Source: Lachnospiraceae bacterium
GTDB taxonomy: Bacteria > Bacillota > Clostridia > Lachnospirales > Lachnospiraceae
Direction of reading: 5' to 3'
Assembly: GCA_017617545.1 (NCBI GenBank)
Contig: JAFZVZ010000017.1
Coordinates: 62,001 to 126,000 of the forward strand
Length of the DNA: 64,000 bases
The notes under the pieces were generated by a model. The model did no database searches and was not told the DNA's origin. It saw nothing but the letters and a program-made list of their open reading frames with translations. The stretch's first letter is position 1. Every line of letters begins with the position of its first letter. The position numbers and the translations under genes were made by a program. Below, in pieces: positions 1-64,000 of this stretch.

Positions 1-1518
1 GTGGTGAGAAGAATACAACGGCTGTTCCCGTATCTGACGGTGACGGGAACCAAAAGCAGGAAGAAGACATTTTTTGAGCGGATCGCCGTGGACGGAGGTC
101 TTGAGGAGTTCCTTACACGGTATCACGAGGCGGTCGACGCGGCGAAGAATGCCGGCGTAGCTTCGTCCGCGGAAGGAACGGGTGACGGGGACAGCGACCG
201 CATGGCGGAGGATGCGGCGTCCCTTCGCACGCTCTATGAGTGGTATTGTTCGGATGATCCGTCCGTACGGGCGATGCGCTCCGCTCACGAAGAGAGGATG
301 CGTAAACTGCTTGATGAGGCAGAGACAGGTGTGTTCCGCAATCCGGAGCTGTCCGCAGAGGTGGCACAGGAGCTGTATCCGGAGGATACGGAGTATTCCG
401 TGACGCGGCTTGAGTCGTATGCGGGGTGTCCGTTCCGTCATTTTCTTGAGTATGGCCTGACCGCACAGACGCGGCGAACTCATGAACCGACCCAGCTGGA
501 GACCGGTTCTGTTTACCATGCGATCCTTGACTACGCGGGCAAGCGTGCCGCAGAGATCGGAAGAAGCGGCAGAACGCCGGGAGCCGAGGAGATGGTAGCG
601 CTGATCCGGGAGGGAGCAGATCACGCGCGTCAGATGCCTGAGTTTGACTGCTTTTCGGAGGATAACCGAAGCCGCTTCCTGTTTGACACACTTGTTGACA
701 ATCTTGTTTCGCTGGCGCCCGCATTATCCGCACAGCTTCTTCAGGGACGGTACGATGTGAGCCTCACGGAGAAGAGCTTCAGTGAGAAACTCGGCGATGT
801 CCGGTATTGCGGTAAGATCGACCGGATTGACTGCAGTGAGAGAGACGGCACAATGTGCTTTAAGATCCTTGATTACAAGTCGAGCTCGAAGGTGTTCCGA
901 CCGTCGCTCGCTCTTGACGGTATCGATATCCAGTTGCCGATCTATATGCGCATCGCGGAGCAGATGTACCGCGAGAAGGGAACCGACGCTGTCCCCGCGG
1001 CCGCCATGTATGTTCCGCTGACAGTCGATTACAAGGACGGTGAGCCTGTCTCACCGGAGCAGTCGGCTTCCGTCAGCATGTATTCGCCGAACGGTGTCAT
1101 GCTTGTTGAGAACTCTGTCGGCTTTGATACTTCGGACAGATATCTGGAACGATTGGATGTCAATTTCGAGTCTGTTGAGTCCGGTTCGGCATATGCTTCC
1201 GACGTTGTTTCCGTAAGCGTACAGAAGGACGGTAAGTTCGGAAAGGGAAGTGTCTTTTCTTCCGGTGAACTGAAGAGGTTCCTGGATGAGATCGAGGCAC
1301 TGACGGCTGAAGAAGTCAAGGGTATAAGAAACGGCAATATAGCGATACACCCGTATCGAAGCGGTCGAAGCACGAGCGCGCTGGACAGCTGTAAGTATTG
1401 CGTATACAAGGGCCTGTGCCGCAGGGAGAACGGCGCTGCGATCGAATACCGTGAACCTGCCGGAGCAGGCACCGGTTCTGACGGCGACACAGCGGATCAT
1501 CGGGAGGAGGATAACTAA
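1..1518 (+). CDS. addB: ATP-dependent helicase/nuclease subunit B, C-terminal part (left-truncated)
   Basis: AddB pairs with AddA to resect double-strand breaks up to a Chi-like site. The 505 residues seen are only the C-terminal part; AddB is normally about 1,150 residues, so the GTG at base 1 is not a real start. The RecB-type nuclease domain is visible: GKIDRID near residue 272 and DYKSSSK near 290 supply the PD-(D/E)XK acidic and lysine residues. One cysteine near residue 143 (AGCPFRHF) and three near 464-473 (CKYC then C) match the four iron-sulphur ligands typical of AddB. The stop codon directly abuts the ATG of addA, so the two are co-transcribed and probably translationally coupled. 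Confidence 0.93.
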   Translation: MVRRIQRLFPYLTVTGTKSRKKTFFERIAVDGGLEEFLTRYHEAVDAAKNAGVASSAEGTGDGDSDRMAEDAASLRTLYEWYCSDDPSVRAMRSAHEERMRKLLDEAETGVFRNPELSAEVAQELYPEDTEYSVTRLESYAGCPFRHFLEYGLTAQTRRTHEPTQLETGSVYHAILDYAGKRAAEIGRSGRTPGAEEMVALIREGADHARQMPEFDCFSEDNRSRFLFDTLVDNLVSLAPALSAQLLQGRYDVSLTEKSFSEKLGDVRYCGKIDRIDCSERDGTMCFKILDYKSSSKVFRPSLALDGIDIQLPIYMRIAEQMYREKGTDAVPAAAMYVPLTVDYKDGEPVSPEQSASVSMYSPNGVMLVENSVGFDTSDRYLERLDVNFESVESGSAYASDVVSVSVQKDGKFGKGSVFSSGELKRFLDEIEALTAEEVKGIRNGNIAIHPYRSGRSTSALDSCKYCVYKGLCRRENGAAIEYREPAGAGTGSDGDTADHREEDN

Positions 1519-4500
1519 ATGAAACCTACCGAACAACAGTTGAGAGTTATAGAAGACCCGATCGGTAATCTTTTGGTATCGGCAGCTGCGGGATCCGGCA
1601 AAACGACGGTTCTTGTCGAACGCATCATGAAGATGATCACCGATGAGCAGAATCCCGCTGATATCGATGAGATACTGATCGTTACGTTTACACGCAACGC
1701 TGCCTCCGAAATGAGGGATAAGATCGAGAGGGCAATCGAAAATGCGCTCGAGGATGACCCTGACAACGAGAGGCTGCAGCGACAGGCGCGGAACATTCAT
1801 TTTGCAAAGATATCGACGATCGACAGCTTCTGCCAGTCGGTCGTGAGAAGATATTGTCATCTCCTTGACATTGACCCCGGATTTCGCATGGCGGACGGAA
1901 GCGAGACGGAGTCAATCCTTACCGAGGCCATCGATGAGGCTTTGGAGGAGGCGCACACCGCAGCGACACCGGGCTTTTACGAGCTGACCGAGAAATACGG
2001 CGGCAAATACGGCGATCGGAAGCTTGAGGAAATACTTCGCAACCTGATCAAAAAATGTGACAGCAACCCGTTCCCGGAGGAGTGGCTTGACGATAAGCTT
2101 GCCATGTTCACCGAGGTACAGGATCCGTTTTCGTGCGCGTATTCGAAGGACCTTTTTGTAGACTTTTCCAGTCGGATCAATGATATGAATGTGCTTTTGA
2201 ACGCGTTCCTGCAGAGGTCCGGTGAGCCCGGTATGCCGTCACACTTCATACGCGCGATGTTCGCTGATGTGGATATCCTCGCGGATGTCGCGGGTGCGGA
2301 TTCGCTGCGCGGTCTTGCCGCAAGGATCAATGCCATGCCGGATTGGCCCAAAGCATCGAAGAACAAGACTGATGTCGATCCTGTCGATGAAGACAAGAAG
2401 AAGTTGTGTGAAAAGATCCGTAAGAAGTATAAGGATGAGATCTCGTCGATCAAGAAGACGATCCAGATGCTGGACAACGGGATCGAGCGTATGCAGCAGG
2501 AATGCGGACAGGCGCTCGGAGCATTGTGCGGGCTTGCCAAGTGCGTGCTTGTCCTTTTTGAGGAAAAGCAGAGGGATCTCGGAGCTTATGATTTTTCGAC
2601 GATCTCGCATATGGCTTTGCGTATATTGCTGAACGAGCAGCGTCAGCCGTCGGAGGCTGCGATCCAGATCCGGAAGGAATTTGCCGAGATCATGATCGAT
2701 GAGTATCAGGACTCCAACATGCTTCAGGAGTATATCCTCAGTGCGGTTTCCCGGGAGTTTGACGGCCTGCCGAACATGTTCATGGTCGGTGATGTCAAGC
2801 AGAGCATCTATCGTTTCCGAAAGGCGCGTCCGGAGCTTTTTATCGGCAAATGCGACGCGTTCGCCACGGACTCCGATGAGATCCGAAAGAAGGCCGCGGC
2901 CGGGGAGGAGAAGCCTGCAGGTTACCGCATCGACCTTCAGAAGAACTTCCGAAGCCGTACACAGGTTGTCGATTCGGTCAACGAGGTGTTCCGTCAGATC
3001 ATGCACCGGAACGTCGGCGACGTCGAGTACGATTCCCGTGCGGAGCTTGTCTACGGAGAAGCGTATGATCAGTGCCTTTGGAACGATGAGGATTACCGAA
3101 GCGAGCTGATGATATCCGTAAACGCGGAGGAAGGTGCTTACGGCGAGGCAGAGATGATCGTAAAGAGGATCGCGGAGCTCACGGATCCCGTGAGTGGTCT
3201 GCGGATCCGTGAGAAAAGCAATCCCGAAGGGCGCATCGCGCAGTACCGCGATGTCGTTATCTTAGTGCGCTCCAAGGGTAATCTGTACAACGAAGTTATC
3301 CGAAGCCTGCACAGACACGGAATTCCCGCGTGTTCGACGTCGACGGATGGATTTTACGAAGCCTTTGAGGTTTCTCTGATCCTTTCCATGCTCAAAGTGA
3401 TCGACAACCCGTTCCAGGAGATACCGCTTGCCGAGGTGCTGATGTCACCTGTGATCGGGTTCTCAGCGGATGACCTCGCGCGCATCGCGGTAGCCGCTCG
3501 CAGAAGCGGCGAGAAGCGCAGGTCAGAGTATATGCAGACAGTTGTACGAGCGATCGTCGTGGAGCCTGCACGCTATCCCCAGCTTGCGGACATGCGTGAG
3601 CGCGCGACTAACTGGATCTCGCTGTATGACCGCTTGAAAAAACATTCCGCGTTTGTGAGCGCCGCGGAGGTGATGGAGGAGTTCCTAGCGTTGACCGGGC
3701 TTGTCGAGTATTGCAGTGGTCTTCCGGACAGTGAAGTTCGCCGCAGAAACATCCGCATGCTCTTGACCAAGGCGGAGCAGTACAGCTCGTCTCTGTCCGG
3801 GAATTTCCTGGATTTCCTGAAGTATATCGATGATTCGATCCTTTATGACAAGGGGTCCAATGACATCAGCGTAGGACAGTCCGATCTGAACGCCGTGCGT
3901 CTGATGACGATCCATGCAAGCAAGGGCCTTGAGTTCCCGATCGTGTTCCTCTCGGATACGATGAAGGGTATGAACACAAGCGACTTAAAGGGTGATCTGC
4001 TGATCCACGACGACCTTGGTTTCGGACCGACCGTGATGTATCCGAAGGCAAAGATGAAGTCGAATTCCCTTGCCAAGAAAGTGATCGCAAGACGAGGACT
4101 TCGCGAGCTGATCGGAGAGGAGCTGCGCCTTCTGTATGTCGCTGTGACGCGCGCCGAGGAGAAGCTTGTCGTGACGGGCCATCTGGACACGACGGGCGAT
4201 ATCGGTACATGTCTTGGTAACATGTTCCGATACGCACACAGACAGTGTTACGCAGATATGGTCAATGATGACACGACATACCTTCAGCTGATCCTGCGAG
4301 CGGTGCTGACCGGATGTACGGAAGCCGAGATCGAGGAGTTCTATCAGGCGGACAAGGTGTCCGAACGACTTCCCGCGAAGATCGGAGCATGGCTTATCAA
4401 GTCGGTCGATGCGGCTGCGGGAACGGACAGCGCACCCGAGCAGAACGCAAATGAATGCACTGATACAGAGACATCGGAACCGAATGCAGAGAACCCTGCG

Positions 4501-5304
4501 GATGAGCTTGTCAGACTGTACACTGACAAATTAAAACAGTACCGCGAGTACCGCTATCCGCATGAGGCAACGGCAGTTCCGGTCAAAGTGTCCGTGTCGG
4601 CGCTTAAGAAGCAGGCGTATCTTGAGAAGGAGGCGCAGGAGGAGGCACTGGAGCGCGCCGAGGGTGTTGTAAGCATGGCTCCGGAGCAGAAGCTTATGCC
4701 GCCTGCGGAAACGGAACCGATGCCTTCCTTTGCCGTTGTACAGAAGGACGAGGGCAATGTCTCGTCGGCTACCGAGTTCGGTACCATGTGCCACCGTGTG
4801 CTTCAGCTGCATGATTACTCGCTGCCGAACACGAAGGAGGCATTTTCCGAAGAATTGAAAGCCATGTGCGAGCGACACCAGATCAACGAGGGTGAGGCTG
4901 GAAAACTCAATCCCGAGCGGTTCCTGACATTTTTCGAAAGCGAGCTCGGAAAGCGCATGAAGAAGGCCTTTGAGGACGGAACACTGGAGCGAGAGAGAGC
5001 GTTTATCATGGCGCGTCCGGCGCGAGAGGTGTATGCCGGCGTCGATTCGGATGATCCGGTGCTGATCCAGGGAGAGATCGACGCGTATTTCGAGGAGGAA
5101 GACGGCGTCGTGCTTGTCGACTATAAGACGGACCGTGTTCCCGAGAAGACGGGCGAGGCCGAACTGATCAAGCGGTACGAGAAGCAGCTGCAGCTTTACG
5201 CGGACGCGATCGTGCGCGGCACCGGCAAAACCGTCAGTGAAGTCATTATTTATTCGTTTGCCCTTAACAAATGCATCAATATCGAGTATAATAGTCCGGG
5301 TTGA
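1519..5304 (+). CDS. addA: ATP-dependent helicase/nuclease subunit A
   Basis: A 1,261-residue UvrD/RecB-type helicase-nuclease, full length for AddA. The Walker A motif AAGSGKTT lies at about residues 23-30 and the helicase DEYQDSN motif near 392. A helicase C-terminal half follows (MTIHASKGLEFPIVF, LLYVAVTRAEEKL). A C-terminal nuclease domain carries GEIDAYF near 1183 and VDYKTDR near 1200, the PD-(D/E)XK active site. The ATG follows the addB stop without a gap, with GGGAGGAGG in the end of addB as the ribosome binding site. It works with AddB in recombinational repair. The last 45 bases contain a good promoter for the next gene. Confidence 0.96.
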   Translation: MKPTEQQLRVIEDPIGNLLVSAAAGSGKTTVLVERIMKMITDEQNPADIDEILIVTFTRNAASEMRDKIERAIENALEDDPDNERLQRQARNIHFAKISTIDSFCQSVVRRYCHLLDIDPGFRMADGSETESILTEAIDEALEEAHTAATPGFYELTEKYGGKYGDRKLEEILRNLIKKCDSNPFPEEWLDDKLAMFTEVQDPFSCAYSKDLFVDFSSRINDMNVLLNAFLQRSGEPGMPSHFIRAMFADVDILADVAGADSLRGLAARINAMPDWPKASKNKTDVDPVDEDKKKLCEKIRKKYKDEISSIKKTIQMLDNGIERMQQECGQALGALCGLAKCVLVLFEEKQRDLGAYDFSTISHMALRILLNEQRQPSEAAIQIRKEFAEIMIDEYQDSNMLQEYILSAVSREFDGLPNMFMVGDVKQSIYRFRKARPELFIGKCDAFATDSDEIRKKAAAGEEKPAGYRIDLQKNFRSRTQVVDSVNEVFRQIMHRNVGDVEYDSRAELVYGEAYDQCLWNDEDYRSELMISVNAEEGAYGEAEMIVKRIAELTDPVSGLRIREKSNPEGRIAQYRDVVILVRSKGNLYNEVIRSLHRHGIPACSTSTDGFYEAFEVSLILSMLKVIDNPFQEIPLAEVLMSPVIGFSADDLARIAVAARRSGEKRRSEYMQTVVRAIVVEPARYPQLADMRERATNWISLYDRLKKHSAFVSAAEVMEEFLALTGLVEYCSGLPDSEVRRRNIRMLLTKAEQYSSSLSGNFLDFLKYIDDSILYDKGSNDISVGQSDLNAVRLMTIHASKGLEFPIVFLSDTMKGMNTSDLKGDLLIHDDLGFGPTVMYPKAKMKSNSLAKKVIARRGLRELIGEELRLLYVAVTRAEEKLVVTGHLDTTGDIGTCLGNMFRYAHRQCYADMVNDDTTYLQLILRAVLTGCTEAEIEEFYQADKVSERLPAKIGAWLIKSVDAAAGTDSAPEQNANECTDTETSEPNAENPADELVRLYTDKLKQYREYRYPHEATAVPVKVSVSALKKQAYLEKEAQEEALERAEGVVSMAPEQKLMPPAETEPMPSFAVVQKDEGNVSSATEFGTMCHRVLQLHDYSLPNTKEAFSEELKAMCERHQINEGEAGKLNPERFLTFFESELGKRMKKAFEDGTLERERAFIMARPAREVYAGVDSDDPVLIQGEIDAYFEEEDGVVLVDYKTDRVPEKTGEAELIKRYEKQLQLYADAIVRGTGKTVSEVIIYSFALNKCINIEYNSPG
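5264..5292 (+). promoter_or_regulatory. Promoter for the lipid kinase gene, inside the 3' end of addA
   Basis: TTAACA at 5264-5269, a 17-base spacer and TATAAT at 5287-5292 give a near-consensus sigma-A promoter about 80 bases before the next ATG. Its position inside the addA coding region suggests independent expression of the downstream gene. Confidence 0.6.
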
Positions 5305-5371
5305 CAAGGGGCGGCCGAAACGGCACATCCTTGATTTCAGTAATGCCGATCATTCGGCGTGAAAGGTATCT

Positions 5372-6292
5372 ATGCGCGATAAGGTTTTGTTTATTTATAA
5401 TCCGAATGCCGGTACGAAGAAGATCGTTTCGAAACTGAACGATGTCGTGTACCAGCTGATCGATGAGACAAGCGATCTTGTGATCTCTCCGACGAGAAAG
5501 CGCAATGACGCGAAGGAAGCCGTGAAGGCGTATCTGAAGGAGGGCTCCTGCGTCAAGGTTGTCTGCTCCGGCGGCGACGGCACGCTCCACGAGGTTGTGG
5601 AGGGAATGATGGAGTGTGATGAGAGCCTCCGTGTTCCGATCGTGTATCTTCCGGCGGGCAGCACGAATGACTTTGGGTATTCGATGTGTCTTCCCAAGGA
5701 CATTGTCGCTGCGGCGGCGCTTTCCAAGACAGGTATGGAGTATCCGTGCGACATCGGCTGTTTTAACGGTAAGTATGTCGTGTACACGGCTGCGTTCGGT
5801 CTGTTCTCCGACGTATCCTACGCGACGTCACAGTCGATGAAGAACGTGTTCGGCCATGCGGCGTACGTCTTGAACGGGGCGGGAGCGCTGACTAACATCG
5901 AGACGATCAACGCGACGATCACGCTTCCCGATGAAGTGATCGAGGGCAGATTTGTCGTCGGTATGGTCGTGAGTTCCTCGTCCATCGGTGGTTTCCGCGG
6001 GATCACGGGTCCGGAGGTTCGTCTCAACGACGGAAAATACGAGCTGTTCCTCGTCAGAGAGCCCAGCGCGCTTCAGGTGCCGGGACTTCTCAACGATATC
6101 CGCAGGGGAAATTTCGACAATCCCTTGATCGTATTCCGGCACATTTCGGAGGCGGAGTTCGAGTTCGAGGAGGAGGTCGCGTGGACGATCGACGGCGAGT
6201 ACGGCGGAACCTGTCTGCAGGCTCACATGACCGTGAAAAAGCATGCTGTGACCTTCATGGCGCCGAGGGATTTAATGGGCCTTTTATCTTGA
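5372..6292 (+). CDS. Diacylglycerol/lipid kinase family protein (DagK/YegS type)
   Basis: A 306-residue member of the DAGK catalytic family. The N terminus has FIYNPNAGTKK, followed by the nucleotide-binding CSGGDGTLHEVVEGM near residues 66-80 and LPAGSTNDFGYS near 93-104, which is the family order. Family members phosphorylate diacylglycerol or related lipids at the inner membrane face, recycling lipid released during lipoteichoic acid synthesis. Length is typical. The ATG is preceded by GAAAGG at short spacing. It sits alone between addA and xylulokinase, with its own promoter in addA. The exact lipid substrate cannot be told from sequence. Confidence 0.88.
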   Translation: MRDKVLFIYNPNAGTKKIVSKLNDVVYQLIDETSDLVISPTRKRNDAKEAVKAYLKEGSCVKVVCSGGDGTLHEVVEGMMECDESLRVPIVYLPAGSTNDFGYSMCLPKDIVAAAALSKTGMEYPCDIGCFNGKYVVYTAAFGLFSDVSYATSQSMKNVFGHAAYVLNGAGALTNIETINATITLPDEVIEGRFVVGMVVSSSSIGGFRGITGPEVRLNDGKYELFLVREPSALQVPGLLNDIRRGNFDNPLIVFRHISEAEFEFEEEVAWTIDGEYGGTCLQAHMTVKKHAVTFMAPRDLMGLLS

Positions 6293-6317
6293 CAGAATCA
6301 GTGGAATCGGGTATCAT
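6289..6317 (+). promoter_or_regulatory. Promoter for xylulokinase, overlapping the preceding stop codon
   Basis: TTGACA at 6289-6294, a 17-base spacer and TATCAT at 6312-6317 form a strong sigma-A promoter. The -35 box includes the TGA stop of the lipid kinase gene. The xylB ATG follows about 70 bases downstream. Confidence 0.65.
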
Positions 6318-6388
6318 AAAGAGCGGCGGTTTTGCCTGATCACAGGGCATTTGCCGAAGAAAAAAGAATCATTGCGGAGGGCGTATTT

Positions 6389-7870
6389 ATGTACTATATC
6401 GGTGTGGATCTTGGCACATCGTCCGTGAAGCTTTTGCTGATGGACGGCGAGGGTGCGATCAAGAATATTGTTTCCAAGGAGTATCCGCTGTATTTTCCGA
6501 AGACCGGCTGGTCCGAGCAGAAGCCTGAGGACTGGTGGGCACAGATGAAGGTCGGTGTCAAGGAGCTTGTCGACGGGTTCGACGCAAGCCAGGTTGCCGG
6601 CATCAGCTTCGGCGGTCAGATGCACGGTCTTGTCATCCTCGACGAGAACGACAATGTGCTTCGTCCCGCGATCCTCTGGAATGACGGACGTACCCAGGAG
6701 GAGTGCGATTACCTCAACAATGTGATCGGACGTGAGAAGATCAGTGAGTACACGGCCAATATGGCACTCACCGGTTTCACCGCTCCGAAGCTTCTCTGGG
6801 TGAAGAAGCACGAGCCTGAGATCTTCGCTAAGATCTGCAAGATCATGCTTCCCAAGGATTACCTTGCATATCTGCTTTCCGGCGTTCATTGCACGGATGT
6901 GTCGGACGCTTCCGGAATGCTTCTCTTCGACGTAAAGAACAAGTGCTGGTCCAAGGAGATGATCGACATCGTAGGCATCAAGGAAGAGCAGCTTGCCAAG
7001 ATTTTCGAGAGCTACGAAGTAGTCGGAACGATCCTTCCCGAGGTTGCCGCTGAGCTCGGTCTGCCGAACACGGTGAAGATCATCGCCGGTGCAGGCGACA
7101 ATGCTGCGGGCGCTGTAGGAACGGGTACGCTTGAGCACGGTATGTGCTCCGTATCGCTCGGTACCTCCGGAACGGTGTTCATCGCAACGGATGAGTTCGC
7201 GGTTGACGATGCGAATGCGATGCATTCCTTCGCTCATGCGAACGGCAAGTATCACTTCCTCGGCTGCATGCTTTCCGCTGCATCCTCCAACAAGTGGTGG
7301 ATGGATGACATCATCGGAACCAAGGATTATGCTGCAGAGCAGAAGAACATCACCGAGATCGGAACGAACAATGTATTCTATCTTCCTTACCTGATGGGCG
7401 AGCGCACGCCTCACAACAATCCTGACGCAAGAGGCTGCTTCATCGGAATGTCGATGGACACCAAGCGCGAGGATATGACGCTTGCGGTTATGGAAGGTGT
7501 TACCTACGCACTCCGCGATGCACTTGAGATCGCACGCTCCTTCGGCGTTAAGATCGAACGCATCCGCGCGATCGGCGGCGGCGCGAAGAGCCCGCTGTGG
7601 TGCAAGGTTCTCGCGAACATCATGAATGTCAAGGTTGACAAGATCAACTGTGAGGAAGGCCCGGGCTACGGCGCTGCGATCCTTGCGGCAGTCGGATGCG
7701 GTGAGTACGCTTCGGTTGAGGAGGCCGCAGGCAAGTTGATCCGTGTCGTTGACACGATCGAGCAGGATCCTGCGATCGTTGCTGAGTATGAGAAGCGGTA
7801 TCAGATTTTCCGCTCCATCTACCCGGCTCTCAAACCGGTATTTGCGGACATCGCCGAAATCAATCGCTGA
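6389..7870 (+). CDS. xylB: Xylulokinase (FGGY family)
   Basis: A 493-residue FGGY carbohydrate kinase that would phosphorylate D-xylulose to xylulose 5-phosphate, feeding the pentose phosphate pathway. The N-terminal phosphate loop is GVDLGTSSVKLL, and GISFGGQMHG near residue 70 is typical of XylB. The catalytic-base region is AGAGDNAAGAVGTGT near residue 235. An ATP-binding GGGAKSPLW lies near 395. The start was set at the ATG at 6389, preceded by GCGGAGGGCG; an upstream in-frame start at 6332 lacks this. No xylose isomerase or transporter lies beside it. Other sugar specificities within FGGY are possible but less likely. Confidence 0.88.
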   Translation: MYYIGVDLGTSSVKLLLMDGEGAIKNIVSKEYPLYFPKTGWSEQKPEDWWAQMKVGVKELVDGFDASQVAGISFGGQMHGLVILDENDNVLRPAILWNDGRTQEECDYLNNVIGREKISEYTANMALTGFTAPKLLWVKKHEPEIFAKICKIMLPKDYLAYLLSGVHCTDVSDASGMLLFDVKNKCWSKEMIDIVGIKEEQLAKIFESYEVVGTILPEVAAELGLPNTVKIIAGAGDNAAGAVGTGTLEHGMCSVSLGTSGTVFIATDEFAVDDANAMHSFAHANGKYHFLGCMLSAASSNKWWMDDIIGTKDYAAEQKNITEIGTNNVFYLPYLMGERTPHNNPDARGCFIGMSMDTKREDMTLAVMEGVTYALRDALEIARSFGVKIERIRAIGGGAKSPLWCKVLANIMNVKVDKINCEEGPGYGAAILAAVGCGEYASVEEAAGKLIRVVDTIEQDPAIVAEYEKRYQIFRSIYPALKPVFADIAEINR

Positions 7871-7879
7871 GACTTTATC

Positions 7880-7917
7880 AGAATTGCCTTTCGTATTCGC
7901 GGAAGGCAATTCTTCTG
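7880..7917 (+). terminator. Stem-loop terminator after xylB
   Basis: AGAATTGCCTT (7880-7890) pairs with AAGGCAATTCT (7903-7913) around a 12-base loop, just after the xylB stop. The tract that follows is only moderately T-rich (TCTGCGTTTT), so termination may be partial. Confidence 0.55.
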
Positions 7918-7950
7918 CGTTTTGAAAGCTTCGTAAACGGAGGATAATGA

Positions 7951-8823
7951 ATGAAACCGTACTCCGCGTTTGCTGAGATCTACGACAGCTGCATGGATAA
8001 CGTTCCCTACGATGAGTGGGCTTCGCGCATCACGGAACTGTTTCGTCAAAACGGTGTTCCCGAGGGCGCGATCGTCGCCGATCTTGGCTGTGGAACCGGA
8101 GCCATGAGCAGAAAGCTGCAGGAGGCCGGATACGATGTCATCGGGATCGACGCGTCCGAGGAGATGCTGATGGTTGCGCAGGAACGCGAGTACGACAGAC
8201 TTGCGGATCTGTGGGAGGACGAGGATTATGATGACTGTTCCGCGGATGACACAGCGGAGGAGACTTCATTTTCCGACGAGGACTGCGAGTGCGAGGAGAC
8301 GGACAAGCGGATCACGTATCTGTGTCAGGACATCCGTTCCTTCGAGCTGTACGGCACCGTAGCGGCAGTTGTGAGCGTGTGTGACACGATGAATTATCTG
8401 CTCACGGAGAGCGACCTGTTGAAGACGTTCAAGCTCGTGAACAACTATCTGGAGCGTGACGGGTTGTTTGTCTTTGACATGAAATCGCCGTACTACTACG
8501 AGAAGGTACTCGGTGACAGTGTCCGTGTCGAGGACGAGGACAACTACACGATGATCTGGGACAACTCGTACGACGCGAAGACGCGGGTTAATGAATACAG
8601 CCTCACGATGTTCCTTCTGGATAACGATAAGTACGTAAGAAACGATGAGGAGCATCGACAGAGAGCATATACACTGGCAGAGATCCGGAAAATGATCGAT
8701 GAGAGCGGGATGGTTTTCGTGGCGGCCTATGATGCCTACACGGATCGTCCGGCGACGGAAAGCTCCGAGAGATTTGTGATCGTCGCCAGGGAAGGATTTC
8801 AGGAACATAAGTACTATGGCTGA
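7951..8823 (+). CDS. Class I SAM-dependent methyltransferase with an acidic insertion
   Basis: A 290-residue Rossmann-fold methyltransferase. Motif I is VADLGCGTGAMS near residues 43-54, the acidic ribose-binding residue is in VIGIDASEEM near 63, and DTMNYLL near 147 marks the later conserved strand region. Between residues about 86 and 118, where motif II begins, there is an Asp/Glu-rich insertion with several cysteines that ordinary relatives lack. The ATG at 7951 follows GGAGGATA. The end overlaps hslO by eight bases, suggesting co-translation. Substrate unknown. Confidence 0.82.
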   Translation: MKPYSAFAEIYDSCMDNVPYDEWASRITELFRQNGVPEGAIVADLGCGTGAMSRKLQEAGYDVIGIDASEEMLMVAQEREYDRLADLWEDEDYDDCSADDTAEETSFSDEDCECEETDKRITYLCQDIRSFELYGTVAAVVSVCDTMNYLLTESDLLKTFKLVNNYLERDGLFVFDMKSPYYYEKVLGDSVRVEDEDNYTMIWDNSYDAKTRVNEYSLTMFLLDNDKYVRNDEEHRQRAYTLAEIRKMIDESGMVFVAAYDAYTDRPATESSERFVIVAREGFQEHKYYG

Positions 8824-9718
8824 ACGGGATTACATAGTCCGAGCTACGGCTGCGGATGAGTTTATTCGGGCGTTTGCGATCACCTCCCGCGGAATTGCGG
8901 AGAGGGCGCGCAGAGCCCATGACCTGACACCTGTCGCGACGGCTGCGCTCGGAAGACTGTTAAGCGCGGCGGCGATGATGGGCGTCATGATGAAGGGGGA
9001 CAAGGATGTCCTCACCGTGAGGATCGATGCGTCGGGACCGTTGAACGGACTTCTTGCAACAGCCGATTCACACGGCAATGTGAAGGGCTATGTCGGTAAT
9101 CCGAACGCCGAAGCGCCGGACCGTCCGGACGGACATCTCGGTGTCGGTGCCGCGGTCGGTATCGGTGTTTTGAGCGTGATCAAGGACCTCGGTCTGAAAG
9201 AGCCGTATGTCGGTGACATCGAGCTTCAGACCGGTGAGATCGCTGAGGATATCACGTACTATTTTGCGGCATCGGAACAGACACCGTCGAGCGTCGGCCT
9301 CGGAGTGCTTGTCGACAGGGACGGAAGCGTGCTGCAGTCGGGTGGTTTTATCATCCAGCTGATGCCGGATGTGCCCGACGAGGTGATCTCCGTGCTTGAG
9401 ACGAATCTGAAGGGGCTGCCTTCCGTGACGGAGATGTTGTCCGCCGGGTACACGCCCGAGAGCATGCTTGAGAGAGTGCTCGAGGGACTGACACCGGAGA
9501 TCAACGGCGAGTGCGGAGCTGCATTTTCCTGCAACTGCTCCCGGGAGCGGTACAGAAAGGGACTGGCAAGCCTCGGAAGGGAGGACCTTCTTTCACTGAT
9601 CCGCGGAGACGAATCCGTCGAGGTTGTGTGCCGTTTCTGCGGCGAAAAATACGAATTTACCGCGGAGGAGCTCAAGCAGATCGCGGACGCTGCCTCCGAC
9701 GGAAACAATAAAGAATAA
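8816..9718 (+). CDS. hslO: Redox-regulated chaperonin Hsp33
   Basis: A 300-residue Hsp33, full length. The chaperone holds unfolding proteins during oxidative stress and is switched on when its zinc-bound cysteines are oxidised. The four redox cysteines are present in the family pattern: CNC (C239 and C241) and CRFC (C272 and C275). The N-terminal domain opens with RDYIVRATAADEFIRAFAI and has the glycine-rich GAAVGIGVLSV segment. The start lies inside the end of the methyltransferase gene (eight-base overlap), so the two form an operon. Confidence 0.95.
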   Translation: MAERDYIVRATAADEFIRAFAITSRGIAERARRAHDLTPVATAALGRLLSAAAMMGVMMKGDKDVLTVRIDASGPLNGLLATADSHGNVKGYVGNPNAEAPDRPDGHLGVGAAVGIGVLSVIKDLGLKEPYVGDIELQTGEIAEDITYYFAASEQTPSSVGLGVLVDRDGSVLQSGGFIIQLMPDVPDEVISVLETNLKGLPSVTEMLSAGYTPESMLERVLEGLTPEINGECGAAFSCNCSRERYRKGLASLGREDLLSLIRGDESVEVVCRFCGEKYEFTAEELKQIADAASDGNNKE

Positions 9719-9797
9719 GTCTGAGCACGAAGCAGTTTCGGACGGAAACGAAAAACTAGTCTGAATGCGTAACGGCTCAGGCGGGAACGAGGTAAAC

Positions 9798-11195
9798 ATG
9801 AAAGAGGAATCGAACAACGCGTGGTTGAAGTATGACAGGAAGACACTTGCCGCTGTGATGGATTTTGCGGAGGAGTACCGGAAATTCATCAGCGCCTGCA
9901 AGACGGAGCGTGAGTGCGTGGATGCGGTCATCGCGAAGGCTAAGGCACTCGGATACAAGGATATCGCTAGCGTGAAGAAGGTGAAGGCCGGTGACAAGCT
10001 GTACGCGGCACACATGGGTAAGACGCTTGCACTGTTTGTCGTCGGAAGCGAGCCGCTTGAAACGGGTATGAAGATCCTCGGCGCTCACATTGATTCGCCG
10101 AGAATGGACCTGAAGCAGGTTCCGGTATATGAGGACAATGAGATCGTGCTTCTGGATACGCACTACTACGGCGGCATCAAGAAGTATCAGTGGGTGACGA
10201 TCCCGCTTGCGATCCACGGCGTGATCTGCAAGAAGGACGGCACTGTCGTCAAGGTTTCCGTCGGCGATGAGCCCGGCGATCCGGTATTCGGCGTGAGCGA
10301 CCTTCTCATTCATCTCGGCGCTGACCAGCTCCAGAAGAAGGGCAATGTCGTCATTGAGGGCGAGGATCTCAATGTGACGTTTGCTTCGATGCCTCTCAAG
10401 GGCGAGAAGAAGGACGCTGTTCTTGCCAATGTGAAGAAGCTTCTCGTGAAGAAGTACAAGATTGACCTTGACGATTTTCTCTCCGCGGAGCTTGAGGTTG
10501 TACCCGCTGGCGAGGCTCGTGACATGGGCATCGACAGCTCGCTGTTGATGGGATACGGACATGACGACCGCTGCTGCGCATATCCGTCCGCGGAAGCTAT
10601 TTTCCGTATCACGGAAGAGAATACCAACGCTCCGGTATGGAAGGGACGCACGCTTGTATGTCTTCTTGTCGACAAGGAGGAGATCGGAAGCGTAGGCGCG
10701 ACCGGCATGCATTCGAAGTTCTTCGAGAATACCGTTGCGGAGCTTCTCGACAGAATGGGTGAGTACAGCGAGCTGAAGGTTCGCCGCGCAATGCAGAACT
10801 CGGTGATGCTCTCGTCCGACGTGAGCGCCGCGTTTGATCCGAATTATCCTTCGGTCAATGAGAAGAAGAACACCGCGTTCTTCGGCAAGGGACTTGTGTT
10901 CAACAAGTACACCGGTTCCCGCGGAAAGAGCGGCAGTAACGACGCGAACCCTGAATTTTTCGCAAAGATCCGCAAGGTGTTCGACGATGCCAACGTTTCG
11001 TTCCAAACCGCGGAGCTCGGCAAGGTTGACCAGGGCGGCGGCGGTACGATCGCGTACATCATGGGCAACTACGGCATGAACGTGATCGATTGCGGCGTTG
11101 CCGTGCAGAATATGCATGCTCCGTGGGAAGTGATCAGCAAGGCGGACCTCTACGAGGCACTTCAGGGGTATCTTGCGTTCTACCGCGAGATGTGA
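9798..11195 (+). CDS. M18 family aminopeptidase (aspartyl aminopeptidase type)
   Basis: A 465-residue zinc metallopeptidase of family M18, which removes N-terminal, often acidic, residues from peptides in the cytoplasm. Metal-binding and catalytic segments are visible: LGAHIDSPRMD near residue 95, GHDDRCCA near 255, DKEEIGSVGATGM near 290 and QNMHAPWEV near 440. The start was placed at 9798, preceded by ACGAGGTAA, rather than at the upstream in-frame ATG at 9765, whose extension does not resemble the family. It lies downstream of hslO with an 80-base gap and just before the dUTPase gene. Confidence 0.88.
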   Translation: MKEESNNAWLKYDRKTLAAVMDFAEEYRKFISACKTERECVDAVIAKAKALGYKDIASVKKVKAGDKLYAAHMGKTLALFVVGSEPLETGMKILGAHIDSPRMDLKQVPVYEDNEIVLLDTHYYGGIKKYQWVTIPLAIHGVICKKDGTVVKVSVGDEPGDPVFGVSDLLIHLGADQLQKKGNVVIEGEDLNVTFASMPLKGEKKDAVLANVKKLLVKKYKIDLDDFLSAELEVVPAGEARDMGIDSSLLMGYGHDDRCCAYPSAEAIFRITEENTNAPVWKGRTLVCLLVDKEEIGSVGATGMHSKFFENTVAELLDRMGEYSELKVRRAMQNSVMLSSDVSAAFDPNYPSVNEKKNTAFFGKGLVFNKYTGSRGKSGSNDANPEFFAKIRKVFDDANVSFQTAELGKVDQGGGGTIAYIMGNYGMNVIDCGVAVQNMHAPWEVISKADLYEALQGYLAFYREM

Positions 11196-11213
11196 CAGTT
11201 ACCGGGAGACAGT

Positions 11214-11648
11214 ATGGAAACGCTTAAGATACGATACATCAGCAACGAGATCGAGAAACTGCGCTACATTGACGGTGTCTCGGACTGGATCGATCTTCGC
11301 TGCGCGGAAAATGTGGTTTTGAAACAGGGAGAATCCCGGCTGATCCGCTTAGGCATCGCCGTCGAGCTGCCGGAGGGCTACGAGGCGCATATCGTGCCGA
11401 GAAGCTCGACATTCCGCAATTTCGGGATCATCCAGACAAACCATATGGGAGTCGTTGACCACAGCTACTGCGGAGACGAGGACGAGTGGAAATATCCCGT
11501 GCTGGCGATGCGCGACACGGAGCTCCATGTCAACGACCGCATCTGCCAGTTCCGCATCATGCGCAACCAGCCGAAGCTTGTGTTCGAAGAGGTGGAGCAC
11601 CTGGGCGGCGCTTCGCGAGGCGGCTTCGGATCGACCGGGGTAAAGTAA
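11214..11648 (+). CDS. dut: dUTP diphosphatase-like protein (trimeric dUTPase fold)
   Basis: A 144-residue protein with the motifs of trimeric dUTPases, which hydrolyse dUTP to dUMP and pyrophosphate to keep uracil out of DNA. VPRSSTFRNFGI matches motif 2, GVVDHSYCGDEDEW matches motif 3 (uridine binding), and the C-terminal RGGFGSTG matches the flexible arm that closes the active site. The order rules out dCTP deaminase. It starts 18 bases after the M18 peptidase stop with GGGAGA as ribosome binding site, so the genes are probably co-transcribed. The DEDEW insertion in motif 3 is slightly unusual. Confidence 0.85.
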   Translation: METLKIRYISNEIEKLRYIDGVSDWIDLRCAENVVLKQGESRLIRLGIAVELPEGYEAHIVPRSSTFRNFGIIQTNHMGVVDHSYCGDEDEWKYPVLAMRDTELHVNDRICQFRIMRNQPKLVFEEVEHLGGASRGGFGSTGVK

Positions 11649-11705
11649 ACAGTTTATAAAGCGTGCGACGAACAATAAAAAGCGCGCTATGGAGGACATA
11701 CAGAC

Positions 11706-13001
11706 ATGATACAGGTAACAGTATTTTCCGGCTTTCTCGGAGCCGGCAAGACAACGCTCATCAAGAAGCTTCTCGCGGACGGTTATAAGGGCGAGAAGGT
11801 TGTTCTGATCGAAAATGAATTCGGTGAGATCGGCATCGACGGCGGCTTTCTGAAGGACGCCGGAATTGAGATCACCGAGATGAACTCGGGCTGCATCTGC
11901 TGCTCGCTTGTCGGTGACTTCGGCAAGGCCCTCACGCAGGTGAAGGAACAGTTCCATCCCGACCGCATCCTGATCGAGCCCTCCGGTGTCGGCAAGCTTT
12001 CCGACGTCGTTCGCGCGATTGAGGGAATCGGCGATCCCGAGATGGTCGTGACCGGTCTTGTCACGGTTGTTGACGCCGGCAAATGCCGCATCTACATGAA
12101 AAACTTCGGTGAATTTTTCAACAACCAGGTCGAGTGCGCGCACGCGATCCTTCTCAGCCGCAGCCAGAACGTATCCGAGGATAAGCTGCAGGCATGCGTA
12201 AAGCTTCTCCGCGAGAAAAATGCAGAAGCTACGATCGTGACGACGCCCTGGGATGATCTTACCGGTGCGCAGATCCTTGCTGCGATGGAGACGAAGGTAG
12301 ATCTCGCGAAGCAGCTCCTTGAGGAGGCGGAGCATCACCATCATCACGATGACGACGAGTGCGATGATCCGGAGTGCGAGTGCCACCATCATCACCATGA
12401 TGACGACGATGAGGACGAGCATGAGCATCATCACCATCACCACCATGACGGTGAGGAGTGCGATGATCCGGAGTGTGAATGCCATCACCATCACCACGAT
12501 GATGACGACGATGAGGATGAGCACGAGCATCATCACCACCATCACCACGATGACGATGATGACGATGAGGATGAGCACGAGCATCATCATCACCACGATG
12601 ACGACGATGATGACGAGCACGAGCATCACCACCATCACCATCATGACGGCGAGGAGTGCGATGATCCGGAGTGCGAGTGCCACCATCACCATGACGGTCA
12701 CCATCATCACCATCATCACGCGGATGAGGTGTTCACAAGCTTTGGACGTGAGACGGTTTGGAAGTACGAGGAGGATACGCTTAAGGATATCCTTGAAAAG
12801 CTCGCAAACTCCGAGGATTACGGCATCATTTTGCGCGCCAAGGGAATGGTTCCCGATGCGGAAGGTAAATGGCACTATTTCGATCTTACGCCCGGCGAGT
12901 ATGAGATCCGCGACGGAGCGCCGGACATCATCGGACGCATCTGCGTGATCGGAAGCAAGATGAACGAGGATGCCATCAAGGAACTCTTTGAGTTGGATTG
13001 A
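11706..13001 (+). CDS. COG0523 (CobW/ZNG1-like) GTPase metallochaperone with long His/Asp-rich tract
   Basis: A 431-residue G3E-class P-loop GTPase. Walker A is GFLGAGKTT (residues 9-17), the switch region ENEFGEIGID follows, and the metal site CICC (C63, C65, C66) is intact. The family delivers zinc, cobalt or nickel to client enzymes. Between residues about 210 and 338 lies a huge insertion rich in His (about 56) and Asp, with three copies of ECDDPECEC giving nine cysteines. This is a likely metal store or sensor. A normal CobW C-terminal domain follows. It lies 15 bases upstream of a second COG0523 gene. Which metal is handled cannot be decided; zinc is a reasonable guess. Confidence 0.9.
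   Translation: MIQVTVFSGFLGAGKTTLIKKLLADGYKGEKVVLIENEFGEIGIDGGFLKDAGIEITEMNSGCICCSLVGDFGKALTQVKEQFHPDRILIEPSGVGKLSDVVRAIEGIGDPEMVVTGLVTVVDAGKCRIYMKNFGEFFNNQVECAHAILLSRSQNVSEDKLQACVKLLREKNAEATIVTTPWDDLTGAQILAAMETKVDLAKQLLEEAEHHHHHDDDECDDPECECHHHHHDDDDEDEHEHHHHHHHDGEECDDPECECHHHHHDDDDDEDEHEHHHHHHHDDDDDDEDEHEHHHHHDDDDDDEHEHHHHHHHDGEECDDPECECHHHHDGHHHHHHHADEVFTSFGRETVWKYEEDTLKDILEKLANSEDYGIILRAKGMVPDAEGKWHYFDLTPGEYEIRDGAPDIIGRICVIGSKMNEDAIKELFELD
12333..12719 (+). repeat. His/Asp/Cys-coding tandem repeat tract within the metallochaperone gene
   Basis: About 390 bases of imperfect in-frame repeats of CAT/CAC and GAT/GAC codons. Runs of His (4-7) alternate with Asp/Glu runs, and an ECDDPECEC block recurs three times. 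The tract is coding, as the reading frame stays open through it. It also creates long open frames in other phases. Repeat number may vary between strains by slippage. Confidence 0.85.
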
Positions 13002-13016
13002 GAAAGGATTTGACCT

Positions 13017-13967
13017 ATGGACAAGCCCGTATTTGTCATTAACGGTTTTTTGGACAGTGGGAAAACTTCATTTATACGCGACACGCTGAACGATCCGCAG
13101 TTCCTCTCATCCGGCAAATTGCTCCTGATCGTTGCCGAGGAAGGCGAGGAGGAGTACGATGAGGTGGCGTTCGCGAAGAAGGGCGTCAGTATCATCAGCG
13201 TCGAGGAGAAGGAGCAGCTCACGACGAAATTTCTGACCGATCTCGATGATTTTTATGATCCCAACATGATCATGATCGAGTGGAACGGAATGTGGAAGCT
13301 TGATGAGCTTCTCGACCTTGACATGCCGCAGAACTGGATCCTCGGACAGATCGTTACGATCGTTGATTCGACGACGTTTCCGATGTATCTCGCGAACATG
13401 CGCGCGATGATCCTCGACGAGGTACGGTACTCTGATGTCGTGATCGTCAACCGCTGCGATGATGCGACCGACCGGTCGCTCATCCGCAGAAGCATAAAGG
13501 CAGTCAACCGCAAGACACAGATCTCGTACGAGCGCGCAGACGGAAAAGTCGCCGGCGATTTTGAGGATGAGCTGCCGTACGATATCTCGCAGCAGAAGCT
13601 CGATATCTCTGACGCGGACTACGGCATCTGGTTCATGGATGCGTCGGACCAGCCGGAGAAGTACGAGGGCAAGACGGTTCATTTTCTGTCGATGCTGTAT
13701 GTGTCACCGAGACTTCCGAAGGGGTATATCGTTCCCGGCCGCATGGTGATGACATGCTGCGCGGAGGACACGCAGTTCTCCGGCTTCATGGCCAAGCTGC
13801 CCGCCGCAGTAGCGCCTGAGTCGCTGAAGAGCAGAATGTGGTTTGATGTTACCGCGGACATACATGTGCAGCGCATGCGCGAGTACAAGGGCAAGGGTGT
13901 CGTTCTGTACATCAAGAACATGATACCCGCGAAGGAGCCCGCGGATCCGATGATTTATTTTTCGTAA
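13017..13967 (+). CDS. COG0523-like GTPase lacking CxCC, with a TIGR03943/DUF1980-like C-terminal part
   Basis: A 316-residue protein. The N-terminal half is a CobW-type GTPase: VINGFLDSGKTSF (P-loop at residues 10-17), MIEWNGMW in place of the family LIEPSG segment, and VIVNRCDD as a variant base-recognition motif. The CxCC metal site is absent; the corresponding stretch reads VSIISVEEKEQL. From about residue 215 the sequence (FLSMLYVSPRLPKGYIVPGR, then VMTCCAED) resembles, from memory, the C-terminal domain of the TIGR03943/DUF1980 family that pairs with zinc-linked permeases. It is 15 bases after the first GTPase gene, so the two are co-expressed. GTPase assignment is firm; the C-terminal resemblance is inference. 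Confidence 0.75.
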   Translation: MDKPVFVINGFLDSGKTSFIRDTLNDPQFLSSGKLLLIVAEEGEEEYDEVAFAKKGVSIISVEEKEQLTTKFLTDLDDFYDPNMIMIEWNGMWKLDELLDLDMPQNWILGQIVTIVDSTTFPMYLANMRAMILDEVRYSDVVIVNRCDDATDRSLIRRSIKAVNRKTQISYERADGKVAGDFEDELPYDISQQKLDISDADYGIWFMDASDQPEKYEGKTVHFLSMLYVSPRLPKGYIVPGRMVMTCCAEDTQFSGFMAKLPAAVAPESLKSRMWFDVTADIHVQRMREYKGKGVVLYIKNMIPAKEPADPMIYFS

Positions 13968-13996
13968 AATAACCTGTTCACGGATGAGGTAATGCG

Positions 13997-15085
13997 ATGA
14001 TCAACAATGTGAAGGTACTCGGGAGAACGTCAAAGGAGGCGCCGGACGTAGTGTTCTGGACCGGAAGCCGGTACGAGATGAACGTGAAGGCGTCTTACCT
14101 TACCGCTGTTATCGAAGCGGATTACGGAATGCAGGAACAGTGGATCGCCGTATTGATCAACGGCGCGCCCGTGTGCCGCATGCCCTTACAGAAGGGTCTC
14201 AATGAGGTGATCGTGTTCCGCAACCGGGATGCCGGCATTGTAAGAAATGTAAGGATCATCAAGGAAGTACAGCCAATGGGCGGGGATGGAGCGAACTATA
14301 TCCGCCTGACGGAGATTAAGACGGACGGCGAGCTTCTGCCTGTCGAGGAGCCAAAGCTCCGCATTGAGTTTGTCGGCGACTCCATCACCTCCGGCGAGGG
14401 AGGGATCGGCGCGCATGACGAGATGGACTGGGTGGCGCAGCTGTTCTCGGCATACGACAATTACGCATATAAGACCGCTGAGGCGCTTTCGGCGGATTAC
14501 CAGGTTGTATCGCAGAGCGGATGGGGCGTGTACTGCGGTTATAACAACGATATCCACATGAACGTGCCCGGGATCTACGACAAGGTCTGCGCGCTTGTCT
14601 CCGCGGACGGAGAAGGCGTGTACGGCTCGCAGAAAGCGTATGATCATTCGTCATTCAAGCCCGACGTTGTCGTGATCAACCTCGGGACCAACGATTCCGG
14701 GGCATGCAATTCCGAAGCCTACACGGATCCGGAGACGGGAAACGTGTATAAGCTTTCGAAAACTGCGGACGGCAAGCTTGATGAAGCGAGCGCGAAAGCA
14801 TTTGACGAGGCGGCGAGAGCGTTCCTTGCTAAGCTTCGCAAGGCTCATCCGGAGAGCTGCCTTCTGTGGGTTTACGGCATGCTCGGGATGGATATGGAAG
14901 AGGCGATCAAGGACGCGATCAAGGGATATCGTGAGGAGAGCGGTGACAGTAATGTCGATTACTGCCGCCTGCCGGACACGACACAGGACGCGTTCGGTTC
15001 GCGCTGTCATCCCGGTCATCCCGCGCATGAGCGCGCTGCCGAGGTGCTGGTAGGTAAGATCCGTGAGATCCGCGGTGAAATGTGA
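13997..15085 (+). CDS. SGNH/GDSL hydrolase with N-terminal beta domain (CE2-like esterase)
   Basis: A 362-residue SGNH esterase. About 120 residues that look like a beta-sandwich come first. They are followed by block I IEFVGDSITSGEG (nucleophile Ser, near residues 123-135), VVINLGTNDSG (block III, near 224) and RCHPGHPAHERAAE near the end (catalytic His). A beta domain before an SGNH domain is the layout of carbohydrate esterase family 2, which removes acetyl groups from xylan and other polysaccharides. No signal peptide is visible, so it would act inside the cell on imported oligosaccharides. Start at 13997 follows GATGAGGT. Substrate is inferred. Confidence 0.75.
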   Translation: MINNVKVLGRTSKEAPDVVFWTGSRYEMNVKASYLTAVIEADYGMQEQWIAVLINGAPVCRMPLQKGLNEVIVFRNRDAGIVRNVRIIKEVQPMGGDGANYIRLTEIKTDGELLPVEEPKLRIEFVGDSITSGEGGIGAHDEMDWVAQLFSAYDNYAYKTAEALSADYQVVSQSGWGVYCGYNNDIHMNVPGIYDKVCALVSADGEGVYGSQKAYDHSSFKPDVVVINLGTNDSGACNSEAYTDPETGNVYKLSKTADGKLDEASAKAFDEAARAFLAKLRKAHPESCLLWVYGMLGMDMEEAIKDAIKGYREESGDSNVDYCRLPDTTQDAFGSRCHPGHPAHERAAEVLVGKIREIRGEM

Positions 15086-15187
15086 AACTTCTGTGATCCC
15101 GCAACAGGGACTCGACAAAAGCGAATAATAACTGTAGAATGCTTTATAGTATATTTATGCAGTGCGTTTTACGATTTTTTTGTGTGG

Positions 15188-15193
15188 TATAAT
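15188..15193 (+). promoter_or_regulatory. Extended -10 promoter element before the ABC array
   Basis: TATAAT preceded by TGG (TGn extended -10) lies about 115 bases before the first ABC gene. No convincing -35 box is seen at the usual distance. The leader downstream contains a hairpin, GGGAATG (15255-15261) with CATTCCC (15269-15275), without a U tract. Confidence 0.5.
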
Positions 15194-15309
15194 ATTCGAC
15201 AGCGGTGAGCTGAATGTTACGGGGTGTGAAGCAATAAACGCATACGGTTTGAACGGGAATGGCATGTTCATTCCCTGTTTGGGTGTGCTGTTTCGGGGGG
15301 AAGGATATT

Positions 15310-17640
15310 ATGTCACTGCTCAAGCTGGATAACATAGGGAAAATCTATGTTTCCGAGGGGAACATTGCCGTAGGTATCAGAGGCGTTAATCTTTCGTTTG
15401 ATCAGGGTGAATTTGTCGCGATCACCGGCGAGTCCGGTTCCGGCAAATCCACTCTTTTGAATGTCTTAAGCGGCATGGATACCTACGAGGAGGGTGAGCT
15501 CTACATCGAGGGGCAGCCCACGTCTCACTATCTTCAGCCGGACTGGGAACAGTACCGGCAGAAGTATATCTCTTTTATCTTCCAGGACTATAATATCATT
15601 GACAGCTTCACGGTTCTTCAGAACGTGGAGCTTGCTTTGATGACCATTGAAGACCCCAAGAAGCGCCGTGAGCGCGCTGTTGAACTGATCAACCGGGTTG
15701 GTCTCTCCGGTCATATGAAGCATAAGGGAAGTCAGCTTTCCGGTGGGCAGAAACAGCGCACCGTTATTGCTCGTGCTCTCGCAAAGGACAGCCCGATCAT
15801 CCTTGCGGATGAGCCGACCGGAAACCTCGATTCGAAGACCGGGCAGGAGATCATTGAGCTTCTTAGGGAGCTTTCGGAGGATAAGCTTCTGATCGTTGTG
15901 ACGCATGATTTTGATCTTGTGGAAAATGTCGCAACACGCCATGTGCGCATCTTCGACGGCGCTGTCGAATCCGACCGTGTACTCCGAGGAACATCCGTGG
16001 ACAGTAATGCGGAAGCTGATCATACCGTTGAAACAGAAACAGACAGTGCGGAGACTTCATCGGAAACAGCTTCCGACAACTCAGTTGAAGTACAGAACGT
16101 ATCTATCCCTGCATTCAGCAACGGCGTGCGTCTCGGAAGGACGCTGTTTACCTCGAGACCGAAACTCAGTTTGTTCCTTTGCTTCCTTCTTTCGTTCGGC
16201 ATGATCTGCCTGTTCCTCGTTACCGCGTTGTGCAGCAGCTTTACTGATATGTTCCGCTCGTTCAATCTGTTCCAGAGAAAAGAGGGGCGGCTTGTCATCG
16301 CGAGACAGGACGGCAATCCGATCAGGGATGAGGAGGTTGCGGAGCTGGCGAAGCGCTTTAACGCATCTGACAGCCTTCACTACGATTATCTGTGCGATCT
16401 TTTCAATGAACAGTTTGTTACAAACACGTACAATGATGATTATGATTACAAGTTTAATGATCATATCGGTTATGCGTACGGGGAGGACTACGGAACGCCC
16501 ACATACGGGCGGTATCCTGAGGCTGAGAACGAGGTTTTACTGAGACTGCCGCTTTATTTCGAGCATGAGGATCTTCCGCTCGGAACGAATGAAACGGTTT
16601 ATCTGAACAGCGGATATGAGCTCAAGGTCGTTGGTACCTCATTTTACGTGGACACCAACGAACGGCCTACAATGCTTCTCACGAAAGAAGGATTTATCAA
16701 TCTGACGGCCGTGGTCGGGATGTATGTCAATGTTACGGATGTACTGATCGACGGAGTATCGCAGAGCGAATCCGAGATCCGGTTGCAGGCCTATGTTTGG
16801 CCTTATGTGGAGCCCGGGAAAATCTACTGTGTAAGCAACGGTTTCGCGGAGAAGGTACAGGACGCGGGATCCGTTGAGATCATGCTCTCGGCGAAAACAA
16901 TATATGCAGAGGAAGCAAATAGCTTCAATGGCAGCAATCCAATCATGAACCGCTCATTTGAGACCGAGAAGACATATGACAGCAGTTACCTGACGGATAA
17001 TACGCCGGAGCTTCCGAGGACGGTGAATCCGAGAAACGAGGGAAGGTACGTGTTCCTCGTGGGAACGGACATCGCGCGGGAACTGTTAAGCGAATGTCTC
17101 GAAGGCAACTATAACCAGGCAAGTCTGTTCTTCCCGGATGACAAAGCGGCGAAGCAGGCAGTCGGATCACTGCGCGATGAGGGATATACCGCGCTCACGA
17201 CCGATGTAACCTATGCTCCCGATATCAGTACGCTGTTCGAATTGATCATGACCGGCGTGGCCTTAGGGTTTGTCTGGCTCGCAACGATCCTTCTTGTAGT
17301 ATTCATGATCAATCTGTGCACCAACCGGTCTGTTGAGGCGTTCCGCAGCGACCTCGCGATCATGCGCTCCATGGGTATACCCGTTAAGGTGATCAAGGTC
17401 GGAATGTATGTGCGTATGGGATTATCTTTGATACCCGCGCTACTTTTGATCCCGGTTGTCGCATATTTAGTATATCACGTTAAATTGCTCGATATGGTTT
17501 TGAATTACTTGCGGCCGGTACATTATGTGATCCTTGTTCTCGGACTGATCATCCTGACATGGCGTATCACGCGAAAGCAGGTGAAGAACCTGTTCGCAAG
17601 CAGTGTCAAGGCATCTCTGAGAGGAGGTGATCAGGCATGA
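15310..17640 (+). CDS. Fused ABC ATPase-FtsX permease, unit 1 protein A
   Basis: A 776-residue MacB-like fusion. The ATPase comes first: Walker A GESGSGKST near residue 40, signature LSGGQKQR near 144, Walker [13 protein letters not shown] near 163. A linker follows, then one membrane segment (FLCFLLSFGMICLFLVTALC, near 285-308), a large outside domain of about 330 residues, and three C-terminal segments near 650, 700 and 737. This is the four-segment MacB/LolC topology, not the ten-segment BceB type. The start at 15310 follows GGGGGGAAGG; an upstream in-frame start at 15259 is rejected. It overlaps gene B by ATGA and probably forms a heterodimer with it. Substrate unknown; peptides, lipoproteins or antimicrobials are possible. 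Confidence 0.88.
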   Translation: MSLLKLDNIGKIYVSEGNIAVGIRGVNLSFDQGEFVAITGESGSGKSTLLNVLSGMDTYEEGELYIEGQPTSHYLQPDWEQYRQKYISFIFQDYNIIDSFTVLQNVELALMTIEDPKKRRERAVELINRVGLSGHMKHKGSQLSGGQKQRTVIARALAKDSPIILADEPTGNLDSKTGQEIIELLRELSEDKLLIVVTHDFDLVENVATRHVRIFDGAVESDRVLRGTSVDSNAEADHTVETETDSAETSSETASDNSVEVQNVSIPAFSNGVRLGRTLFTSRPKLSLFLCFLLSFGMICLFLVTALCSSFTDMFRSFNLFQRKEGRLVIARQDGNPIRDEEVAELAKRFNASDSLHYDYLCDLFNEQFVTNTYNDDYDYKFNDHIGYAYGEDYGTPTYGRYPEAENEVLLRLPLYFEHEDLPLGTNETVYLNSGYELKVVGTSFYVDTNERPTMLLTKEGFINLTAVVGMYVNVTDVLIDGVSQSESEIRLQAYVWPYVEPGKIYCVSNGFAEKVQDAGSVEIMLSAKTIYAEEANSFNGSNPIMNRSFETEKTYDSSYLTDNTPELPRTVNPRNEGRYVFLVGTDIARELLSECLEGNYNQASLFFPDDKAAKQAVGSLRDEGYTALTTDVTYAPDISTLFELIMTGVALGFVWLATILLVVFMINLCTNRSVEAFRSDLAIMRSMGIPVKVIKVGMYVRMGLSLIPALLLIPVVAYLVYHVKLLDMVLNYLRPVHYVILVLGLIILTWRITRKQVKNLFASSVKASLRGGDQA

Positions 17641-20318
17641 TCCGGATACAGAAACTCGACAAGTATTATAACCGTCAGAAGCAGAACGAGCTTCATGTGC
17701 TTGATGACCTTACCTATGAGTTTCCGGAGCGCGGGATGTGCGCGATCTTCGGACCGAGCGGCTGCGGTAAGACTACGCTTCTCAATGTCATCGGCGGCCT
17801 GGATGATCCTACCTCGGGAGCGGTACGCTACGACGAGACAGAGCTTTCCGAGGATGAGAACAGGATCCGAAACAGAGACATCGGGTTTATATTCCAAAAC
17901 TATAACCTGAACAAGGATGAGACGGTGTTCGATAACGTAGCGGATTCCCTTCGCCTGTGCGGCATCGAGGATGAGGCAGTGATCGAAGAGAGGGTCATGG
18001 CGGCGCTTCAGAATGTCGGAATGGGCAAGTTCCGCAAGCGTCTTCCCGACACGCTCTCCGGAGGTCAGCAGCAGAGAGTTGCCATCGCGAGAGCGATCGT
18101 CAAGAACCCGAAGGTTTTGCTTGCCGACGAGCCGACCGGAAATCTTGATGAGGCCAATACAATCCTTGTTATGGACATCCTTAAGAAGATGTCCGAGGAA
18201 CACCTCGTGATCCTTGTGACACACGAGACGAAGCTCGTGGATTTCTACTGTGACACGGTTGTGGACCTTTCCGACGGAAAGATCGTCGGAGTGCGTTCCA
18301 ACGAGAACACAAACGGCTATGTCGGTAGAAACCGAAACGACATCTACTTAGGGGAGCTTGAGCAGAGCACCTGCGGTGACAGCAACACGACTGTACGATA
18401 CTATGGCGAACCTCTTGAGTCACCGCTTCAGCTTACGATCGTGCATCACAACGGAAGAGTGTTCCTGCGTGTGGATGAAGGTAAGGTTACGGTTCTTGAG
18501 CCCGGCAGTGAAGTGAAGCTTAAGGAAGGCGTGTTCACGGATCGTAGTGCCGGTGATACGTCTGAGACCGGGATCGACATGAGCAAACTTCCTCCGGTCG
18601 AAGGCGAACGATACGGTCGTTTATTCCGCCTGAAGGACAGTATCAAACAGGGCTTCCGTGCCAATTTCAGGAACTCTGTGGGAAAGAAGAAGAGGAATGC
18701 GCTGATCGCATGTCTGTTCTTCTTCGGAGTAGCGCTTGTGTTCTTCACAGCATGGTTCGGACAGGATTTGCGAAGCGTATTTTCCATCCGGGAAGAGATC
18801 AACGAGCAGACATTTTTAGTCTGTGCATCGGACCAGGATATCGCTGAGAGGATCAAGTCGATGGCTGCGGATCCGTCCGCCGCGGTTGATTATTATGACA
18901 TTACGGTAATCTTCGACAACAATATCAACACTTACGGAATCGAGTTGTACTTCGACTATGCAACCTTTGAGACATTCGGATATTACAGCGACGGGTTCGA
19001 ATTCCCGCAGAGCGAAATGATCGGTACGCAGCAGTATCCGGTCACGATCGCCGGCGACGGAGAGCTTCTGTGCGGCAGCAGAGAACTGAAGAACGATGAC
19101 GTGCTCATCACTACACAGGTCGCTGACCGTATCCTTAAGACAACACCGTACGAGTACATTCGTGAGTACAGAGACCTGATCGGTCTGAAAATGTATGCTA
19201 TTATAGGAGGCGGGCAGTTTTTCCGTATTGCGGGTGTGATCCGTTCGGATGAGAACAGCATTTTCAGTTCAGTGGATAAGACGAAAAATGATCTGGATGT
19301 GTATCGGGGCATTGTATGCGACACCGATGATTACTTCAATCTCGCGCCCGGGGAATGCGCGATGATCTGTCTTTACGAATCGAGACGGAAACCGAGCTTC
19401 CCGGATTACGAGGAAGGTGAGACCATGGTATTCAACGGTCTGCAGCTTACCCTTACGAAGAAGATCGATCTTACGTTACTTGAAACCGCGTCCGCATATA
19501 AAAAGACAGACGAGGAACAGCCGGATCCGGAAGAAATCGAGAGACTTCAGAACAAGAAGAACGAGTTTGAAGAGCATTTTACGATTAAAAACTTCTTCTC
19601 CACAAACGCAGGCAGGGTGTTTGTCCTGAATAAGAGCGACTATGAAGCAACGGAGAACATGATCGGAACGACAAGCAAATGGATGCTCGGCGTTGAAGGA
19701 AGCTCGAAGGATGAAACCGCGATGTATGTAAGCAGTTACGATGATGCGGTTGCATATTACAGAATTCATTCAAAGGATCCGAAAGCTACGACGGAATACC
19801 TGCGCGCGCATTTTTCCGACGTCACGAACCGCAGGAGGTTTGAGCCCAGTGAGATATCATCCGGTGTCATTACGCCTGACGACAGGTTCAATATGGTATT
19901 TGAGAACAGCAAGCGCAACGTGCTCGGGCAGCTGGCTCTTGTGGCCGTGTTCCTCGTGTTCCTCGGGATCTGCATGTATCTTGTGATGCGCGCTTCCGTC
20001 ATGAATCGCACGAGGGAGATCGGGATCTATCGTGCGATCGGAGCGAAGAAGAGCAATATCGTGTTTCGGTTTGCTGTTGAGACCGTTGTTGTGCTCATGC
20101 TGAGCGCAGTTATCGGATTTTTGATCATCAGCATAGCGATCACGTATATCACAAGCCGATCCGCATTCAGCGGCGTGGATTCGTTCTACTATCCGCTGTG
20201 GATGGCTGTCGCGCTGTTCGTGTTCTTGATGACGGTCGGCACTGTATGCGGCATCGTGCCGGTAATCTTATTGTTGCGTAAGACGCCAAGTGAGATATTG
20301 GCGAAATACGATATATAG
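17637..20318 (+). CDS. Fused ABC ATPase-FtsX permease, unit 1 protein B
   Basis: An 893-residue partner of protein A. Walker [17 protein letters not shown] near residue 39, signature LSGGQQQR near 139, Walker [15 protein letters not shown]. After a longer linker with a small beta-rich segment (residues about 245-300) comes the first membrane segment (LIACLFFFGVALVFFTAWFG, near 353). An outside domain of about 390 residues follows, then three membrane segments near 765, 812 and 852, ending in [12 protein letters not shown]. Translation starts inside the stop of gene A behind GAGGAGGTGATC, so expression is coupled one to one. ATPase motifs look intact in both partners. Confidence 0.88.
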   Translation: MIRIQKLDKYYNRQKQNELHVLDDLTYEFPERGMCAIFGPSGCGKTTLLNVIGGLDDPTSGAVRYDETELSEDENRIRNRDIGFIFQNYNLNKDETVFDNVADSLRLCGIEDEAVIEERVMAALQNVGMGKFRKRLPDTLSGGQQQRVAIARAIVKNPKVLLADEPTGNLDEANTILVMDILKKMSEEHLVILVTHETKLVDFYCDTVVDLSDGKIVGVRSNENTNGYVGRNRNDIYLGELEQSTCGDSNTTVRYYGEPLESPLQLTIVHHNGRVFLRVDEGKVTVLEPGSEVKLKEGVFTDRSAGDTSETGIDMSKLPPVEGERYGRLFRLKDSIKQGFRANFRNSVGKKKRNALIACLFFFGVALVFFTAWFGQDLRSVFSIREEINEQTFLVCASDQDIAERIKSMAADPSAAVDYYDITVIFDNNINTYGIELYFDYATFETFGYYSDGFEFPQSEMIGTQQYPVTIAGDGELLCGSRELKNDDVLITTQVADRILKTTPYEYIREYRDLIGLKMYAIIGGGQFFRIAGVIRSDENSIFSSVDKTKNDLDVYRGIVCDTDDYFNLAPGECAMICLYESRRKPSFPDYEEGETMVFNGLQLTLTKKIDLTLLETASAYKKTDEEQPDPEEIERLQNKKNEFEEHFTIKNFFSTNAGRVFVLNKSDYEATENMIGTTSKWMLGVEGSSKDETAMYVSSYDDAVAYYRIHSKDPKATTEYLRAHFSDVTNRRRFEPSEISSGVITPDDRFNMVFENSKRNVLGQLALVAVFLVFLGICMYLVMRASVMNRTREIGIYRAIGAKKSNIVFRFAVETVVVLMLSAVIGFLIISIAITYITSRSAFSGVDSFYYPLWMAVALFVFLMTVGTVCGIVPVILLLRKTPSEILAKYDI

Positions 20319-20376
20319 AAGACGAAACGTCTTCGAAACGGTTCCAAGGGGGTGGGGACGCCACTGCGGTGTCCCC
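20318..20376 (+). other. Two hairpins between units 1 and 2, no U tract
   Basis: GAAGACG (20318-20324) pairs with CGTCTTC (20328-20334), and GGGGACGCC (20354-20362) pairs with GGTGTCCCC (20368-20376) with one G-U. Neither is followed by a T run, so they look more like processing or stability elements, or weak attenuators, than intrinsic terminators. Units 1 and 2 may therefore share a transcript. Confidence 0.5.
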
Positions 20377-20404
20377 GTGAGAAATTACACAGGGGGAAGA
20401 AATC

Positions 20405-22741
20405 ATGGCATTTCTTAGACTTGCGAACATCGGAAAGATCTATGTTTCCGATGGCAATGTTGCGGTAGGTATCCGCGGTGTCAACCTGTCGTTTGAGAAA
20501 GGAGAGTTTGTCGCGATCACCGGTTCGTCCGGCTCCGGCAAATCCACGCTCCTCAATGTCTTAAGCGGCATGGATACCTACGAGGAGGGCGAACTCTTCA
20601 TCGAGGAGCAGCCCACGTCACACTATCTGCAGCCGGACTGGGAGGAATACAGGGAGAAGTACATCTCCTTTATCTTCCAGGACTACAACATCATCGACAG
20701 CTTCACGGTCCTTCAGAACGTGGAGCTTGCGCTGATGACGATACCGGATCCGGCGAAGCGTCGCAAACGCGCGATCGAACTCATCGAGCGCGTCGGTCTT
20801 TCCAAACATCTGAAGCATAAGGGAAGCCAGCTTTCCGGCGGTCAGAAGCAGAGAACCGTTATCGCGCGAGCACTCGCGAAGGACAGCCCGATCATCCTTG
20901 CCGACGAGCCGACCGGTAACCTCGATTCGGAGACCTCAAAGGAGATCATCGAGCTTTTGCGCGAGATTTCCCACGACAAGCTTCTGATCATGGTCACACA
21001 CAGCTTCGACCAGGTGGAAAACGTAGCTACGCGGCATATCCGCGTATTTGACGGTGCGATCGAATCGGACCGTGTTCTTCGCGTGGAAAATGAAGCTGAA
21101 ACCGCTGAAGTGAATGGGAACACAGTGGAAGAGGGCGAAAAAGCTTCGAAGGAAGAAGAGACAAAGGAGATCAACCGTAAGCTTGCGGATGTGTCCAACG
21201 GCGTGCTGCTTGGGCGTTCGATGTTCTTTGCAAAGCCGAAGCTCAGCATTTTCCTGTGCTTTCTGATGATCGTCGGCATCTTCGGTATCTTTGCGTCAAC
21301 GGCTGTCTGCGGTGATTTCGCAGAGATATTCCATACGTACCGTCTGTTCCGAAAGGAGGAAGGGCGTCTGATCATCTCGCATAAAGACGGAACTCCCATG
21401 AAAGTTCAGGAACTTGAGGAGCTTGCGAAGGAATACAATGCGAAGGACATGCTGTATTATGATCTCCTTCTGGATATTCCGATCGATACGGACTTCCGCC
21501 TGCCGTATGATCAGCTTGATTATCACAATGAAGATTACGGCTCGTACTTCTGTGATTACGACAAGGATTACGGGACACCGGATATCGGACGATACCCGGA
21601 GGATACGACGGAAATCCTGCTTCGTCTTCCGGTCTTTTACGAGCCGTTGTTCGGCGAAGATAAGATCAAGATCGACAGGTTTGAATTTTACGGAGACTTC
21701 TTTAAGATCGTAGGCATCAAGTACTACGCGGATACTTCCGAAAAGCCGACGATGCTGTTCACGAGGGAAGGCTTTAAGTACGCAACGAGCCTTTTCATAT
21801 CCTATGATTCGTTGTATTTCGGCGATTTTTACGGCGGCGAGGCGCGAGAAAAACTGAAGTACTGGGTAGGCGGAAAATACGAATCGCCGAAGTATTATTT
21901 TGTCGTTAAACCCAACCGGGATATCGATCCGGATGCCGTTATTTTCGACAATCTCGAGTTTCAAAAGGATCTTCAGGAATCCGGACGCATGGAGCTTACC
22001 GTGACACTTGTTACGGAGTACCAGTATAAACGGAAAATTGAGTATTCTCTGGGGAATCCGAGAAAGATGTTCTATGCGTTGAAAGAGTACAAGCTTGAGG
22101 ATATTACGTTTACTGACAAGATACTTACGGTGCATGAATCGTCTAAGATCCCGCTTCTGATCGGCACGAATGTGCTTCAGGAGTTTGTCGACAAAGCCAT
22201 GGACGGAATGTATTCGCAGGGAACGCTGATATTTGATTCAAACCGTCAGGCGAGCAAGGTGGCGAAGAAGCTTGAGGAAACAAACTATTCTGCGGTTACG
22301 ACAGATGCTTCGTATAAGCCGGGATATCAGGCGATACTTCAGGTCGTGGCGAGGGGACTTGTGCTGTTGATCGCATGGGTCATCATGGTGTTCTTTATCG
22401 CGTTCTTCATCAATCTCTGCAGCAACCGTACCATATCCGCTTTCCGCGAGGATATGACGATCATGCGATCCATGGGAATTCCGGTTCGAGTGATTCGGAT
22501 CGGGATCTATGTTCGTATGTTCTTAGCGCAGCTTCCTGCGTATGTGCTTCTTCCGATCGTCGCGTATAATGTGTATCATACGCCCAAGTGGAACGCACAG
22601 CTGTTATATCTGCAGCCGATCCATTATGTTTTGATCTACCTCGGCATGATCATTCTGATGACGCGTGTCACGAGAAAGCAGATACGCAACCTGTTCGGCG
22701 CAAGCGTGAAGACATCTTTACGGGGGGGTGAGGATGTATGA
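20405..22741 (+). CDS. Fused ABC ATPase-FtsX permease, unit 2 protein A
   Basis: A 778-residue paralogue of the unit 1 A protein, with the same N-terminal ATPase ([29 protein letters not shown]), nearly identical through residue 230. It then has a linker rich in Glu and Lys, a first membrane segment near 285, an outside domain of about 340 residues that has diverged strongly, and three C-terminal membrane segments ending in SLRGGEDV. The start follows AGGGGGAAG. It overlaps the B gene by ATGA. The outside domain keeps landmarks shared by all three A proteins, such as DYGTPDIGRYPE and KPTML, so it is a homologous fold and not a replacement. Confidence 0.87.
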   Translation: MAFLRLANIGKIYVSDGNVAVGIRGVNLSFEKGEFVAITGSSGSGKSTLLNVLSGMDTYEEGELFIEEQPTSHYLQPDWEEYREKYISFIFQDYNIIDSFTVLQNVELALMTIPDPAKRRKRAIELIERVGLSKHLKHKGSQLSGGQKQRTVIARALAKDSPIILADEPTGNLDSETSKEIIELLREISHDKLLIMVTHSFDQVENVATRHIRVFDGAIESDRVLRVENEAETAEVNGNTVEEGEKASKEEETKEINRKLADVSNGVLLGRSMFFAKPKLSIFLCFLMIVGIFGIFASTAVCGDFAEIFHTYRLFRKEEGRLIISHKDGTPMKVQELEELAKEYNAKDMLYYDLLLDIPIDTDFRLPYDQLDYHNEDYGSYFCDYDKDYGTPDIGRYPEDTTEILLRLPVFYEPLFGEDKIKIDRFEFYGDFFKIVGIKYYADTSEKPTMLFTREGFKYATSLFISYDSLYFGDFYGGEAREKLKYWVGGKYESPKYYFVVKPNRDIDPDAVIFDNLEFQKDLQESGRMELTVTLVTEYQYKRKIEYSLGNPRKMFYALKEYKLEDITFTDKILTVHESSKIPLLIGTNVLQEFVDKAMDGMYSQGTLIFDSNRQASKVAKKLEETNYSAVTTDASYKPGYQAILQVVARGLVLLIAWVIMVFFIAFFINLCSNRTISAFREDMTIMRSMGIPVRVIRIGIYVRMFLAQLPAYVLLPIVAYNVYHTPKWNAQLLYLQPIHYVLIYLGMIILMTRVTRKQIRNLFGASVKTSLRGGEDV

Positions 22742-25700
22742 TTAAGATAAATGCATTACATAAGTTTTATAACCGCGGGAAGCAGAACGAGATCCATGTG
22801 ATCAACGACGTTTCGTTAGAGCTTCCCGACACCGGCATGTGTGCCGTGTTCGGACCTTCCGGATGCGGTAAGACGACACTTCTCAATGTGATCGGCGGAA
22901 TGGATTCGACGCAGTCCGGCGAGATCCTGTTGAACGAGAGTCAGATTTCAGTGAAGAGCAAGGATTTTGATGTCGTACGCAATCGAGATATCGGTGTCAT
23001 ATTCCAAAATTACAATCTGAACCGCAGGGAGAGCGTGTTTGACAATGTCGCGGATTCGCTCAGACTGTGCGGAATGACCGATGCTGAGACGATCGAAGAA
23101 CGAGTGAACGCGGCGCTTGCCAACGTAGGCATGGAGAAGTTCGCGAAGCGTCTTCCCGATACACTTTCCGGCGGTCAGCAGCAGCGAGTAGCGATCGCGC
23201 GCGCGATCGTGAAGAATCCTAAGGTGATCCTTGCAGATGAGCCGACAGGTAACCTCGATGAGGCGAACACGATCCTTGTAATGGACATTTTACGTGCCAT
23301 GGCCAATGAACGTCTTGTCATTCTGGTCACGCATGAAGCAAACCTTGTGGATTTCTATTGCGATACCGTCATCGAGCTGAAGGACGGTTCCGTCGTCAAT
23401 GTTCGAACGAACGAGAAGACAAGCGGATACGTTGCGCGGAATAAGAATGACATCTACCTCGGCGAACTCGACGAGCACGTGCAGAATGACGGCAACGCGG
23501 AAGTCACATTTTTCGGCGATAAGCCTGAGACGCCGGTGCAGATCACGGTCGTGAACCACAACGGAAGATACTTCCTGAAGATCAACACACCGAAAGTCAC
23601 CGTGCTCGATGAGAACAGCGAGGTGAAACTGAAGGAGGGCGTCTTCGAGGATCAGGAGGCAAGACGTTCGAAGGAAGAACGCGTCGACATGTCGAAGCTG
23701 CCATCATTTGAAGGGAAAGAGTACGGAAAATTGTTCCATTTCTGGTCGTCCCTGAAAAACGGGTACCGTGAAAACTTTAAGAATATGATGCAAAGGAAGA
23801 GCAAGAAACGTCTTGCGTGGTGTCTTGCTCTGTTCGGAGCCGCAATGGTGTTTATCACAGCCATGTTCGGCGTAGGCATCGGAAACCTGCTCAACAAAAA
23901 AGACAAGTACAATGGGGACGTGTTGTATGTCTCGGCAATGACGGATGATGTCGCAGACAAGATCAAGGCGCTTGCTGAGGAACCGGGCTCTGCGATCGAT
24001 TACTACGGTCCGGGCCGCGTTTTAAACGGTTACGCGACGGATCCGGTCGCGGTGTTCCAGCTCGCGAGGTTCGAGACCAGCGGTTATCTCGATGACGGTT
24101 TTGATAAGCAGCCGTTCGTCGAACTCACGATGACGATCCTTCCGGATAGATTGATGGGGAAGGCGAAGCCGGTGGCGGGCAGGATAACCGATCTCGCCGA
24201 CAATGAGGTTGTAATATCCCAAAAGATCGCGAATCAGCTGCTGAAGAATTCACCGTATCGCTTTATTGACAATTACAATAAGATCGTCGGAACTGTTGTA
24301 ACTCTGACGGAGAGCGGGTTTACAAAACCGATGATCGTCGTTGGCATTGCCGATACCAATGAAGTCGCAGGTTACGTCAACGAGTTGGCTCTTGCGGAGG
24401 CGAACGTCGTATTGCGCGATTATCTCAGAAACGTAACCTATGACATGGAAGGATATTTCGGATTGAAGAAGGGTGAGTGCTTTGTCATCAATTCCATGGT
24501 TAATCCGATGCAACGGTTTTTAGACTATTGGGTTGAGATGGATGCTTACGATGATGAGGAAGGTGTCCTGAGAGAAACCGAATCGTTAGTGTACATTTAC
24601 GATACACAGGGAAGACATATCGGCTACGGATTCCGTGACAGGATCGAATACTATAGCTGGTATGAGCTCGAGATGAACGGGCAAGATCAGGACGACAGCG
24701 GGGATGATGATACGGATGTCACGTATGACTGGTCCAACGACCTTGATACCGGTAAGGATAATCCTCTGGACAACTATTATGACGATCCCGATGATTCGGA
24801 TAAGTACTATGGTCAGCCGTTTGACTCCAAAAACTATGAATTCACGTACAAGATGCTTCCCGAAAGAAAAGTGCTTTATAACGGTATTGAGCTGACCGTG
24901 AAAGATAGAACGGACCTGTATTTCCAGGAGTATTGGCTTGAGCCTGATGAGACACCGAGCCTGGAGAAGATCAATCAACTGATCGATGAGAACGATAAGG
25001 TTGTCGAACAGTTATACGAGTATAATGATAATCTGCCGAAGGTTTCCATGTCGTATTACGATTCGATGGACGGTCTTCATTATACGGAAGGTGAACCGTT
25101 CCTTTCTGTGTATTCGTATGCAATTGTTCTTTCGAAGGAAGATTATCTTGAAGGCAGCAGTCTGGTAGGAAGAACATCCATGATTCTCGCGACGGAATGG
25201 TATGATGACGTTGAAACCATTCCCGGGTATTTTCAGGAAGTCCATTATGAACGGTACTCCGATATGTTGTCTATGTTCCACTTATACTACATGATGCCGA
25301 AACTGTACTACGTGATCCACACCACGGACCCGAAGGCTACGTCTGCACGGATCCGTGAAACGTTCAGCGGCCTTGAGGCACCGTCAGGATACATAGACAT
25401 TTACGATGACGGCTCCTACAACAAGTCACTTCACTCATATTACGATGACGAGGACCGTTTTTCCGAGCATATCGTGGATACCGGCAAGAAATCAACTCGT
25501 CTTTTGACGATCGGCGCGGTATTGCTTTTGTTCATGTGCCTTTGTATGTATTTCATCATGAAATCGACGATCATGAGCAGGATCCGCGAGATCGGTATCT
25601 ATCGAGCGATCGGAGCAACCAAGAAAAATGTGAGGTTCCATTTTACGATCGAGACAGCTGTCGTGGTCACCTGCAGCGTGATCATGGGATTTGTCGTTGC

Positions 25701-25887
25701 CAGCGCGATCGTATGGTATATTTTGAACGTGAGCAGTCTTGCGGAAAATCTGTTCTACTATCCGTCATGGCTCGCTCTGATCCTTCTTGTCGTGCTCTAT
25801 GTGGTGAGTATCCTGTGCGGCATGCTGCCGTTGCTGCGGTTGCTTCGCAAGACACCGAGCGAGATCCTGGCTAAGTATGATATTTAA
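22738..25887 (+). CDS. Fused ABC ATPase-FtsX permease, unit 2 protein B (long variant)
   Basis: At 1,049 residues this is the largest of the six. The ATPase ([31 protein letters not shown]) and the C-terminal membrane block with AKYDI match the other B proteins. The first membrane segment is near 360. The outside domain is about 150 residues longer than in unit 1 because of an acidic, tyrosine-rich insertion around residues 640-700, with many Asp, Asn and Tyr and the look of a flexible or calcium-binding loop. The start sits in the stop of gene A. It is followed by a hairpin at 25942-25978. Substrate unknown. Confidence 0.87.
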
Positions 25888-25941
25888 CAGGCTCTGAAAT
25901 AGTAACGGCATTGCTTGATCAATTGATATTATGAACAGGAA

Positions 25942-25978
25942 AATGAGTACAGCGGAGACAAATGCCGCTGTACTCATT
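25942..25978 (+). terminator. Hairpin terminator candidate after unit 2
   Basis: AATGAGTACAGCGG (25942-25955) pairs perfectly with CCGCTGTACTCATT (25965-25978) around a nine-base loop. The following GTATTATG is only weakly T-rich, so read-through into unit 3 is possible. Confidence 0.6.
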
Positions 25979-25998
25979 GTATTATGAGGGAATCTGAG

Positions 25999-26004
25999 TA
26001 TAAT
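25999..26004 (+). promoter_or_regulatory. -10 element for unit 3
   Basis: A perfect TATAAT 36 bases before the unit 3 start codon, directly after the hairpin. The only -35 candidate is a poor TTGTAT at 25977-25982 with a 16-base spacer. Unit 3 may be separately transcribed. Confidence 0.45.
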
Positions 26005-26039
26005 TAAATATACTACTGTGAGGGGAGGAAAGAACCAGA

Positions 26040-28388
26040 ATGTCTTTCTTACGTTTGTCTAACATCGGAAAGATCTATGTTTCCGAGGGTAACGTCACCG
26101 TGGGTATCCGCGGTGTCAATCTGTCGTTCGAACGAGGCGAATTCGTTGCGATCACCGGCGCTTCGGGTTCGGGCAAATCCACGTTGTTGAACGTCTTAAG
26201 CGGCATGGATACGTACGAGGAGGGTGAGCTCTATATCGAGGAGCAGCCGACCTCGCATTATCTGCAGCCGGAATGGGAAGAGTATCGTGAAAAATACATC
26301 TCTTTCATTTTCCAGAACTACAATATTCTCGAGAGCTTCACGGTCCTTCAGAACGTGGAGCTTGCTCTGATGACCATCACCGATCCGATCGAGCGCCGGA
26401 AGCGCGCGATCGAGCTGATCGAGAGGGTAGGCTTGAAGAAGCATATGCGCCAGAAGGGCAGTCAGCTCTCCGGAGGTCAGAAACAGAGAACAGTTATCGC
26501 GCGAGCTCTGGCGAAGGACAGCCCGATCATCCTTGCTGATGAGCCGACCGGCAACCTTGACGCGCAGACGTCGCGCGAGATCATCGCGCTTCTTCGCGAG
26601 GTATCCAAGGATAAGCTTTTGATCATGGTCACGCACAGCTACGACCAGGTGAGCGAATTCGCGACGAGACATGTGCGTATCTTCGACGGCGCTGTTGAAG
26701 CGGACCAGACGATCACTGAGCCGGAGGTGAAGGAATATCCGAAGGTGGAGAAGGACGGAAAAGTTTCCACGATCTCCAACGGAATGCTTCTCGGACGTTC
26801 GATCTTCTTCGCGAAGCCGAAGCTGAGTCTGTTTCTGTGCCTGTTATTGCTGATCGGTACCTTCGGTGTGTTCCTGATCACGATGTTCTGCGGGGATGCT
26901 TCTTTGTTGTTTGAGCAAAACCATATGTTCCGACCGATGAAGGGACGACTTGTCATTATACAGAAGGACGGGAACGTGATCACGGACGAGGAGCTGAATA
27001 ACCTTGCGTCAAAGTACAACGCCGAGAGAGCAGTCCACTACGATTATGTTTTCGACGTGCGGCTCGGTGATCTGACGGAAAATGCGGAAACCTCGTGGTA
27101 CGAGTATGAGATGGACAAGTTTGAAAACGGCAATTTCTACGTGACCTGCGGAGAGGATTTCGGCAAGCCCGATGTCGGACGCTATCCGGAGAAACTCAAT
27201 GAGGTTCTTCTTCGTGTTCCGATCTTCTACCAGCAGTGGTACGGAGTTGATTCCATTCTGCTTGATACGGTCAAAATCGGCAACATAAACTACACGGTTA
27301 CCGGTGTCGTATATATCGCCGATAATACTGCGGAACGGATTGCTTTGCTGACCGAAGAGGGGTATCGCGCACTGTCTGTTGTATTCGGTGCGTATAGCCA
27401 TGGCGGGATCAGACTTTCCTCCGTCACAAGCAACGGGGAAGAGACGGATGTAAAGCCATACTCTGTCGCGATCGATCCGGGCATGGATCCCGACAAGATC
27501 TATTACAGTAATCCTGATTTGCTGGAACTGTTGAACTCCGGCGCTGATGTCAAAGCAACTATCTACATGGGATACGGCGGCGCCTACGTGAACTACAAGA
27601 ACGTCGCGCCTGCCTACGAGGAAAGCGGCGAGTACGAGGAATTACTTGAGGAGCTCCTGTACGGCATGAATACCCCGGATGATGAAGAGGAAGATGTGGA
27701 TGCATACACATTAATTCTGGGAAAGGATGATTTCCTTACGGAGCTTCCTGCAACCGCGCCTATGGCAGCGTATGACGACGGCAAAGAAAGAGTGGACGTC
27801 TGTTATATCGGTCTGCATGTTGCGGAACGGTTGTGCGAGCAGTATTACAGAGACAATTATAAGCAGGCAAGTCTGTTCTTTAAAAACGACAGAAAAGCTG
27901 CAAGCGTTGCCAGGGACCTGAAGAAGGACGGCTACATTGCAACAACTTCTGACATGACATACAAGTCCGAGATGATGGAAATCCTCGGCCGCGTGTTCGG
28001 CGGATTCCTGTATGCGATCATCTGGATCCTCGGAATCTGCTTTGTCGCGATGTTCATCAATATGTGCGCCAACAGAACTGTAGGCGCGTTCAGCGAGGAT
28101 ATCGCGATCATGCGTTCCATGGGTATCCCGGTCAAGGTGATCCGTGTCGGTATCTATGTGCGTATGATGTTCTCCCTGTTGCCTTCCCTGATCCTGCTGC
28201 CGATCGCAGCATGGCTCATTTACCACTATCCGAAATGGAACGGACAGCTGCGGTATCTGCAGCCGTGGCAGTATGTTGTCATCATCATCGGTATGTTCAT
28301 TCTGACGTTCCGTGTGACGAGAAAGCAGATCAAGAATCTCTTCGGAACAAGTGTCAAGAAATCGTTGCGGGGAGGTGAGGAAGAATGA
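26040..28388 (+). CDS. Fused ABC ATPase-FtsX permease, unit 3 protein A
   Basis: A 782-residue A-type protein. The ATPase motifs ([29 protein letters not shown]) are intact. The linker is shorter than in the other two A proteins. The first membrane segment (LFLCLLLLIGTFGVFLITMF) is near 262, a diverged outside domain of about 380 residues contains an acidic stretch (DDEEEDVDAY near 545-555), and three C-terminal membrane segments end in SLRGGEEE. The start at 26040 follows GAGGGGAGGAAAG at slightly long spacing. It overlaps gene B by ATGA, with GGGGAGGTGAGG as the B ribosome binding site. Confidence 0.87.
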   Translation: MSFLRLSNIGKIYVSEGNVTVGIRGVNLSFERGEFVAITGASGSGKSTLLNVLSGMDTYEEGELYIEEQPTSHYLQPEWEEYREKYISFIFQNYNILESFTVLQNVELALMTITDPIERRKRAIELIERVGLKKHMRQKGSQLSGGQKQRTVIARALAKDSPIILADEPTGNLDAQTSREIIALLREVSKDKLLIMVTHSYDQVSEFATRHVRIFDGAVEADQTITEPEVKEYPKVEKDGKVSTISNGMLLGRSIFFAKPKLSLFLCLLLLIGTFGVFLITMFCGDASLLFEQNHMFRPMKGRLVIIQKDGNVITDEELNNLASKYNAERAVHYDYVFDVRLGDLTENAETSWYEYEMDKFENGNFYVTCGEDFGKPDVGRYPEKLNEVLLRVPIFYQQWYGVDSILLDTVKIGNINYTVTGVVYIADNTAERIALLTEEGYRALSVVFGAYSHGGIRLSSVTSNGEETDVKPYSVAIDPGMDPDKIYYSNPDLLELLNSGADVKATIYMGYGGAYVNYKNVAPAYEESGEYEELLEELLYGMNTPDDEEEDVDAYTLILGKDDFLTELPATAPMAAYDDGKERVDVCYIGLHVAERLCEQYYRDNYKQASLFFKNDRKAASVARDLKKDGYIATTSDMTYKSEMMEILGRVFGGFLYAIIWILGICFVAMFINMCANRTVGAFSEDIAIMRSMGIPVKVIRVGIYVRMMFSLLPSLILLPIAAWLIYHYPKWNGQLRYLQPWQYVVIIIGMFILTFRVTRKQIKNLFGTSVKKSLRGGEEE

Positions 28389-31198
28389 TCGAACTTATCG
28401 GACTTCAGAAATATTACAATAAAGGTAGACAGAACGAGATCCATGTGATCAACGATGTCTCGTTACATGTGCCTGAGAGCGGGATGTGCGCAATCTTCGG
28501 ACCGAGCGGATGCGGCAAGACAACGCTCCTCAATGTCATCGGCGGTCTGGATGATTACGAGAGCGGTATACTCACGATCGACGGCCTTTCGATGGAAAAG
28601 CAGACGGATCTGCTACGCAACAAGTACATCGGTTTCATTTTCCAAAATTATAACCTGAACAATGAGGAGACCGTGTTTGAAAATGTCTCCGACTCACTTC
28701 TTCTGTGCGGTATGCGCGATGAGGCGGAGATCGAGCGTCGCGTTATGGCGGCTCTTGCCAATGTCGGAATGGACAAGTTCAGCAAGAGATTTCCGGATAC
28801 GCTCTCCGGAGGACAGCAGCAGAGAGTTGCGATCGCCCGCGCGATTGTCAAGAATCCGAGGATCATCCTTGCGGATGAGCCTACCGGCAACCTTGATGAG
28901 GCCAACACGATCCTTGTGATGGACATCCTAAAGGAGATGGCGAAGGATCGTCTCGTCCTGCTTGTCACACACGAGGAAAAGCTTGTCGATTACTATTGCG
29001 ACACCGTGATCGAGTTGTCCGACGGCAAGATCGTAGGGACGAAGGTCAACGAATCCGCAAACGGGTATGCCGTGCGGGATAAGAACGACATTTTCCTGGG
29101 AGAGTACGAGAAGGACAGCATAGGCAACGAGGACATTGACGTTTCCTATTACGGCGAGAAGCCTCAGGAGCCGCTGAAGCTCACGGTCATCAACCATAAC
29201 GGGCGGCTTCTGCTTCGGATCGATACGCCCAAGGTATCGGTCATTGACGAGTTCAGTGAGCTGAAGATCCACGACGGTGTATACGAGGTGGAAGAGCAGC
29301 AGAAACGCCAGCAGCAGGTGTTTGACATGTCAGAACTGCCGCCGTTTGAGGGCAAGGAATACGGCAAACTGTTCGACTTTAAGACTTCGGTCAAGCGCGG
29401 TTACAATTTCAACTTCAAATCGTTGATGAAGAAGAAAGGAAAGAAGAGGCTTCGCACGACGCTTGCCCTGTTCGCGATCGTATTTGTCTTCATGAGCGCC
29501 ATATTCGGCACCGGTATCCGTCAGCTGCTGAAGATCGACACGATGTACGATCACAATACATTTTACGTATACGCTTCCGGTGACGGTGTCGCGGACCGTG
29601 TCGCGAAAGCGGTTGAGGATACGTCATCGGGAATTGATTTTGTCACGGTTCGACGCCAAGCGCTCTACACATCGCCGGAGGAAGAGAATATCGTGTTTGA
29701 GGCGAGCGGTTTTGAAAGCTACGGATACTATGAGTCCGGAGTTTTCAACGATAAGGAGACCAACGTCTTTGTTACCGCAATAGTTCTTCCGATCACGCTC
29801 GCAGGAGATGCGAAGGCGCTTGTCGGTTCCACTGAATGTATCAATGACGGGCGAGTGGTGATCACAAAGGCGGTTGCCGACATTCTTTTGGAAGGGCTTC
29901 CGTTTGATTATATCGAGACGTACGAAGATCTGCTCGGAACGGAGTGCTACGCAACGATGTCGGATTCGTCTGATACGCTCTCTACGAAAGAAGCGATGGC
30001 GAGAATCGGATGTGTGCTCGATTCCGATGCCAATGCCGTATATATCGATCCCTTGCTTCATGCGGTACACAGCCTGAGCCTGGACGGCATCACAGGTGTT
30101 GTCTGTGCCGGAGATGATCATTATAATCTCGGCAAGGGTGAGATCGTCTTCGTTAAGACGTATACCAAGGGCATGGCTGACTGGCAGGAAGCGACCGACG
30201 CCGTCAAGGTGGGGGACACCTTGCGCGTGCACGGTATTGACTTCCGCGTAAAGGAGATCATCGATGCCACAAAGCCTGCGGATGAAAATGGGTATGGAAA
30301 CCTCGAGTACATGATCAAAAATGGCAGGAATCCTGATCTTACCGAGGAAGAAAAAGAGGGCTTTATTGCGTATATGAGCAAAAAGTCCGAGGTTGCAAAG
30401 GTTCGAGAGGATATCGTATCCCATTGCGTTTATTCACGTTCCGCACAGGCGTTTTGGAACGATTCCTTTATCATTCTCAATCAGGAAGACTATGTTGAAT
30501 GTGCCAACCGCGCGGGTTCCACCGCTGCAGCTTTCCTGAGTCAAGACTACGGGAGACCGTATCTGCAGTTTACGGAGCCGTACGCGCCTCTGAACCTTGT
30601 AGGCAACCCTGAGATGAATTATGCCGAGTATTATGTACTTCATGCCACGGATGTCGATGCTGCCGAGAAGTACATAAAGGCAAACTTCGGTGATATCGAG
30701 AATCCGCCGAAATCAAACAGATATAGCGAAGAAGAAGGAGACGGATATGAGCCTTCGGCAATCTATACGCCGAAAGATATCCGCAGCCTGTATATTCAGG
30801 AGTTTCGCAGGGAGATCGTTCCGTTTACGATCACTCTTCTGGTGATCGTAGGATTCATGAGCCTGTGCATGTATTTCATCATGAAGTCCATGATCATGAA
30901 CCGTACGAAGGAAATCGGTATCTACCGCGCGATCGGCGTGACAAAGAAAAATATACTGTTCCGATTTGCTGTGGAGGCAGGTGTCGTCGTAACATTCAGC
31001 CTGATCATCGGATACATATTGGGAAGCGCCACAAGCTTCTTTGTTCAGGCCAATACGACGCTGTTCTATTACCCGGTATGGTATGCGTTGATCATCCTTG
31101 TGTTCCTGTATGCACTCGGCATCTTCTGCGGTGTCATCCCGGTACTGATGATCCTGAGAAAGACACCGAGCGCGATACTCGCGAAGTACGATATCTGA
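28385..31198 (+). CDS. Fused ABC ATPase-FtsX permease, unit 3 protein B
   Basis: A 937-residue B-type protein. The ATPase has GPSGCGKTT near residue 39, LSGGQQQR near 137 and [14 protein letters not shown] near 157. The first membrane segment ([20 protein letters not shown]) is near 360. The outside domain of about 420 residues differs from those of units 1 and 2. Three membrane segments near the end (for example [20 protein letters not shown]) lead to [12 protein letters not shown]. It pairs with unit 3 A. A strong bidirectional terminator follows, closing the array. Confidence 0.87.
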
Positions 31199-31221
31199 TC
31201 GGATTAACAGATCGAAAAATA

Positions 31222-31272
31222 CAAAAAGAAGGCATCATGTCCGTCTCTGTCGGGCATGATGCCTTCTTTTTG
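31222..31272. terminator. Bidirectional terminator between the ABC array and icd
   Basis: A perfect 18-base inverted repeat: CAAAAAGAAGGCATCATG (31222-31239) against CATGATGCCTTCTTTTTG (31255-31272). It ends in TTTTT on both strands, serving the plus-strand ABC transcript and the minus-strand icd transcript. Confidence 0.9.
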
Positions 31273-31307
31273 TTTCGTTATGTGATTGCCTGTTGCACGG
31301 TTTGTAA

Positions 31308-32525
31308 TTACGCCTCAAGAGCCTTGGCAAGACGCTCCTTGATCGCTGCGATGAACTCGGCGGAGTTCACGGACGTCGAGGTGTAACCCTCGCTCACAAG
31401 ACCGGAGAGGTCCTTGGTCATGATGCCGTCGTTGAGAGTGTCGAGAACAGCCTTTTCAAGGCAGTCCGCGTAGCGGACAAGGTCTGCGAGACCGTCCTTC
31501 TCACCTCGCTTGCGGAACGCGCCGGACCATGCGAAGATCGTTGCGACAGGGTTCGTCGAGGTCTCCTCGCCCTTGAGGTAGCGGTAGTAGTGGCGAGTTA
31601 CGGTTCCGTGTGCCGCCTCGTACTCGAAGTTGCCGTCGGGGCTGACGAGAACGCTCGTCATCATGGCAAGGGAACCGAACGCGGTGCTGACCATATCGCT
31701 CATCACATCGCCGTCGTAGTTCTTGCAAGCCCAGATGAAACCGCCCTTACTGCGGATCACGCGAGCGACAGCGTCATCGATCAGAGTGTAGAAGTAGGTG
31801 ATGCCTGCGGCCTCAAACTTCTCCTTGTACTCAGCATCGTAGATCTCCTGGAAGATATCCTTGAAACGGTGATCGTACTTTTTGCTGATCGTGTCCTTGG
31901 TGGAGAACCACAGATCCTGCTTGACGGAGAGCGCGTACTCAAAGCAGCTGCGCGCAAACGACTCGATCGAGGTGTCCTTGTTGTACATTCCCTGCAGAAC
32001 GCCGGGGCATTCGAAATCGTAGATCGTCTCGCGCATTTCGGTTCCGTCCTCACCGGTGAAGACAAGCTCAGCCTTGCCCTTGCCGGGTACGCGGAACTCG
32101 GTGTTCTTGTATACGTCGCCGTAAGCGTGACGCGCGATCGTGATCGGCTTCTCCCAGGAACGTACGTTGGGCTTGATCGAATCGATCATGATCGGAGCGC
32201 GGAATACGGTTCCGTCGAGGATGGCACGGATCGTGCCGTTCGGGCTCTTCCACATCTGGGAGAGGTTGTACTCCTCAACACGCTGTGCGTTCGGTGTGAT
32301 CGTTGCGCACTTGACGGCAACGCCGTATTTCTTGGCAGCGTAGCTTGCGTCAAGCGTGATCTGATCCTTCGTCTCCTCGCGCTTTACAAGGCCGAGATCG
32401 TAGTACTCGGACTTCAGATCAACGAAGGGCAGGATCAGCTCGTCCTTGATCATTTTCCAAAGAATTCTGGTCATTTCGTCGCCGTCCATCTCGACGAGCG
32501 GCGTGGTCATCTGAATCTTGTTCAT
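31308..32525 (-). CDS. icd: NADP-dependent isocitrate dehydrogenase
   Basis: A 405-residue homodimeric (eukaryote-like) isocitrate dehydrogenase that makes 2-oxoglutarate, CO2 and NADPH from isocitrate. The N terminus [19 protein letters not shown], the substrate segment [19 protein letters not shown] and the later [12 protein letters not shown] are diagnostic. The start is at 32525, preceded by CACAGGAGGAATTCC; an upstream in-frame codon at 32627 would run into the hydratase gene. It lies 76 bases downstream of the aconitase-family gene on the same strand, so the two form the oxidative citrate branch used for glutamate synthesis. No citrate synthase is present in the window. Confidence 0.96.
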
Positions 32526-32601
32526 GGAATTCCTCCTGTGTTTGTTGGGCAGTGACTTTGTTATCAACATTGCGACATCGGCATTCATTCTTCGGAAAAT
32601 G

Positions 32602-34860
32602 TCAGCCGCGCTTGTTCTGCTCTGCATAGTAGTTGATCAGGCAGCCGTCAAGGATGATCGTCTTCTCCTCATCGGTAAGGCCGTTGATCTGAAGCAGAAT
32701 ATCCTTGATCTCGCCGTCCTTGGTGAGTACCTTGGCCGGGAAATCCGTATCGCCTGCGGCGATCTTCGCGCGAACATCGGGAATGAAGACATACTCGCCT
32801 TCCTCGTACGGGAATTCAGCACCCTCGGGAAGCGTGAACGGCAGGATACCCCAGTTGATGCAGTTGCTTCTGTAGCGCTTGGTCGCGTACTCGTAGCAGA
32901 TGTTGGCGTAACCGCCGAGAACCTTCTGGCACGAAGCTGCCTGCTCGCGGGCGGAGCCGTCGCCGGGACGGTTTGCGAAGACACAGGAACCGAACTGCGT
33001 GTTCGTAAGAAGCGTTGCGACATCTCCGAAGCGGGAGAGTACGTTCACAAGCTTCTCCGGCGACTCACCGTTCAGTCTCGCAAGGTCGAGCGCGTGGATC
33101 GCTTTGCTTCTGCCTACATACTCAGGTACGCGGCGGGAGAGAGCAAACTCCGAAAGACGGAGAGGATTGCTTCTGTAGGAACTCGTCTCACCGGACGGGA
33201 TCAGCTCATCGGTCGTCGTGACCGGATCGCGGATCACAGCCGCAAGCTCAACGAGCATGTTGTCCGTGAGAGCCTCCATCGAAGGCCAGTCGGTGATGTT
33301 CGGTCCGAGGATGAGCTCGGCGTTCGGGTCTGCCTTGCCGAAACCGTAGTAGATGCGGTTGCGGTATACGGTCTTGTCGAAATGATACTCGTGCTTCGGA
33401 ACCTCATACTCGATATCGGTAGCCGCGGTGATCACACCGCCGTTGGCAGCCGTAGCAGCGATGCTTCTCGCATCCATCAGAGCTACGCCGGCAAGCTGGC
33501 CGTCGGAAGGCTTAGAGCCTTCACGGTTCGGGAAGTTACGCGTTGTGTGGCGGATCGAGAGTCCGTCGTTGGCGGGAACGTCGCCCGCTCCGAAGCAGGG
33601 ACCGCAGAAGGACGGCTTGATGATCGCGCCTGCTTTGAGAAGGGACGCGGTAGCGCCGATCTTCGTGAGCTCAAGGCTTACGGGAACGCTCGTCGGATAG
33701 ACATTGAGCGAAAAATATCCGTTGCCGCAGTCCTTCTGATCGAGAATTGCAGCAGCTTCGTCGATGTTATCGAACAGACCGCCGGAGCAGCCGGCGATCA
33801 CTCCCTGGTCTGCATAGACCTTGCCGTCGCGAACCTTGCTGCGGAGATTGTATTTGTGACCCTTGAATTTTGCGGCTGCCTCAGCCTCGACACCTGCGAG
33901 GATCTCATCGGCATTGGCAACGAACTCGTGGATCGTGTAAGCGTTGGAAGGATGGAACGGAAGAGCGATCATGCTCTCTGCCTTGTCGAGGTTAACCTCG
34001 ATGAAACGGTCATAGTAAGCGCATGAGCCCGGGGCAAGCTTCTTGTAGAACTGCTCGCGCTCATGAGCAACATAGTGACCCTTCGTGATCTCGTCTGTCT
34101 CCCAGATGGAGGACAGGCACGTCGTCTCGGTTGTCATAACGTCGATACCGTTGCGGAAGTCGATAGGAAGGTTCTTAACGCCGGGTCCGACAAACTCCAT
34201 AACACGGTTCTTGACGAAACCGTTGGCGAACGTTGCCTTGACAAGCGCAAGGGCAATGTCGTGAGGACCGATACCGCGCTTCGGCGTACCGGTTACGTAT
34301 ACGAGAACAACCTCGGGCATGTTGAGATCCCAGGTGTTCCTAAGAAGCTGCTTTACAAGCTCGGGGCCACCCTCGCCGACGCCCATGGTGCCGAGAGCAC
34401 CGTAGCGGGTGTGTGAATCGGAGCCGAGGATCATATTGCCGCACGCGGTGAGTTCCTCACGGGCATAGGAGTGGATGACACTCTGGTTCGCGGGAACATA
34501 GATGCCGCCGAATTTCTTCGCAGCAGAGAGACCGAATACATGGTCATCCTCGTTGATCGTGCCGCCGACAGCGCAGAGACTGTTGTGGCAGTTGGTCATC
34601 GCGTAGGGAAGCGGGAACTCAGTGAGTCCGCTGGCACGCGCCGTCTGGATGATGCCGACATAGGTGATGTCATGGGACACCATCGCGTCAAATTTTATCT
34701 TCAGTTTGCTGTCATCGCCCGAAGTGTTGTGGGCGGAAAGGATGCCGTAGGCAATCGTATGGCGACGCGCTTCCTCGGCGCTCACGGGAGCCTCACTCGA
34801 AGGAACTCCGTCGACAAGGAAAATGCCGCCGTCATGCAGGGTTACACAGGTATCACTCAT
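32602..34860 (-). CDS. Aconitase-family hydratase (probable aconitate hydratase)
   Basis: A 752-residue aconitase-superfamily enzyme, expected to interconvert citrate and isocitrate with a 4Fe-4S cluster. [22 protein letters not shown] is the conserved substrate segment. The cluster cysteines are in AGCSGG and [10 protein letters not shown], and [15 protein letters not shown] matches the arginine-bearing motif. The length and variant CSGG (usually CTNS) set it apart from classical AcnA and suggest the YbhJ-like subgroup. Pairing with icd supports aconitase activity. The start at 34860 follows AAAGGAGAG; a longer frame to 35055 has no support. Confidence 0.85.
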
Positions 34861-34924
34861 AGAAACTCTCCTTTGGGATATCTTTGTCAATGCGCTTTGT
34901 CTGACATGTGCGCATACGGAAATT

Positions 34925-34953
34925 ATTGTAATAAAAATGCGGTAATGTGTCAA
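34925..34953 (-). promoter_or_regulatory. Promoter of the hydratase-icd operon
   Basis: On the minus strand, TTGACA (34953-34948), a 17-base spacer and TACAAT (34930-34925) form a near-consensus sigma-A promoter about 65 bases before the hydratase start. Confidence 0.7.
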
Positions 34954-35065
34954 CCATTTTCCGCTTCGGAGATACGGTTGCCGGTATGTGGCAATTCGTG
35001 AGGGAATACGGAAAATAAAGCACTGTATGCATAATGCATTTTTGTTGCAATACACGTTTTTCTTC

Positions 35066-35094
35066 TTGCTTTTTTCCGCTATTCAAGATACAAT
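35066..35094 (+). promoter_or_regulatory. Promoter for the membrane protein at 35154
   Basis: TTGCTT at 35066-35071, a 17-base spacer and TACAAT at 35089-35094, about 60 bases before the ATG. It faces away from the hydratase promoter. Confidence 0.45.
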
Positions 35095-35153
35095 TACCAT
35101 ATACGCAGACCGACAGGACCGGACGATAACGGTGTCGGCAGAGGAGAGTGTTT

Positions 35154-35993
35154 ATGAGCGTTAAGGTAGTTATGGGTCAGTGCGTCATGCCGAGGGATAT
35201 GTTCTTCGGAAAAGCTTGGCCGCATGAGCAGTGCATTATCGGGGAGGACACACTTGAGATGGTAGTGAGTCCGCTGTCCCAGCGCAAGAATGCGGTACAG
35301 ATCCACATGGCAGCCATGTGGAACGGGGAGGTGCTCACCTTCCATGACTTGAACGCGGATATGAAGAAGGACAATGTAAAGCTGTATCTGCAGTCTCTCT
35401 CAGAGCGGCTGCGCGGTATCGTTGAGAAATATTTCATATGGCCGGAGGACGGCGAGCATGACATGCATGTCTCCTTCGGAAATCTCACCGAGAAGGGTGA
35501 CGATGCGGATCCGCTGGAGACGAATATGCGGTTCGTCCTCATGGTGAAGGATACTTTGCCGATCGAGGATCCGATGGAGCTTGAGATGATCCACAAGGCT
35601 CTCAAGGGCGAGTTCAGCAACTGGCTTGAGGAAGTGATCAGTGATGTTCATAAGAAAGTCTCCGTTGAGGAACTCAAGAAGGACGCGAGCGTGCTCCTTG
35701 ACGTTGAGTTGATGAGACATGAGAAGGAAGACCTCGGGCTGGAGAGCACATTTGCGATCTTCTCGCTTTTGTTCGCCGCGCTCGGTATTTTCCTTAAAGA
35801 CTGGTTCTTCTTCCAGTTTATCGCTGCCGTTATGGGTGCCTATGTTGCATTCCGTTCGTTCCAGAAGCAAAAATGGGTGTGCATGGCACTTGGTATCATC
35901 GCCTGCATACTCGGACTTGTCTTCCTGATCATCGCTTACGGCGAGCTTCGTGAGACGATGGCTAACGTTGATTTCTCAACGGCAGGCAAATAA
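35154..35993 (+). CDS. Unrecognised protein with C-terminal membrane segments
   Basis: A 279-residue protein of unknown function. The first 200 residues are soluble and look alpha/beta, with motifs such as VVMGQCVMPRDMF and EMVVSPLSQRKN; I do not recognise the family. From about residue 205 three hydrophobic segments follow (FAIFSLLFAALGIFL, then FFFQFIAAVMGAYVAF, then CMALGIIACILGLVFLIIAY). The soluble part would be cytoplasmic if the N terminus stays inside. The ATG at 35154 with GAGGAG seven bases upstream was preferred to GTG at 35148. It is a single-gene unit with its own promoter and terminator. Confidence 0.7.
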   Translation: MSVKVVMGQCVMPRDMFFGKAWPHEQCIIGEDTLEMVVSPLSQRKNAVQIHMAAMWNGEVLTFHDLNADMKKDNVKLYLQSLSERLRGIVEKYFIWPEDGEHDMHVSFGNLTEKGDDADPLETNMRFVLMVKDTLPIEDPMELEMIHKALKGEFSNWLEEVISDVHKKVSVEELKKDASVLLDVELMRHEKEDLGLESTFAIFSLLFAALGIFLKDWFFFQFIAAVMGAYVAFRSFQKQKWVCMALGIIACILGLVFLIIAYGELRETMANVDFSTAGK

Positions 35994-36032
35994 TTTCGCA
36001 TTTATTCGGAGAGGGTATTCTATAGATAAGAT

Positions 36033-36067
36033 GAATGGCTGCATGAGGTATCGTGCAGCCATTCTTT
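36033..36067 (+). terminator. Hairpin terminator after the membrane protein gene
   Basis: GAATGGCTGCATG (36033-36045) pairs with CGTGCAGCCATTC (36052-36064), 13 pairs with one G-U and a six-base loop, followed by TTTC. Confidence 0.65.
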
Positions 36068-36083
36068 CGGAAATGAGGAATTC

Positions 36084-37700
36084 ATGGCAAGATCGGACAA
36101 TCAGAAACTGAAGCTTTGTTACATCATGAAAATACTTTCCGAATGCACTTCAAAGGGCAACGGCATCACGATGCAGGAGCTGATCGACAGGCTTGCGATG
36201 TACAACGTAAGCGCGGAGAGAAAGAGTATCTACAGCGATATCCGCGCCATCAATGAGTTCGGCGAGTTTATTAAGATCGACAGCTACAGAAGAGACGGAG
36301 AGGTGCGGTATTACGCGGATGAGCGCATGCTCTCGCTCGCGGATATCAAGATCCTGGCTGACGTAATTGCCGCATCCAAGTTCGTCACGGAGAAACGCTC
36401 CCGTGAGTTGATCGGCAAGCTGGAGAGAATGGTCAGCGATAAGGAAAAGCGTGAGCTGAACCGTACCGTGTACATCCGAAGACACGCGACGGAGACGGAT
36501 GACGACGGGTACTCCAATGTCGATCCGATCCAGACCGCGATGCGGGAGAACCGTCAGATCGAGTTTACGTATCTTCAGTGGGATAAAAGCCTTCAGCTTG
36601 TGCCGAGGGACGCGGAACCCCGCTCCGGCATCAGTCCGTGGTGGCTTGTGTACAACCATGAAAACTATTACCTCGGCGCGTATGACGGAAAGAAACAAAG
36701 CATGCGCACCTTCCGCGTGGATAAGATGCGCAATGTGAAAGTGCTTGATGAGCCAAGAGAAGGTCGTGAAGCGGCGGAGCTTTCAGGGCCGGATCAGTAC
36801 GCCCAGGCACGGTTTGAAATGTTTGACGGTTCGGCCGAACGCGTGAGAGTGAGCTGCCCCAAGGAGATGATCGGAACCTTTGTCGACAAGATCGGAAGAG
36901 ATATCACAGTGATCTCGCAGGGGGACACTGTTGAACTGTCGTTCGTCATCGTTCCGAACCGGTTCTTCCTGACATGGCTGCTTGCTTTAGGGGATACAGT
37001 GAAGCTGCTCAGCCCGCAGCATTGCATCGACGAGCTTGAGACGATGTGTCTTTCGATGGTGAAAAACCATGAGCGCAGACCGATCACAACCGTTGTGTTT
37101 GATCTCGCGGGCGTGCTTCTGCGTGTGCGATCGTCTGAGTATATGGATGAGCTTGGATTTTCCGAAGAAGAGAAAGAATTCGGAATTTCAAAGGTGTTGC
37201 ACAACGAAGAGTGGGATCTTTTGGATGCGGGAGTGATTTCCCAGGACGAAGCAATTGAACGATGGATCCGAAAGTATCCGGAGCATACCGAAGCGATCCG
37301 AAAATTGATGGATAACGACAATCTCCACGGCTTGGTTGAGCCGTATCCCGACGCGGAGGATATCCTTCGTTCGCTGAAGGAACAGGGGTATGAGGTGTAT
37401 CTGTTGTCCAATTATCCGAAGGAGCTGTACGAACTCCATGAGAAGCAGCTGCCGTTCCTGAAGTTTCTCGACGGCTGCATCATTTCCGGCATTGAAAAAC
37501 GCGTAAAACCGAACGAGGACATCTTTGAACTGTTCCTCTCTAGGTACGGCAAAAAGGCTTCCGAGTGCGTCTTTATTGATGACCGCGCAGACAATACACG
37601 GACTGCGAAAGCGATGGGGATCCATTCGTTTGTTGCCTCTGATCGGACGTCCGGGTTTTCGGAGCTTTTTGCGTTTCTGTCGGAACATCGTACGCAATAG
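36084..37700 (+). CDS. WYL-domain transcriptional regulator fused to a HAD-superfamily hydrolase
   Basis: A 538-residue fusion. Residues 1-80 form an HTH (KLKLCYIMKILSE, then ERKSIYSDIRAINEFG) of the DeoR-like type found in WYL regulators. Residues about 150-310 are a WYL domain plus extension (RQIEFTYLQWDKS, then SPWWLVYNHENYYLGAYD). From about 335 a complete HAD subclass IA domain follows: VVFDLAGVLLR with nucleophile D340, LLSNYPKE (motif II Ser), a lysine in KRVKPNED (motif III), and FIDDRADN (acidic motif IV). WYL proteins bind nucleic acid or ligands; HAD enzymes remove phosphate. The fusion could tie gene control to a phosphorylated metabolite. Its end overlaps the minus-strand GNAT gene by 128 bases. 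Confidence 0.85.
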   Translation: MARSDNQKLKLCYIMKILSECTSKGNGITMQELIDRLAMYNVSAERKSIYSDIRAINEFGEFIKIDSYRRDGEVRYYADERMLSLADIKILADVIAASKFVTEKRSRELIGKLERMVSDKEKRELNRTVYIRRHATETDDDGYSNVDPIQTAMRENRQIEFTYLQWDKSLQLVPRDAEPRSGISPWWLVYNHENYYLGAYDGKKQSMRTFRVDKMRNVKVLDEPREGREAAELSGPDQYAQARFEMFDGSAERVRVSCPKEMIGTFVDKIGRDITVISQGDTVELSFVIVPNRFFLTWLLALGDTVKLLSPQHCIDELETMCLSMVKNHERRPITTVVFDLAGVLLRVRSSEYMDELGFSEEEKEFGISKVLHNEEWDLLDAGVISQDEAIERWIRKYPEHTEAIRKLMDNDNLHGLVEPYPDAEDILRSLKEQGYEVYLLSNYPKELYELHEKQLPFLKFLDGCIISGIEKRVKPNEDIFELFLSRYGKKASECVFIDDRADNTRTAKAMGIHSFVASDRTSGFSELFAFLSEHRTQ

Positions 37701-38484
37701 AGTTGTGAGTTTTGCTGCCTGAAGACTGCGAGACCAGGACAAACCCGGCTTTTGTTAAGACATGTGCGGAGATGACATTTTCCGTATAAATGTCCGCATA
37801 GATGTCGAGCTCCGGAGTGTTGCCGCGGATGAATGCGACAAGCGTCTGAACGATATCAAGGCCGAAACCGTGTCCGCGGTATTTCGGGTAAACATAGTAC
37901 GAAATCGTAGTGCGCAGGCCCGTGTCGGAATGCTCCTCAAGCACACAACCATAGCCTACGGCCTCGTCTGTCTCATCGGGAACGACGCGGAACATGCCGC
38001 AGTTGTTTGTGAACTGAGCCTGTATGATGCGCCGCTTGTACATGGAACTGACGTCGACATCGGTGTAGCCGCGGCCTGCCTCAGTGAGCATGTACGGTTC
38101 GCCGCGGAAGAGATTGTAAAATTCCATGTATTCGGCCTCTGTGAGAGGATACAGCGACATGTTTTTGCAGCGGAAGGAAACATATCGGCCGGTCATGCGA
38201 TTGTGAAGCTCAACAGCATACGTGGGTGTGAGCGCTGACAGAGAAAGAATGATCTCGCCACACGAAAGACGGATGCCGTCGTGCTCGTAGCCGACAACGG
38301 GAAAACCGTTGATACTTGCGGTTTCGGCGATCTTGTCGTTATCCGTTACAATCAATGTCTCCATCGGTGAGAGTCCGGCGATCGCGCGAATATCCGTGAG
38401 CACAGTGATCCCCAGATCATGGAAAGCTTTTGTGTCAAGCCTGTTTCGTTTGTTGTCGTCGATCGCAGCGATCAGTGTCTTCAT
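37573..38484 (-). CDS. GNAT acetyltransferase with an N-terminal extra domain
   Basis: A 303-residue protein. The first 110 residues (MKTLIAAIDDNKRN, TDNDKIAETASINGFPVVGY) look like a degenerate HAD or receiver-like alpha/beta fold without a clear active site. Residues about 165-265 are a GNAT domain, with GYGCVLEEHS as strand 4 and YVYPKYRGHGFGLDIVQ as the acetyl-CoA loop (R/Q-x-x-G-x-G/A). The start at 38484 has GAGG ten bases upstream; an alternative ATG at 38502 has none. The last 42 codons are antisense to the WYL-HAD gene, and that C-terminal tail is low complexity. Acceptor substrate unknown. Confidence 0.7.
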   Translation of the reverse strand: MKTLIAAIDDNKRNRLDTKAFHDLGITVLTDIRAIAGLSPMETLIVTDNDKIAETASINGFPVVGYEHDGIRLSCGEIILSLSALTPTYAVELHNRMTGRYVSFRCKNMSLYPLTEAEYMEFYNLFRGEPYMLTEAGRGYTDVDVSSMYKRRIIQAQFTNNCGMFRVVPDETDEAVGYGCVLEEHSDTGLRTTISYYVYPKYRGHGFGLDIVQTLVAFIRGNTPELDIYADIYTENVISAHVLTKAGFVLVSQSSGSKTHNSIAYDVPTETQKAPKTRTSDQRQQTNGSPSLSQSVYCLRGHQ

Positions 38485-38560
38485 CGGTACGTTGCCTCGC
38501 ATCGTAAGTATTTACGTAATAATCAGAAAATATACTACCATCGAAGGAAGGGAAACGCAA

Positions 38561-39052
38561 ATGGAAATCGAACGGAAATTCCTTGTTCGTGAACTGCCGA
38601 AGGACCTCGAGCAATATCCGCATTCCGAGCTGGAGCAGGGATACCTTGTGCGAAAGGGCGCTACAGTGCGCATCCGCAGGGACGGAGACCGGTATATATT
38701 GACGATCAAGAAGAAACCGAAGGATGTCACTGACCGGAAGACACTGGAGCTCATGCGGATCGAGATCGAGGAGGAGATCGATGAGGACCTCTTTCAAAGA
38801 TTGAGCGCTTATACGGAGACGCCGATGCTTTGTAAGACACGGTATCGTATCCCCTACGGAGATTACACGATCGAGCTTGACCTGTACCACGGCGTATTGG
38901 AGGGACTTGCAACGGCCGAGATCGAGTTCCCGAGTGTCGCGGAAGCGCTGGTTGCGGAAATACCCGATTGGTTCGGTCGAGACGTGTCTTCTGACCATCG
39001 TTATAAGAACTCCAACCTTTCGGAACTGACCTCGTTGGAGTCGTTGGACTGA
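38561..39052 (+). CDS. CYTH domain protein (triphosphate tunnel metalloenzyme)
   Basis: A 163-residue CYTH protein. The signature ExExK is present at the very start (MEIERKFLV), followed by GYLVRKGATVRIRRDGD, YILTIKK and EIEEEI, the alternating basic and acidic strands of the triphosphate tunnel. TKTRYRIPY-like (CKTRYRIPYGDYTIELDLYHG) and EIEFPS segments complete the fold. Bacterial members hydrolyse inorganic triphosphate or thiamine triphosphate, or make cAMP. The short single-domain form suggests a tripolyphosphatase-like role. The start at 38561 follows GAAGGAAGGG; a longer frame from 38309 is antisense to the GNAT gene. Confidence 0.85.
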   Translation: MEIERKFLVRELPKDLEQYPHSELEQGYLVRKGATVRIRRDGDRYILTIKKKPKDVTDRKTLELMRIEIEEEIDEDLFQRLSAYTETPMLCKTRYRIPYGDYTIELDLYHGVLEGLATAEIEFPSVAEALVAEIPDWFGRDVSSDHRYKNSNLSELTSLESLD

Positions 39053-39346
39053 CACGTAGGAAAGTCGAAGTTGACCGAACTGTATCTGTAACAGTTCAAT
39101 TTTGGTGATAAAATCACGATAGATGACAAATAATCTGTCAATATTGCAATTTGCGTAAAATTGACTGATAACTGTACATATTCACGAATTCGTGTATGAA
39201 TTCTTGTATACTTTGAACAAAGGCGTCCAGTCCTTATGCGTCCTTCACCGTGTTTGAGTGTCGGTATTGCATAAGATTGGACGCTTATTCTGTTCTATCG
39301 GTCAGAAATCGGAGGCTTCCCGACAAATGTTGTTCATTTGTGAAAC
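39053..39346. other. Long intergenic region with several inverted repeats
   Basis: No gene is seen. It holds a weak hairpin after the CYTH gene (GAACTGT 39077-39083 with ACAGTTC 39091-39097, then AATTTT), a 12-base palindrome CACGAATTCGTG at 39183-39194, and a large stem (GGCGTCCAGTCCTTATGC at 39222-39239 against GCATAAGATTGGACGCTT at 39269-39286, one bulge and one mismatch). A short hairpin follows at 39323-39341 (ACAAATG/CATTTGT). The layout suggests operators or a structured small RNA upstream of the next gene. Confidence 0.5.
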
Positions 39347-39376
39347 TTGTTCACACAATATGCATGCCGATATAAT
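39339..39376 (+). promoter_or_regulatory. Promoter with a dyad over the -35 box, before the ParA-like gene
   Basis: TATAAT at 39371-39376 with TTGTTC at 39347-39352 (18-base spacer). The dyad TGTGA-N7-TCACA (39339-39355) covers the -35 box. It is one base longer in the middle than the CRP consensus, so a CRP-like regulator is only a suggestion. Confidence 0.45.
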
Positions 39377-39421
39377 CGACACACATCTGAATAGCGCGCG
39401 TTCGGGAAGGAGGATAGATGA

Positions 39422-40447
39422 ATGCTAGTTTCTTTTTGGTCGCCGGGTTATCGTGAGGAAACGGCGCAAATTTTGACATTGGTCGGCGGAATGTGCTGCA
39501 GGTTATTCCCCTGCAGTGTTGTTGCTGCCGAGAACTACCTGCATGTACATAATCTGGGGTTTCATTTGCTCGGGAGCAGGTATGATACCGTGCGTAAAGG
39601 CGCAAAGCGAGGAAGCGACGTCTATTACAAGGCAGGAGAGATCTTCGTGCGCCATGTATGCAGGGAAATGGGTCGCAGCAGTAAATACGGTTCCATCATA
39701 AGAGCAGATGGGAACGGTATGATGTTCATGCCCCTTGATCAGAGCTTGTACGATGATTCTTACAGGTTTCTGGTGAGGGAGGCACTCGACCAGCAGGTCG
39801 ATTTTTTGGAGACACGCTTCGATGAAGTGTTTCTTAATCTCCAGTCCAACGAGAATGACACAACGATGACAATGCTTGACAGATCGGATGTGGTGGTTGT
39901 GTGTCTTCCTGCCAAGGAGGAATCGTTTGAATTCTTCTTTGACAGGTATCGGTCTTTGTTCTCAAAATGCTTCTTTGTATTCTTCGGCACGGGAGATCAT
40001 TCCGACATGGTCCGGCGGACGGTTAACCGTTATGCGCCGGGGTTCATCTCCAGGTGCTGTTATCTTGAGATGTCGAGGATACTTCAAAACTATCTCTCTG
40101 ACGGACGCGGACTTGACTATCTCGACCGGTTCCGTTTAGTTTCCGAGGAGGAAGAAGACACGAGCCTTCAGGGAGTTGCAGAAGAGACGGAAGTATACAA
40201 AAGTACGGAATCTCAAGAGGAACTTTGCTCAGATGTTCCTTGGCTTTCGGAAAATGAACAGCCTCTGCCTGTGAAAACGGAGAAGAACACGATCAAGGCG
40301 ATACGCCACATTAGCAACTGGCTGATCATGAAAGAGTATTGGGATGCGAACGGCGATGCCGGTATCGTCACCGAGCTGATGATGCGACGCAATACGATAC
40401 CCGCGGAGGTTATTGCGTGGGAGCATGACGGACATTGGGAGTTCTGA
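39422..40447 (+). CDS. ParA/MinD-like protein lacking a P-loop (tentative), otherwise unrecognised
   Basis: A 341-residue protein. The opening VSFWSPGYREETAQILTLVG has the form of ParA/CpaE-type proteins, whose first strand is followed by a P-loop (GxGGxGKT), but no glycine-lysine motif is present. Later segments fit the same fold: a strand with DRSDVVVVCLPAKEESFEFFF near residue 155, and FFVFFGTGDHSD near 185. The last 100 residues are acidic and then basic, ending in a region that looks helical. It would not bind ATP in the usual way. The start at 39422 has GGAAGGAGG nine bases upstream. It is a single gene with a structured leader. Function unknown. Confidence 0.5.
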   Translation: MLVSFWSPGYREETAQILTLVGGMCCRLFPCSVVAAENYLHVHNLGFHLLGSRYDTVRKGAKRGSDVYYKAGEIFVRHVCREMGRSSKYGSIIRADGNGMMFMPLDQSLYDDSYRFLVREALDQQVDFLETRFDEVFLNLQSNENDTTMTMLDRSDVVVVCLPAKEESFEFFFDRYRSLFSKCFFVFFGTGDHSDMVRRTVNRYAPGFISRCCYLEMSRILQNYLSDGRGLDYLDRFRLVSEEEEDTSLQGVAEETEVYKSTESQEELCSDVPWLSENEQPLPVKTEKNTIKAIRHISNWLIMKEYWDANGDAGIVTELMMRRNTIPAEVIAWEHDGHWEF

Positions 40448-40537
40448 AAATCCGTTCATAAAAAAATTGAAAATCGTGTGTGTATGTGATAATATTTCAT
40501 TGTATCGTAATGATACGAGGAAAGGAGAGACTTACAC

Positions 40538-41122
40538 ATGGGATTTTTTGACAATCTGAAGAAGACGGTTACTGACGCACTCAACTCGTCTGTATCGCAG
40601 GGCTCCAATACCACGAAGGATATCGTATTCCAGGATATCCCCACGACGATCGAGGGCTTTAAGGCGCTTCCTTATGCGGATCTGAAGGATCCTTTTGCAG
40701 TAGCTGCATTGTGCATCTGCGCACTGTGCATTTTCCCTACGGATCAGGATACCTCCGTTGCCATGCTGAACCATCTGAAGGGACCGACGCCTATCTCGCC
40801 GTATGACATTTCCTTCATCAAGGATCGTTTCTCAGGTAACAAGGATTACAAGCCTCGTTCGTATTTCAAGGGTGCTACGCCGCAGAACAACTACATGCCT
40901 ACGGCTCCGTACACGATCACTGTTGCGGAGAACCCTTACAGCCGCGACAATTTCAAAGAGGGCTACTTGAGACTGTTCCTGCAGTCCGGCGGATCCGATT
41001 CGCCGAGACCGATCATGCTTCGAACGAAGCCGTCGACCGGAGAATGGTTTGTATTTTCCGACAGTTTCTATGGACTTCTTGCGGATATCCGCACGCCCGC
41101 AGGTCAGGATCCCTGGGCTTAA
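40538..41122 (+). CDS. DUF6935-type protein
   Basis: A 194-residue cytoplasmic protein. After a short N-terminal helix (MGFFDNLKKTVTDAL) comes a compact domain with FQDIPTTIEGFKALPYADL, DPFAVAALCICALC, SYFKGATPQNNY and a C-terminal LLADIRTPAGQDPWA. This matches my memory of the DUF6935 family of Clostridia, whose function is not known. The ATG at 40538 follows GAAAGGAGAG. It is a monocistronic gene ended by a strong terminator. No catalytic motif is evident. Confidence 0.75.
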   Translation: MGFFDNLKKTVTDALNSSVSQGSNTTKDIVFQDIPTTIEGFKALPYADLKDPFAVAALCICALCIFPTDQDTSVAMLNHLKGPTPISPYDISFIKDRFSGNKDYKPRSYFKGATPQNNYMPTAPYTITVAENPYSRDNFKEGYLRLFLQSGGSDSPRPIMLRTKPSTGEWFVFSDSFYGLLADIRTPAGQDPWA

Positions 41123-41165
41123 TCGGATCGCAAACGAATACTGATATTTCAAATACGAAATATAA

Positions 41166-41198
41166 CAAAAGAGCGTCTCATTGCGAGGCGCTCTTTTG
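41166..41198. terminator. Bidirectional terminator between the DUF6935 and DegV genes
   Basis: CAAAAGAGCGTCTC (41166-41179) pairs with GAGGCGCTCTTTTG (41185-41198), 14 pairs with one G-U and a five-base loop, with TTTT at the end on both strands. It can serve both converging genes. Confidence 0.85.
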
Positions 41199-41279
41199 CT
41201 GAGTATAGGCATTTTGCGGATAATGTCGTTGTTTGTAATGTCCGTACTAGCCGGTAAAAAACTATATATCTGATGCTTC

Positions 41280-42149
41280 TCAGCGCTTGTCACCGAGGAA
41301 GAACAGTGCAACTGTTCCGGGACCGCTGTGAGAGCCGATCACGGTGTTGATGTAGTTGTAAACGATGTTTGTAAAGCCGAACCGCTCCGTGATGAGATCG
41401 CCGACAAACTTGGCATCCTCATAGCAATCGCAGTGGGAGATCAGGATGACCTCATTCTTGTCGCGCAAGCTTCCCATGGTCTGCTCCATGTTGTCAACAA
41501 GGGAGGTAAGAGACTTCTTTCTGCCGCGAACCTTTGCGAGAGGGATCAGATGGCCCTCATCGTCAACGTGAAGTACCGGCTTGATGTTGATCAGCGTTCC
41601 GAGAAGCCAGGACACCTTGCTGACGCGGCCGCCGCGCATGAGATATTTCAGATCATCCACAGTGAACTGGTGGCATGCGTGAAGGATATTCTCGTTGAGC
41701 CAGTCGGCAACTTCATCGATCGTTGCGCCGTTCTCCTTCATCTTGCATGCGTAGTATACGAGAAGACCCTGGCCCATGGAAGCGGCAAGGGAATCGATCA
41801 CGATGATGCGGCGGTCAGGATACTCCTGAGACATCTCATCCGCCGTGATATGTTCGTTGTTGAAAGAGCAGCTCAGTCCGGAGGAAAAACCGATGTGGAG
41901 GATATCCTTGCCCTGATCGAGAATTTTCCGATAATTCTTACCGATCGCCTCAGGGTTGGTAGCGTTGGTGGTATACTGAATGCCGTTGCGCATATTGGAG
42001 TAGAATTGCTTTAGATCCGTCGAGGGACCGTCCTCATATGTCTGTGTACCGTCAGTGTATTCCAGAGGCTGAATGACAATGCCGTGCTCCTGTACAAACG
42101 AGTAAGGCAGGTCGCAGGTGGAATCAGTGATGATAACATAATCGCTCAT
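41280..42149 (-). CDS. DegV family fatty acid-binding protein
   Basis: A 289-residue DegV/FakB protein. The N terminus YVIITDSTCDLPYSF, then IGFSSGLSCSFNN and VIDSLAASMGQGLLVYYA, are the conserved fatty-acid pocket segments, and a C-terminal SHSGPGTVALFFLG is typical. FakB-type members present fatty acids to FakA kinase for phosphorylation; no fakA is in the window. The start at 42149 has GGAGG five bases upstream; a TTG four codons earlier overlaps that site. Monocistronic, minus strand. Confidence 0.92.
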   Translation of the reverse strand: MSDYVIITDSTCDLPYSFVQEHGIVIQPLEYTDGTQTYEDGPSTDLKQFYSNMRNGIQYTTNATNPEAIGKNYRKILDQGKDILHIGFSSGLSCSFNNEHITADEMSQEYPDRRIIVIDSLAASMGQGLLVYYACKMKENGATIDEVADWLNENILHACHQFTVDDLKYLMRGGRVSKVSWLLGTLINIKPVLHVDDEGHLIPLAKVRGRKKSLTSLVDNMEQTMGSLRDKNEVILISHCDCYEDAKFVGDLITERFGFTNIVYNYINTVIGSHSGPGTVALFFLGDKR

Positions 42150-42425
42150 AATGTCCTCCAAAAAGTATTGTATGTGACATGGATTGATATCGCGAACAAA
42201 CGAATAAAAGAATGAATGTCACGTAACATAGAATTGAAAACCACATCGATATATTACCATAAAAGGATCGGTAAAGCAATATCGATTTTCATCCTTACTA
42301 TAAAAATACGAAAAATGTTTCTTTGCATGAACTTTTGGTTTCAAATTCGGAAAAGTTGTGATATACTTCTCTAAGTGTGTGCGCTTATATGCGCGCAAAT
42401 CCGATTGTTGTAAGGAAGGTTGATT

Positions 42426-44666
42426 ATGAAGGACAAGACGAAAGGATTACTGATGCTGGTCGGACTTGCTCTGATCATCGCGGGAATCGCATTGTGGGGA
42501 TATTTCGGGTACGTTAACGATAAGATTCCCGGAGTTAAGGATGTGAAACTCGGTCTGGATCTCGCAGGCGGTGTCAGCGTAACCTATCAGACAGTCAAGG
42601 AGAATCCCACCTCGGAGGAATTGAGCGATCTTCAGACGAAGCTGGAGAAGCGTGCGACCTCTCTGAGCACGGAAGCGAAAGTATACCTTGAAGGAACTCG
42701 TCGTATTAATGTGGATATCCCCGGTGAGGACGATGCGGACAAAGTATTTTCCACACTCGGCAATGCCGGTAACATCTACTTTATCTACGCGGCAGACAAA
42801 GACGGAAACTACAACATCACGAATGTTGACGGTTCCTACGTGCTTGCCAAGACGATGGAAGAGATCATCGCTGCCGGCGATGTCGTCATCGACGGTACTG
42901 ATATCGCCGGAGCAGACGCTGCGACAAGTCAGAGCCAGGCGGGCGCTATCGAGTATGAAGTTCGTCTGACGCTCAACGATCAAGGAAGCAAGAAGTTTGA
43001 GACGGCAACACAGAAGTGCGCATCCTACTCGTATGGTTCGATGCAGAACATCATCGCGATCATCTACGACAATGTAGTGTACAGCGCTCCCGCGGTTAAG
43101 GCAGTGATTTCCGGCGGAACCGCTACCATCACGGGTTCCCATACGATGGAAGAGGCGAGAAACCTTGCGACCATCATTCGTATCGGTGCACTGCCGATCG
43201 AGATCGAGTCGCTTCGTTCCAACGTTGTCGGCGCTACGCTCGGCAGCCGCGCACTCAAGACCAGCATGATCGCAGGCGCGATCGGCTTCGTGCTTGTGTG
43301 CATCTACATGTGCGTATTCTACCGCGTGCCCGGCGTTGCGGCATCTCTCTCCCTGATCACGTATCTCGGGATCATGCTTGCGATGCTCCTGGCATTCCAT
43401 GTAACGCTCACGCTTCCAGGTATCGCAGGTATCATACTGTCAGTCGGTATGGCCGTCGATGCCAACGTCATTATATTCACACGTATCCGCGAGGAGCTCG
43501 CGACCGGCAAGACGGTTCGTTCCTCGGTTAAGGAAGGCTTCCGCAACGCGCGCAGCGCCATCATCGACGGTAACGTTACCACGTTGATCGCAGCAGCAGT
43601 TCTTTACTTCTTCGGAAGCGGCGTGATCAAGGGCTTTGCTACAACGCTCGGCATCGGTATTATCGTTTCGATGTTCACCGCGTTTGTTGTGACCTACCTT
43701 ATTTTGAAAGCATTTTACTATGTCGGTATCGACAGTATTAACGCATACGGTATCGCCAAGGAAAAGAAGCCGATGCGGATCGTACAGAACTGGAAGAAGT
43801 ACGTTATCATTTCCGGTTCGCTCATTGCTCTCTGCGTTGTCATGCTGATCGTCAACAAGGCGTCGACAGGAAACGCTCTGAATTACGGTCTTGATTTCGT
43901 CGGCGGTACCTCTGTTCAGGTAACGTTCAACGGAACGGCACCTGCAAACACGGAGATGGAGAAGTTCGTTTCGGATACGATCGGGGAAAATTCTTCTGTA
44001 TCCGCAGTTGAGGGACGCAGCGTTTTGGTCGTCAAGACACGCTCCCTGGACGAGCAGACGCTCGATAAGCTGAAGAAGGGTCTGATGAACCAGTACTTCA
44101 TCGCCGAGTCCAACATTGAGACAGAGACGATCAGCGGTACGATCTCCGGCGAGATGAAGAGAGACGCTTTCATCGCTGTTGCCATTGCTACGATCTGCAT
44201 GCTTCTGTACATTTTGATCCGGTTCACGAACATGGCATTTGCAGCAAGCTCCGTGCTTGCCCTTGTACACGATATCCTCGTTGTACTTTGCCTGTACGCG
44301 CTTGTGCGGATCACGGTTGATACGAGCTTTATCGCATGTATGCTGACGATTGTCGGTTACAGTATCAACGCGACCATCGTCATCTTTGACCGTCTGCGTG
44401 AGAACCTTGCAAACCGCAAGAAGAAGGAAGACCTTGCCGACGTTGTCAACCGCAGTATTACGGAGACATTTACGCGAAGCATCCATACTTCCGTAACGAC
44501 GTTGATCACTGTCGTAATGCTGATCATCCTCGGTGTCGAGTCGGTTCGCATCTTCGCGATCCCGATGGCAGTCGGTATTCTGTGCGGCGGTTATTCCTCT
44601 GTCTGCATCGCAGGTTCCCTGTGGTACTTCTTTAAGACAAAGGTTTCGAAGAAAGAGCGTGCGTAA
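42426..44666 (+). CDS. secDF: SecD/SecF fusion, protein translocase accessory subunit
   Basis: A 746-residue fusion of SecD (to about residue 445) and SecF. Each half has six membrane segments and a periplasm-type domain. SecD shows LGLDLAGGVSV near residue 40 and GMAVDANVIIFTRIREEL near 345. SecF shows YGLDFVGGTSVQV near 485 and YSINATIVIFDRLREN near 645. The complex uses the proton gradient to help pull secreted proteins through SecYEG. The ATG at 42426 follows AAGGAAGG. A TATACT -10 box lies at 42362-42367 upstream, without a clear -35. Confidence 0.95.
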   Translation: MKDKTKGLLMLVGLALIIAGIALWGYFGYVNDKIPGVKDVKLGLDLAGGVSVTYQTVKENPTSEELSDLQTKLEKRATSLSTEAKVYLEGTRRINVDIPGEDDADKVFSTLGNAGNIYFIYAADKDGNYNITNVDGSYVLAKTMEEIIAAGDVVIDGTDIAGADAATSQSQAGAIEYEVRLTLNDQGSKKFETATQKCASYSYGSMQNIIAIIYDNVVYSAPAVKAVISGGTATITGSHTMEEARNLATIIRIGALPIEIESLRSNVVGATLGSRALKTSMIAGAIGFVLVCIYMCVFYRVPGVAASLSLITYLGIMLAMLLAFHVTLTLPGIAGIILSVGMAVDANVIIFTRIREELATGKTVRSSVKEGFRNARSAIIDGNVTTLIAAAVLYFFGSGVIKGFATTLGIGIIVSMFTAFVVTYLILKAFYYVGIDSINAYGIAKEKKPMRIVQNWKKYVIISGSLIALCVVMLIVNKASTGNALNYGLDFVGGTSVQVTFNGTAPANTEMEKFVSDTIGENSSVSAVEGRSVLVVKTRSLDEQTLDKLKKGLMNQYFIAESNIETETISGTISGEMKRDAFIAVAIATICMLLYILIRFTNMAFAASSVLALVHDILVVLCLYALVRITVDTSFIACMLTIVGYSINATIVIFDRLRENLANRKKKEDLADVVNRSITETFTRSIHTSVTTLITVVMLIILGVESVRIFAIPMAVGILCGGYSSVCIAGSLWYFFKTKVSKKERA

Positions 44667-44674
44667 AATGATAT

Positions 44675-44707
44675 CATCTGCCGGGCAATTGTCCGGCAGA
44701 TGTTTTT
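44675..44707 (+). terminator. Intrinsic terminator after secDF
   Basis: CATCTGCCGG (44675-44684) pairs perfectly with CCGGCAGATG (44693-44702) around an eight-base loop, followed by TTTTT. Confidence 0.85.
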
Positions 44708-44735
44708 AAAAGTCGGAATAATTACTGAGGCGTTT

Positions 44736-46490
44736 ATGCGAAGATACGAAGAAGACTGGATGACAACCTGGCGCTCCGGCGATGTCACGGGACTGATGAA
44801 CCGGTTCGGCATCACCAATATTGCCGCGCGAATTTTGTGGAGCCGCGGGTTCCGCACCGATGACCAGGTTGCTTCGTTTCTGTATCCGCCGGCGGACATT
44901 GCGTGGCCGAAGCTTGACGGCACGGATGAGTTCATACGTGTCATGAAAGAGGCTTTGGCGGAAAATGGACGTTTTCGCATTATCGGTGACTATGATGTCG
45001 ACGGTGTGACCGGAACGTACCTGATGTACACGGCGCTCCGGATGCTGAAAGCCGATGTCGATTACCGTATCCCGGACCGTGTCGCGGACGGGTACGGTCT
45101 CTCAGAGGATATGGTGCGCAAGGCAAAAGAGGACGGCGTGCGAACACTTGTCACCGTAGATAACGGTATCGCGGCCGTGAAGCAGTGCGCGCTTGCCAAG
45201 GAGCTGGGGCTTCGAGTCGTTGTGACGGATCACCATGATCCGCAGGAGACGCTGCCCGTTGTCGACTGCATGATAGATCCGAAGCTTGCCGAGGGCGAGG
45301 GGCGTTACGACAATCTGTGCGGAGCCGTTGTTGCCGCGATGCTGGCGGATGCGTTGCTCTCCTCGGAGGGTATGGACGGATACTGCAACAGCATGATCGA
45401 GATCCTCGCGCTTGCAACCTTGTGCGACGTGATGGAATTAAGCGGAATTGCGCGGGACATTCTCAAGAAGGGCCTCGCCAAGCCGGTAAAGGAATGGAAC
45501 CCGGGACTACGGGCATTGTTCCAGGCGAATAACTTAAGTGAACCCGTAAAGCCGTACAGCTTCGGGTTTGTGATCGGTCCGTGCATCAATGCGCTCGGAC
45601 GACTGGAGACCGCCGATTACGGTGTGGAGCTCCTGCTGAGCGATGATCCCGAGCTTCGCAAAGAGTACGCGGAGCGTATGGTTGAGGTGAACAGCCGCAG
45701 ACGAGAGCAGTCCGATTTCTATACGAAGGAAGCTATCCGCCTTGCGGATGAGATGTTGAAGGATGACAGGGATGCTTCTCCGGTGATCGTGTTGTACCTT
45801 CCGGGATGCCACGAGAGCATCGCAGGTATCGTGTGCGGCAAGGTGAGAGAAGCGTGGAACCGTCCTGTTTTTCTGTTGACTGACTCTGCGGGCGAAGATG
45901 GCTTATTGAAGGGATCCGGACGGAGCACGGAATCATTTTCCATGATCGACGCGATGAACCGTCATCCGGAATTGTTCCTCAAGTACGGCGGACATCCGAT
46001 GGCTGCCGGACTGACGATGAAATGCGAGCTGCTTGAAGATCTACGCTATGCCATGGCTGAGGAATTTAAAGCACAGGAAGCTTCCCCGCGCAAATGCCGA
46101 AAGATCGATCTGCCGGTTCTGTTCGCGCAGCTGAACCGCTCCGTGATCGCTGAGATCGAGCTCATGGGACCCTTTGGAAAGGGCAACCGCGAGCCGTTGT
46201 TTGCGAACCGGGACGTGACCGTAATCGGCCTGCGCCGTGTTGGCGGCGAGGGACAGTACCTGTCGATGCGCCTTCGGGACAGCGAGGGGACAGAGATCCG
46301 CGCGATGATGTTCGATGACGCTTCGGAATTTCTTTCGGAGTTCCGCGAGAAATACGGCAGTCGTGCCCTTGATGATACGATGTACGGGCACGGTGCCATG
46401 AAGATGACCATTCTTTACACGGCGCGGGAAAATGTGTTCCGCGACACCGTGAGCATCGAAGCGGAGATCAAGGGATATCGGTTTTCGTGA
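44736..46490 (+). CDS. recJ: Single-stranded-DNA-specific exonuclease RecJ
   Basis: A 584-residue DHH-superfamily 5'-3' exonuclease used in recombination and repair. The phosphoesterase motifs are IIGDYDVDGVTGTYL (motif I), VVTDHHDPQE (DHH motif) and KYGGHPMAAGLTM (DHHA1 part), followed by an OB-fold region (FGKGNREPLFANRDV). Length is typical. The start at 44736 has GAGG six bases upstream; the in-frame ATG at 44700 lies in the secDF terminator and is rejected. Confidence 0.93.
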   Translation: MRRYEEDWMTTWRSGDVTGLMNRFGITNIAARILWSRGFRTDDQVASFLYPPADIAWPKLDGTDEFIRVMKEALAENGRFRIIGDYDVDGVTGTYLMYTALRMLKADVDYRIPDRVADGYGLSEDMVRKAKEDGVRTLVTVDNGIAAVKQCALAKELGLRVVVTDHHDPQETLPVVDCMIDPKLAEGEGRYDNLCGAVVAAMLADALLSSEGMDGYCNSMIEILALATLCDVMELSGIARDILKKGLAKPVKEWNPGLRALFQANNLSEPVKPYSFGFVIGPCINALGRLETADYGVELLLSDDPELRKEYAERMVEVNSRRREQSDFYTKEAIRLADEMLKDDRDASPVIVLYLPGCHESIAGIVCGKVREAWNRPVFLLTDSAGEDGLLKGSGRSTESFSMIDAMNRHPELFLKYGGHPMAAGLTMKCELLEDLRYAMAEEFKAQEASPRKCRKIDLPVLFAQLNRSVIAEIELMGPFGKGNREPLFANRDVTVIGLRRVGGEGQYLSMRLRDSEGTEIRAMMFDDASEFLSEFREKYGSRALDDTMYGHGAMKMTILYTARENVFRDTVSIEAEIKGYRFS

Positions 46491-46552
46491 GCGGTGCTGT
46501 TATAGAGTTTTGTAATGCATAAGTTCTTGTTATGTTTGAGTGAGGATGTAAC

Positions 46553-47329
46553 ATGGGGATTTGCATGATATTCGGAGCAGGTGAGCGTGTTCCGCGGGAA
46601 TTTGTCGGACGAGCCTGTCTTACCATTGGACGAAGCGGCTACAATGAGTGTGAGCCGTTGACAAAATACTCGGAATGTATACTTCGTGATGAGACAGACC
46701 TTGTCATCGCCGCTGACGGCGGGATGGACTGGATCAAGGAAAAACTGCCCTGTCTGAGACCTGACATATTTATCGGAGACATGGATTCCGTCGTCACAGA
46801 TCATCAGAATGACGCCGCAGAGGAACATGTCAGCGTGATCAAGCTTCCGGTTGAGAAGGACGACACCGACATGGGCGCAGCTGTCGCAATCGGTTTGGAG
46901 CGCGGATATAAGACGTTTTATCTCTACGGCGGAACCGGCGGAAGATGGGATCACACGATCGCCAACCTGCAGCTGTTAAAGCATATCTCGAAAAACGGCG
47001 GCACCGGATTTCTGATCGGTCCGCAATTGACGGCAACGGTTGTGCACGCTGAAGAAGGCGTTACAAACACTATCGTGATCCGAGGCTGTGACCCTGCGAA
47101 GGATAAAGGCGGAAGACCGTTCAGTCTGTTCGGAATGGGAAGCGCTGAGGGTGTGACGATCCGCGACGCAAAATACGAGGCGACAGACGTAACGCTCAAG
47201 GACGATTTTGCGCTCGGGGTGAGCAACGAGACCGCGGGCATTTGCACCGTGATCACGTTTACGAAAGGAACCCTGCTGATCGTCGGGGAATTTCTTCCCT
47301 GCGATATAGCTTTTGATAACCCGGTTTAA
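46553..47329 (+). CDS. thiN: Thiamine pyrophosphokinase
   Basis: A 258-residue enzyme transferring pyrophosphate from ATP to thiamine, in the cytoplasm. Family segments are LVIAADGGMDWIKE, PDIFIGDMDSV (catalytic aspartates), LPVEKDDTDMGAAVAIGL and LYGGTGGRWDHTIANL, and the C-terminal beta domain includes VSNETAG. It is longer than the usual 210-220 residues because of about 35 extra residues near the N terminus (FGAGERVPREFVGRACLTIG). The ATG at 46553 follows GTGAGGATG. It stands ten bases before pyrC, so the two share a transcript. Confidence 0.9.
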   Translation: MGICMIFGAGERVPREFVGRACLTIGRSGYNECEPLTKYSECILRDETDLVIAADGGMDWIKEKLPCLRPDIFIGDMDSVVTDHQNDAAEEHVSVIKLPVEKDDTDMGAAVAIGLERGYKTFYLYGGTGGRWDHTIANLQLLKHISKNGGTGFLIGPQLTATVVHAEEGVTNTIVIRGCDPAKDKGGRPFSLFGMGSAEGVTIRDAKYEATDVTLKDDFALGVSNETAGICTVITFTKGTLLIVGEFLPCDIAFDNPV

Positions 47330-47339
47330 GGAGGTTGTT

Positions 47340-48599
47340 ATGATACTTCGAAACGGCCATGTAATAGACCCTGAGAACGGGATTGACCGTGTGACGGATG
47401 TGGCATTCGCTAACGGTGTGATCACCGCGGTTGCGGACAATATTCCCGCGGACGGCGAGGGAGAACTTGACTGTCGCGGCGCGTATGTCGTTCCCGGTTT
47501 TGTCGATCTTCACGTTCATCTGCGTGATCCCGGTCAGACGGCCAAGGAAACGCTTTCTACAGGAACCGCTGCTGCGGCGGCAGGCGGATACACTGCGGTT
47601 GCGCCGATGCCGAACACGTCTCCGTCTACCGACAGTTCAGAGAAGATCACTGAACTTTTAAAGCGCGCCGAAACGGAAGCTCGTGTAAAGCTTCTGCCGA
47701 TCACCGCTGTTACACTCGGACAGGAAGGACTTGTAATGGCAGATCTTGCATCTGCGAAAAATGCGGGAGCGGTCGCGATGTCCGAGGACGGCAAATCGGT
47801 CATGGACATTACACTGTACCGCGAGGCTCTTCGTAAGGCAGCTGAAATTGGACTGCCGATGTTCGCGCACTGCGAGGACAAAAACCTTGTCGCAGGCGGT
47901 GTGATCAACGCGGGAGTTGCTTCCGAGAAACTGGGACTTCCCAGCATCACGGACGCCGTCGAGGATGTGATCACGGCAAGAGACCTGATCCTTGCGGGAG
48001 AGACAGGGTGCCATGTCCATCTGTGTCACTGCTCAACGGCATTTTCCGCAAAGCTTTTGAAGGCGGCGAAGGAAGCAGGATACCCGGTGAGCGGGGAGGT
48101 ATGCCCGCATCATTTTGCGATGTGCGATGATGAGATCCCCGGAGATGACGCGAAGTACAAGATGAACCCGCCGCTTAGAAGCCGAAAGGACATGGAAGCA
48201 CTTCGTGAGGCAATCCGGGAAGGGATTTTTGACTGCATTTCCACGGACCATGCGCCTCACACCGCTGAGGAGAAGGCACGCGGATTTGCCAAGGCACCCT
48301 TCGGAATTGTAGGTTCAGAGACGGCATGGGCACTTTCCTACACGACCCTTGTGAAAGGCGGGATCATCGATATGCCCGCGCTTGTGCGGATGATGAGCAC
48401 GAACCCTTCGAAGATCGCAGGCCACACAGGCGGAACGCTCACGGTAGGAGCGCCCGCGGATATCGCGATCGTCACCGGCGAGGAGACGCGGATCGACGCA
48501 TCGACGTTCGCGAGTAAAGGACGCAACACGCCGTTTGACGGGCGCAGGGTGTACGGAAAGGTGCTTGCGACGTATGTGGACGGACGACGCGTGTTTTAA
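47340..48599 (+). CDS. pyrC: Dihydroorotase
   Basis: A 419-residue class I (Bacillus-type) dihydroorotase for pyrimidine synthesis, closing carbamoyl-aspartate to dihydroorotate. Zinc ligands are in VDLHVHLRDPGQTAKETL, FAHCEDKNL and VHLCHCST, and the catalytic aspartate is in CISTDHAPHTAEEK. The substrate loop APMPNTSPSTD is present. The start at 47340 has a perfect AAGGAGG upstream and lies just after the thiN stop. It is followed by pyrF with a short gap and a possible extra promoter. Confidence 0.95.
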   Translation: MILRNGHVIDPENGIDRVTDVAFANGVITAVADNIPADGEGELDCRGAYVVPGFVDLHVHLRDPGQTAKETLSTGTAAAAAGGYTAVAPMPNTSPSTDSSEKITELLKRAETEARVKLLPITAVTLGQEGLVMADLASAKNAGAVAMSEDGKSVMDITLYREALRKAAEIGLPMFAHCEDKNLVAGGVINAGVASEKLGLPSITDAVEDVITARDLILAGETGCHVHLCHCSTAFSAKLLKAAKEAGYPVSGEVCPHHFAMCDDEIPGDDAKYKMNPPLRSRKDMEALREAIREGIFDCISTDHAPHTAEEKARGFAKAPFGIVGSETAWALSYTTLVKGGIIDMPALVRMMSTNPSKIAGHTGGTLTVGAPADIAIVTGEETRIDASTFASKGRNTPFDGRRVYGKVLATYVDGRRVF

Positions 48600-48624
48600 A
48601 CTCCTTTATTTTCCTAACAAGTCA

Positions 48625-48654
48625 TTGGAAAGCAATGTAAATAAACTATACAAT
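48625..48654 (+). promoter_or_regulatory. Candidate promoter for pyrF
   Basis: TTGGAA at 48625-48630, an 18-base spacer and TACAAT at 48649-48654, about 22 bases before the pyrF ATG. The leader would be very short. I see no PyrR-type anti-terminator structure. Confidence 0.4.
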
Positions 48655-48676
48655 ATACCTGACAGGAGATAACACT

Positions 48677-49606
48677 ATGATCAGCAAACTGATTGAGAAA
48701 ATCCAGAAGACCAACGCACCGATCGTTGTCGGCCTCGACCCGATGCTTTCGTACATTCCTGAGCACATCAAGGCAGCAGCGTTCGCGGAGTTCGGCGAGA
48801 CGCTTGAGGGCGCTGCGGAGGCAGTATGGCAGTACAACAAGGCGATCGTCGATGCAACGTACGACCTGATCCCCTGCGTGAAGCCGCAGATCGCGATGTA
48901 CGAGCAGTTCGGAATTCCGGGTATGATCGCGTTCAAGAAGACCGTTGATTACTGCCATGAGAAAGGACTTTTGGTAATAGGCGACGTGAAGCGCGGCGAC
49001 ATTGGATCGACGTCCGCTGCGTACGCGACCGCGCACCTCGGAAGTGTCGAGGTAGGAAGCAGCGCATATGTGCCGTTCGGTGAGGATTTTGCGACGGTCA
49101 ATCCGTATCTCGGTTCCGACGGCGTGAAGCCGTTCCTTGAGGTATGCAACAAGGAAAATAAGGGCATTTTCCTTCTCGTAAAAACCTCGAACCCCTCGAG
49201 CGGTGAGTTCCAGGATCGTCTGATCGACGGACGCCCTCTCTATGAGTGGGTCGGCGAGAAGGTTGCCGAGTGGGGCGAGATGAGCATGGACGGCGCTTAC
49301 AGCAATGTCGGATGCGTCGTCGGCGCAACATATCCCGAGATGGGCAAGATCCTTCGCAAGATCATGCTGAAGGCGTACATCCTTGTTCCCGGTTACGGCG
49401 CGCAGGGCGGCACGGCAGAGGGCCTCAAGCCGTACTTTAACGAGGACGGTCTCGGCGCGATCGTGAACTCGTCGCGCGGTATCATCGCTGCGTACAAGCA
49501 GGCGAAGTATGCGGACAAGTTTGCTCCGGAGAATTTTGCGGACGCGAGCCGTCAGGCCGTGATCGACATGATCGAGGACATCAACGGAGCGGTGTTCGGC
49601 CGCTGA
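48677..49606 (+). CDS. pyrF: Orotidine 5'-phosphate decarboxylase
   Basis: A 309-residue decarboxylase of the long PyrF type 2 subgroup, producing UMP. IVVGLDPMLSYIP opens the barrel, VIGDVKRGDIGSTSAAYA near residue 97 carries the catalytic Lys and Asp pair, and VPGYGAQGG near 235 with VNSSRGIIAAY near 262 binds phosphate. The start follows AGGAGAT at seven bases. The usual partners pyrK, pyrD and pyrE are not adjacent in this window. Confidence 0.95.
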   Translation: MISKLIEKIQKTNAPIVVGLDPMLSYIPEHIKAAAFAEFGETLEGAAEAVWQYNKAIVDATYDLIPCVKPQIAMYEQFGIPGMIAFKKTVDYCHEKGLLVIGDVKRGDIGSTSAAYATAHLGSVEVGSSAYVPFGEDFATVNPYLGSDGVKPFLEVCNKENKGIFLLVKTSNPSSGEFQDRLIDGRPLYEWVGEKVAEWGEMSMDGAYSNVGCVVGATYPEMGKILRKIMLKAYILVPGYGAQGGTAEGLKPYFNEDGLGAIVNSSRGIIAAYKQAKYADKFAPENFADASRQAVIDMIEDINGAVFGR

Positions 49607-49641
49607 AGAGGGCAACACAGCTGCTGAATGTAACGCAGGTA

Positions 49642-49670
49642 TTGACATTCGCAGTGTGTGGTGATAAATT
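49642..49670 (+). promoter_or_regulatory. Promoter candidate for leuS
   Basis: TTGACA at 49642-49647, a 17-base spacer and TAAATT at 49665-49670. The leader to leuS would be about 90 bases. It is too short for, and lacks, the features of a T-box. Confidence 0.55.
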
Positions 49671-49768
49671 ATGCTATATTTTCCGAAATCCATTCGGAAT
49701 TGAAGAAAATACAAGGATTATGACAGACAGAGGAAGCCGTGAGGTGGATACGGCGGAAGGAGTGAGCC

Positions 49769-52204
49769 ATGAAGAATTACGAACCCGGCAAGATCGAGCC
49801 GAAATGGCAGAAATATTGGGAGGAGCATGATACGTTCCATACGGATGTGTGGGATTTCAGCAAGCCGAAGTACTATGTGCTGGACATGTTCCCGTATCCG
49901 TCGGGTGTCGGCCTTCATGCAGGTCATCCGGAGGGCTACACAGCAACCGATATCATGGCGCGCATGAAGCGCATGCAGGGCTACAACGTGCTGCATCCGA
50001 TGGGCTACGATTCGTTCGGTTTGCCTGCTGAGCAGTACGCCGTGACTACCGGACATCATCCGAACGGCTTTACGCAGGAAAATATCAAAACCTTCGGCAA
50101 GCAGCTGAAGGAGCTTGGCTTTGACTATGACTGGTCGAAGATGGTCGCAACGTCCGATCCGAAGTACTACAAGTGGACGCAGTGGATCTTCAAGCAGCTG
50201 TATCTTGCAGGCTACGCGAAGTACATTGACATGCCCGTGAACTGGTGTGAGGAGCTCGGAACCGTTCTCTCGAACGACGAGGTTATCGACGGCAAGTCGG
50301 AGCGCGGCGGTTTCCCTGTAGTGCGCAAGAATATGAAGCAGTGGGTCATCGACCAGCCTGCGTTCGCGGAGCAGCTTCTGGAGGGACTTGAGACGCTTGA
50401 CTGGCCGGAGTCGACGAAACTGATGCAGCAGAACTGGATCGGCAAATCGACCGGTGTCGAGGTGAAGTTCGACATTGTCGGCGGCGGTGATTTCTCCATC
50501 TTCACGACGTGTATTGAGACCATCTACGGTATCACGTTCATGGTGCTCGCACCCGACGGAGACATCGTTAAGACGCTCCTGGACCGCGTTCAGAACCGTG
50601 AGGAGGTCGAGGCTTATATCGCCGAGACGTTGAAGAAAAATGATATGGACCGCACCGAGCTCAACAAGACCAAGTCCGGTTGTGAGCTCAAGGGCGTTAC
50701 GTGTATCAACCCCGTTAACGGCAGAGAAGTCCGCATGTTCATCGGTGATTTCGTACTGGCAAGCTACGGTACAGGTGCTGTCATGGCGGTTCCGTCGCAC
50801 GACCAGCGTGACTTTGAGTACGCGATCGTGCACAATATCGATATGCTGCAGGTCATCGACGGCGACGAGAAGCTCGGCCATGTTGATGTCAGTGAGCACG
50901 CGTTTGAGAAGGGTGACTATCTCGGAAAGGGATATCGCCTGATCAACTCGCAGGAGTTCACCGGACTTACGGTTGAGGAGGCTAAGGAGGCCATCACCGC
51001 GAAACTGGAGAAGATGGGTGTCGGCAAGAGAACCGTCAACTATCATTTCCGCGAGTGGATTTTCGCGCGTCAGAGATACTGGGGCGAGCCCGTGCCGGTA
51101 GTTCACACTGAGGACGGTCAGATCCATGTTCTGGACGATGATGAGCTGCCGCTTGTTCTGCCTGAGCTCGACGATTACAAGGGCAAGAACGGACAGGCGC
51201 CTCTGGAGAATGCAACCGAGTGGAAGCAGTACGATCATAACGGCGTAAAGGGCAAGAGAGAGACTTCGACGATGCCCGGTTCCGCCGGATCGAGCTGGTA
51301 TTTCTTAAGATATATCGATCCCGATAACGACAAGCAGCTGGCGGATCCCGAACTTCTGAAGCACTGGATGCCGGTTGACCTCTATATCGGCGGACCGGAG
51401 CACGCGGTTGGACACCTGATGTACAGCCGTATCTGGAACCGTTTCCTGTATGACAAGGGCATTGCTCCGACTAAGGAGCCGTTCAAGAAGTTGGTTCACC
51501 AGGGCATGATCCTCGGTGCCAACGGCATCAAGATGGGCAAGCGTTATCCGGAATACGTTGTCAATCCGAGCGATATCGTTCGCGATTACGGCGCGGACAC
51601 TCTCAGACTGTACTTGATGTTCATGGGACCTTTGGAGGTCAGCAAACCGTGGAGCAACTCCGGTGTTGAGGGAGCAAGAAAGTTCCTGAACCGTGTATGG
51701 ACGTTCGTGACGAACCCGGACAACCTTACCGACGAGGAAATCCCGTCACTGGAGCGCGTATATCACCAGACCGTTAAGAAGGTGACGAGCGACTTTGAGA
51801 AGCTTGCGTTCAATACCGCGATCAGTCAGATGATGATCTTCGTGAACGCTTGCTACAGGGAAGGTCGCTGCACAAAGGCATATGCGGAAGGTCTTGTAAA
51901 GATGCTTTCTCCGATCTGCCCGCATATCGGCGAGGAGCTTTGGAGTGAACTCGGACACGAGGGAACGATCGCGTTTGAAGCATGGCCGTCGTTCGACGAG
52001 GCCAAGACCAAGGAAGACACGATCGAGATCGCCGTACAGGTCAACGGCAAGGTGCGCGGCAAGGTCAATGTCACGATGGAGGACGATGAGGACAGCGTTC
52101 TTGCGAAGGTGATGGAATCCGACGCGGCGAAGTTCCTGAACGGTACGATCGTGAAGAAGATCTACGTGAAGGGCAAGATCTTTACGATCGTTGTGAAGCC
52201 GTAA
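49769..52204 (+). CDS. leuS: Leucyl-tRNA synthetase
   Basis: An 811-residue class Ia synthetase charging tRNA-Leu. The HIGH-type motif is HAGHPEGY near residues 50-57. The editing domain is present, with the threonine-rich VKFD to TCIETIYG stretch and VMAVPSHDQRDFEYA. Tryptophan-containing NWCEELGTVLSNDEV is typical of LeuRS. The second ATP motif reads KMGKR near 588 in place of KMSKS. The C-terminal anticodon-binding and tail domains (IAVQVNGKVRGKV) are intact. The start follows GGAAGGAG. It ends in a strong terminator shared with luxS. Confidence 0.96.
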   Translation: MKNYEPGKIEPKWQKYWEEHDTFHTDVWDFSKPKYYVLDMFPYPSGVGLHAGHPEGYTATDIMARMKRMQGYNVLHPMGYDSFGLPAEQYAVTTGHHPNGFTQENIKTFGKQLKELGFDYDWSKMVATSDPKYYKWTQWIFKQLYLAGYAKYIDMPVNWCEELGTVLSNDEVIDGKSERGGFPVVRKNMKQWVIDQPAFAEQLLEGLETLDWPESTKLMQQNWIGKSTGVEVKFDIVGGGDFSIFTTCIETIYGITFMVLAPDGDIVKTLLDRVQNREEVEAYIAETLKKNDMDRTELNKTKSGCELKGVTCINPVNGREVRMFIGDFVLASYGTGAVMAVPSHDQRDFEYAIVHNIDMLQVIDGDEKLGHVDVSEHAFEKGDYLGKGYRLINSQEFTGLTVEEAKEAITAKLEKMGVGKRTVNYHFREWIFARQRYWGEPVPVVHTEDGQIHVLDDDELPLVLPELDDYKGKNGQAPLENATEWKQYDHNGVKGKRETSTMPGSAGSSWYFLRYIDPDNDKQLADPELLKHWMPVDLYIGGPEHAVGHLMYSRIWNRFLYDKGIAPTKEPFKKLVHQGMILGANGIKMGKRYPEYVVNPSDIVRDYGADTLRLYLMFMGPLEVSKPWSNSGVEGARKFLNRVWTFVTNPDNLTDEEIPSLERVYHQTVKKVTSDFEKLAFNTAISQMMIFVNACYREGRCTKAYAEGLVKMLSPICPHIGEELWSELGHEGTIAFEAWPSFDEAKTKEDTIEIAVQVNGKVRGKVNVTMEDDEDSVLAKVMESDAAKFLNGTIVKKIYVKGKIFTIVVKP

Positions 52205-52284
52205 TTGTGAAGCGATAAGGTGTTGTTAAGCTGAAACCGGGAGATCATTTTCCAGAAAATGATACAAATATGTACCAAACGAAA

Positions 52285-52318
52285 GGCGCAGCCACTGCAG
52301 TGTGGTTGCGCCTGTTTT
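52285..52318. terminator. Terminator between leuS and luxS
   Basis: GGCGCAGCCAC (52285-52295) pairs with GTGGTTGCGCC (52302-52312), 11 pairs with one G-U and a six-base loop, followed by TGTTTTG. On the other strand it is followed by TTTCGTTT, so it can stop both converging transcripts. Confidence 0.8.
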
Positions 52319-52362
52319 GATGAATTAGCTTTTTGGAAAAGATGCCCGGAATGTGCACCGGA

Positions 52363-52845
52363 TCAAAGACTGGTGTACGTGTAATGCTCCTTTGTGAAAC
52401 GAAGCAGTACATTTTCATAAAACCTGTCAGCGAGAAGCTTCGCCATCGGAAGGTTCTGGTCAAGGTAGTTGCCGCACTGCTCGGGAGCAGCGCCGGGGAT
52501 CTCGCCGGTGTAATCCGCGATGAAGGAGAAGCATTCACGCATCAGCGGAAGAATGTCAAGTGAGGTGTAGTCACCGGCAAGCAGAAGATAGAAACCGGTA
52601 CGGCAGCCCATCGGTCCGAAGTAGAGAACGCGGTCAGCCCACTCTGCGTGGTTGCGCAAAAATGTAGCTCCGAGATGCTCGATCGTATGGATCTCCGCGG
52701 TGTTCATTACAGGTTCTCTGTTCGGAGCGGTCATGCGGATATCAAACGTCGTGACGACGGTGTCGCCGGCGGTATCCTTGCGGGATACGTAGATGCCGGG
52801 AAGAAGTTTATTATGGTCCACAGTGAAACTGGCAATCGTTTTCAT
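52363..52845 (-). CDS. luxS: S-ribosylhomocysteine lyase
   Basis: A 160-residue LuxS, full length. It cleaves S-ribosylhomocysteine to homocysteine and the precursor of autoinducer 2, recycling the methyl cycle. The metal ligands are H53 and H57 in HTIEH with a C-terminal Cys in EQCGNY, and the catalytic Cys is in FGPMGCRTGFY. The ATG at 52845 follows AACAGGAGAAAGCC. No pfs or metK gene is adjacent. Confidence 0.97.
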   Translation of the reverse strand: MKTIASFTVDHNKLLPGIYVSRKDTAGDTVVTTFDIRMTAPNREPVMNTAEIHTIEHLGATFLRNHAEWADRVLYFGPMGCRTGFYLLLAGDYTSLDILPLMRECFSFIADYTGEIPGAAPEQCGNYLDQNLPMAKLLADRFYENVLLRFTKEHYTYTSL

Positions 52846-52884
52846 GGCTTTCTCCTGTTAAAAAGTGTTTTAGCAACGACAATC

Positions 52885-52913
52885 AGTATACTCTGTAACC
52901 GCTTCGATTGCAA
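52885..52913 (-). promoter_or_regulatory. Promoter of luxS
   Basis: On the minus strand, TTGCAA (52913-52908), a 17-base spacer and TATACT (52890-52885), about 40 bases before the luxS ATG. Confidence 0.6.
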
Positions 52914-52916
52914 CTG

Positions 52917-52945
52917 TTTACGCAACACATCTTTTGTGGTAAAAT
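52917..52945 (+). promoter_or_regulatory. Promoter for the gene at 52977
   Basis: TTTACG at 52917-52922, a 17-base spacer and TAAAAT at 52940-52945 preceded by TGG (extended -10). It faces away from the luxS promoter; the two -35 boxes are only a few bases apart, so the promoters may compete. Confidence 0.5.
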
Positions 52946-52976
52946 AAAGAATAAACCGTTATGGGGGACGGACAGT

Positions 52977-54026
52977 ATGAAAGCATTTGACGAGGAAGAG
53001 TACTATAGGGAACGGGACGACCGTGACAATTATGAAGAGTATTCCACGGAACGGATCAATCCGTTGACAGTGGCTAAATCGTTGTTCGGAACGATAGGCA
53101 TATTCATCGGCGTTAACGTTGTGATCGCCATTGTCGGAGTTATTGTGTGGCTGAATAATAATGCAAAACAACGGATGGCATCCCAAGAGCAGACTGCAGA
53201 AGCACGGAACGAGCTGGCGAAGGAAGGTGCCCGAGACCTTCAGAAATGGATTGAAAATATTGATCCTGAACTGATTGTTGTGCCCGGGTCCGTGACTGCA
53301 TATACGGAGGGATCGTACCATAGCGATTACTTCCTTAGGGTGCTTAGGTGTAAAGTGAAACGCGGCGAAACCGAGTTTGAAGCAATCTACGATATCGATA
53401 ATATGGTGCTTTTTACCAAGGAGAGGAAACAGGAATTTACGGATGCTTATTCGGAGTGGTTGCGCGAATGCCTGCTTTTTGGGATGACGGAAGATGATAT
53501 TTCCGTTACAGCAGAATATGCGGATTGCCTTTCTGAAAAGGCATGTTTTCCGGAGTATTACATTGACGATAAAGGGAATAAGACCGTACGAAATAAACTG
53601 TTCGAAACGAATAAGGTCGGCTTTAATGCGACAATGAGCGGGGAGGAATTCAGCAAGAAGCTTTCAGACGGATATTTTTATAATAATATATGTACAGCCA
53701 AGGTGGTTCTGAAAGATGTAGGACATTTGACAGACCTGAAGTTATTATTTACCGGTAATGAAAAGTCTGATGTGCCTTCTGTTTCTCTGTTTAGGTTATA
53801 TCTGTATCTTAGTGATGGATCTGTGATTGAATTGTATACGGGTGATTATTGTGAAATGTATGTCTTTCGAGTTGTGAAGGATTATTCCTCGGGATTCAGG
53901 CTAGTTGTTGAGGAATGGGCAATTGACAACGATAACAGCACTCCTGAGGCAAGAGAGTATAAACTTATGAAATCAGACAGATATGAGTATGAATATGATG
54001 TTGTCGGGAAACTTGTACACAAATAG
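52977..54026 (+). CDS. Unrecognised single-pass membrane protein
   Basis: A 349-residue protein. The first 35 residues are highly charged (EEEYYRERDDRDNYEEYS). One membrane segment follows near residues 40-62 (TIGIFIGVNVVIAIVGVIVW), then about 280 residues probably outside the cell. No cleavage site or lipobox is seen. I do not recognise the family; the outside part has a mixed alpha/beta look with GEFSKK-like and YTGDYCEMYVFRV segments. Base composition is more AT-rich than the neighbours. The start at 52977 follows GGGGGACGG. It precedes the zinc-ribbon gene by about 80 bases. Confidence 0.65.
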   Translation: MKAFDEEEYYRERDDRDNYEEYSTERINPLTVAKSLFGTIGIFIGVNVVIAIVGVIVWLNNNAKQRMASQEQTAEARNELAKEGARDLQKWIENIDPELIVVPGSVTAYTEGSYHSDYFLRVLRCKVKRGETEFEAIYDIDNMVLFTKERKQEFTDAYSEWLRECLLFGMTEDDISVTAEYADCLSEKACFPEYYIDDKGNKTVRNKLFETNKVGFNATMSGEEFSKKLSDGYFYNNICTAKVVLKDVGHLTDLKLLFTGNEKSDVPSVSLFRLYLYLSDGSVIELYTGDYCEMYVFRVVKDYSSGFRLVVEEWAIDNDNSTPEAREYKLMKSDRYEYEYDVVGKLVHK

Positions 54027-54102
54027 GACGTTGAGTAGTATTGCTCATGTATGTTAGAAATAGACGAAAGTCACATGAAGAGCGTGTGGCGGAAAGAGGA
54101 AA

Positions 54103-55575
54103 ATGATGTATTGTTTAACATGCGGTTACAAGATTGAAGGAACCCCGAAGTTTTGCCCGGAGTGCGGAAGCAGGCTTGAGGGAAATGTTTCGGAGGAAAA
54201 TCCGGCGAAAGATCAGAGAGTTCCTGTAACCTCAGGCGCATCAAACAACGGCGAGGGATCAACGGGACAGGGAATACCTGTGTTCCCCGGCGTTTCGACA
54301 ATGGGCGCTGCAGGCTTTGCAATGTTAGCCAACCTGAATCCGGAAGGACAGGCAAAAATAGCGGAAATGCTCAGAAAAGCCAATTCCACATGGGTCTTTG
54401 AATACTCCACAAGCGGAATGATGTTCCGCTCGGGTGTGACATATCGCGCCTGGAAGGATGATGACAAGGTTTACGCACAGGTTCGCCTGAGCGGTGTCGA
54501 TATCAAAGACGCGCCGGTATTTGAAGTGGATGAAGCATTTGCCGAAGGGCTGGAAATGAGCCTTTCGAACACCAATGCCGACGCATGGGACGGCTTTAAC
54601 GGTCACGCACAGGGCGTGATGGACGGTGACAGCTTCAACTTCAGTTTCCGTGACGGTAACGGCCGCAACATCAGTGCGCACGGATACATGGCATGGCCGG
54701 AAGGGTTCGGCGCGGCGCGAGTCGTGTGGGACGCGCTTTTCTACGGGGAGTATGATAAGCATTTTCCGAATTACGCGAAAAGACTGCAGGATTACATCAA
54801 CAAGACAGTGTTCCCGCAGTATGGTAAATGCGAGAACAGTGTCTACGAGGTGCATTATGTCGCCGAAGATCAGGATAGCTTCAGCTATACCGAGAACAAT
54901 ATGCCTTCGGGCATCATAACGTATAAGACAGGCAGGTTTACACAGGCAAGAACGAACGACGATACGGATAAAACCTGGATCGAAGCGGCGCTTGTCCGTT
55001 CCGTTAAGACGCCGAGTGATGTTGATCCTTCCATCAATGAGACAGGATTGATCTTAGAGATCTATCGCTCGGATGCGGAAGGCGTTCGCAAGGTATTAGA
55101 GGAGAGGGTGTACCGGGAGGTAGTGATCGCGAATGAAGGGGAAGCAACGATCCTGTTCCGTGAGGTTGACGGAAGAACGGTGATCGGAATTTACCGGAAG
55201 ATCACATATCATTACGGAAAAACCTATAAAGCGTACTATTTCACGGCAGTCGATTGCATCGGCGGTACATGGAATGAACTGGACAGTGCGAGCGCGAAAA
55301 TACCCGGCAAGGAAACAGTGTTCCCTGATGAGGAGCTGACGAAGTATGCGGAAGTGATGGAACTGGTCGGACTGAATGAGAGCGCTTCGAAATTCCGTGA
55401 GTCGAAGGAAGACTTTATGATCTCGGAGCCGTATACGAGACTGCTCAGCATTAAGTGGTTCACGAATCTGAATTCAGAGTTTCCTCAGAAAGTGAGGGAA
55501 ACGGAACCGAAGAAAAAGGTTGAAGGGTATTGGGTGAAGATTTACATTACGGCAACGGATTACTATTTCGGATGA
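54103..55575 (+). CDS. Zinc-ribbon protein of unknown function
   Basis: A 490-residue protein opening with a zinc ribbon (CLTCGYKIEGTPKFCPECGS, two CxxC pairs) and a low-complexity linker to about residue 65. The remaining 420 residues I do not recognise; they hold no membrane segment and show repeated beta-like stretches (GVTYRAWKDDDKVYAQVRL, ILFREVDGRTVIGIYRKITY). Zinc ribbons of this type often head Gram-positive proteins that are membrane-linked or scaffold-like. Two adjacent ATG codons at 54103 and 54106 follow AGAGGAAA and either may be used. It ends 15 bases before the dehydrogenase gene, so they are likely co-transcribed. Confidence 0.7.
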   Translation: MMYCLTCGYKIEGTPKFCPECGSRLEGNVSEENPAKDQRVPVTSGASNNGEGSTGQGIPVFPGVSTMGAAGFAMLANLNPEGQAKIAEMLRKANSTWVFEYSTSGMMFRSGVTYRAWKDDDKVYAQVRLSGVDIKDAPVFEVDEAFAEGLEMSLSNTNADAWDGFNGHAQGVMDGDSFNFSFRDGNGRNISAHGYMAWPEGFGAARVVWDALFYGEYDKHFPNYAKRLQDYINKTVFPQYGKCENSVYEVHYVAEDQDSFSYTENNMPSGIITYKTGRFTQARTNDDTDKTWIEAALVRSVKTPSDVDPSINETGLILEIYRSDAEGVRKVLEERVYREVVIANEGEATILFREVDGRTVIGIYRKITYHYGKTYKAYYFTAVDCIGGTWNELDSASAKIPGKETVFPDEELTKYAEVMELVGLNESASKFRESKEDFMISEPYTRLLSIKWFTNLNSEFPQKVRETEPKKKVEGYWVKIYITATDYYFG

Positions 55576-55590
55576 TAAGAAGGGATTGAT

Positions 55591-56556
55591 ATGGAACGAT
55601 TAAAAATCGTGATCATGGAGCGTGACACGCTCGGGAATGATGTTTCTCTGGATGCGTTCTCGGAGTTCGGCGATGTCGTGTGCTACCATAAGTCAGAGCC
55701 TTCGGAAAATGTGGCTCGCGCGAAGGATGCGGACATCCTGATCGTCAACAAGATCCCGATGAACGCGGAGACACTCGGCGAGGCGACGAAGCTAAAACTG
55801 ATCTGTCTGACCGCGACCGGCACAAACAATGTTGATTTCGCGTACACGAACGCGCGCGGCATCACTGTGTGCAATGTAAAGGGGTACTCGACGGACAGCG
55901 TCGTGCAGCATACGTTCGCGTTGTTGTTCTATGTCTACGAGAAGCTTGCATACTATGATGCGTTTGTGAAGAGCGGCGAGTATGCGAAAAATGATATCTT
56001 CAGCCATTTTACGAAGCCGTTTCATGAGCTTGCGGGCAAGACGTGGGGTATCATCGGGCTCGGTGCGATCGGAACAAAAGTCGGCGAGATTGCCGAGGCA
56101 TTCGGGTGCAAGGTCGTGTATTACAGCACGAGCGGCGCGCATCATACGAACCGCTTCCCGGAGCGAAGCCTGGAGGAGTTGCTGAACGAAAGCGACATCG
56201 TGTCGATCCACTGTCCGCTGACGCCTGCGACACAGAAACTGATCGGCAGGGATCAGCTGTCATTGATGAAGAAGGATGCGATCCTTCTCAACTTAGGGCG
56301 CGGCCCGATCATTGACGAGGAGGCGCTCGCTTGGGCGCTTGCGAATGATGTGATCGGAGGAGCCGGGCTGGATGTGCTTGTGAAGGAGCCGATGGATCCG
56401 GAGAGTCCGCTGTTGCCGATCAAGGATTCGACGAAGCTTGTGATCACGCCGCATATCGCGTGGGCGACAGTGGAGGCGCGGACGAGGTGTGTGGAGGAAA
56501 CCGCGGAAAATGTGAAAGCATATCTTGCAGGGAAATCACGAAATGTGGTAAGATAA
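55591..56556 (+). CDS. D-2-hydroxyacid dehydrogenase (glycerate dehydrogenase-like)
   Basis: A 321-residue NAD-dependent dehydrogenase. The nucleotide motif is GIIGLGAIGTKVGE near residue 153. The catalytic triad is present: Arg in NLGRGPIIDE, Glu in VKEPMDPESPL, His in ITPHIAWATVEAR. The family interconverts 2-keto acids and D-2-hydroxy acids such as hydroxypyruvate and D-glycerate. The N-terminal TATGTNNVD segment is typical of the glycerate/hydroxypyruvate subgroup. The start follows AAGGGATTG. Exact substrate uncertain. Confidence 0.88.
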   Translation: MERLKIVIMERDTLGNDVSLDAFSEFGDVVCYHKSEPSENVARAKDADILIVNKIPMNAETLGEATKLKLICLTATGTNNVDFAYTNARGITVCNVKGYSTDSVVQHTFALLFYVYEKLAYYDAFVKSGEYAKNDIFSHFTKPFHELAGKTWGIIGLGAIGTKVGEIAEAFGCKVVYYSTSGAHHTNRFPERSLEELLNESDIVSIHCPLTPATQKLIGRDQLSLMKKDAILLNLGRGPIIDEEALAWALANDVIGGAGLDVLVKEPMDPESPLLPIKDSTKLVITPHIAWATVEARTRCVEETAENVKAYLAGKSRNVVR

Positions 56557-56643
56557 TACAGTACGGTGGGGTACGTACATGGGGGATTACCATTACAGAG
56601 TAACGCACTGTAATGTGTTTGGTTGATGTGTCTTGGGGAGAAC

Positions 56644-57243
56644 ATGAACGATATCGCTGAAAAAAGAATTCATTATGTGGTAAAGCCGCACGCAAAACGG
56701 TCTGTTTTGTGTGCGCTTTTTATTGTTGTTTTACTGACATTTTCCGCATGCGGAAATCCGATACCGCAGGATGAGGTGGTCGTTCCGTGCATGATCCCGG
56801 AAGGAGTGTACGTCAGCAAAAGCGGAGGGCAGGAAACGATCGAAATCAAAGGGGATAAGCTGTATGTTAAGAACCTTCCGGTTGACGCGAAGATGGCAGA
56901 GTATTATGCGCCGATGATCACGACACTTGATTACGAGATCAACCGTTATCTGGGATACCTCTATTCCGAGGAGGAGACGAAGGAAATACTTTCGTTCTAC
57001 AAGGAGTACTTCAGAACCTATGACAGCAACGGAGAGTGGGATCTGACGGATACTCATTTTGGAGCGACGGAAGAGAACCAGCTGTGCTATTGGGCAACGA
57101 TACGAAGAAACTGGGAGAAACCGAGAAACACGTCACCGAATTACGTGAGGATTAATGTAACTTACGACTACGGGAACGCGACATTCAGCCTGGGACTGTT
57201 TGAGTTTGTTCCGCAGGAACTTGCGGATCGGAAAGAACAATAA
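56644..57243 (+). CDS. Predicted lipoprotein of unknown function
   Basis: A 199-residue protein with a type II signal peptide: a basic start, hydrophobic VLCALFIVVLLTF and lipobox FSAC, so it should be anchored to the outer face of the membrane. The mature part has no recognised domain; it includes GVYVSKSGGQETIEIKGDK, a pattern seen in small lipocalin-like extracellular domains. The start at 56644 follows TTGGGGAG; an in-frame ATG at 56623 is less likely. It sits 46 bases before an ABC exporter and probably functions with it. Confidence 0.75.
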   Translation: MNDIAEKRIHYVVKPHAKRSVLCALFIVVLLTFSACGNPIPQDEVVVPCMIPEGVYVSKSGGQETIEIKGDKLYVKNLPVDAKMAEYYAPMITTLDYEINRYLGYLYSEEETKEILSFYKEYFRTYDSNGEWDLTDTHFGATEENQLCYWATIRRNWEKPRNTSPNYVRINVTYDYGNATFSLGLFEFVPQELADRKEQ

Positions 57244-57289
57244 AAACGGCTCTTTTTGTTCGTAGCATGACGCAAATGAGGAGAGAACC

Positions 57290-57967
57290 ATGAGTTTACT
57301 GGAATGCAAGGGTGTGACAAGAATATTTGATGCGAATTCTGCGGCGTTTAAGGCGCTTGACGATGTCAGCATGTCGATTGAGGAAGGCGAGTTCGTCGCG
57401 ATCGTCGGTCGTTCCGGAAGCGGAAAATCAACGCTTCTCAACGTACTGGGAATGCTGGATGTGCCGGATGAGGGCGAAGTGCTGTTTGAGGGCGTGAACG
57501 TAAGTACGATGAGCGACAAGGAGAAATCCGTACTCAGAAACAAAAGCTTCGGATACGTGTTTCAGTCGTTCTTTCTCGAGCCCGAGTACACGGTGTATGA
57601 GAATGTGGAGATGCCGCTTGTGATCGCGGGAGTGAAGGCGTCAGAGCGGGATGAGAGAACAAGGGAACTGATCGAGCTGGTAGGTCTGAACGACCGGAAA
57701 GACCAGAAGACGAAGAAACTGTCCGGCGGTGAGAAGCAGAGAACCTGCATCGCCAGGGCGCTTGCCTGCAAGCCTTCGATCGTGCTTGCGGATGAGCCTT
57801 GCGGGAACCTGGATTCTGCCAATTCCGCTGAAATCATGAAACTGTTCCGCGTGATCGCGGAGCAGGGAAGCGCTGTTTTAATGGTAACCCACAACGAGGA
57901 TGACGCCGCGAAAGCGGATCGGATCATGTACATGAAGGACGGGAGTCTCAGCGATGAAAGACAATAA
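57290..57967 (+). CDS. ABC transporter ATP-binding protein (MacB/LolD type)
   Basis: A 225-residue ATPase with GRSGSGKSTLLNVLGM (Walker A, near residue 39), Q-loop VFQSFFLEPEYTVYENV, signature LSGGEKQR near 144 and Walker B VLADEPCGNLDSAN near 163. It belongs to the MacB/LolD/FtsE branch that drives FtsX-type permeases. The ATG follows GAGGAGAGAA. Its end overlaps the next permease gene by 14 bases, giving one transcription and translation unit with the two permeases. It is clearly distinct from the six fused ATPases at 15310-31198. Confidence 0.93.
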   Translation: MSLLECKGVTRIFDANSAAFKALDDVSMSIEEGEFVAIVGRSGSGKSTLLNVLGMLDVPDEGEVLFEGVNVSTMSDKEKSVLRNKSFGYVFQSFFLEPEYTVYENVEMPLVIAGVKASERDERTRELIELVGLNDRKDQKTKKLSGGEKQRTCIARALACKPSIVLADEPCGNLDSANSAEIMKLFRVIAEQGSAVLMVTHNEDDAAKADRIMYMKDGSLSDERQ

Positions 57968-59261
57968 GTTTCTGCATTTTCTGAAAACCGAAATGCGGAC
58001 GCAGAAGACAACATGGCTGATCTACACGGCGATCCTGGCGGTACTGTGTGCGGCGCTGATCTCCATTGTCGCCTTGTCTGTCGAGGTGCCTGATGAGCTG
58101 ACGGAGTTAGCCTGCGACATGACCAACCAGATCACTGTCGAGTCGACGGATCCGGAAGTGTTCCGTACCCTCGAGAACTGTCCGGTCGTCATGGAGTATA
58201 TGAACCTGTGTTACGTGGATATCGAAGGACTTCTGCTGCATGAGGAAGATATTTTAAAGATCATGGGGCGTGAGGATCTGATCGGGCCGCTTACGGACGA
58301 TGATTGGACGGATGCAGGGAATGAGGCAGAGGGTAACAATGCAGATTCCGGTGAAGATAGTGGAACAGAGGGCTTCATGCTTCCCATGCCGGATACGTTC
58401 ATCATGTTAAACATCGATCCGGAGGACTATTTGATTGACTACATCAACGCATCGGTGACCGAAGGAGATATGTACACAAAGGACTGCAACCATGAGCTGT
58501 ATCTGTGGATCTCGAGGGATGTTGCGGAATACCGCGGGCTTCATACGGGAGATGTTGTGACCGTGCCTTACAATGTGTACAGCGGCAAGAAGGTATCGAG
58601 CGAGAACATGGATTGCGTGATCAAAGGCATCCTCGGGGATGAAGTGTCGGAGATCTTTCCGATCCAGTGCGTGATGACCTACGAGGTCGGGAGAAGGATC
58701 CAGGGTCCGATACCGTTCCAGGCGAATGTCAGAGTAAAATCCATCCTCCAATACAACAATATTGTCACGAAGCTTCGCAAGGCCGGAGGTATGGTGTATT
58801 TTGCGTATGACCCCGAGATGACGGAAAATGACAGTATCACCGGGTACATCTACATCATATACGCGTTGTACGGGGTATGTTTCCTGGTGCTTCTGATGCT
58901 CGTAAGCGTTCTTGTCATGCTCGTACGGATGTATGTGAGCAAGAGAACGCGATTTTTCGCGATGCTGCGGACTGCGGGCATGAGCGGAAAGGACTGTTCG
59001 AGGCTGACACGGATCCTTTTCGTGACGTCGCTGACAGTGGCGTTCGCAGTCGGATTCGGCCTGTCACCGGTGATCGTCTCACTGGTCAATGATGTGTTCA
59101 ACGAACAGTTTATCCTGTGCAACCTGTCTTCCTCACCGTTTGCGCTGCGCAATCTGGGACTGTTTGTCTGCCTCATCGCCTTTACGGCGGTGATCGTATG
59201 GATCCTGACCGCGAAAAACCGCCGCAGCGAGATCGTGGAGGGGCTTCGCAGGGAACTGTAG
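57954..59261 (+). CDS. FtsX-like ABC permease 1
   Basis: A 435-residue permease. One membrane segment near residues 22-42 (LIYTAILAVLCAALISIVAL), an outside domain of about 250 residues, then three C-terminal segments (ALYGVCFLVLLMLVSVLVML, FVTSLTVAFAVGFGLSPVIV, LFVCLIAFTAVIVWIL): the MacB four-segment layout. The cytoplasmic loop RTRFFAMLRTAGMSGKDCSR fits the conserved coupling helix. It overlaps the ATPase gene and is 52 bases before permease 2, with which it likely forms a heterodimer. Substrate unknown. Confidence 0.85.
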   Translation: MKDNKFLHFLKTEMRTQKTTWLIYTAILAVLCAALISIVALSVEVPDELTELACDMTNQITVESTDPEVFRTLENCPVVMEYMNLCYVDIEGLLLHEEDILKIMGREDLIGPLTDDDWTDAGNEAEGNNADSGEDSGTEGFMLPMPDTFIMLNIDPEDYLIDYINASVTEGDMYTKDCNHELYLWISRDVAEYRGLHTGDVVTVPYNVYSGKKVSSENMDCVIKGILGDEVSEIFPIQCVMTYEVGRRIQGPIPFQANVRVKSILQYNNIVTKLRKAGGMVYFAYDPEMTENDSITGYIYIIYALYGVCFLVLLMLVSVLVMLVRMYVSKRTRFFAMLRTAGMSGKDCSRLTRILFVTSLTVAFAVGFGLSPVIVSLVNDVFNEQFILCNLSSSPFALRNLGLFVCLIAFTAVIVWILTAKNRRSEIVEGLRREL

Positions 59262-59313
59262 GCAACACATAAAGTCATTCCGGTTCCTTTGAATTAAAGC
59301 TTTGGAGTGGAAA

Positions 59314-60738
59314 ATGAACCTGATCAACATGTTCAAAATCGCATGGAAGAACCTTAAGCGAAGGCGCAAAGCAGCGCTTTCGCTTGGTTGCGGCGTGCTG
59401 ATCATCACGATGCTTGTGACGGTCTGGGCGGTATTTCACGATGGTATCAACCGTATCTATGACGATGTGCTGAGCGGTAAGAAGGCTTCTTTCGTGATCG
59501 AGCGATATCTCGAAGTCGATGAGAACGGTGAGATCGTTCTTGAGGAGAATTATCGCGCGATCCGGCGCGCTGTCAAATATGATGCCTGCGGCGACCGACT
59601 TGTATGCTGTGCAGAGTGCAAACTTGTCGATGTCCTGGACCGCCAGGAGGACCTGTCGTTCTTCGTAAACATGGAGCTTGCGACGATGATCGCGGATGGA
59701 GCGGAATATCACGGGATCAACGATTTTTCATACGAGTTCCGAAAGAGGGATGAAGCTCTTGACCGGGAAGCAGACAAACACTATTTCACCGTGCGGTTCG
59801 GAATGTACGCAGCACTTGGCGAGTATTTCCTGACGGAAAATGATCTCACGGAGTTTGAGTATAAGTTCGGTGGTTCTCCGGTGTTGTATGGCAAGGAAGC
59901 TATGGAACCGGGAGACATCCTGATCTCGGATTATTATCTTGAGAAGTTCGGGTATCCGAAGGAAAAGTATGCGGACCTGATCGGCAAGACGGTGACGTTT
60001 TGTGTGGACGGAGTCACGATACTGGAAAACGTACGTGTTACCGGAATCCTCGACAGCCGCCTGTTTAAATTGAACTATTTTTACACGGATGCCACACGGG
60101 GAAGCAAGTACGATAACGGTAAGCAGATCGTGGTGTGCTGTGATCCTTCGATGGCGCAGAAACTTAAGGTGAGCGAGGTGCGGGCGAGAGTTGCGGTTGT
60201 AGATTACGAGAAAGCGAGAAAAGAATTCAGCAACGCAGAGGAAGATACTCTTTTACTGTCATATGAGAGCGATTCCTACACCATGGAAAGAGTCATAATG
60301 ATCAACTCCGCCAAGCTCATCGTGGACAGAGTGTTTGTTGTGTTTGCGGCAATGATCGCGTTTGTTGCCGTGATGCATTTGATCGCAACACTTCGAAAGT
60401 ATCTCGGAGACCGGACTGCGTACACGGGAATGCTGCGCGCGATCGGCATGCGTAAAGGAGAAGTACTTCTTGTTTCCTATGTCGAACTGCTGATCATCAC
60501 CGTGGTATGCGTGATCATTTCCGTTCCGGCTGCGGCAGGGCTGCTCAAGGTATTTTCCGGGATCATGTTCAAGGTGGTCGCGGCAAGCACCACGGTATCG
60601 TCGGGAACATTCGTTGCGATCGCTTTTATGGTAGCGATCGCAGTATCCCTGTTCGTCTATCTGGTGGAATATCCGATGTTACGGCACATACTGGGAAAGC
60701 AACCGGCACTGCTGATGCAGGAGGACGAGTCGCGATGA
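59314..60738 (+). CDS. FtsX-like ABC permease 2
   Basis: A 474-residue partner permease: first segment near residues 24-44 (LSLGCGVLIITMLVTVWAVF), an outside domain of about 300 residues, then three segments (VFVVFAAMIAFVAVMHLIA, LLIITVVCVIISVPAAAGLL, FVAIAFMVAIAVSLFVYLV). The coupling loop DRTAYTGMLRAIGMRKGEV is conserved. The start at 59314 has GGAG six bases upstream; a TTG at 59302 is rejected. It is the last gene of the exporter operon. Confidence 0.85.
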   Translation: MNLINMFKIAWKNLKRRRKAALSLGCGVLIITMLVTVWAVFHDGINRIYDDVLSGKKASFVIERYLEVDENGEIVLEENYRAIRRAVKYDACGDRLVCCAECKLVDVLDRQEDLSFFVNMELATMIADGAEYHGINDFSYEFRKRDEALDREADKHYFTVRFGMYAALGEYFLTENDLTEFEYKFGGSPVLYGKEAMEPGDILISDYYLEKFGYPKEKYADLIGKTVTFCVDGVTILENVRVTGILDSRLFKLNYFYTDATRGSKYDNGKQIVVCCDPSMAQKLKVSEVRARVAVVDYEKARKEFSNAEEDTLLLSYESDSYTMERVIMINSAKLIVDRVFVVFAAMIAFVAVMHLIATLRKYLGDRTAYTGMLRAIGMRKGEVLLVSYVELLIITVVCVIISVPAAAGLLKVFSGIMFKVVAASTTVSSGTFVAIAFMVAIAVSLFVYLVEYPMLRHILGKQPALLMQEDESR

Positions 60739-60790
60739 CCGGATAATGACCCGGAAGATACATCGCAGATACGAAGAACTAGAATGCCGC

Positions 60791-60818
60791 TTGACTTTCA
60801 CGGTCGAATGTATACAAT
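60791..60818 (+). promoter_or_regulatory. gntR promoter with an overlapping operator
   Basis: TTGACT at 60791-60796, a 16-base spacer and TACAAT at 60813-60818. The palindrome TGTATACA (60809-60816) overlaps the -10 box and fits the GTM-KAC core recognised by FadR-type GntR proteins, so bound repressor would block the promoter. Confidence 0.6.
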
Positions 60819-60871
60819 AGTACATGTACTTATTTTTCGAAATAAAGGTTACTTACGTCAATACCGACGAA

Positions 60872-60883
60872 ATTGTATACAAT
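60872..60883. promoter_or_regulatory. Second operator, perfect palindrome in the gntR leader
   Basis: ATTGTATACAAT is a perfect 12-base palindrome with the same TGTATACA core as the site at 60809-60816, 63 bases away centre to centre, six helical turns. This points to cooperative or looping autoregulation. Confidence 0.6.
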
Positions 60884-60905
60884 GAAGAGGAGCATCGTGA
60901 ACAAC

Positions 60906-61577
60906 ATGGACGACAAGGTATTCAGTCAGGAGGCAACCGACAAGTATTCGCTTCGCGGAATGGTTTTCACCAAGATCCGCGAGGATATTCTTTCGGGTAA
61001 GTATACGGAAAATGAAGAACTGAAGGAGATCACGATCGGTCAGGAGCTCGGGGTATCCCGCACGCCGGTTCGTGAGGCACTTCGTCAGCTCGAGCTTGAG
61101 GGACTTGTGAAGATCATCCCGAACAAGGGAGCGTATGTTGCGGGCATCAGCAACAAGGACGTCCACGACATCTACATGATCCGTTCCTACCTCGAGGGCC
61201 TGTGTGCGCGCTGGGCATGCGAGAACATCACGCAGGAGCAGATCGACGCGATCGAAGAGGTGATCTACCTTTCCGAATTCCATGTGAAGAAGGAACATTT
61301 TGACCAGATCGTCGAGCTCGATACAAAGTTCCATGAACTTCTGTATGCGTCGAGCGGAAGCCGCATTTTAGGACACCTGCTTCGCGACTATCATCAGTAC
61401 GTGCACAGCATCCGCAAGATCACGCTCTCGGATCCCGACCGTGCGAGAAACTCAAACGCGGAGCACAGCGCGATCCTCGAGGCGATCCGCAACCGCGATG
61501 CCGATAATGCGGAGAAACTGGCACACGAGCATATCATCCAGACGATTTACAACATCAACAACCATAAACTGGTGTGA
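60906..61577 (+). CDS. GntR family regulator, FadR (FCD) subgroup
   Basis: A 223-residue regulator from the chosen start. The winged helix contains ITIGQELGVSRTPVREALRQ (the VSRTPVREALR signature) and GLVKIIPNKGAYVAG. From about residue 80 an all-helical FCD domain binds a metabolite, often an organic acid; RSYLEGLCARWA, LDTKFHELLY and EHSAILEAIRNRD are its metal and ligand segments. Starts are possible at ATG 60882 (inside the operator), GTG 60897 (GAGGAG four bases upstream) and ATG 60906 (13 bases upstream); the last is used here with limited confidence. The effector and other targets are unknown. Confidence 0.87.
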   Translation: MDDKVFSQEATDKYSLRGMVFTKIREDILSGKYTENEELKEITIGQELGVSRTPVREALRQLELEGLVKIIPNKGAYVAGISNKDVHDIYMIRSYLEGLCARWACENITQEQIDAIEEVIYLSEFHVKKEHFDQIVELDTKFHELLYASSGSRILGHLLRDYHQYVHSIRKITLSDPDRARNSNAEHSAILEAIRNRDADNAEKLAHEHIIQTIYNINNHKLV

Positions 61578-61623
61578 TCCTGAACGATATGTCTTTAGAT
61601 AAATAATTGAATCAACAAAAATA

Positions 61624-61645
61624 CACCTTACAATTTTGTAAGGTG
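61624..61645. other. Perfect 22-base dyad after gntR
   Basis: CACCTTACAA (61624-61633) and TTGTAAGGTG (61636-61645) are perfectly complementary with two bases between. The tiny loop and lack of a T run make it more like an operator than a terminator. A TATAAT lies downstream at 61670-61675 in an AT-rich stretch leading to the surface protein gene. Confidence 0.5.
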
Positions 61646-61745
61646 CTATACTTAATTATATAATTATGGTATAATACATGAGATAATGCATTTATTTTAT
61701 GTATTATACTATTTTTTATGTGTTAATACAAAGGAGGGCGGGATT

Positions 61746-64000
61746 ATGAAAAATAATGCTGTGCGAAAAGGAAGGGAAAATACTTCCTTTTTCACGATTA
61801 TGTGGCGCATTATGGCAATCTTTTTTTGCGTCATGATGATCGGCGGACTGTCTTCGCATTGCGCGGCTGCAGCAGAAGCAACAACGGATGTTGTTGAGAT
61901 GGCTGCCGGTACGACTGCTGACGGTATAGTCGATTTGAAAAAGATTGATACTGTAAGACAGGGAGGGAGCGTTTTCTCAGCAAGAAGAGGGACACAGTAT
62001 GGTGGTATTACTGTGGAAGTTTCTCCTGCGGAAGGTGGTACAGTAGAACTTGCGGCACATTCGATGTTGGGTATTTATTTTTTTTCTGCTGTTCCCAATG
62101 AGGATTATGTTTTTGTGGGTTGGACAGTAAGTAATGGTTCTGTGGTGGAATACTTCGATGCTGAAACAAATCCTTTACCATGGTCCAATAGTTCAGTTAC
62201 TATTACCGCGCGTTTTCAAAAGAAGTATATCATTTATAATGCGCTTACTAATTCCGAAAAAGGCAGACTGGAAGCAACAGCTTCTCAAAGCGGTGATTCT
62301 TTTCTCCCCGGAACGCAGATCTCACTTAAAGCAATACCGAACAACGGATACAGAGTAGTAAGAATTCAGTATGCATTAGATAATGGTGCTGACTATTTCT
62401 CTGATTTAGAGTGGATTACTCTTTCGGAAACTGACACTGCAACATTTACGATGCCTGAAAATGATGTTTGGGTCTGGGCTGAGTTTTATTCGACTTCGCC
62501 TCATACGCTTACATTGAATAGTGTTGGCGAAGGAACAATTACTTATAACGGTAAAACGTCCGCTCAGGTTTATGCCGGCGAAAGTGTAACACTTACAGTT
62601 ACCCCTAAAAACAAAGGGTATCAATTACAGTCGCTTTCCGGTGTTACTGCGAATTATGACGCGTCTACGCATACATTTATAATGCCTGACCGAGATGTGA
62701 ATATTTCTGGCGAATTTATATGGGCTCCGCCTTATTCTGTTCATGCTATTGTGAATGATGCAACATTAGGACAGATAGCTTCCGGTGTCGATCAAGAAAC
62801 GTTTACTTATGTTTTCGGAGCAGTACCTAATAACAAAACCGTATATATGGATGGCTGGTATGATGGAAAAACAGGCAAACAGATAACCAAAGAGGCGATT
62901 TATACCATTTCCCCCGAATCGGATATTGATATTGAATGTAGGTTTATTCAAGGATATATAGTCGAGTTGGCTTCCAATATAAAGAACGGAAGTCTGGAAT
63001 ACACTCCTTACAGATCTCTGGACACACAATATCCTGAAAATACATGTTATAAACCGGGTGAGACAATAAAACTATTGGGAACTCCTGACGAAGGTTATCT
63101 GCTTGAAGGTTACTATTATGCATATCTTTATATTAATGATAATGGTACCATGACCCATGGTGAGACAATAAGACTTGATGGCGATACACTCACCATGGAC
63201 CATAGCTATGTAATACTTGCAAATTTTGTAAAGGCATACGATGTTTCTGTTTCATCAGACGATACAAATGCAGGAACCGTAGTAGGAAACGGTCAGTATG
63301 CTATTGATGATTATGCTCAGGTAACAGCAACTGCCCAAACGGGATATGAGTTTGTTGCATGGACGGACACAAGCGGAAACACGGTAAGTACAGAAGCAAG
63401 TTATAGATTCAAAGTAACAGGTAACACAACGCTTATTGCTAAATTCCGTCGGGTATACACGGTTACTGTCGGTATTGACTCTTTTTCCTTTGATGGTACA
63501 GATGCAACACTTACAGGTGCCGGAACGTATCACTACAGAGATACTGTTACTGTTAAGGCAATCCCCGCAGATGGAAGTGGAGTGCTCTGCTGGTATAACA
63601 CGAAAAATAATACACTTGTAAGTGAAAAACCGGAATATACGTTTACCATTTATGAGGATACCGCATTAGAAGTAATGTTATGGAAGGTCGTAACGATTAA
63701 CGTTGCTTCGTGCAATGAATCATATGGCACTGTTTCTGGAGGCGGAAAATATTTTTATGGTAATCCTTTTACCATTACGGCACAACCGAAGAAAAACTGT
63801 GAATTCGTAAAATGGGTAGACAGCAGCGGAAATACAATAAGCACTTCCGAAAGTTTTTCTTCTTACTCAGATTACGTGCTGGAAAATGAAACGTTTACTG
63901 CAATTTTTCAGGTTAAACCCGGAACCGTGAATTTTGTATCGAATGGTCAGAGCCTGAATACAATTACTGCATCTTCAATTACTGCGAGTGATTTTCCTGA
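61746..64000 (+). CDS. Secreted repeat protein with InlB B-repeat-like modules (right-truncated)
   Basis: An open frame of 751 codons running off the window. The N terminus is a signal peptide: basic residues, then IMAIFFCVMMIGGL, with probable cleavage after CAAA near residue 46. Beyond about residue 80 there are repeated 65-80 residue modules of the divergent InlB B-repeat type, for example ATAQTGYEFVAWTDTSGNTV followed by TLIAKFR. Such modules act as stalks or adhesive domains on the cell surface; anchoring parts would lie beyond the window. The ATG follows AAGGAGGGCGGG. Composition is clearly more AT-rich than the rest of the window, suggesting a different history or selection. Confidence 0.85.
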   Translation, partial: MKNNAVRKGRENTSFFTIMWRIMAIFFCVMMIGGLSSHCAAAAEATTDVVEMAAGTTADGIVDLKKIDTVRQGGSVFSARRGTQYGGITVEVSPAEGGTVELAAHSMLGIYFFSAVPNEDYVFVGWTVSNGSVVEYFDAETNPLPWSNSSVTITARFQKKYIIYNALTNSEKGRLEATASQSGDSFLPGTQISLKAIPNNGYRVVRIQYALDNGADYFSDLEWITLSETDTATFTMPENDVWVWAEFYSTSPHTLTLNSVGEGTITYNGKTSAQVYAGESVTLTVTPKNKGYQLQSLSGVTANYDASTHTFIMPDRDVNISGEFIWAPPYSVHAIVNDATLGQIASGVDQETFTYVFGAVPNNKTVYMDGWYDGKTGKQITKEAIYTISPESDIDIECRFIQGYIVELASNIKNGSLEYTPYRSLDTQYPENTCYKPGETIKLLGTPDEGYLLEGYYYAYLYINDNGTMTHGETIRLDGDTLTMDHSYVILANFVKAYDVSVSSDDTNAGTVVGNGQYAIDDYAQVTATAQTGYEFVAWTDTSGNTVSTEASYRFKVTGNTTLIAKFRRVYTVTVGIDSFSFDGTDATLTGAGTYHYRDTVTVKAIPADGSGVLCWYNTKNNTLVSEKPEYTFTIYEDTALEVMLWKVVTINVASCNESYGTVSGGGKYFYGNPFTITAQPKKNCEFVKWVDSSGNTISTSESFSSYSDYVLENETFTAIFQVKPGTVNFVSNGQSLNTITASSITASDFP

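Follow-up and report, generated by a model that had tools for sequence, protein, structure and literature searches.

Three tandem pairs of fused ATPase-permease genes in a Lachnospiraceae bacterium, candidates for heterodimeric type VII ABC machines

RESULTS

Six ATPase-permease genes are arranged as three A-B pairs

The window analyzed here, a stretch of 64,000 nucleotides, is part of the 2.73-Mb assembly of a Lachnospiraceae bacterium (G000). At positions 15310-31198, it contains six genes on the + strand in the order A1-B1-A2-B2-A3-B3. A1 (15310-17640) encodes a 776-aa protein in which an ABC ATPase is joined to a permease of the 4-helix type; the ORF is open from 15259, and the start that fits the family is at 15310. 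B1 (17637-20318; 893 aa) encodes an ABC ATPase followed by a linker domain and an FtsX-type permease. The second pair consists of A2 (20405-22741; 778 aa) and B2 (22738-25887; 1049 aa, with the longest outer domain among the three B proteins), and the third of A3 (26040-28388; 782 aa) and B3 (28385-31198; 937 aa). As described in the original prediction, the six fusions form three A-B pairs, and 3/3 A/B junctions are 4-base ATGA overlaps. The pairs are spaced by 86 bases (B1-A2) and 152 bases (B2-A3). G000 contains no further full A or B gene beyond this set. Because the same three-pair order is found on one contig in a second genome of the genus (G005), the array is not an obvious assembly artefact.

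Upstream of A1, we read by eye an extended -10-like element (TGGTATAAT; 15185-15193, + strand); a promoter scan of the region gave 26 sites versus 17.1 expected and carries no evidential weight. A 14-pair hairpin followed by a weak T tract lies between B2 and A3 (25942-25978, + strand; -26.6 kcal/mol for the 81-nt stretch folded, z -5.6). This hairpin is a possible attenuator or terminator and, accordingly, the third pair may be partly uncoupled. Behind B3, a terminator-like hairpin with a 20-pair stem and a T-rich tail (31224-31270, + strand; fold z -12.0) separates B3 from a convergent isocitrate dehydrogenase gene.

A and B are distinct families with intact ATP sites

All six proteins have a complete N-terminal ABC ATPase followed by a permease with one large outer domain. 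As judged from hydropathy alone, each has one membrane segment, the large outer domain, and a group of further membrane segments at the C terminus (the C-terminal block), the last segment of A3 falling below the threshold used. Walker A, LSGGQ, Walker B with its Glu, and the H-loop His are present in 6/6 proteins, in agreement with the intact ATP sites originally proposed, and these motifs are intact family-wide (A, 74/74; B, 64/64). A degenerate ATP site as a sign of a heterodimer was ruled out, as none is present. The C-terminal sequences noted previously, SLRGG in A and AKYDI in B, are also there, with A carrying two or three residues more; in the family, [ST]L-x-GG is found in 49/74 A and YDI in 61/64 B proteins.

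All-against-all alignment of the six proteins bore out conserved ATPase parts and two fused families. The A proteins of the window are 81-86% identical in the ATPase part and 38-40% in the remainder; split by domain, they are 82-86% identical in the ATPase, 30-33% in the outer domain, and 54-62% in the C-terminal block. The B proteins are 71-73% identical in the ATPase part and 37-40% in the remainder (outer domain, 29-31%; C-terminal block, 50-57%). Between A and B, the ATPase parts are 37-42% identical, and the permeases give no full-length alignment. Judged by these alignments, A and B are two distinct families. Only B has a cytoplasmic linker domain behind the ATPase (18309-18632, 23410-23760, and 29057-29390), which comprises ~90 residues and is conserved among 16 aligned sequences. 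ORFs matching the linker also match the B permease in 175/175 cases, a count that is partly circular because the loci were chosen via A or B. Searched against the PDB, the linker domain has no convincing relative (best E 0.19). Matches to a defence library were confined to the ATPase part, the best being to mad3 (E 5e-33 and 6e-36).

An FtsX-type permease is recognizable by sequence in B and not in A

The original assignment of both proteins to MacB-type permeases is borne out by sequence for B but not for A. Pfam FtsX was matched above its cut-off by 3/3 B and 0/3 A proteins. The profile of the B permease matches MacB, 5xu1, and YtrF chains in the PDB (E 4e-9 to 6e-6), and on these profile matches, B is an FtsX-type (type VII) permease. 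The MacB periplasmic core domain (PF12704) has no above-cut-off match in the six genes. For A, eight permease pieces matched no family above its cut-off, and its profile hit no meaningful chain in the PDB. Because profile comparison gave no match between A and MacB, LolC, LolE, or YbbP, and because the C-terminal membrane blocks of A and B did not score above the best of 30 column-shuffled controls, we only infer an FtsX-type fold for A. Several matches point indirectly in this direction: the outer-domain profiles of A and B share a 41-column match (E 3.6e-5, versus 0.027 for reversed A against B), the A profile matches one Pfam-FtsX protein of G000 (E 3.3e-4), and there are sub-threshold matches of A3 to MacB_PCD (E 0.029) and of three other A proteins to FtsX (E 1.3 to 7.1).

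Fast outer-domain change is shared with an unrelated gene pair

Fused ABC-FtsX proteins are also encoded by another tandem pair in G000, C1/C2 (contig C28, L175:2127-4979 and 4969-8106), which is unrelated to A-B; the ATPases of C1 and C2 are 75% identical to each other. The two genes are adjacent in 10/10 genus genomes fetched for the pair, and C1/C2 may be a second example of a fused-heterodimer layout. In selected ortholog pairs from different species, with the partial first A of G005 left out, C1/C2 is 83-98% identical in the ATPase, 32-69% in the outer domain, and 62-88% in the C-terminal block. The corresponding values are 88-98%, 40-73%, and 65-96% for A, and 77-95%, 34-61%, and 57-91% for B. 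The original prediction emphasized diversification of the versions. Because C1/C2 in the same genomes combines a conserved ATPase with a fast outer domain in the same way, we rejected the idea that this pattern is special to A-B, and that claim is weakened.

A-B pairing recurs in relatives

A pattern scan across 84,980 species, each represented by a single genome, gave 82 places, from which 77 loci were retrieved (18 from the genus of G000 and 59 from outside it). The hosts are mainly ruminant and other gut Clostridia assemblies, together with one Bacilli assembly and Pumilibacter muris (L147), a deposited strain of a named species. B was called directly downstream of 80/85 A ORFs in these loci. 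A 4-base overlap is present in 77 of the 80 called pairs (71 ATGA, 6 GTGA), and the remaining three have the two genes within 30 bases; the separation of A and B in relatives that would speak against a paired unit was, accordingly, not seen. Among the five A ORFs without a called B, one is at a contig end, two have 301 and 217 bases left (L100 and L114), and in one, an antisense ORF masks a full-length B (L124). In the fifth (L166), 1007 bases are left behind A and hold an ATPase-bearing ORF, possibly a broken B. Based on this gene order, A-B pairing is well supported.

A is present in 19/22 genomes of the genus and in 0/19 genomes outside the genus in the same sample. In an even sample of the order, full-length A is found in 1/392 genomes, which is G000 itself; four others have short matches (E 1e-4 to 4e-4), few candidates having been scored per genome. 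The 59 loci outside the genus have one pair each, counted within a stretch of at most 10 kb to each side.

Partners are inherited together within the genus

Searching for copy number, as originally suggested, we found one to three pairs in those genomes of the genus that have A, some of these numbers being lower bounds because of contig breaks. Three pairs are present in G000, G005, and G020 (in G020 over two contigs); two in G002, G003, G007, G010, G014, and G019; one in G001, G004, G008, G009, G011, G012, G013, G016, G018, and G021; and none in G006, G015, and G017. In G002, two overlapping ORFs take the place of the first A (L079:13884-15368 and 15316-16236), indicating a broken gene or an assembly error. 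G011 has an A1 remnant before A3-B3 (L086:11052-11453), likely from a deletion of pairs. An extra B lacking an A of its own is present in G009 and G020; it groups with type p2 (see below) and precedes A2 in both genomes (L085:4570-7560; L082:3-1193 and L081:8078-9790). In G020, one contig has the N-terminal part of this B and another the C-terminal part. A search for remains of an A gene in the gaps beside the extra B was negative in both genomes. The fixed A-then-B order that had been proposed describes 80/85 A ORFs, while the extra B means that 1:1 pairing has exceptions.

In trees of the permease parts, A and B fall into the same three types, p1, p2, and p3, with support of at least 0.995; trees of the ATPase parts agree, with weak support for A p1 (0.25) and B p2 (0.59). 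The split first A of G002 was omitted and short fragments were dropped (sequences kept in the ATPase/permease trees: A, 30/30; B, 32 and 30 of 34). The partial first A of G005 had been labelled as a member of the single-pair group, which disturbs the roots; the types were, accordingly, read from the groupings. Because the same three types recur across species, the triplication is older than those species and the pair is the unit that was copied. Across genomes, permease distances in A and B correlate at 0.82 for true partners versus 0.26 (sd 0.14) for partners swapped within genomes, as calculated for 27/30 A (G009 p2, G012, and G020 p3 were dropped because the partner B is <500 aa). In the swap test, which involved 20 of the 27 A, 3/5000 swaps reached the observed value, a number close to that of the swaps restoring the true partners. 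The nearest A type and the nearest B type agree in 121/142 comparisons and disagree in 21/142. As read from these trees and distances, the pair types predate the sampled species, and the partners are inherited together.

One stretch is an outlier in the comparison of G003 and G010. The two are 97-99% identical over a region that covers most of pair 2 and runs as far as the 3' end of the isocitrate dehydrogenase gene (L076 about 5100-10570 versus L077 and L078), whereas pair 1 is 71-94% (300-base bins) and the control pair C1/C2 70-91% identical. Replacement of pair 1 was ruled out, since the control pair is equally divergent and the outlier is the pair 2 stretch. Based on this one case, a recent exchange of a pair is likely.

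These data bear on how A and B are assembled. One alternative is that A and B form two separate homodimers and have no more in common than their expression. According to the accessible text of PMC5985334 and PMC10094684, MacB is a fused homodimer; in addition, the complete ATP-site motifs of each half would suit homodimers too, and the extra B in G009 and G020 has no A. Against this, coupled frames in 77/80 called pairs together with coherent co-inheritance exceed what co-expression needs, and we consider separate homodimers improbable. A second alternative is mixing between tandem pairs, with the A of one binding the B of another; three pairs could then give up to nine machines. The ATPase parts of the paralogues are 71-86% identical, and the extra B before A2 in G009 and G020 would fit such mixing; on the other hand, partners co-inherit and swapping destroys the correlation, and the C-terminal membrane blocks are just 50-62% identical between paralogues. 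Free exchange of this kind seems quite unlikely. In a combined version, A-B would be a fused heterodimeric type VII transporter and the tandem copies in the genus would be its exchangeable halves, the unpaired extra B widening the choice; we regard this as rather doubtful. If halves were exchangeable, few genes would yield many surface-acting machines.

Neighboring genes do not point to a partner

In the window, the pairs are flanked upstream by genes for an M18 peptidase, a dUTPase-like protein, two CobW GTPases (one with a DUF1980_C domain), and an SGNH hydrolase (9765-15085), and downstream by genes for isocitrate dehydrogenase and aconitase (31308-35055). This arrangement around A-B recurs in the genus. 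A CobW protein in L093 has a His/Asp-rich stretch that hints at metal handling. Much of the locus is present without A-B in G006 and G017, which have other genes between SGNH and isocitrate dehydrogenase; the upstream part is present without A-B in G015; and in G012, SGNH adjoins isocitrate dehydrogenase while A-B is on other contigs. In the 59 loci outside the genus, none of these neighbor genes was called except two CobW-like genes in L159. CobW, SGNH, and isocitrate dehydrogenase were, therefore, rejected as partners. Since this locus also exists without A-B, the pair has the look of a passenger in it. The neighbors outside the genus are mostly housekeeping genes, and among the 25 families listed for 130 neighbor ORFs, none occurs more than five times. 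The lack of any other recurring partner among these ORFs suggests that the pair is self-sufficient.

The SGNH hydrolase gene (13997-15085) deserves separate consideration since it lies directly upstream of A1 and since, according to the part of PMC12646458 available, E. coli YbbAP works with TesA. A-B could, by analogy with YbbAP-TesA, form a complex with this hydrolase that handles lipids or acyl chains. We consider this highly improbable: the SGNH protein of the window has no evident signal peptide, the gene is present in 22/22 genomes of the genus (orthologue-level match in 21), including the A-less G006, G015, and G017, whose SGNH loci hold no A-B, and none of the 59 loci from outside the genus has a called SGNH gene.

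Between SGNH and A, six single-pair relatives (G001, G004, G008, G016, G018, and G021) have a gene for a Pro/Thr-rich membrane-anchored or lipoprotein-like protein of ~180-220 aa (L087:4005-4571, L088:3610-4143, L089:3095-3706, L091:9722-10327, L093:3868-4434, and L090 near 3474-4139). Two of these proteins were scanned and had no Pfam match. The gene was not found in G013, and G012 could not be judged. It is missing from the multi-pair genomes that have SGNH and A on one contig, as the gap between the two is <250 bases there. The original observation that no lipoprotein gene is adjacent consequently applies to the window, where the gaps are too short, and does not extend to these six relatives.

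Resistance or immunity to peptides, with A-B working like BceAB or YknYZ, would be compatible with the type VII fold of B, the large variable outer domains, and the gut Bacillota hosts. Against this, no two-component or adaptor gene is present among the seven window neighbors scanned, and none recurs among the 25 families listed for the 130 neighbor ORFs outside the genus, which are dominated by housekeeping functions. The same two sets contain no MacA-like adaptor. We consider a role in peptide resistance unlikely.

DISCUSSION

Here, we describe three tandem pairs of genes for fused ATPase-permease proteins. Given the adjacency of A and B, their overlapping frames, their co-inheritance, and their canonical ATP sites, the simplest reading is that A and B together form one machine. 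We suggest that each A-B pair probably represents a single heterodimeric ABC machine of type VII (MacB/FtsX-like), in which two unlike half-transporters each have their own ATPase; the physical A-B heterodimer is what we infer from the gene data. According to this model, translational coupling would ensure that A and B are made together, and the two proteins would dimerize to give a complex with two ATPases and two unlike outer domains. ATP binding would close the two ATPases, and the membrane helices would in turn move the two outer domains, as in mechanotransmission by MacB. These movements would act on a ligand located either at the cell surface or in the outer leaflet of the membrane. Our best guess is that the task is the extraction or clearance of membrane-active or lipid-linked molecules.

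The three pairs would be paralogues that arose by tandem duplication in this genus. Their near-identical motor and diverged outer domains suggest three parallel machines, probably with different envelope-side ligands. ABC machines of type VII are able to work at the cell surface through movements of their outer domains instead of transporting cargo across the membrane. The recurrence of the gene pair in other gut bacteria suggests that a familiar one-part machine also has a two-part form. If A-B forms a fused heterodimer, its halves could be mutated separately, unlike those of the MacB homodimer.

A 2018 review describes, in the sections available, mechanotransmission by MacB and the type VII layouts (PMC5985334), which in its section 17 comprise fused homodimers, unfused homo- and heterodimers, and double permeases. 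A survey of Bacillus describes symmetric or Bce-type complexes in its accessible part. A fused heterodimer is named neither among these layouts of PMC5985334 nor in that part of the Bacillus survey, and a fused heterodimeric A-B would add a layout missing from the list in section 17. A literature search of titles and abstract openings, in which subscription papers are mostly uncovered, returned nothing on paired fused MacB-like transporters.

Among known systems, MacB resembles A-B in having an N-terminal ATPase fused to the permease and, as judged for A-B by hydropathy, one helix, an outer domain, and a C-terminal helix block; MacB chains are also among the PDB matches of the B permease profile. 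However, MacB is a homodimer that works with the MacA adaptor, whereas A-B pairs two unlike fused halves, has no adaptor gene among the neighbors scanned, and leaves MacB_PCD unmatched above the cut-off. LolCDE, as presented in the accessible sections of PMC5985334 and PMC10094684, brings two unlike type VII permeases into one complex, as proposed for A-B; it relies on the separate ATPase LolD, whereas each A-B permease has its own ATPase. BceAB is, as proposed for A-B, a type VII system, and it shares with A-B a large variable outer domain and its occurrence in Bacillota, but it consists of one 10-helix permease and a separate ATPase in the parts of PMC5985334 and PMC11466899 available, and this layout was not found in A-B, where two fused halves each combine an ATPase with few membrane segments. 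YbbAP-TesA is of type VII, the class proposed for A-B, and in the window A-B has an SGNH hydrolase gene next door. It differs in that YbbAP has two permease units in one chain and a separate ATPase, and in that the window-type SGNH gene also occurs without A-B. Transporters of the BmrCD type (type IV) combine two different fused half-transporters in one machine, with one impaired ATP site and a membrane fold unlike that of type VII. Such heterodimers are named in the accessible text of PMC10094684 and PMC11466899. A-B shares with them the use of two different fused half-transporters and differs in that both halves are canonical at the ATP site.
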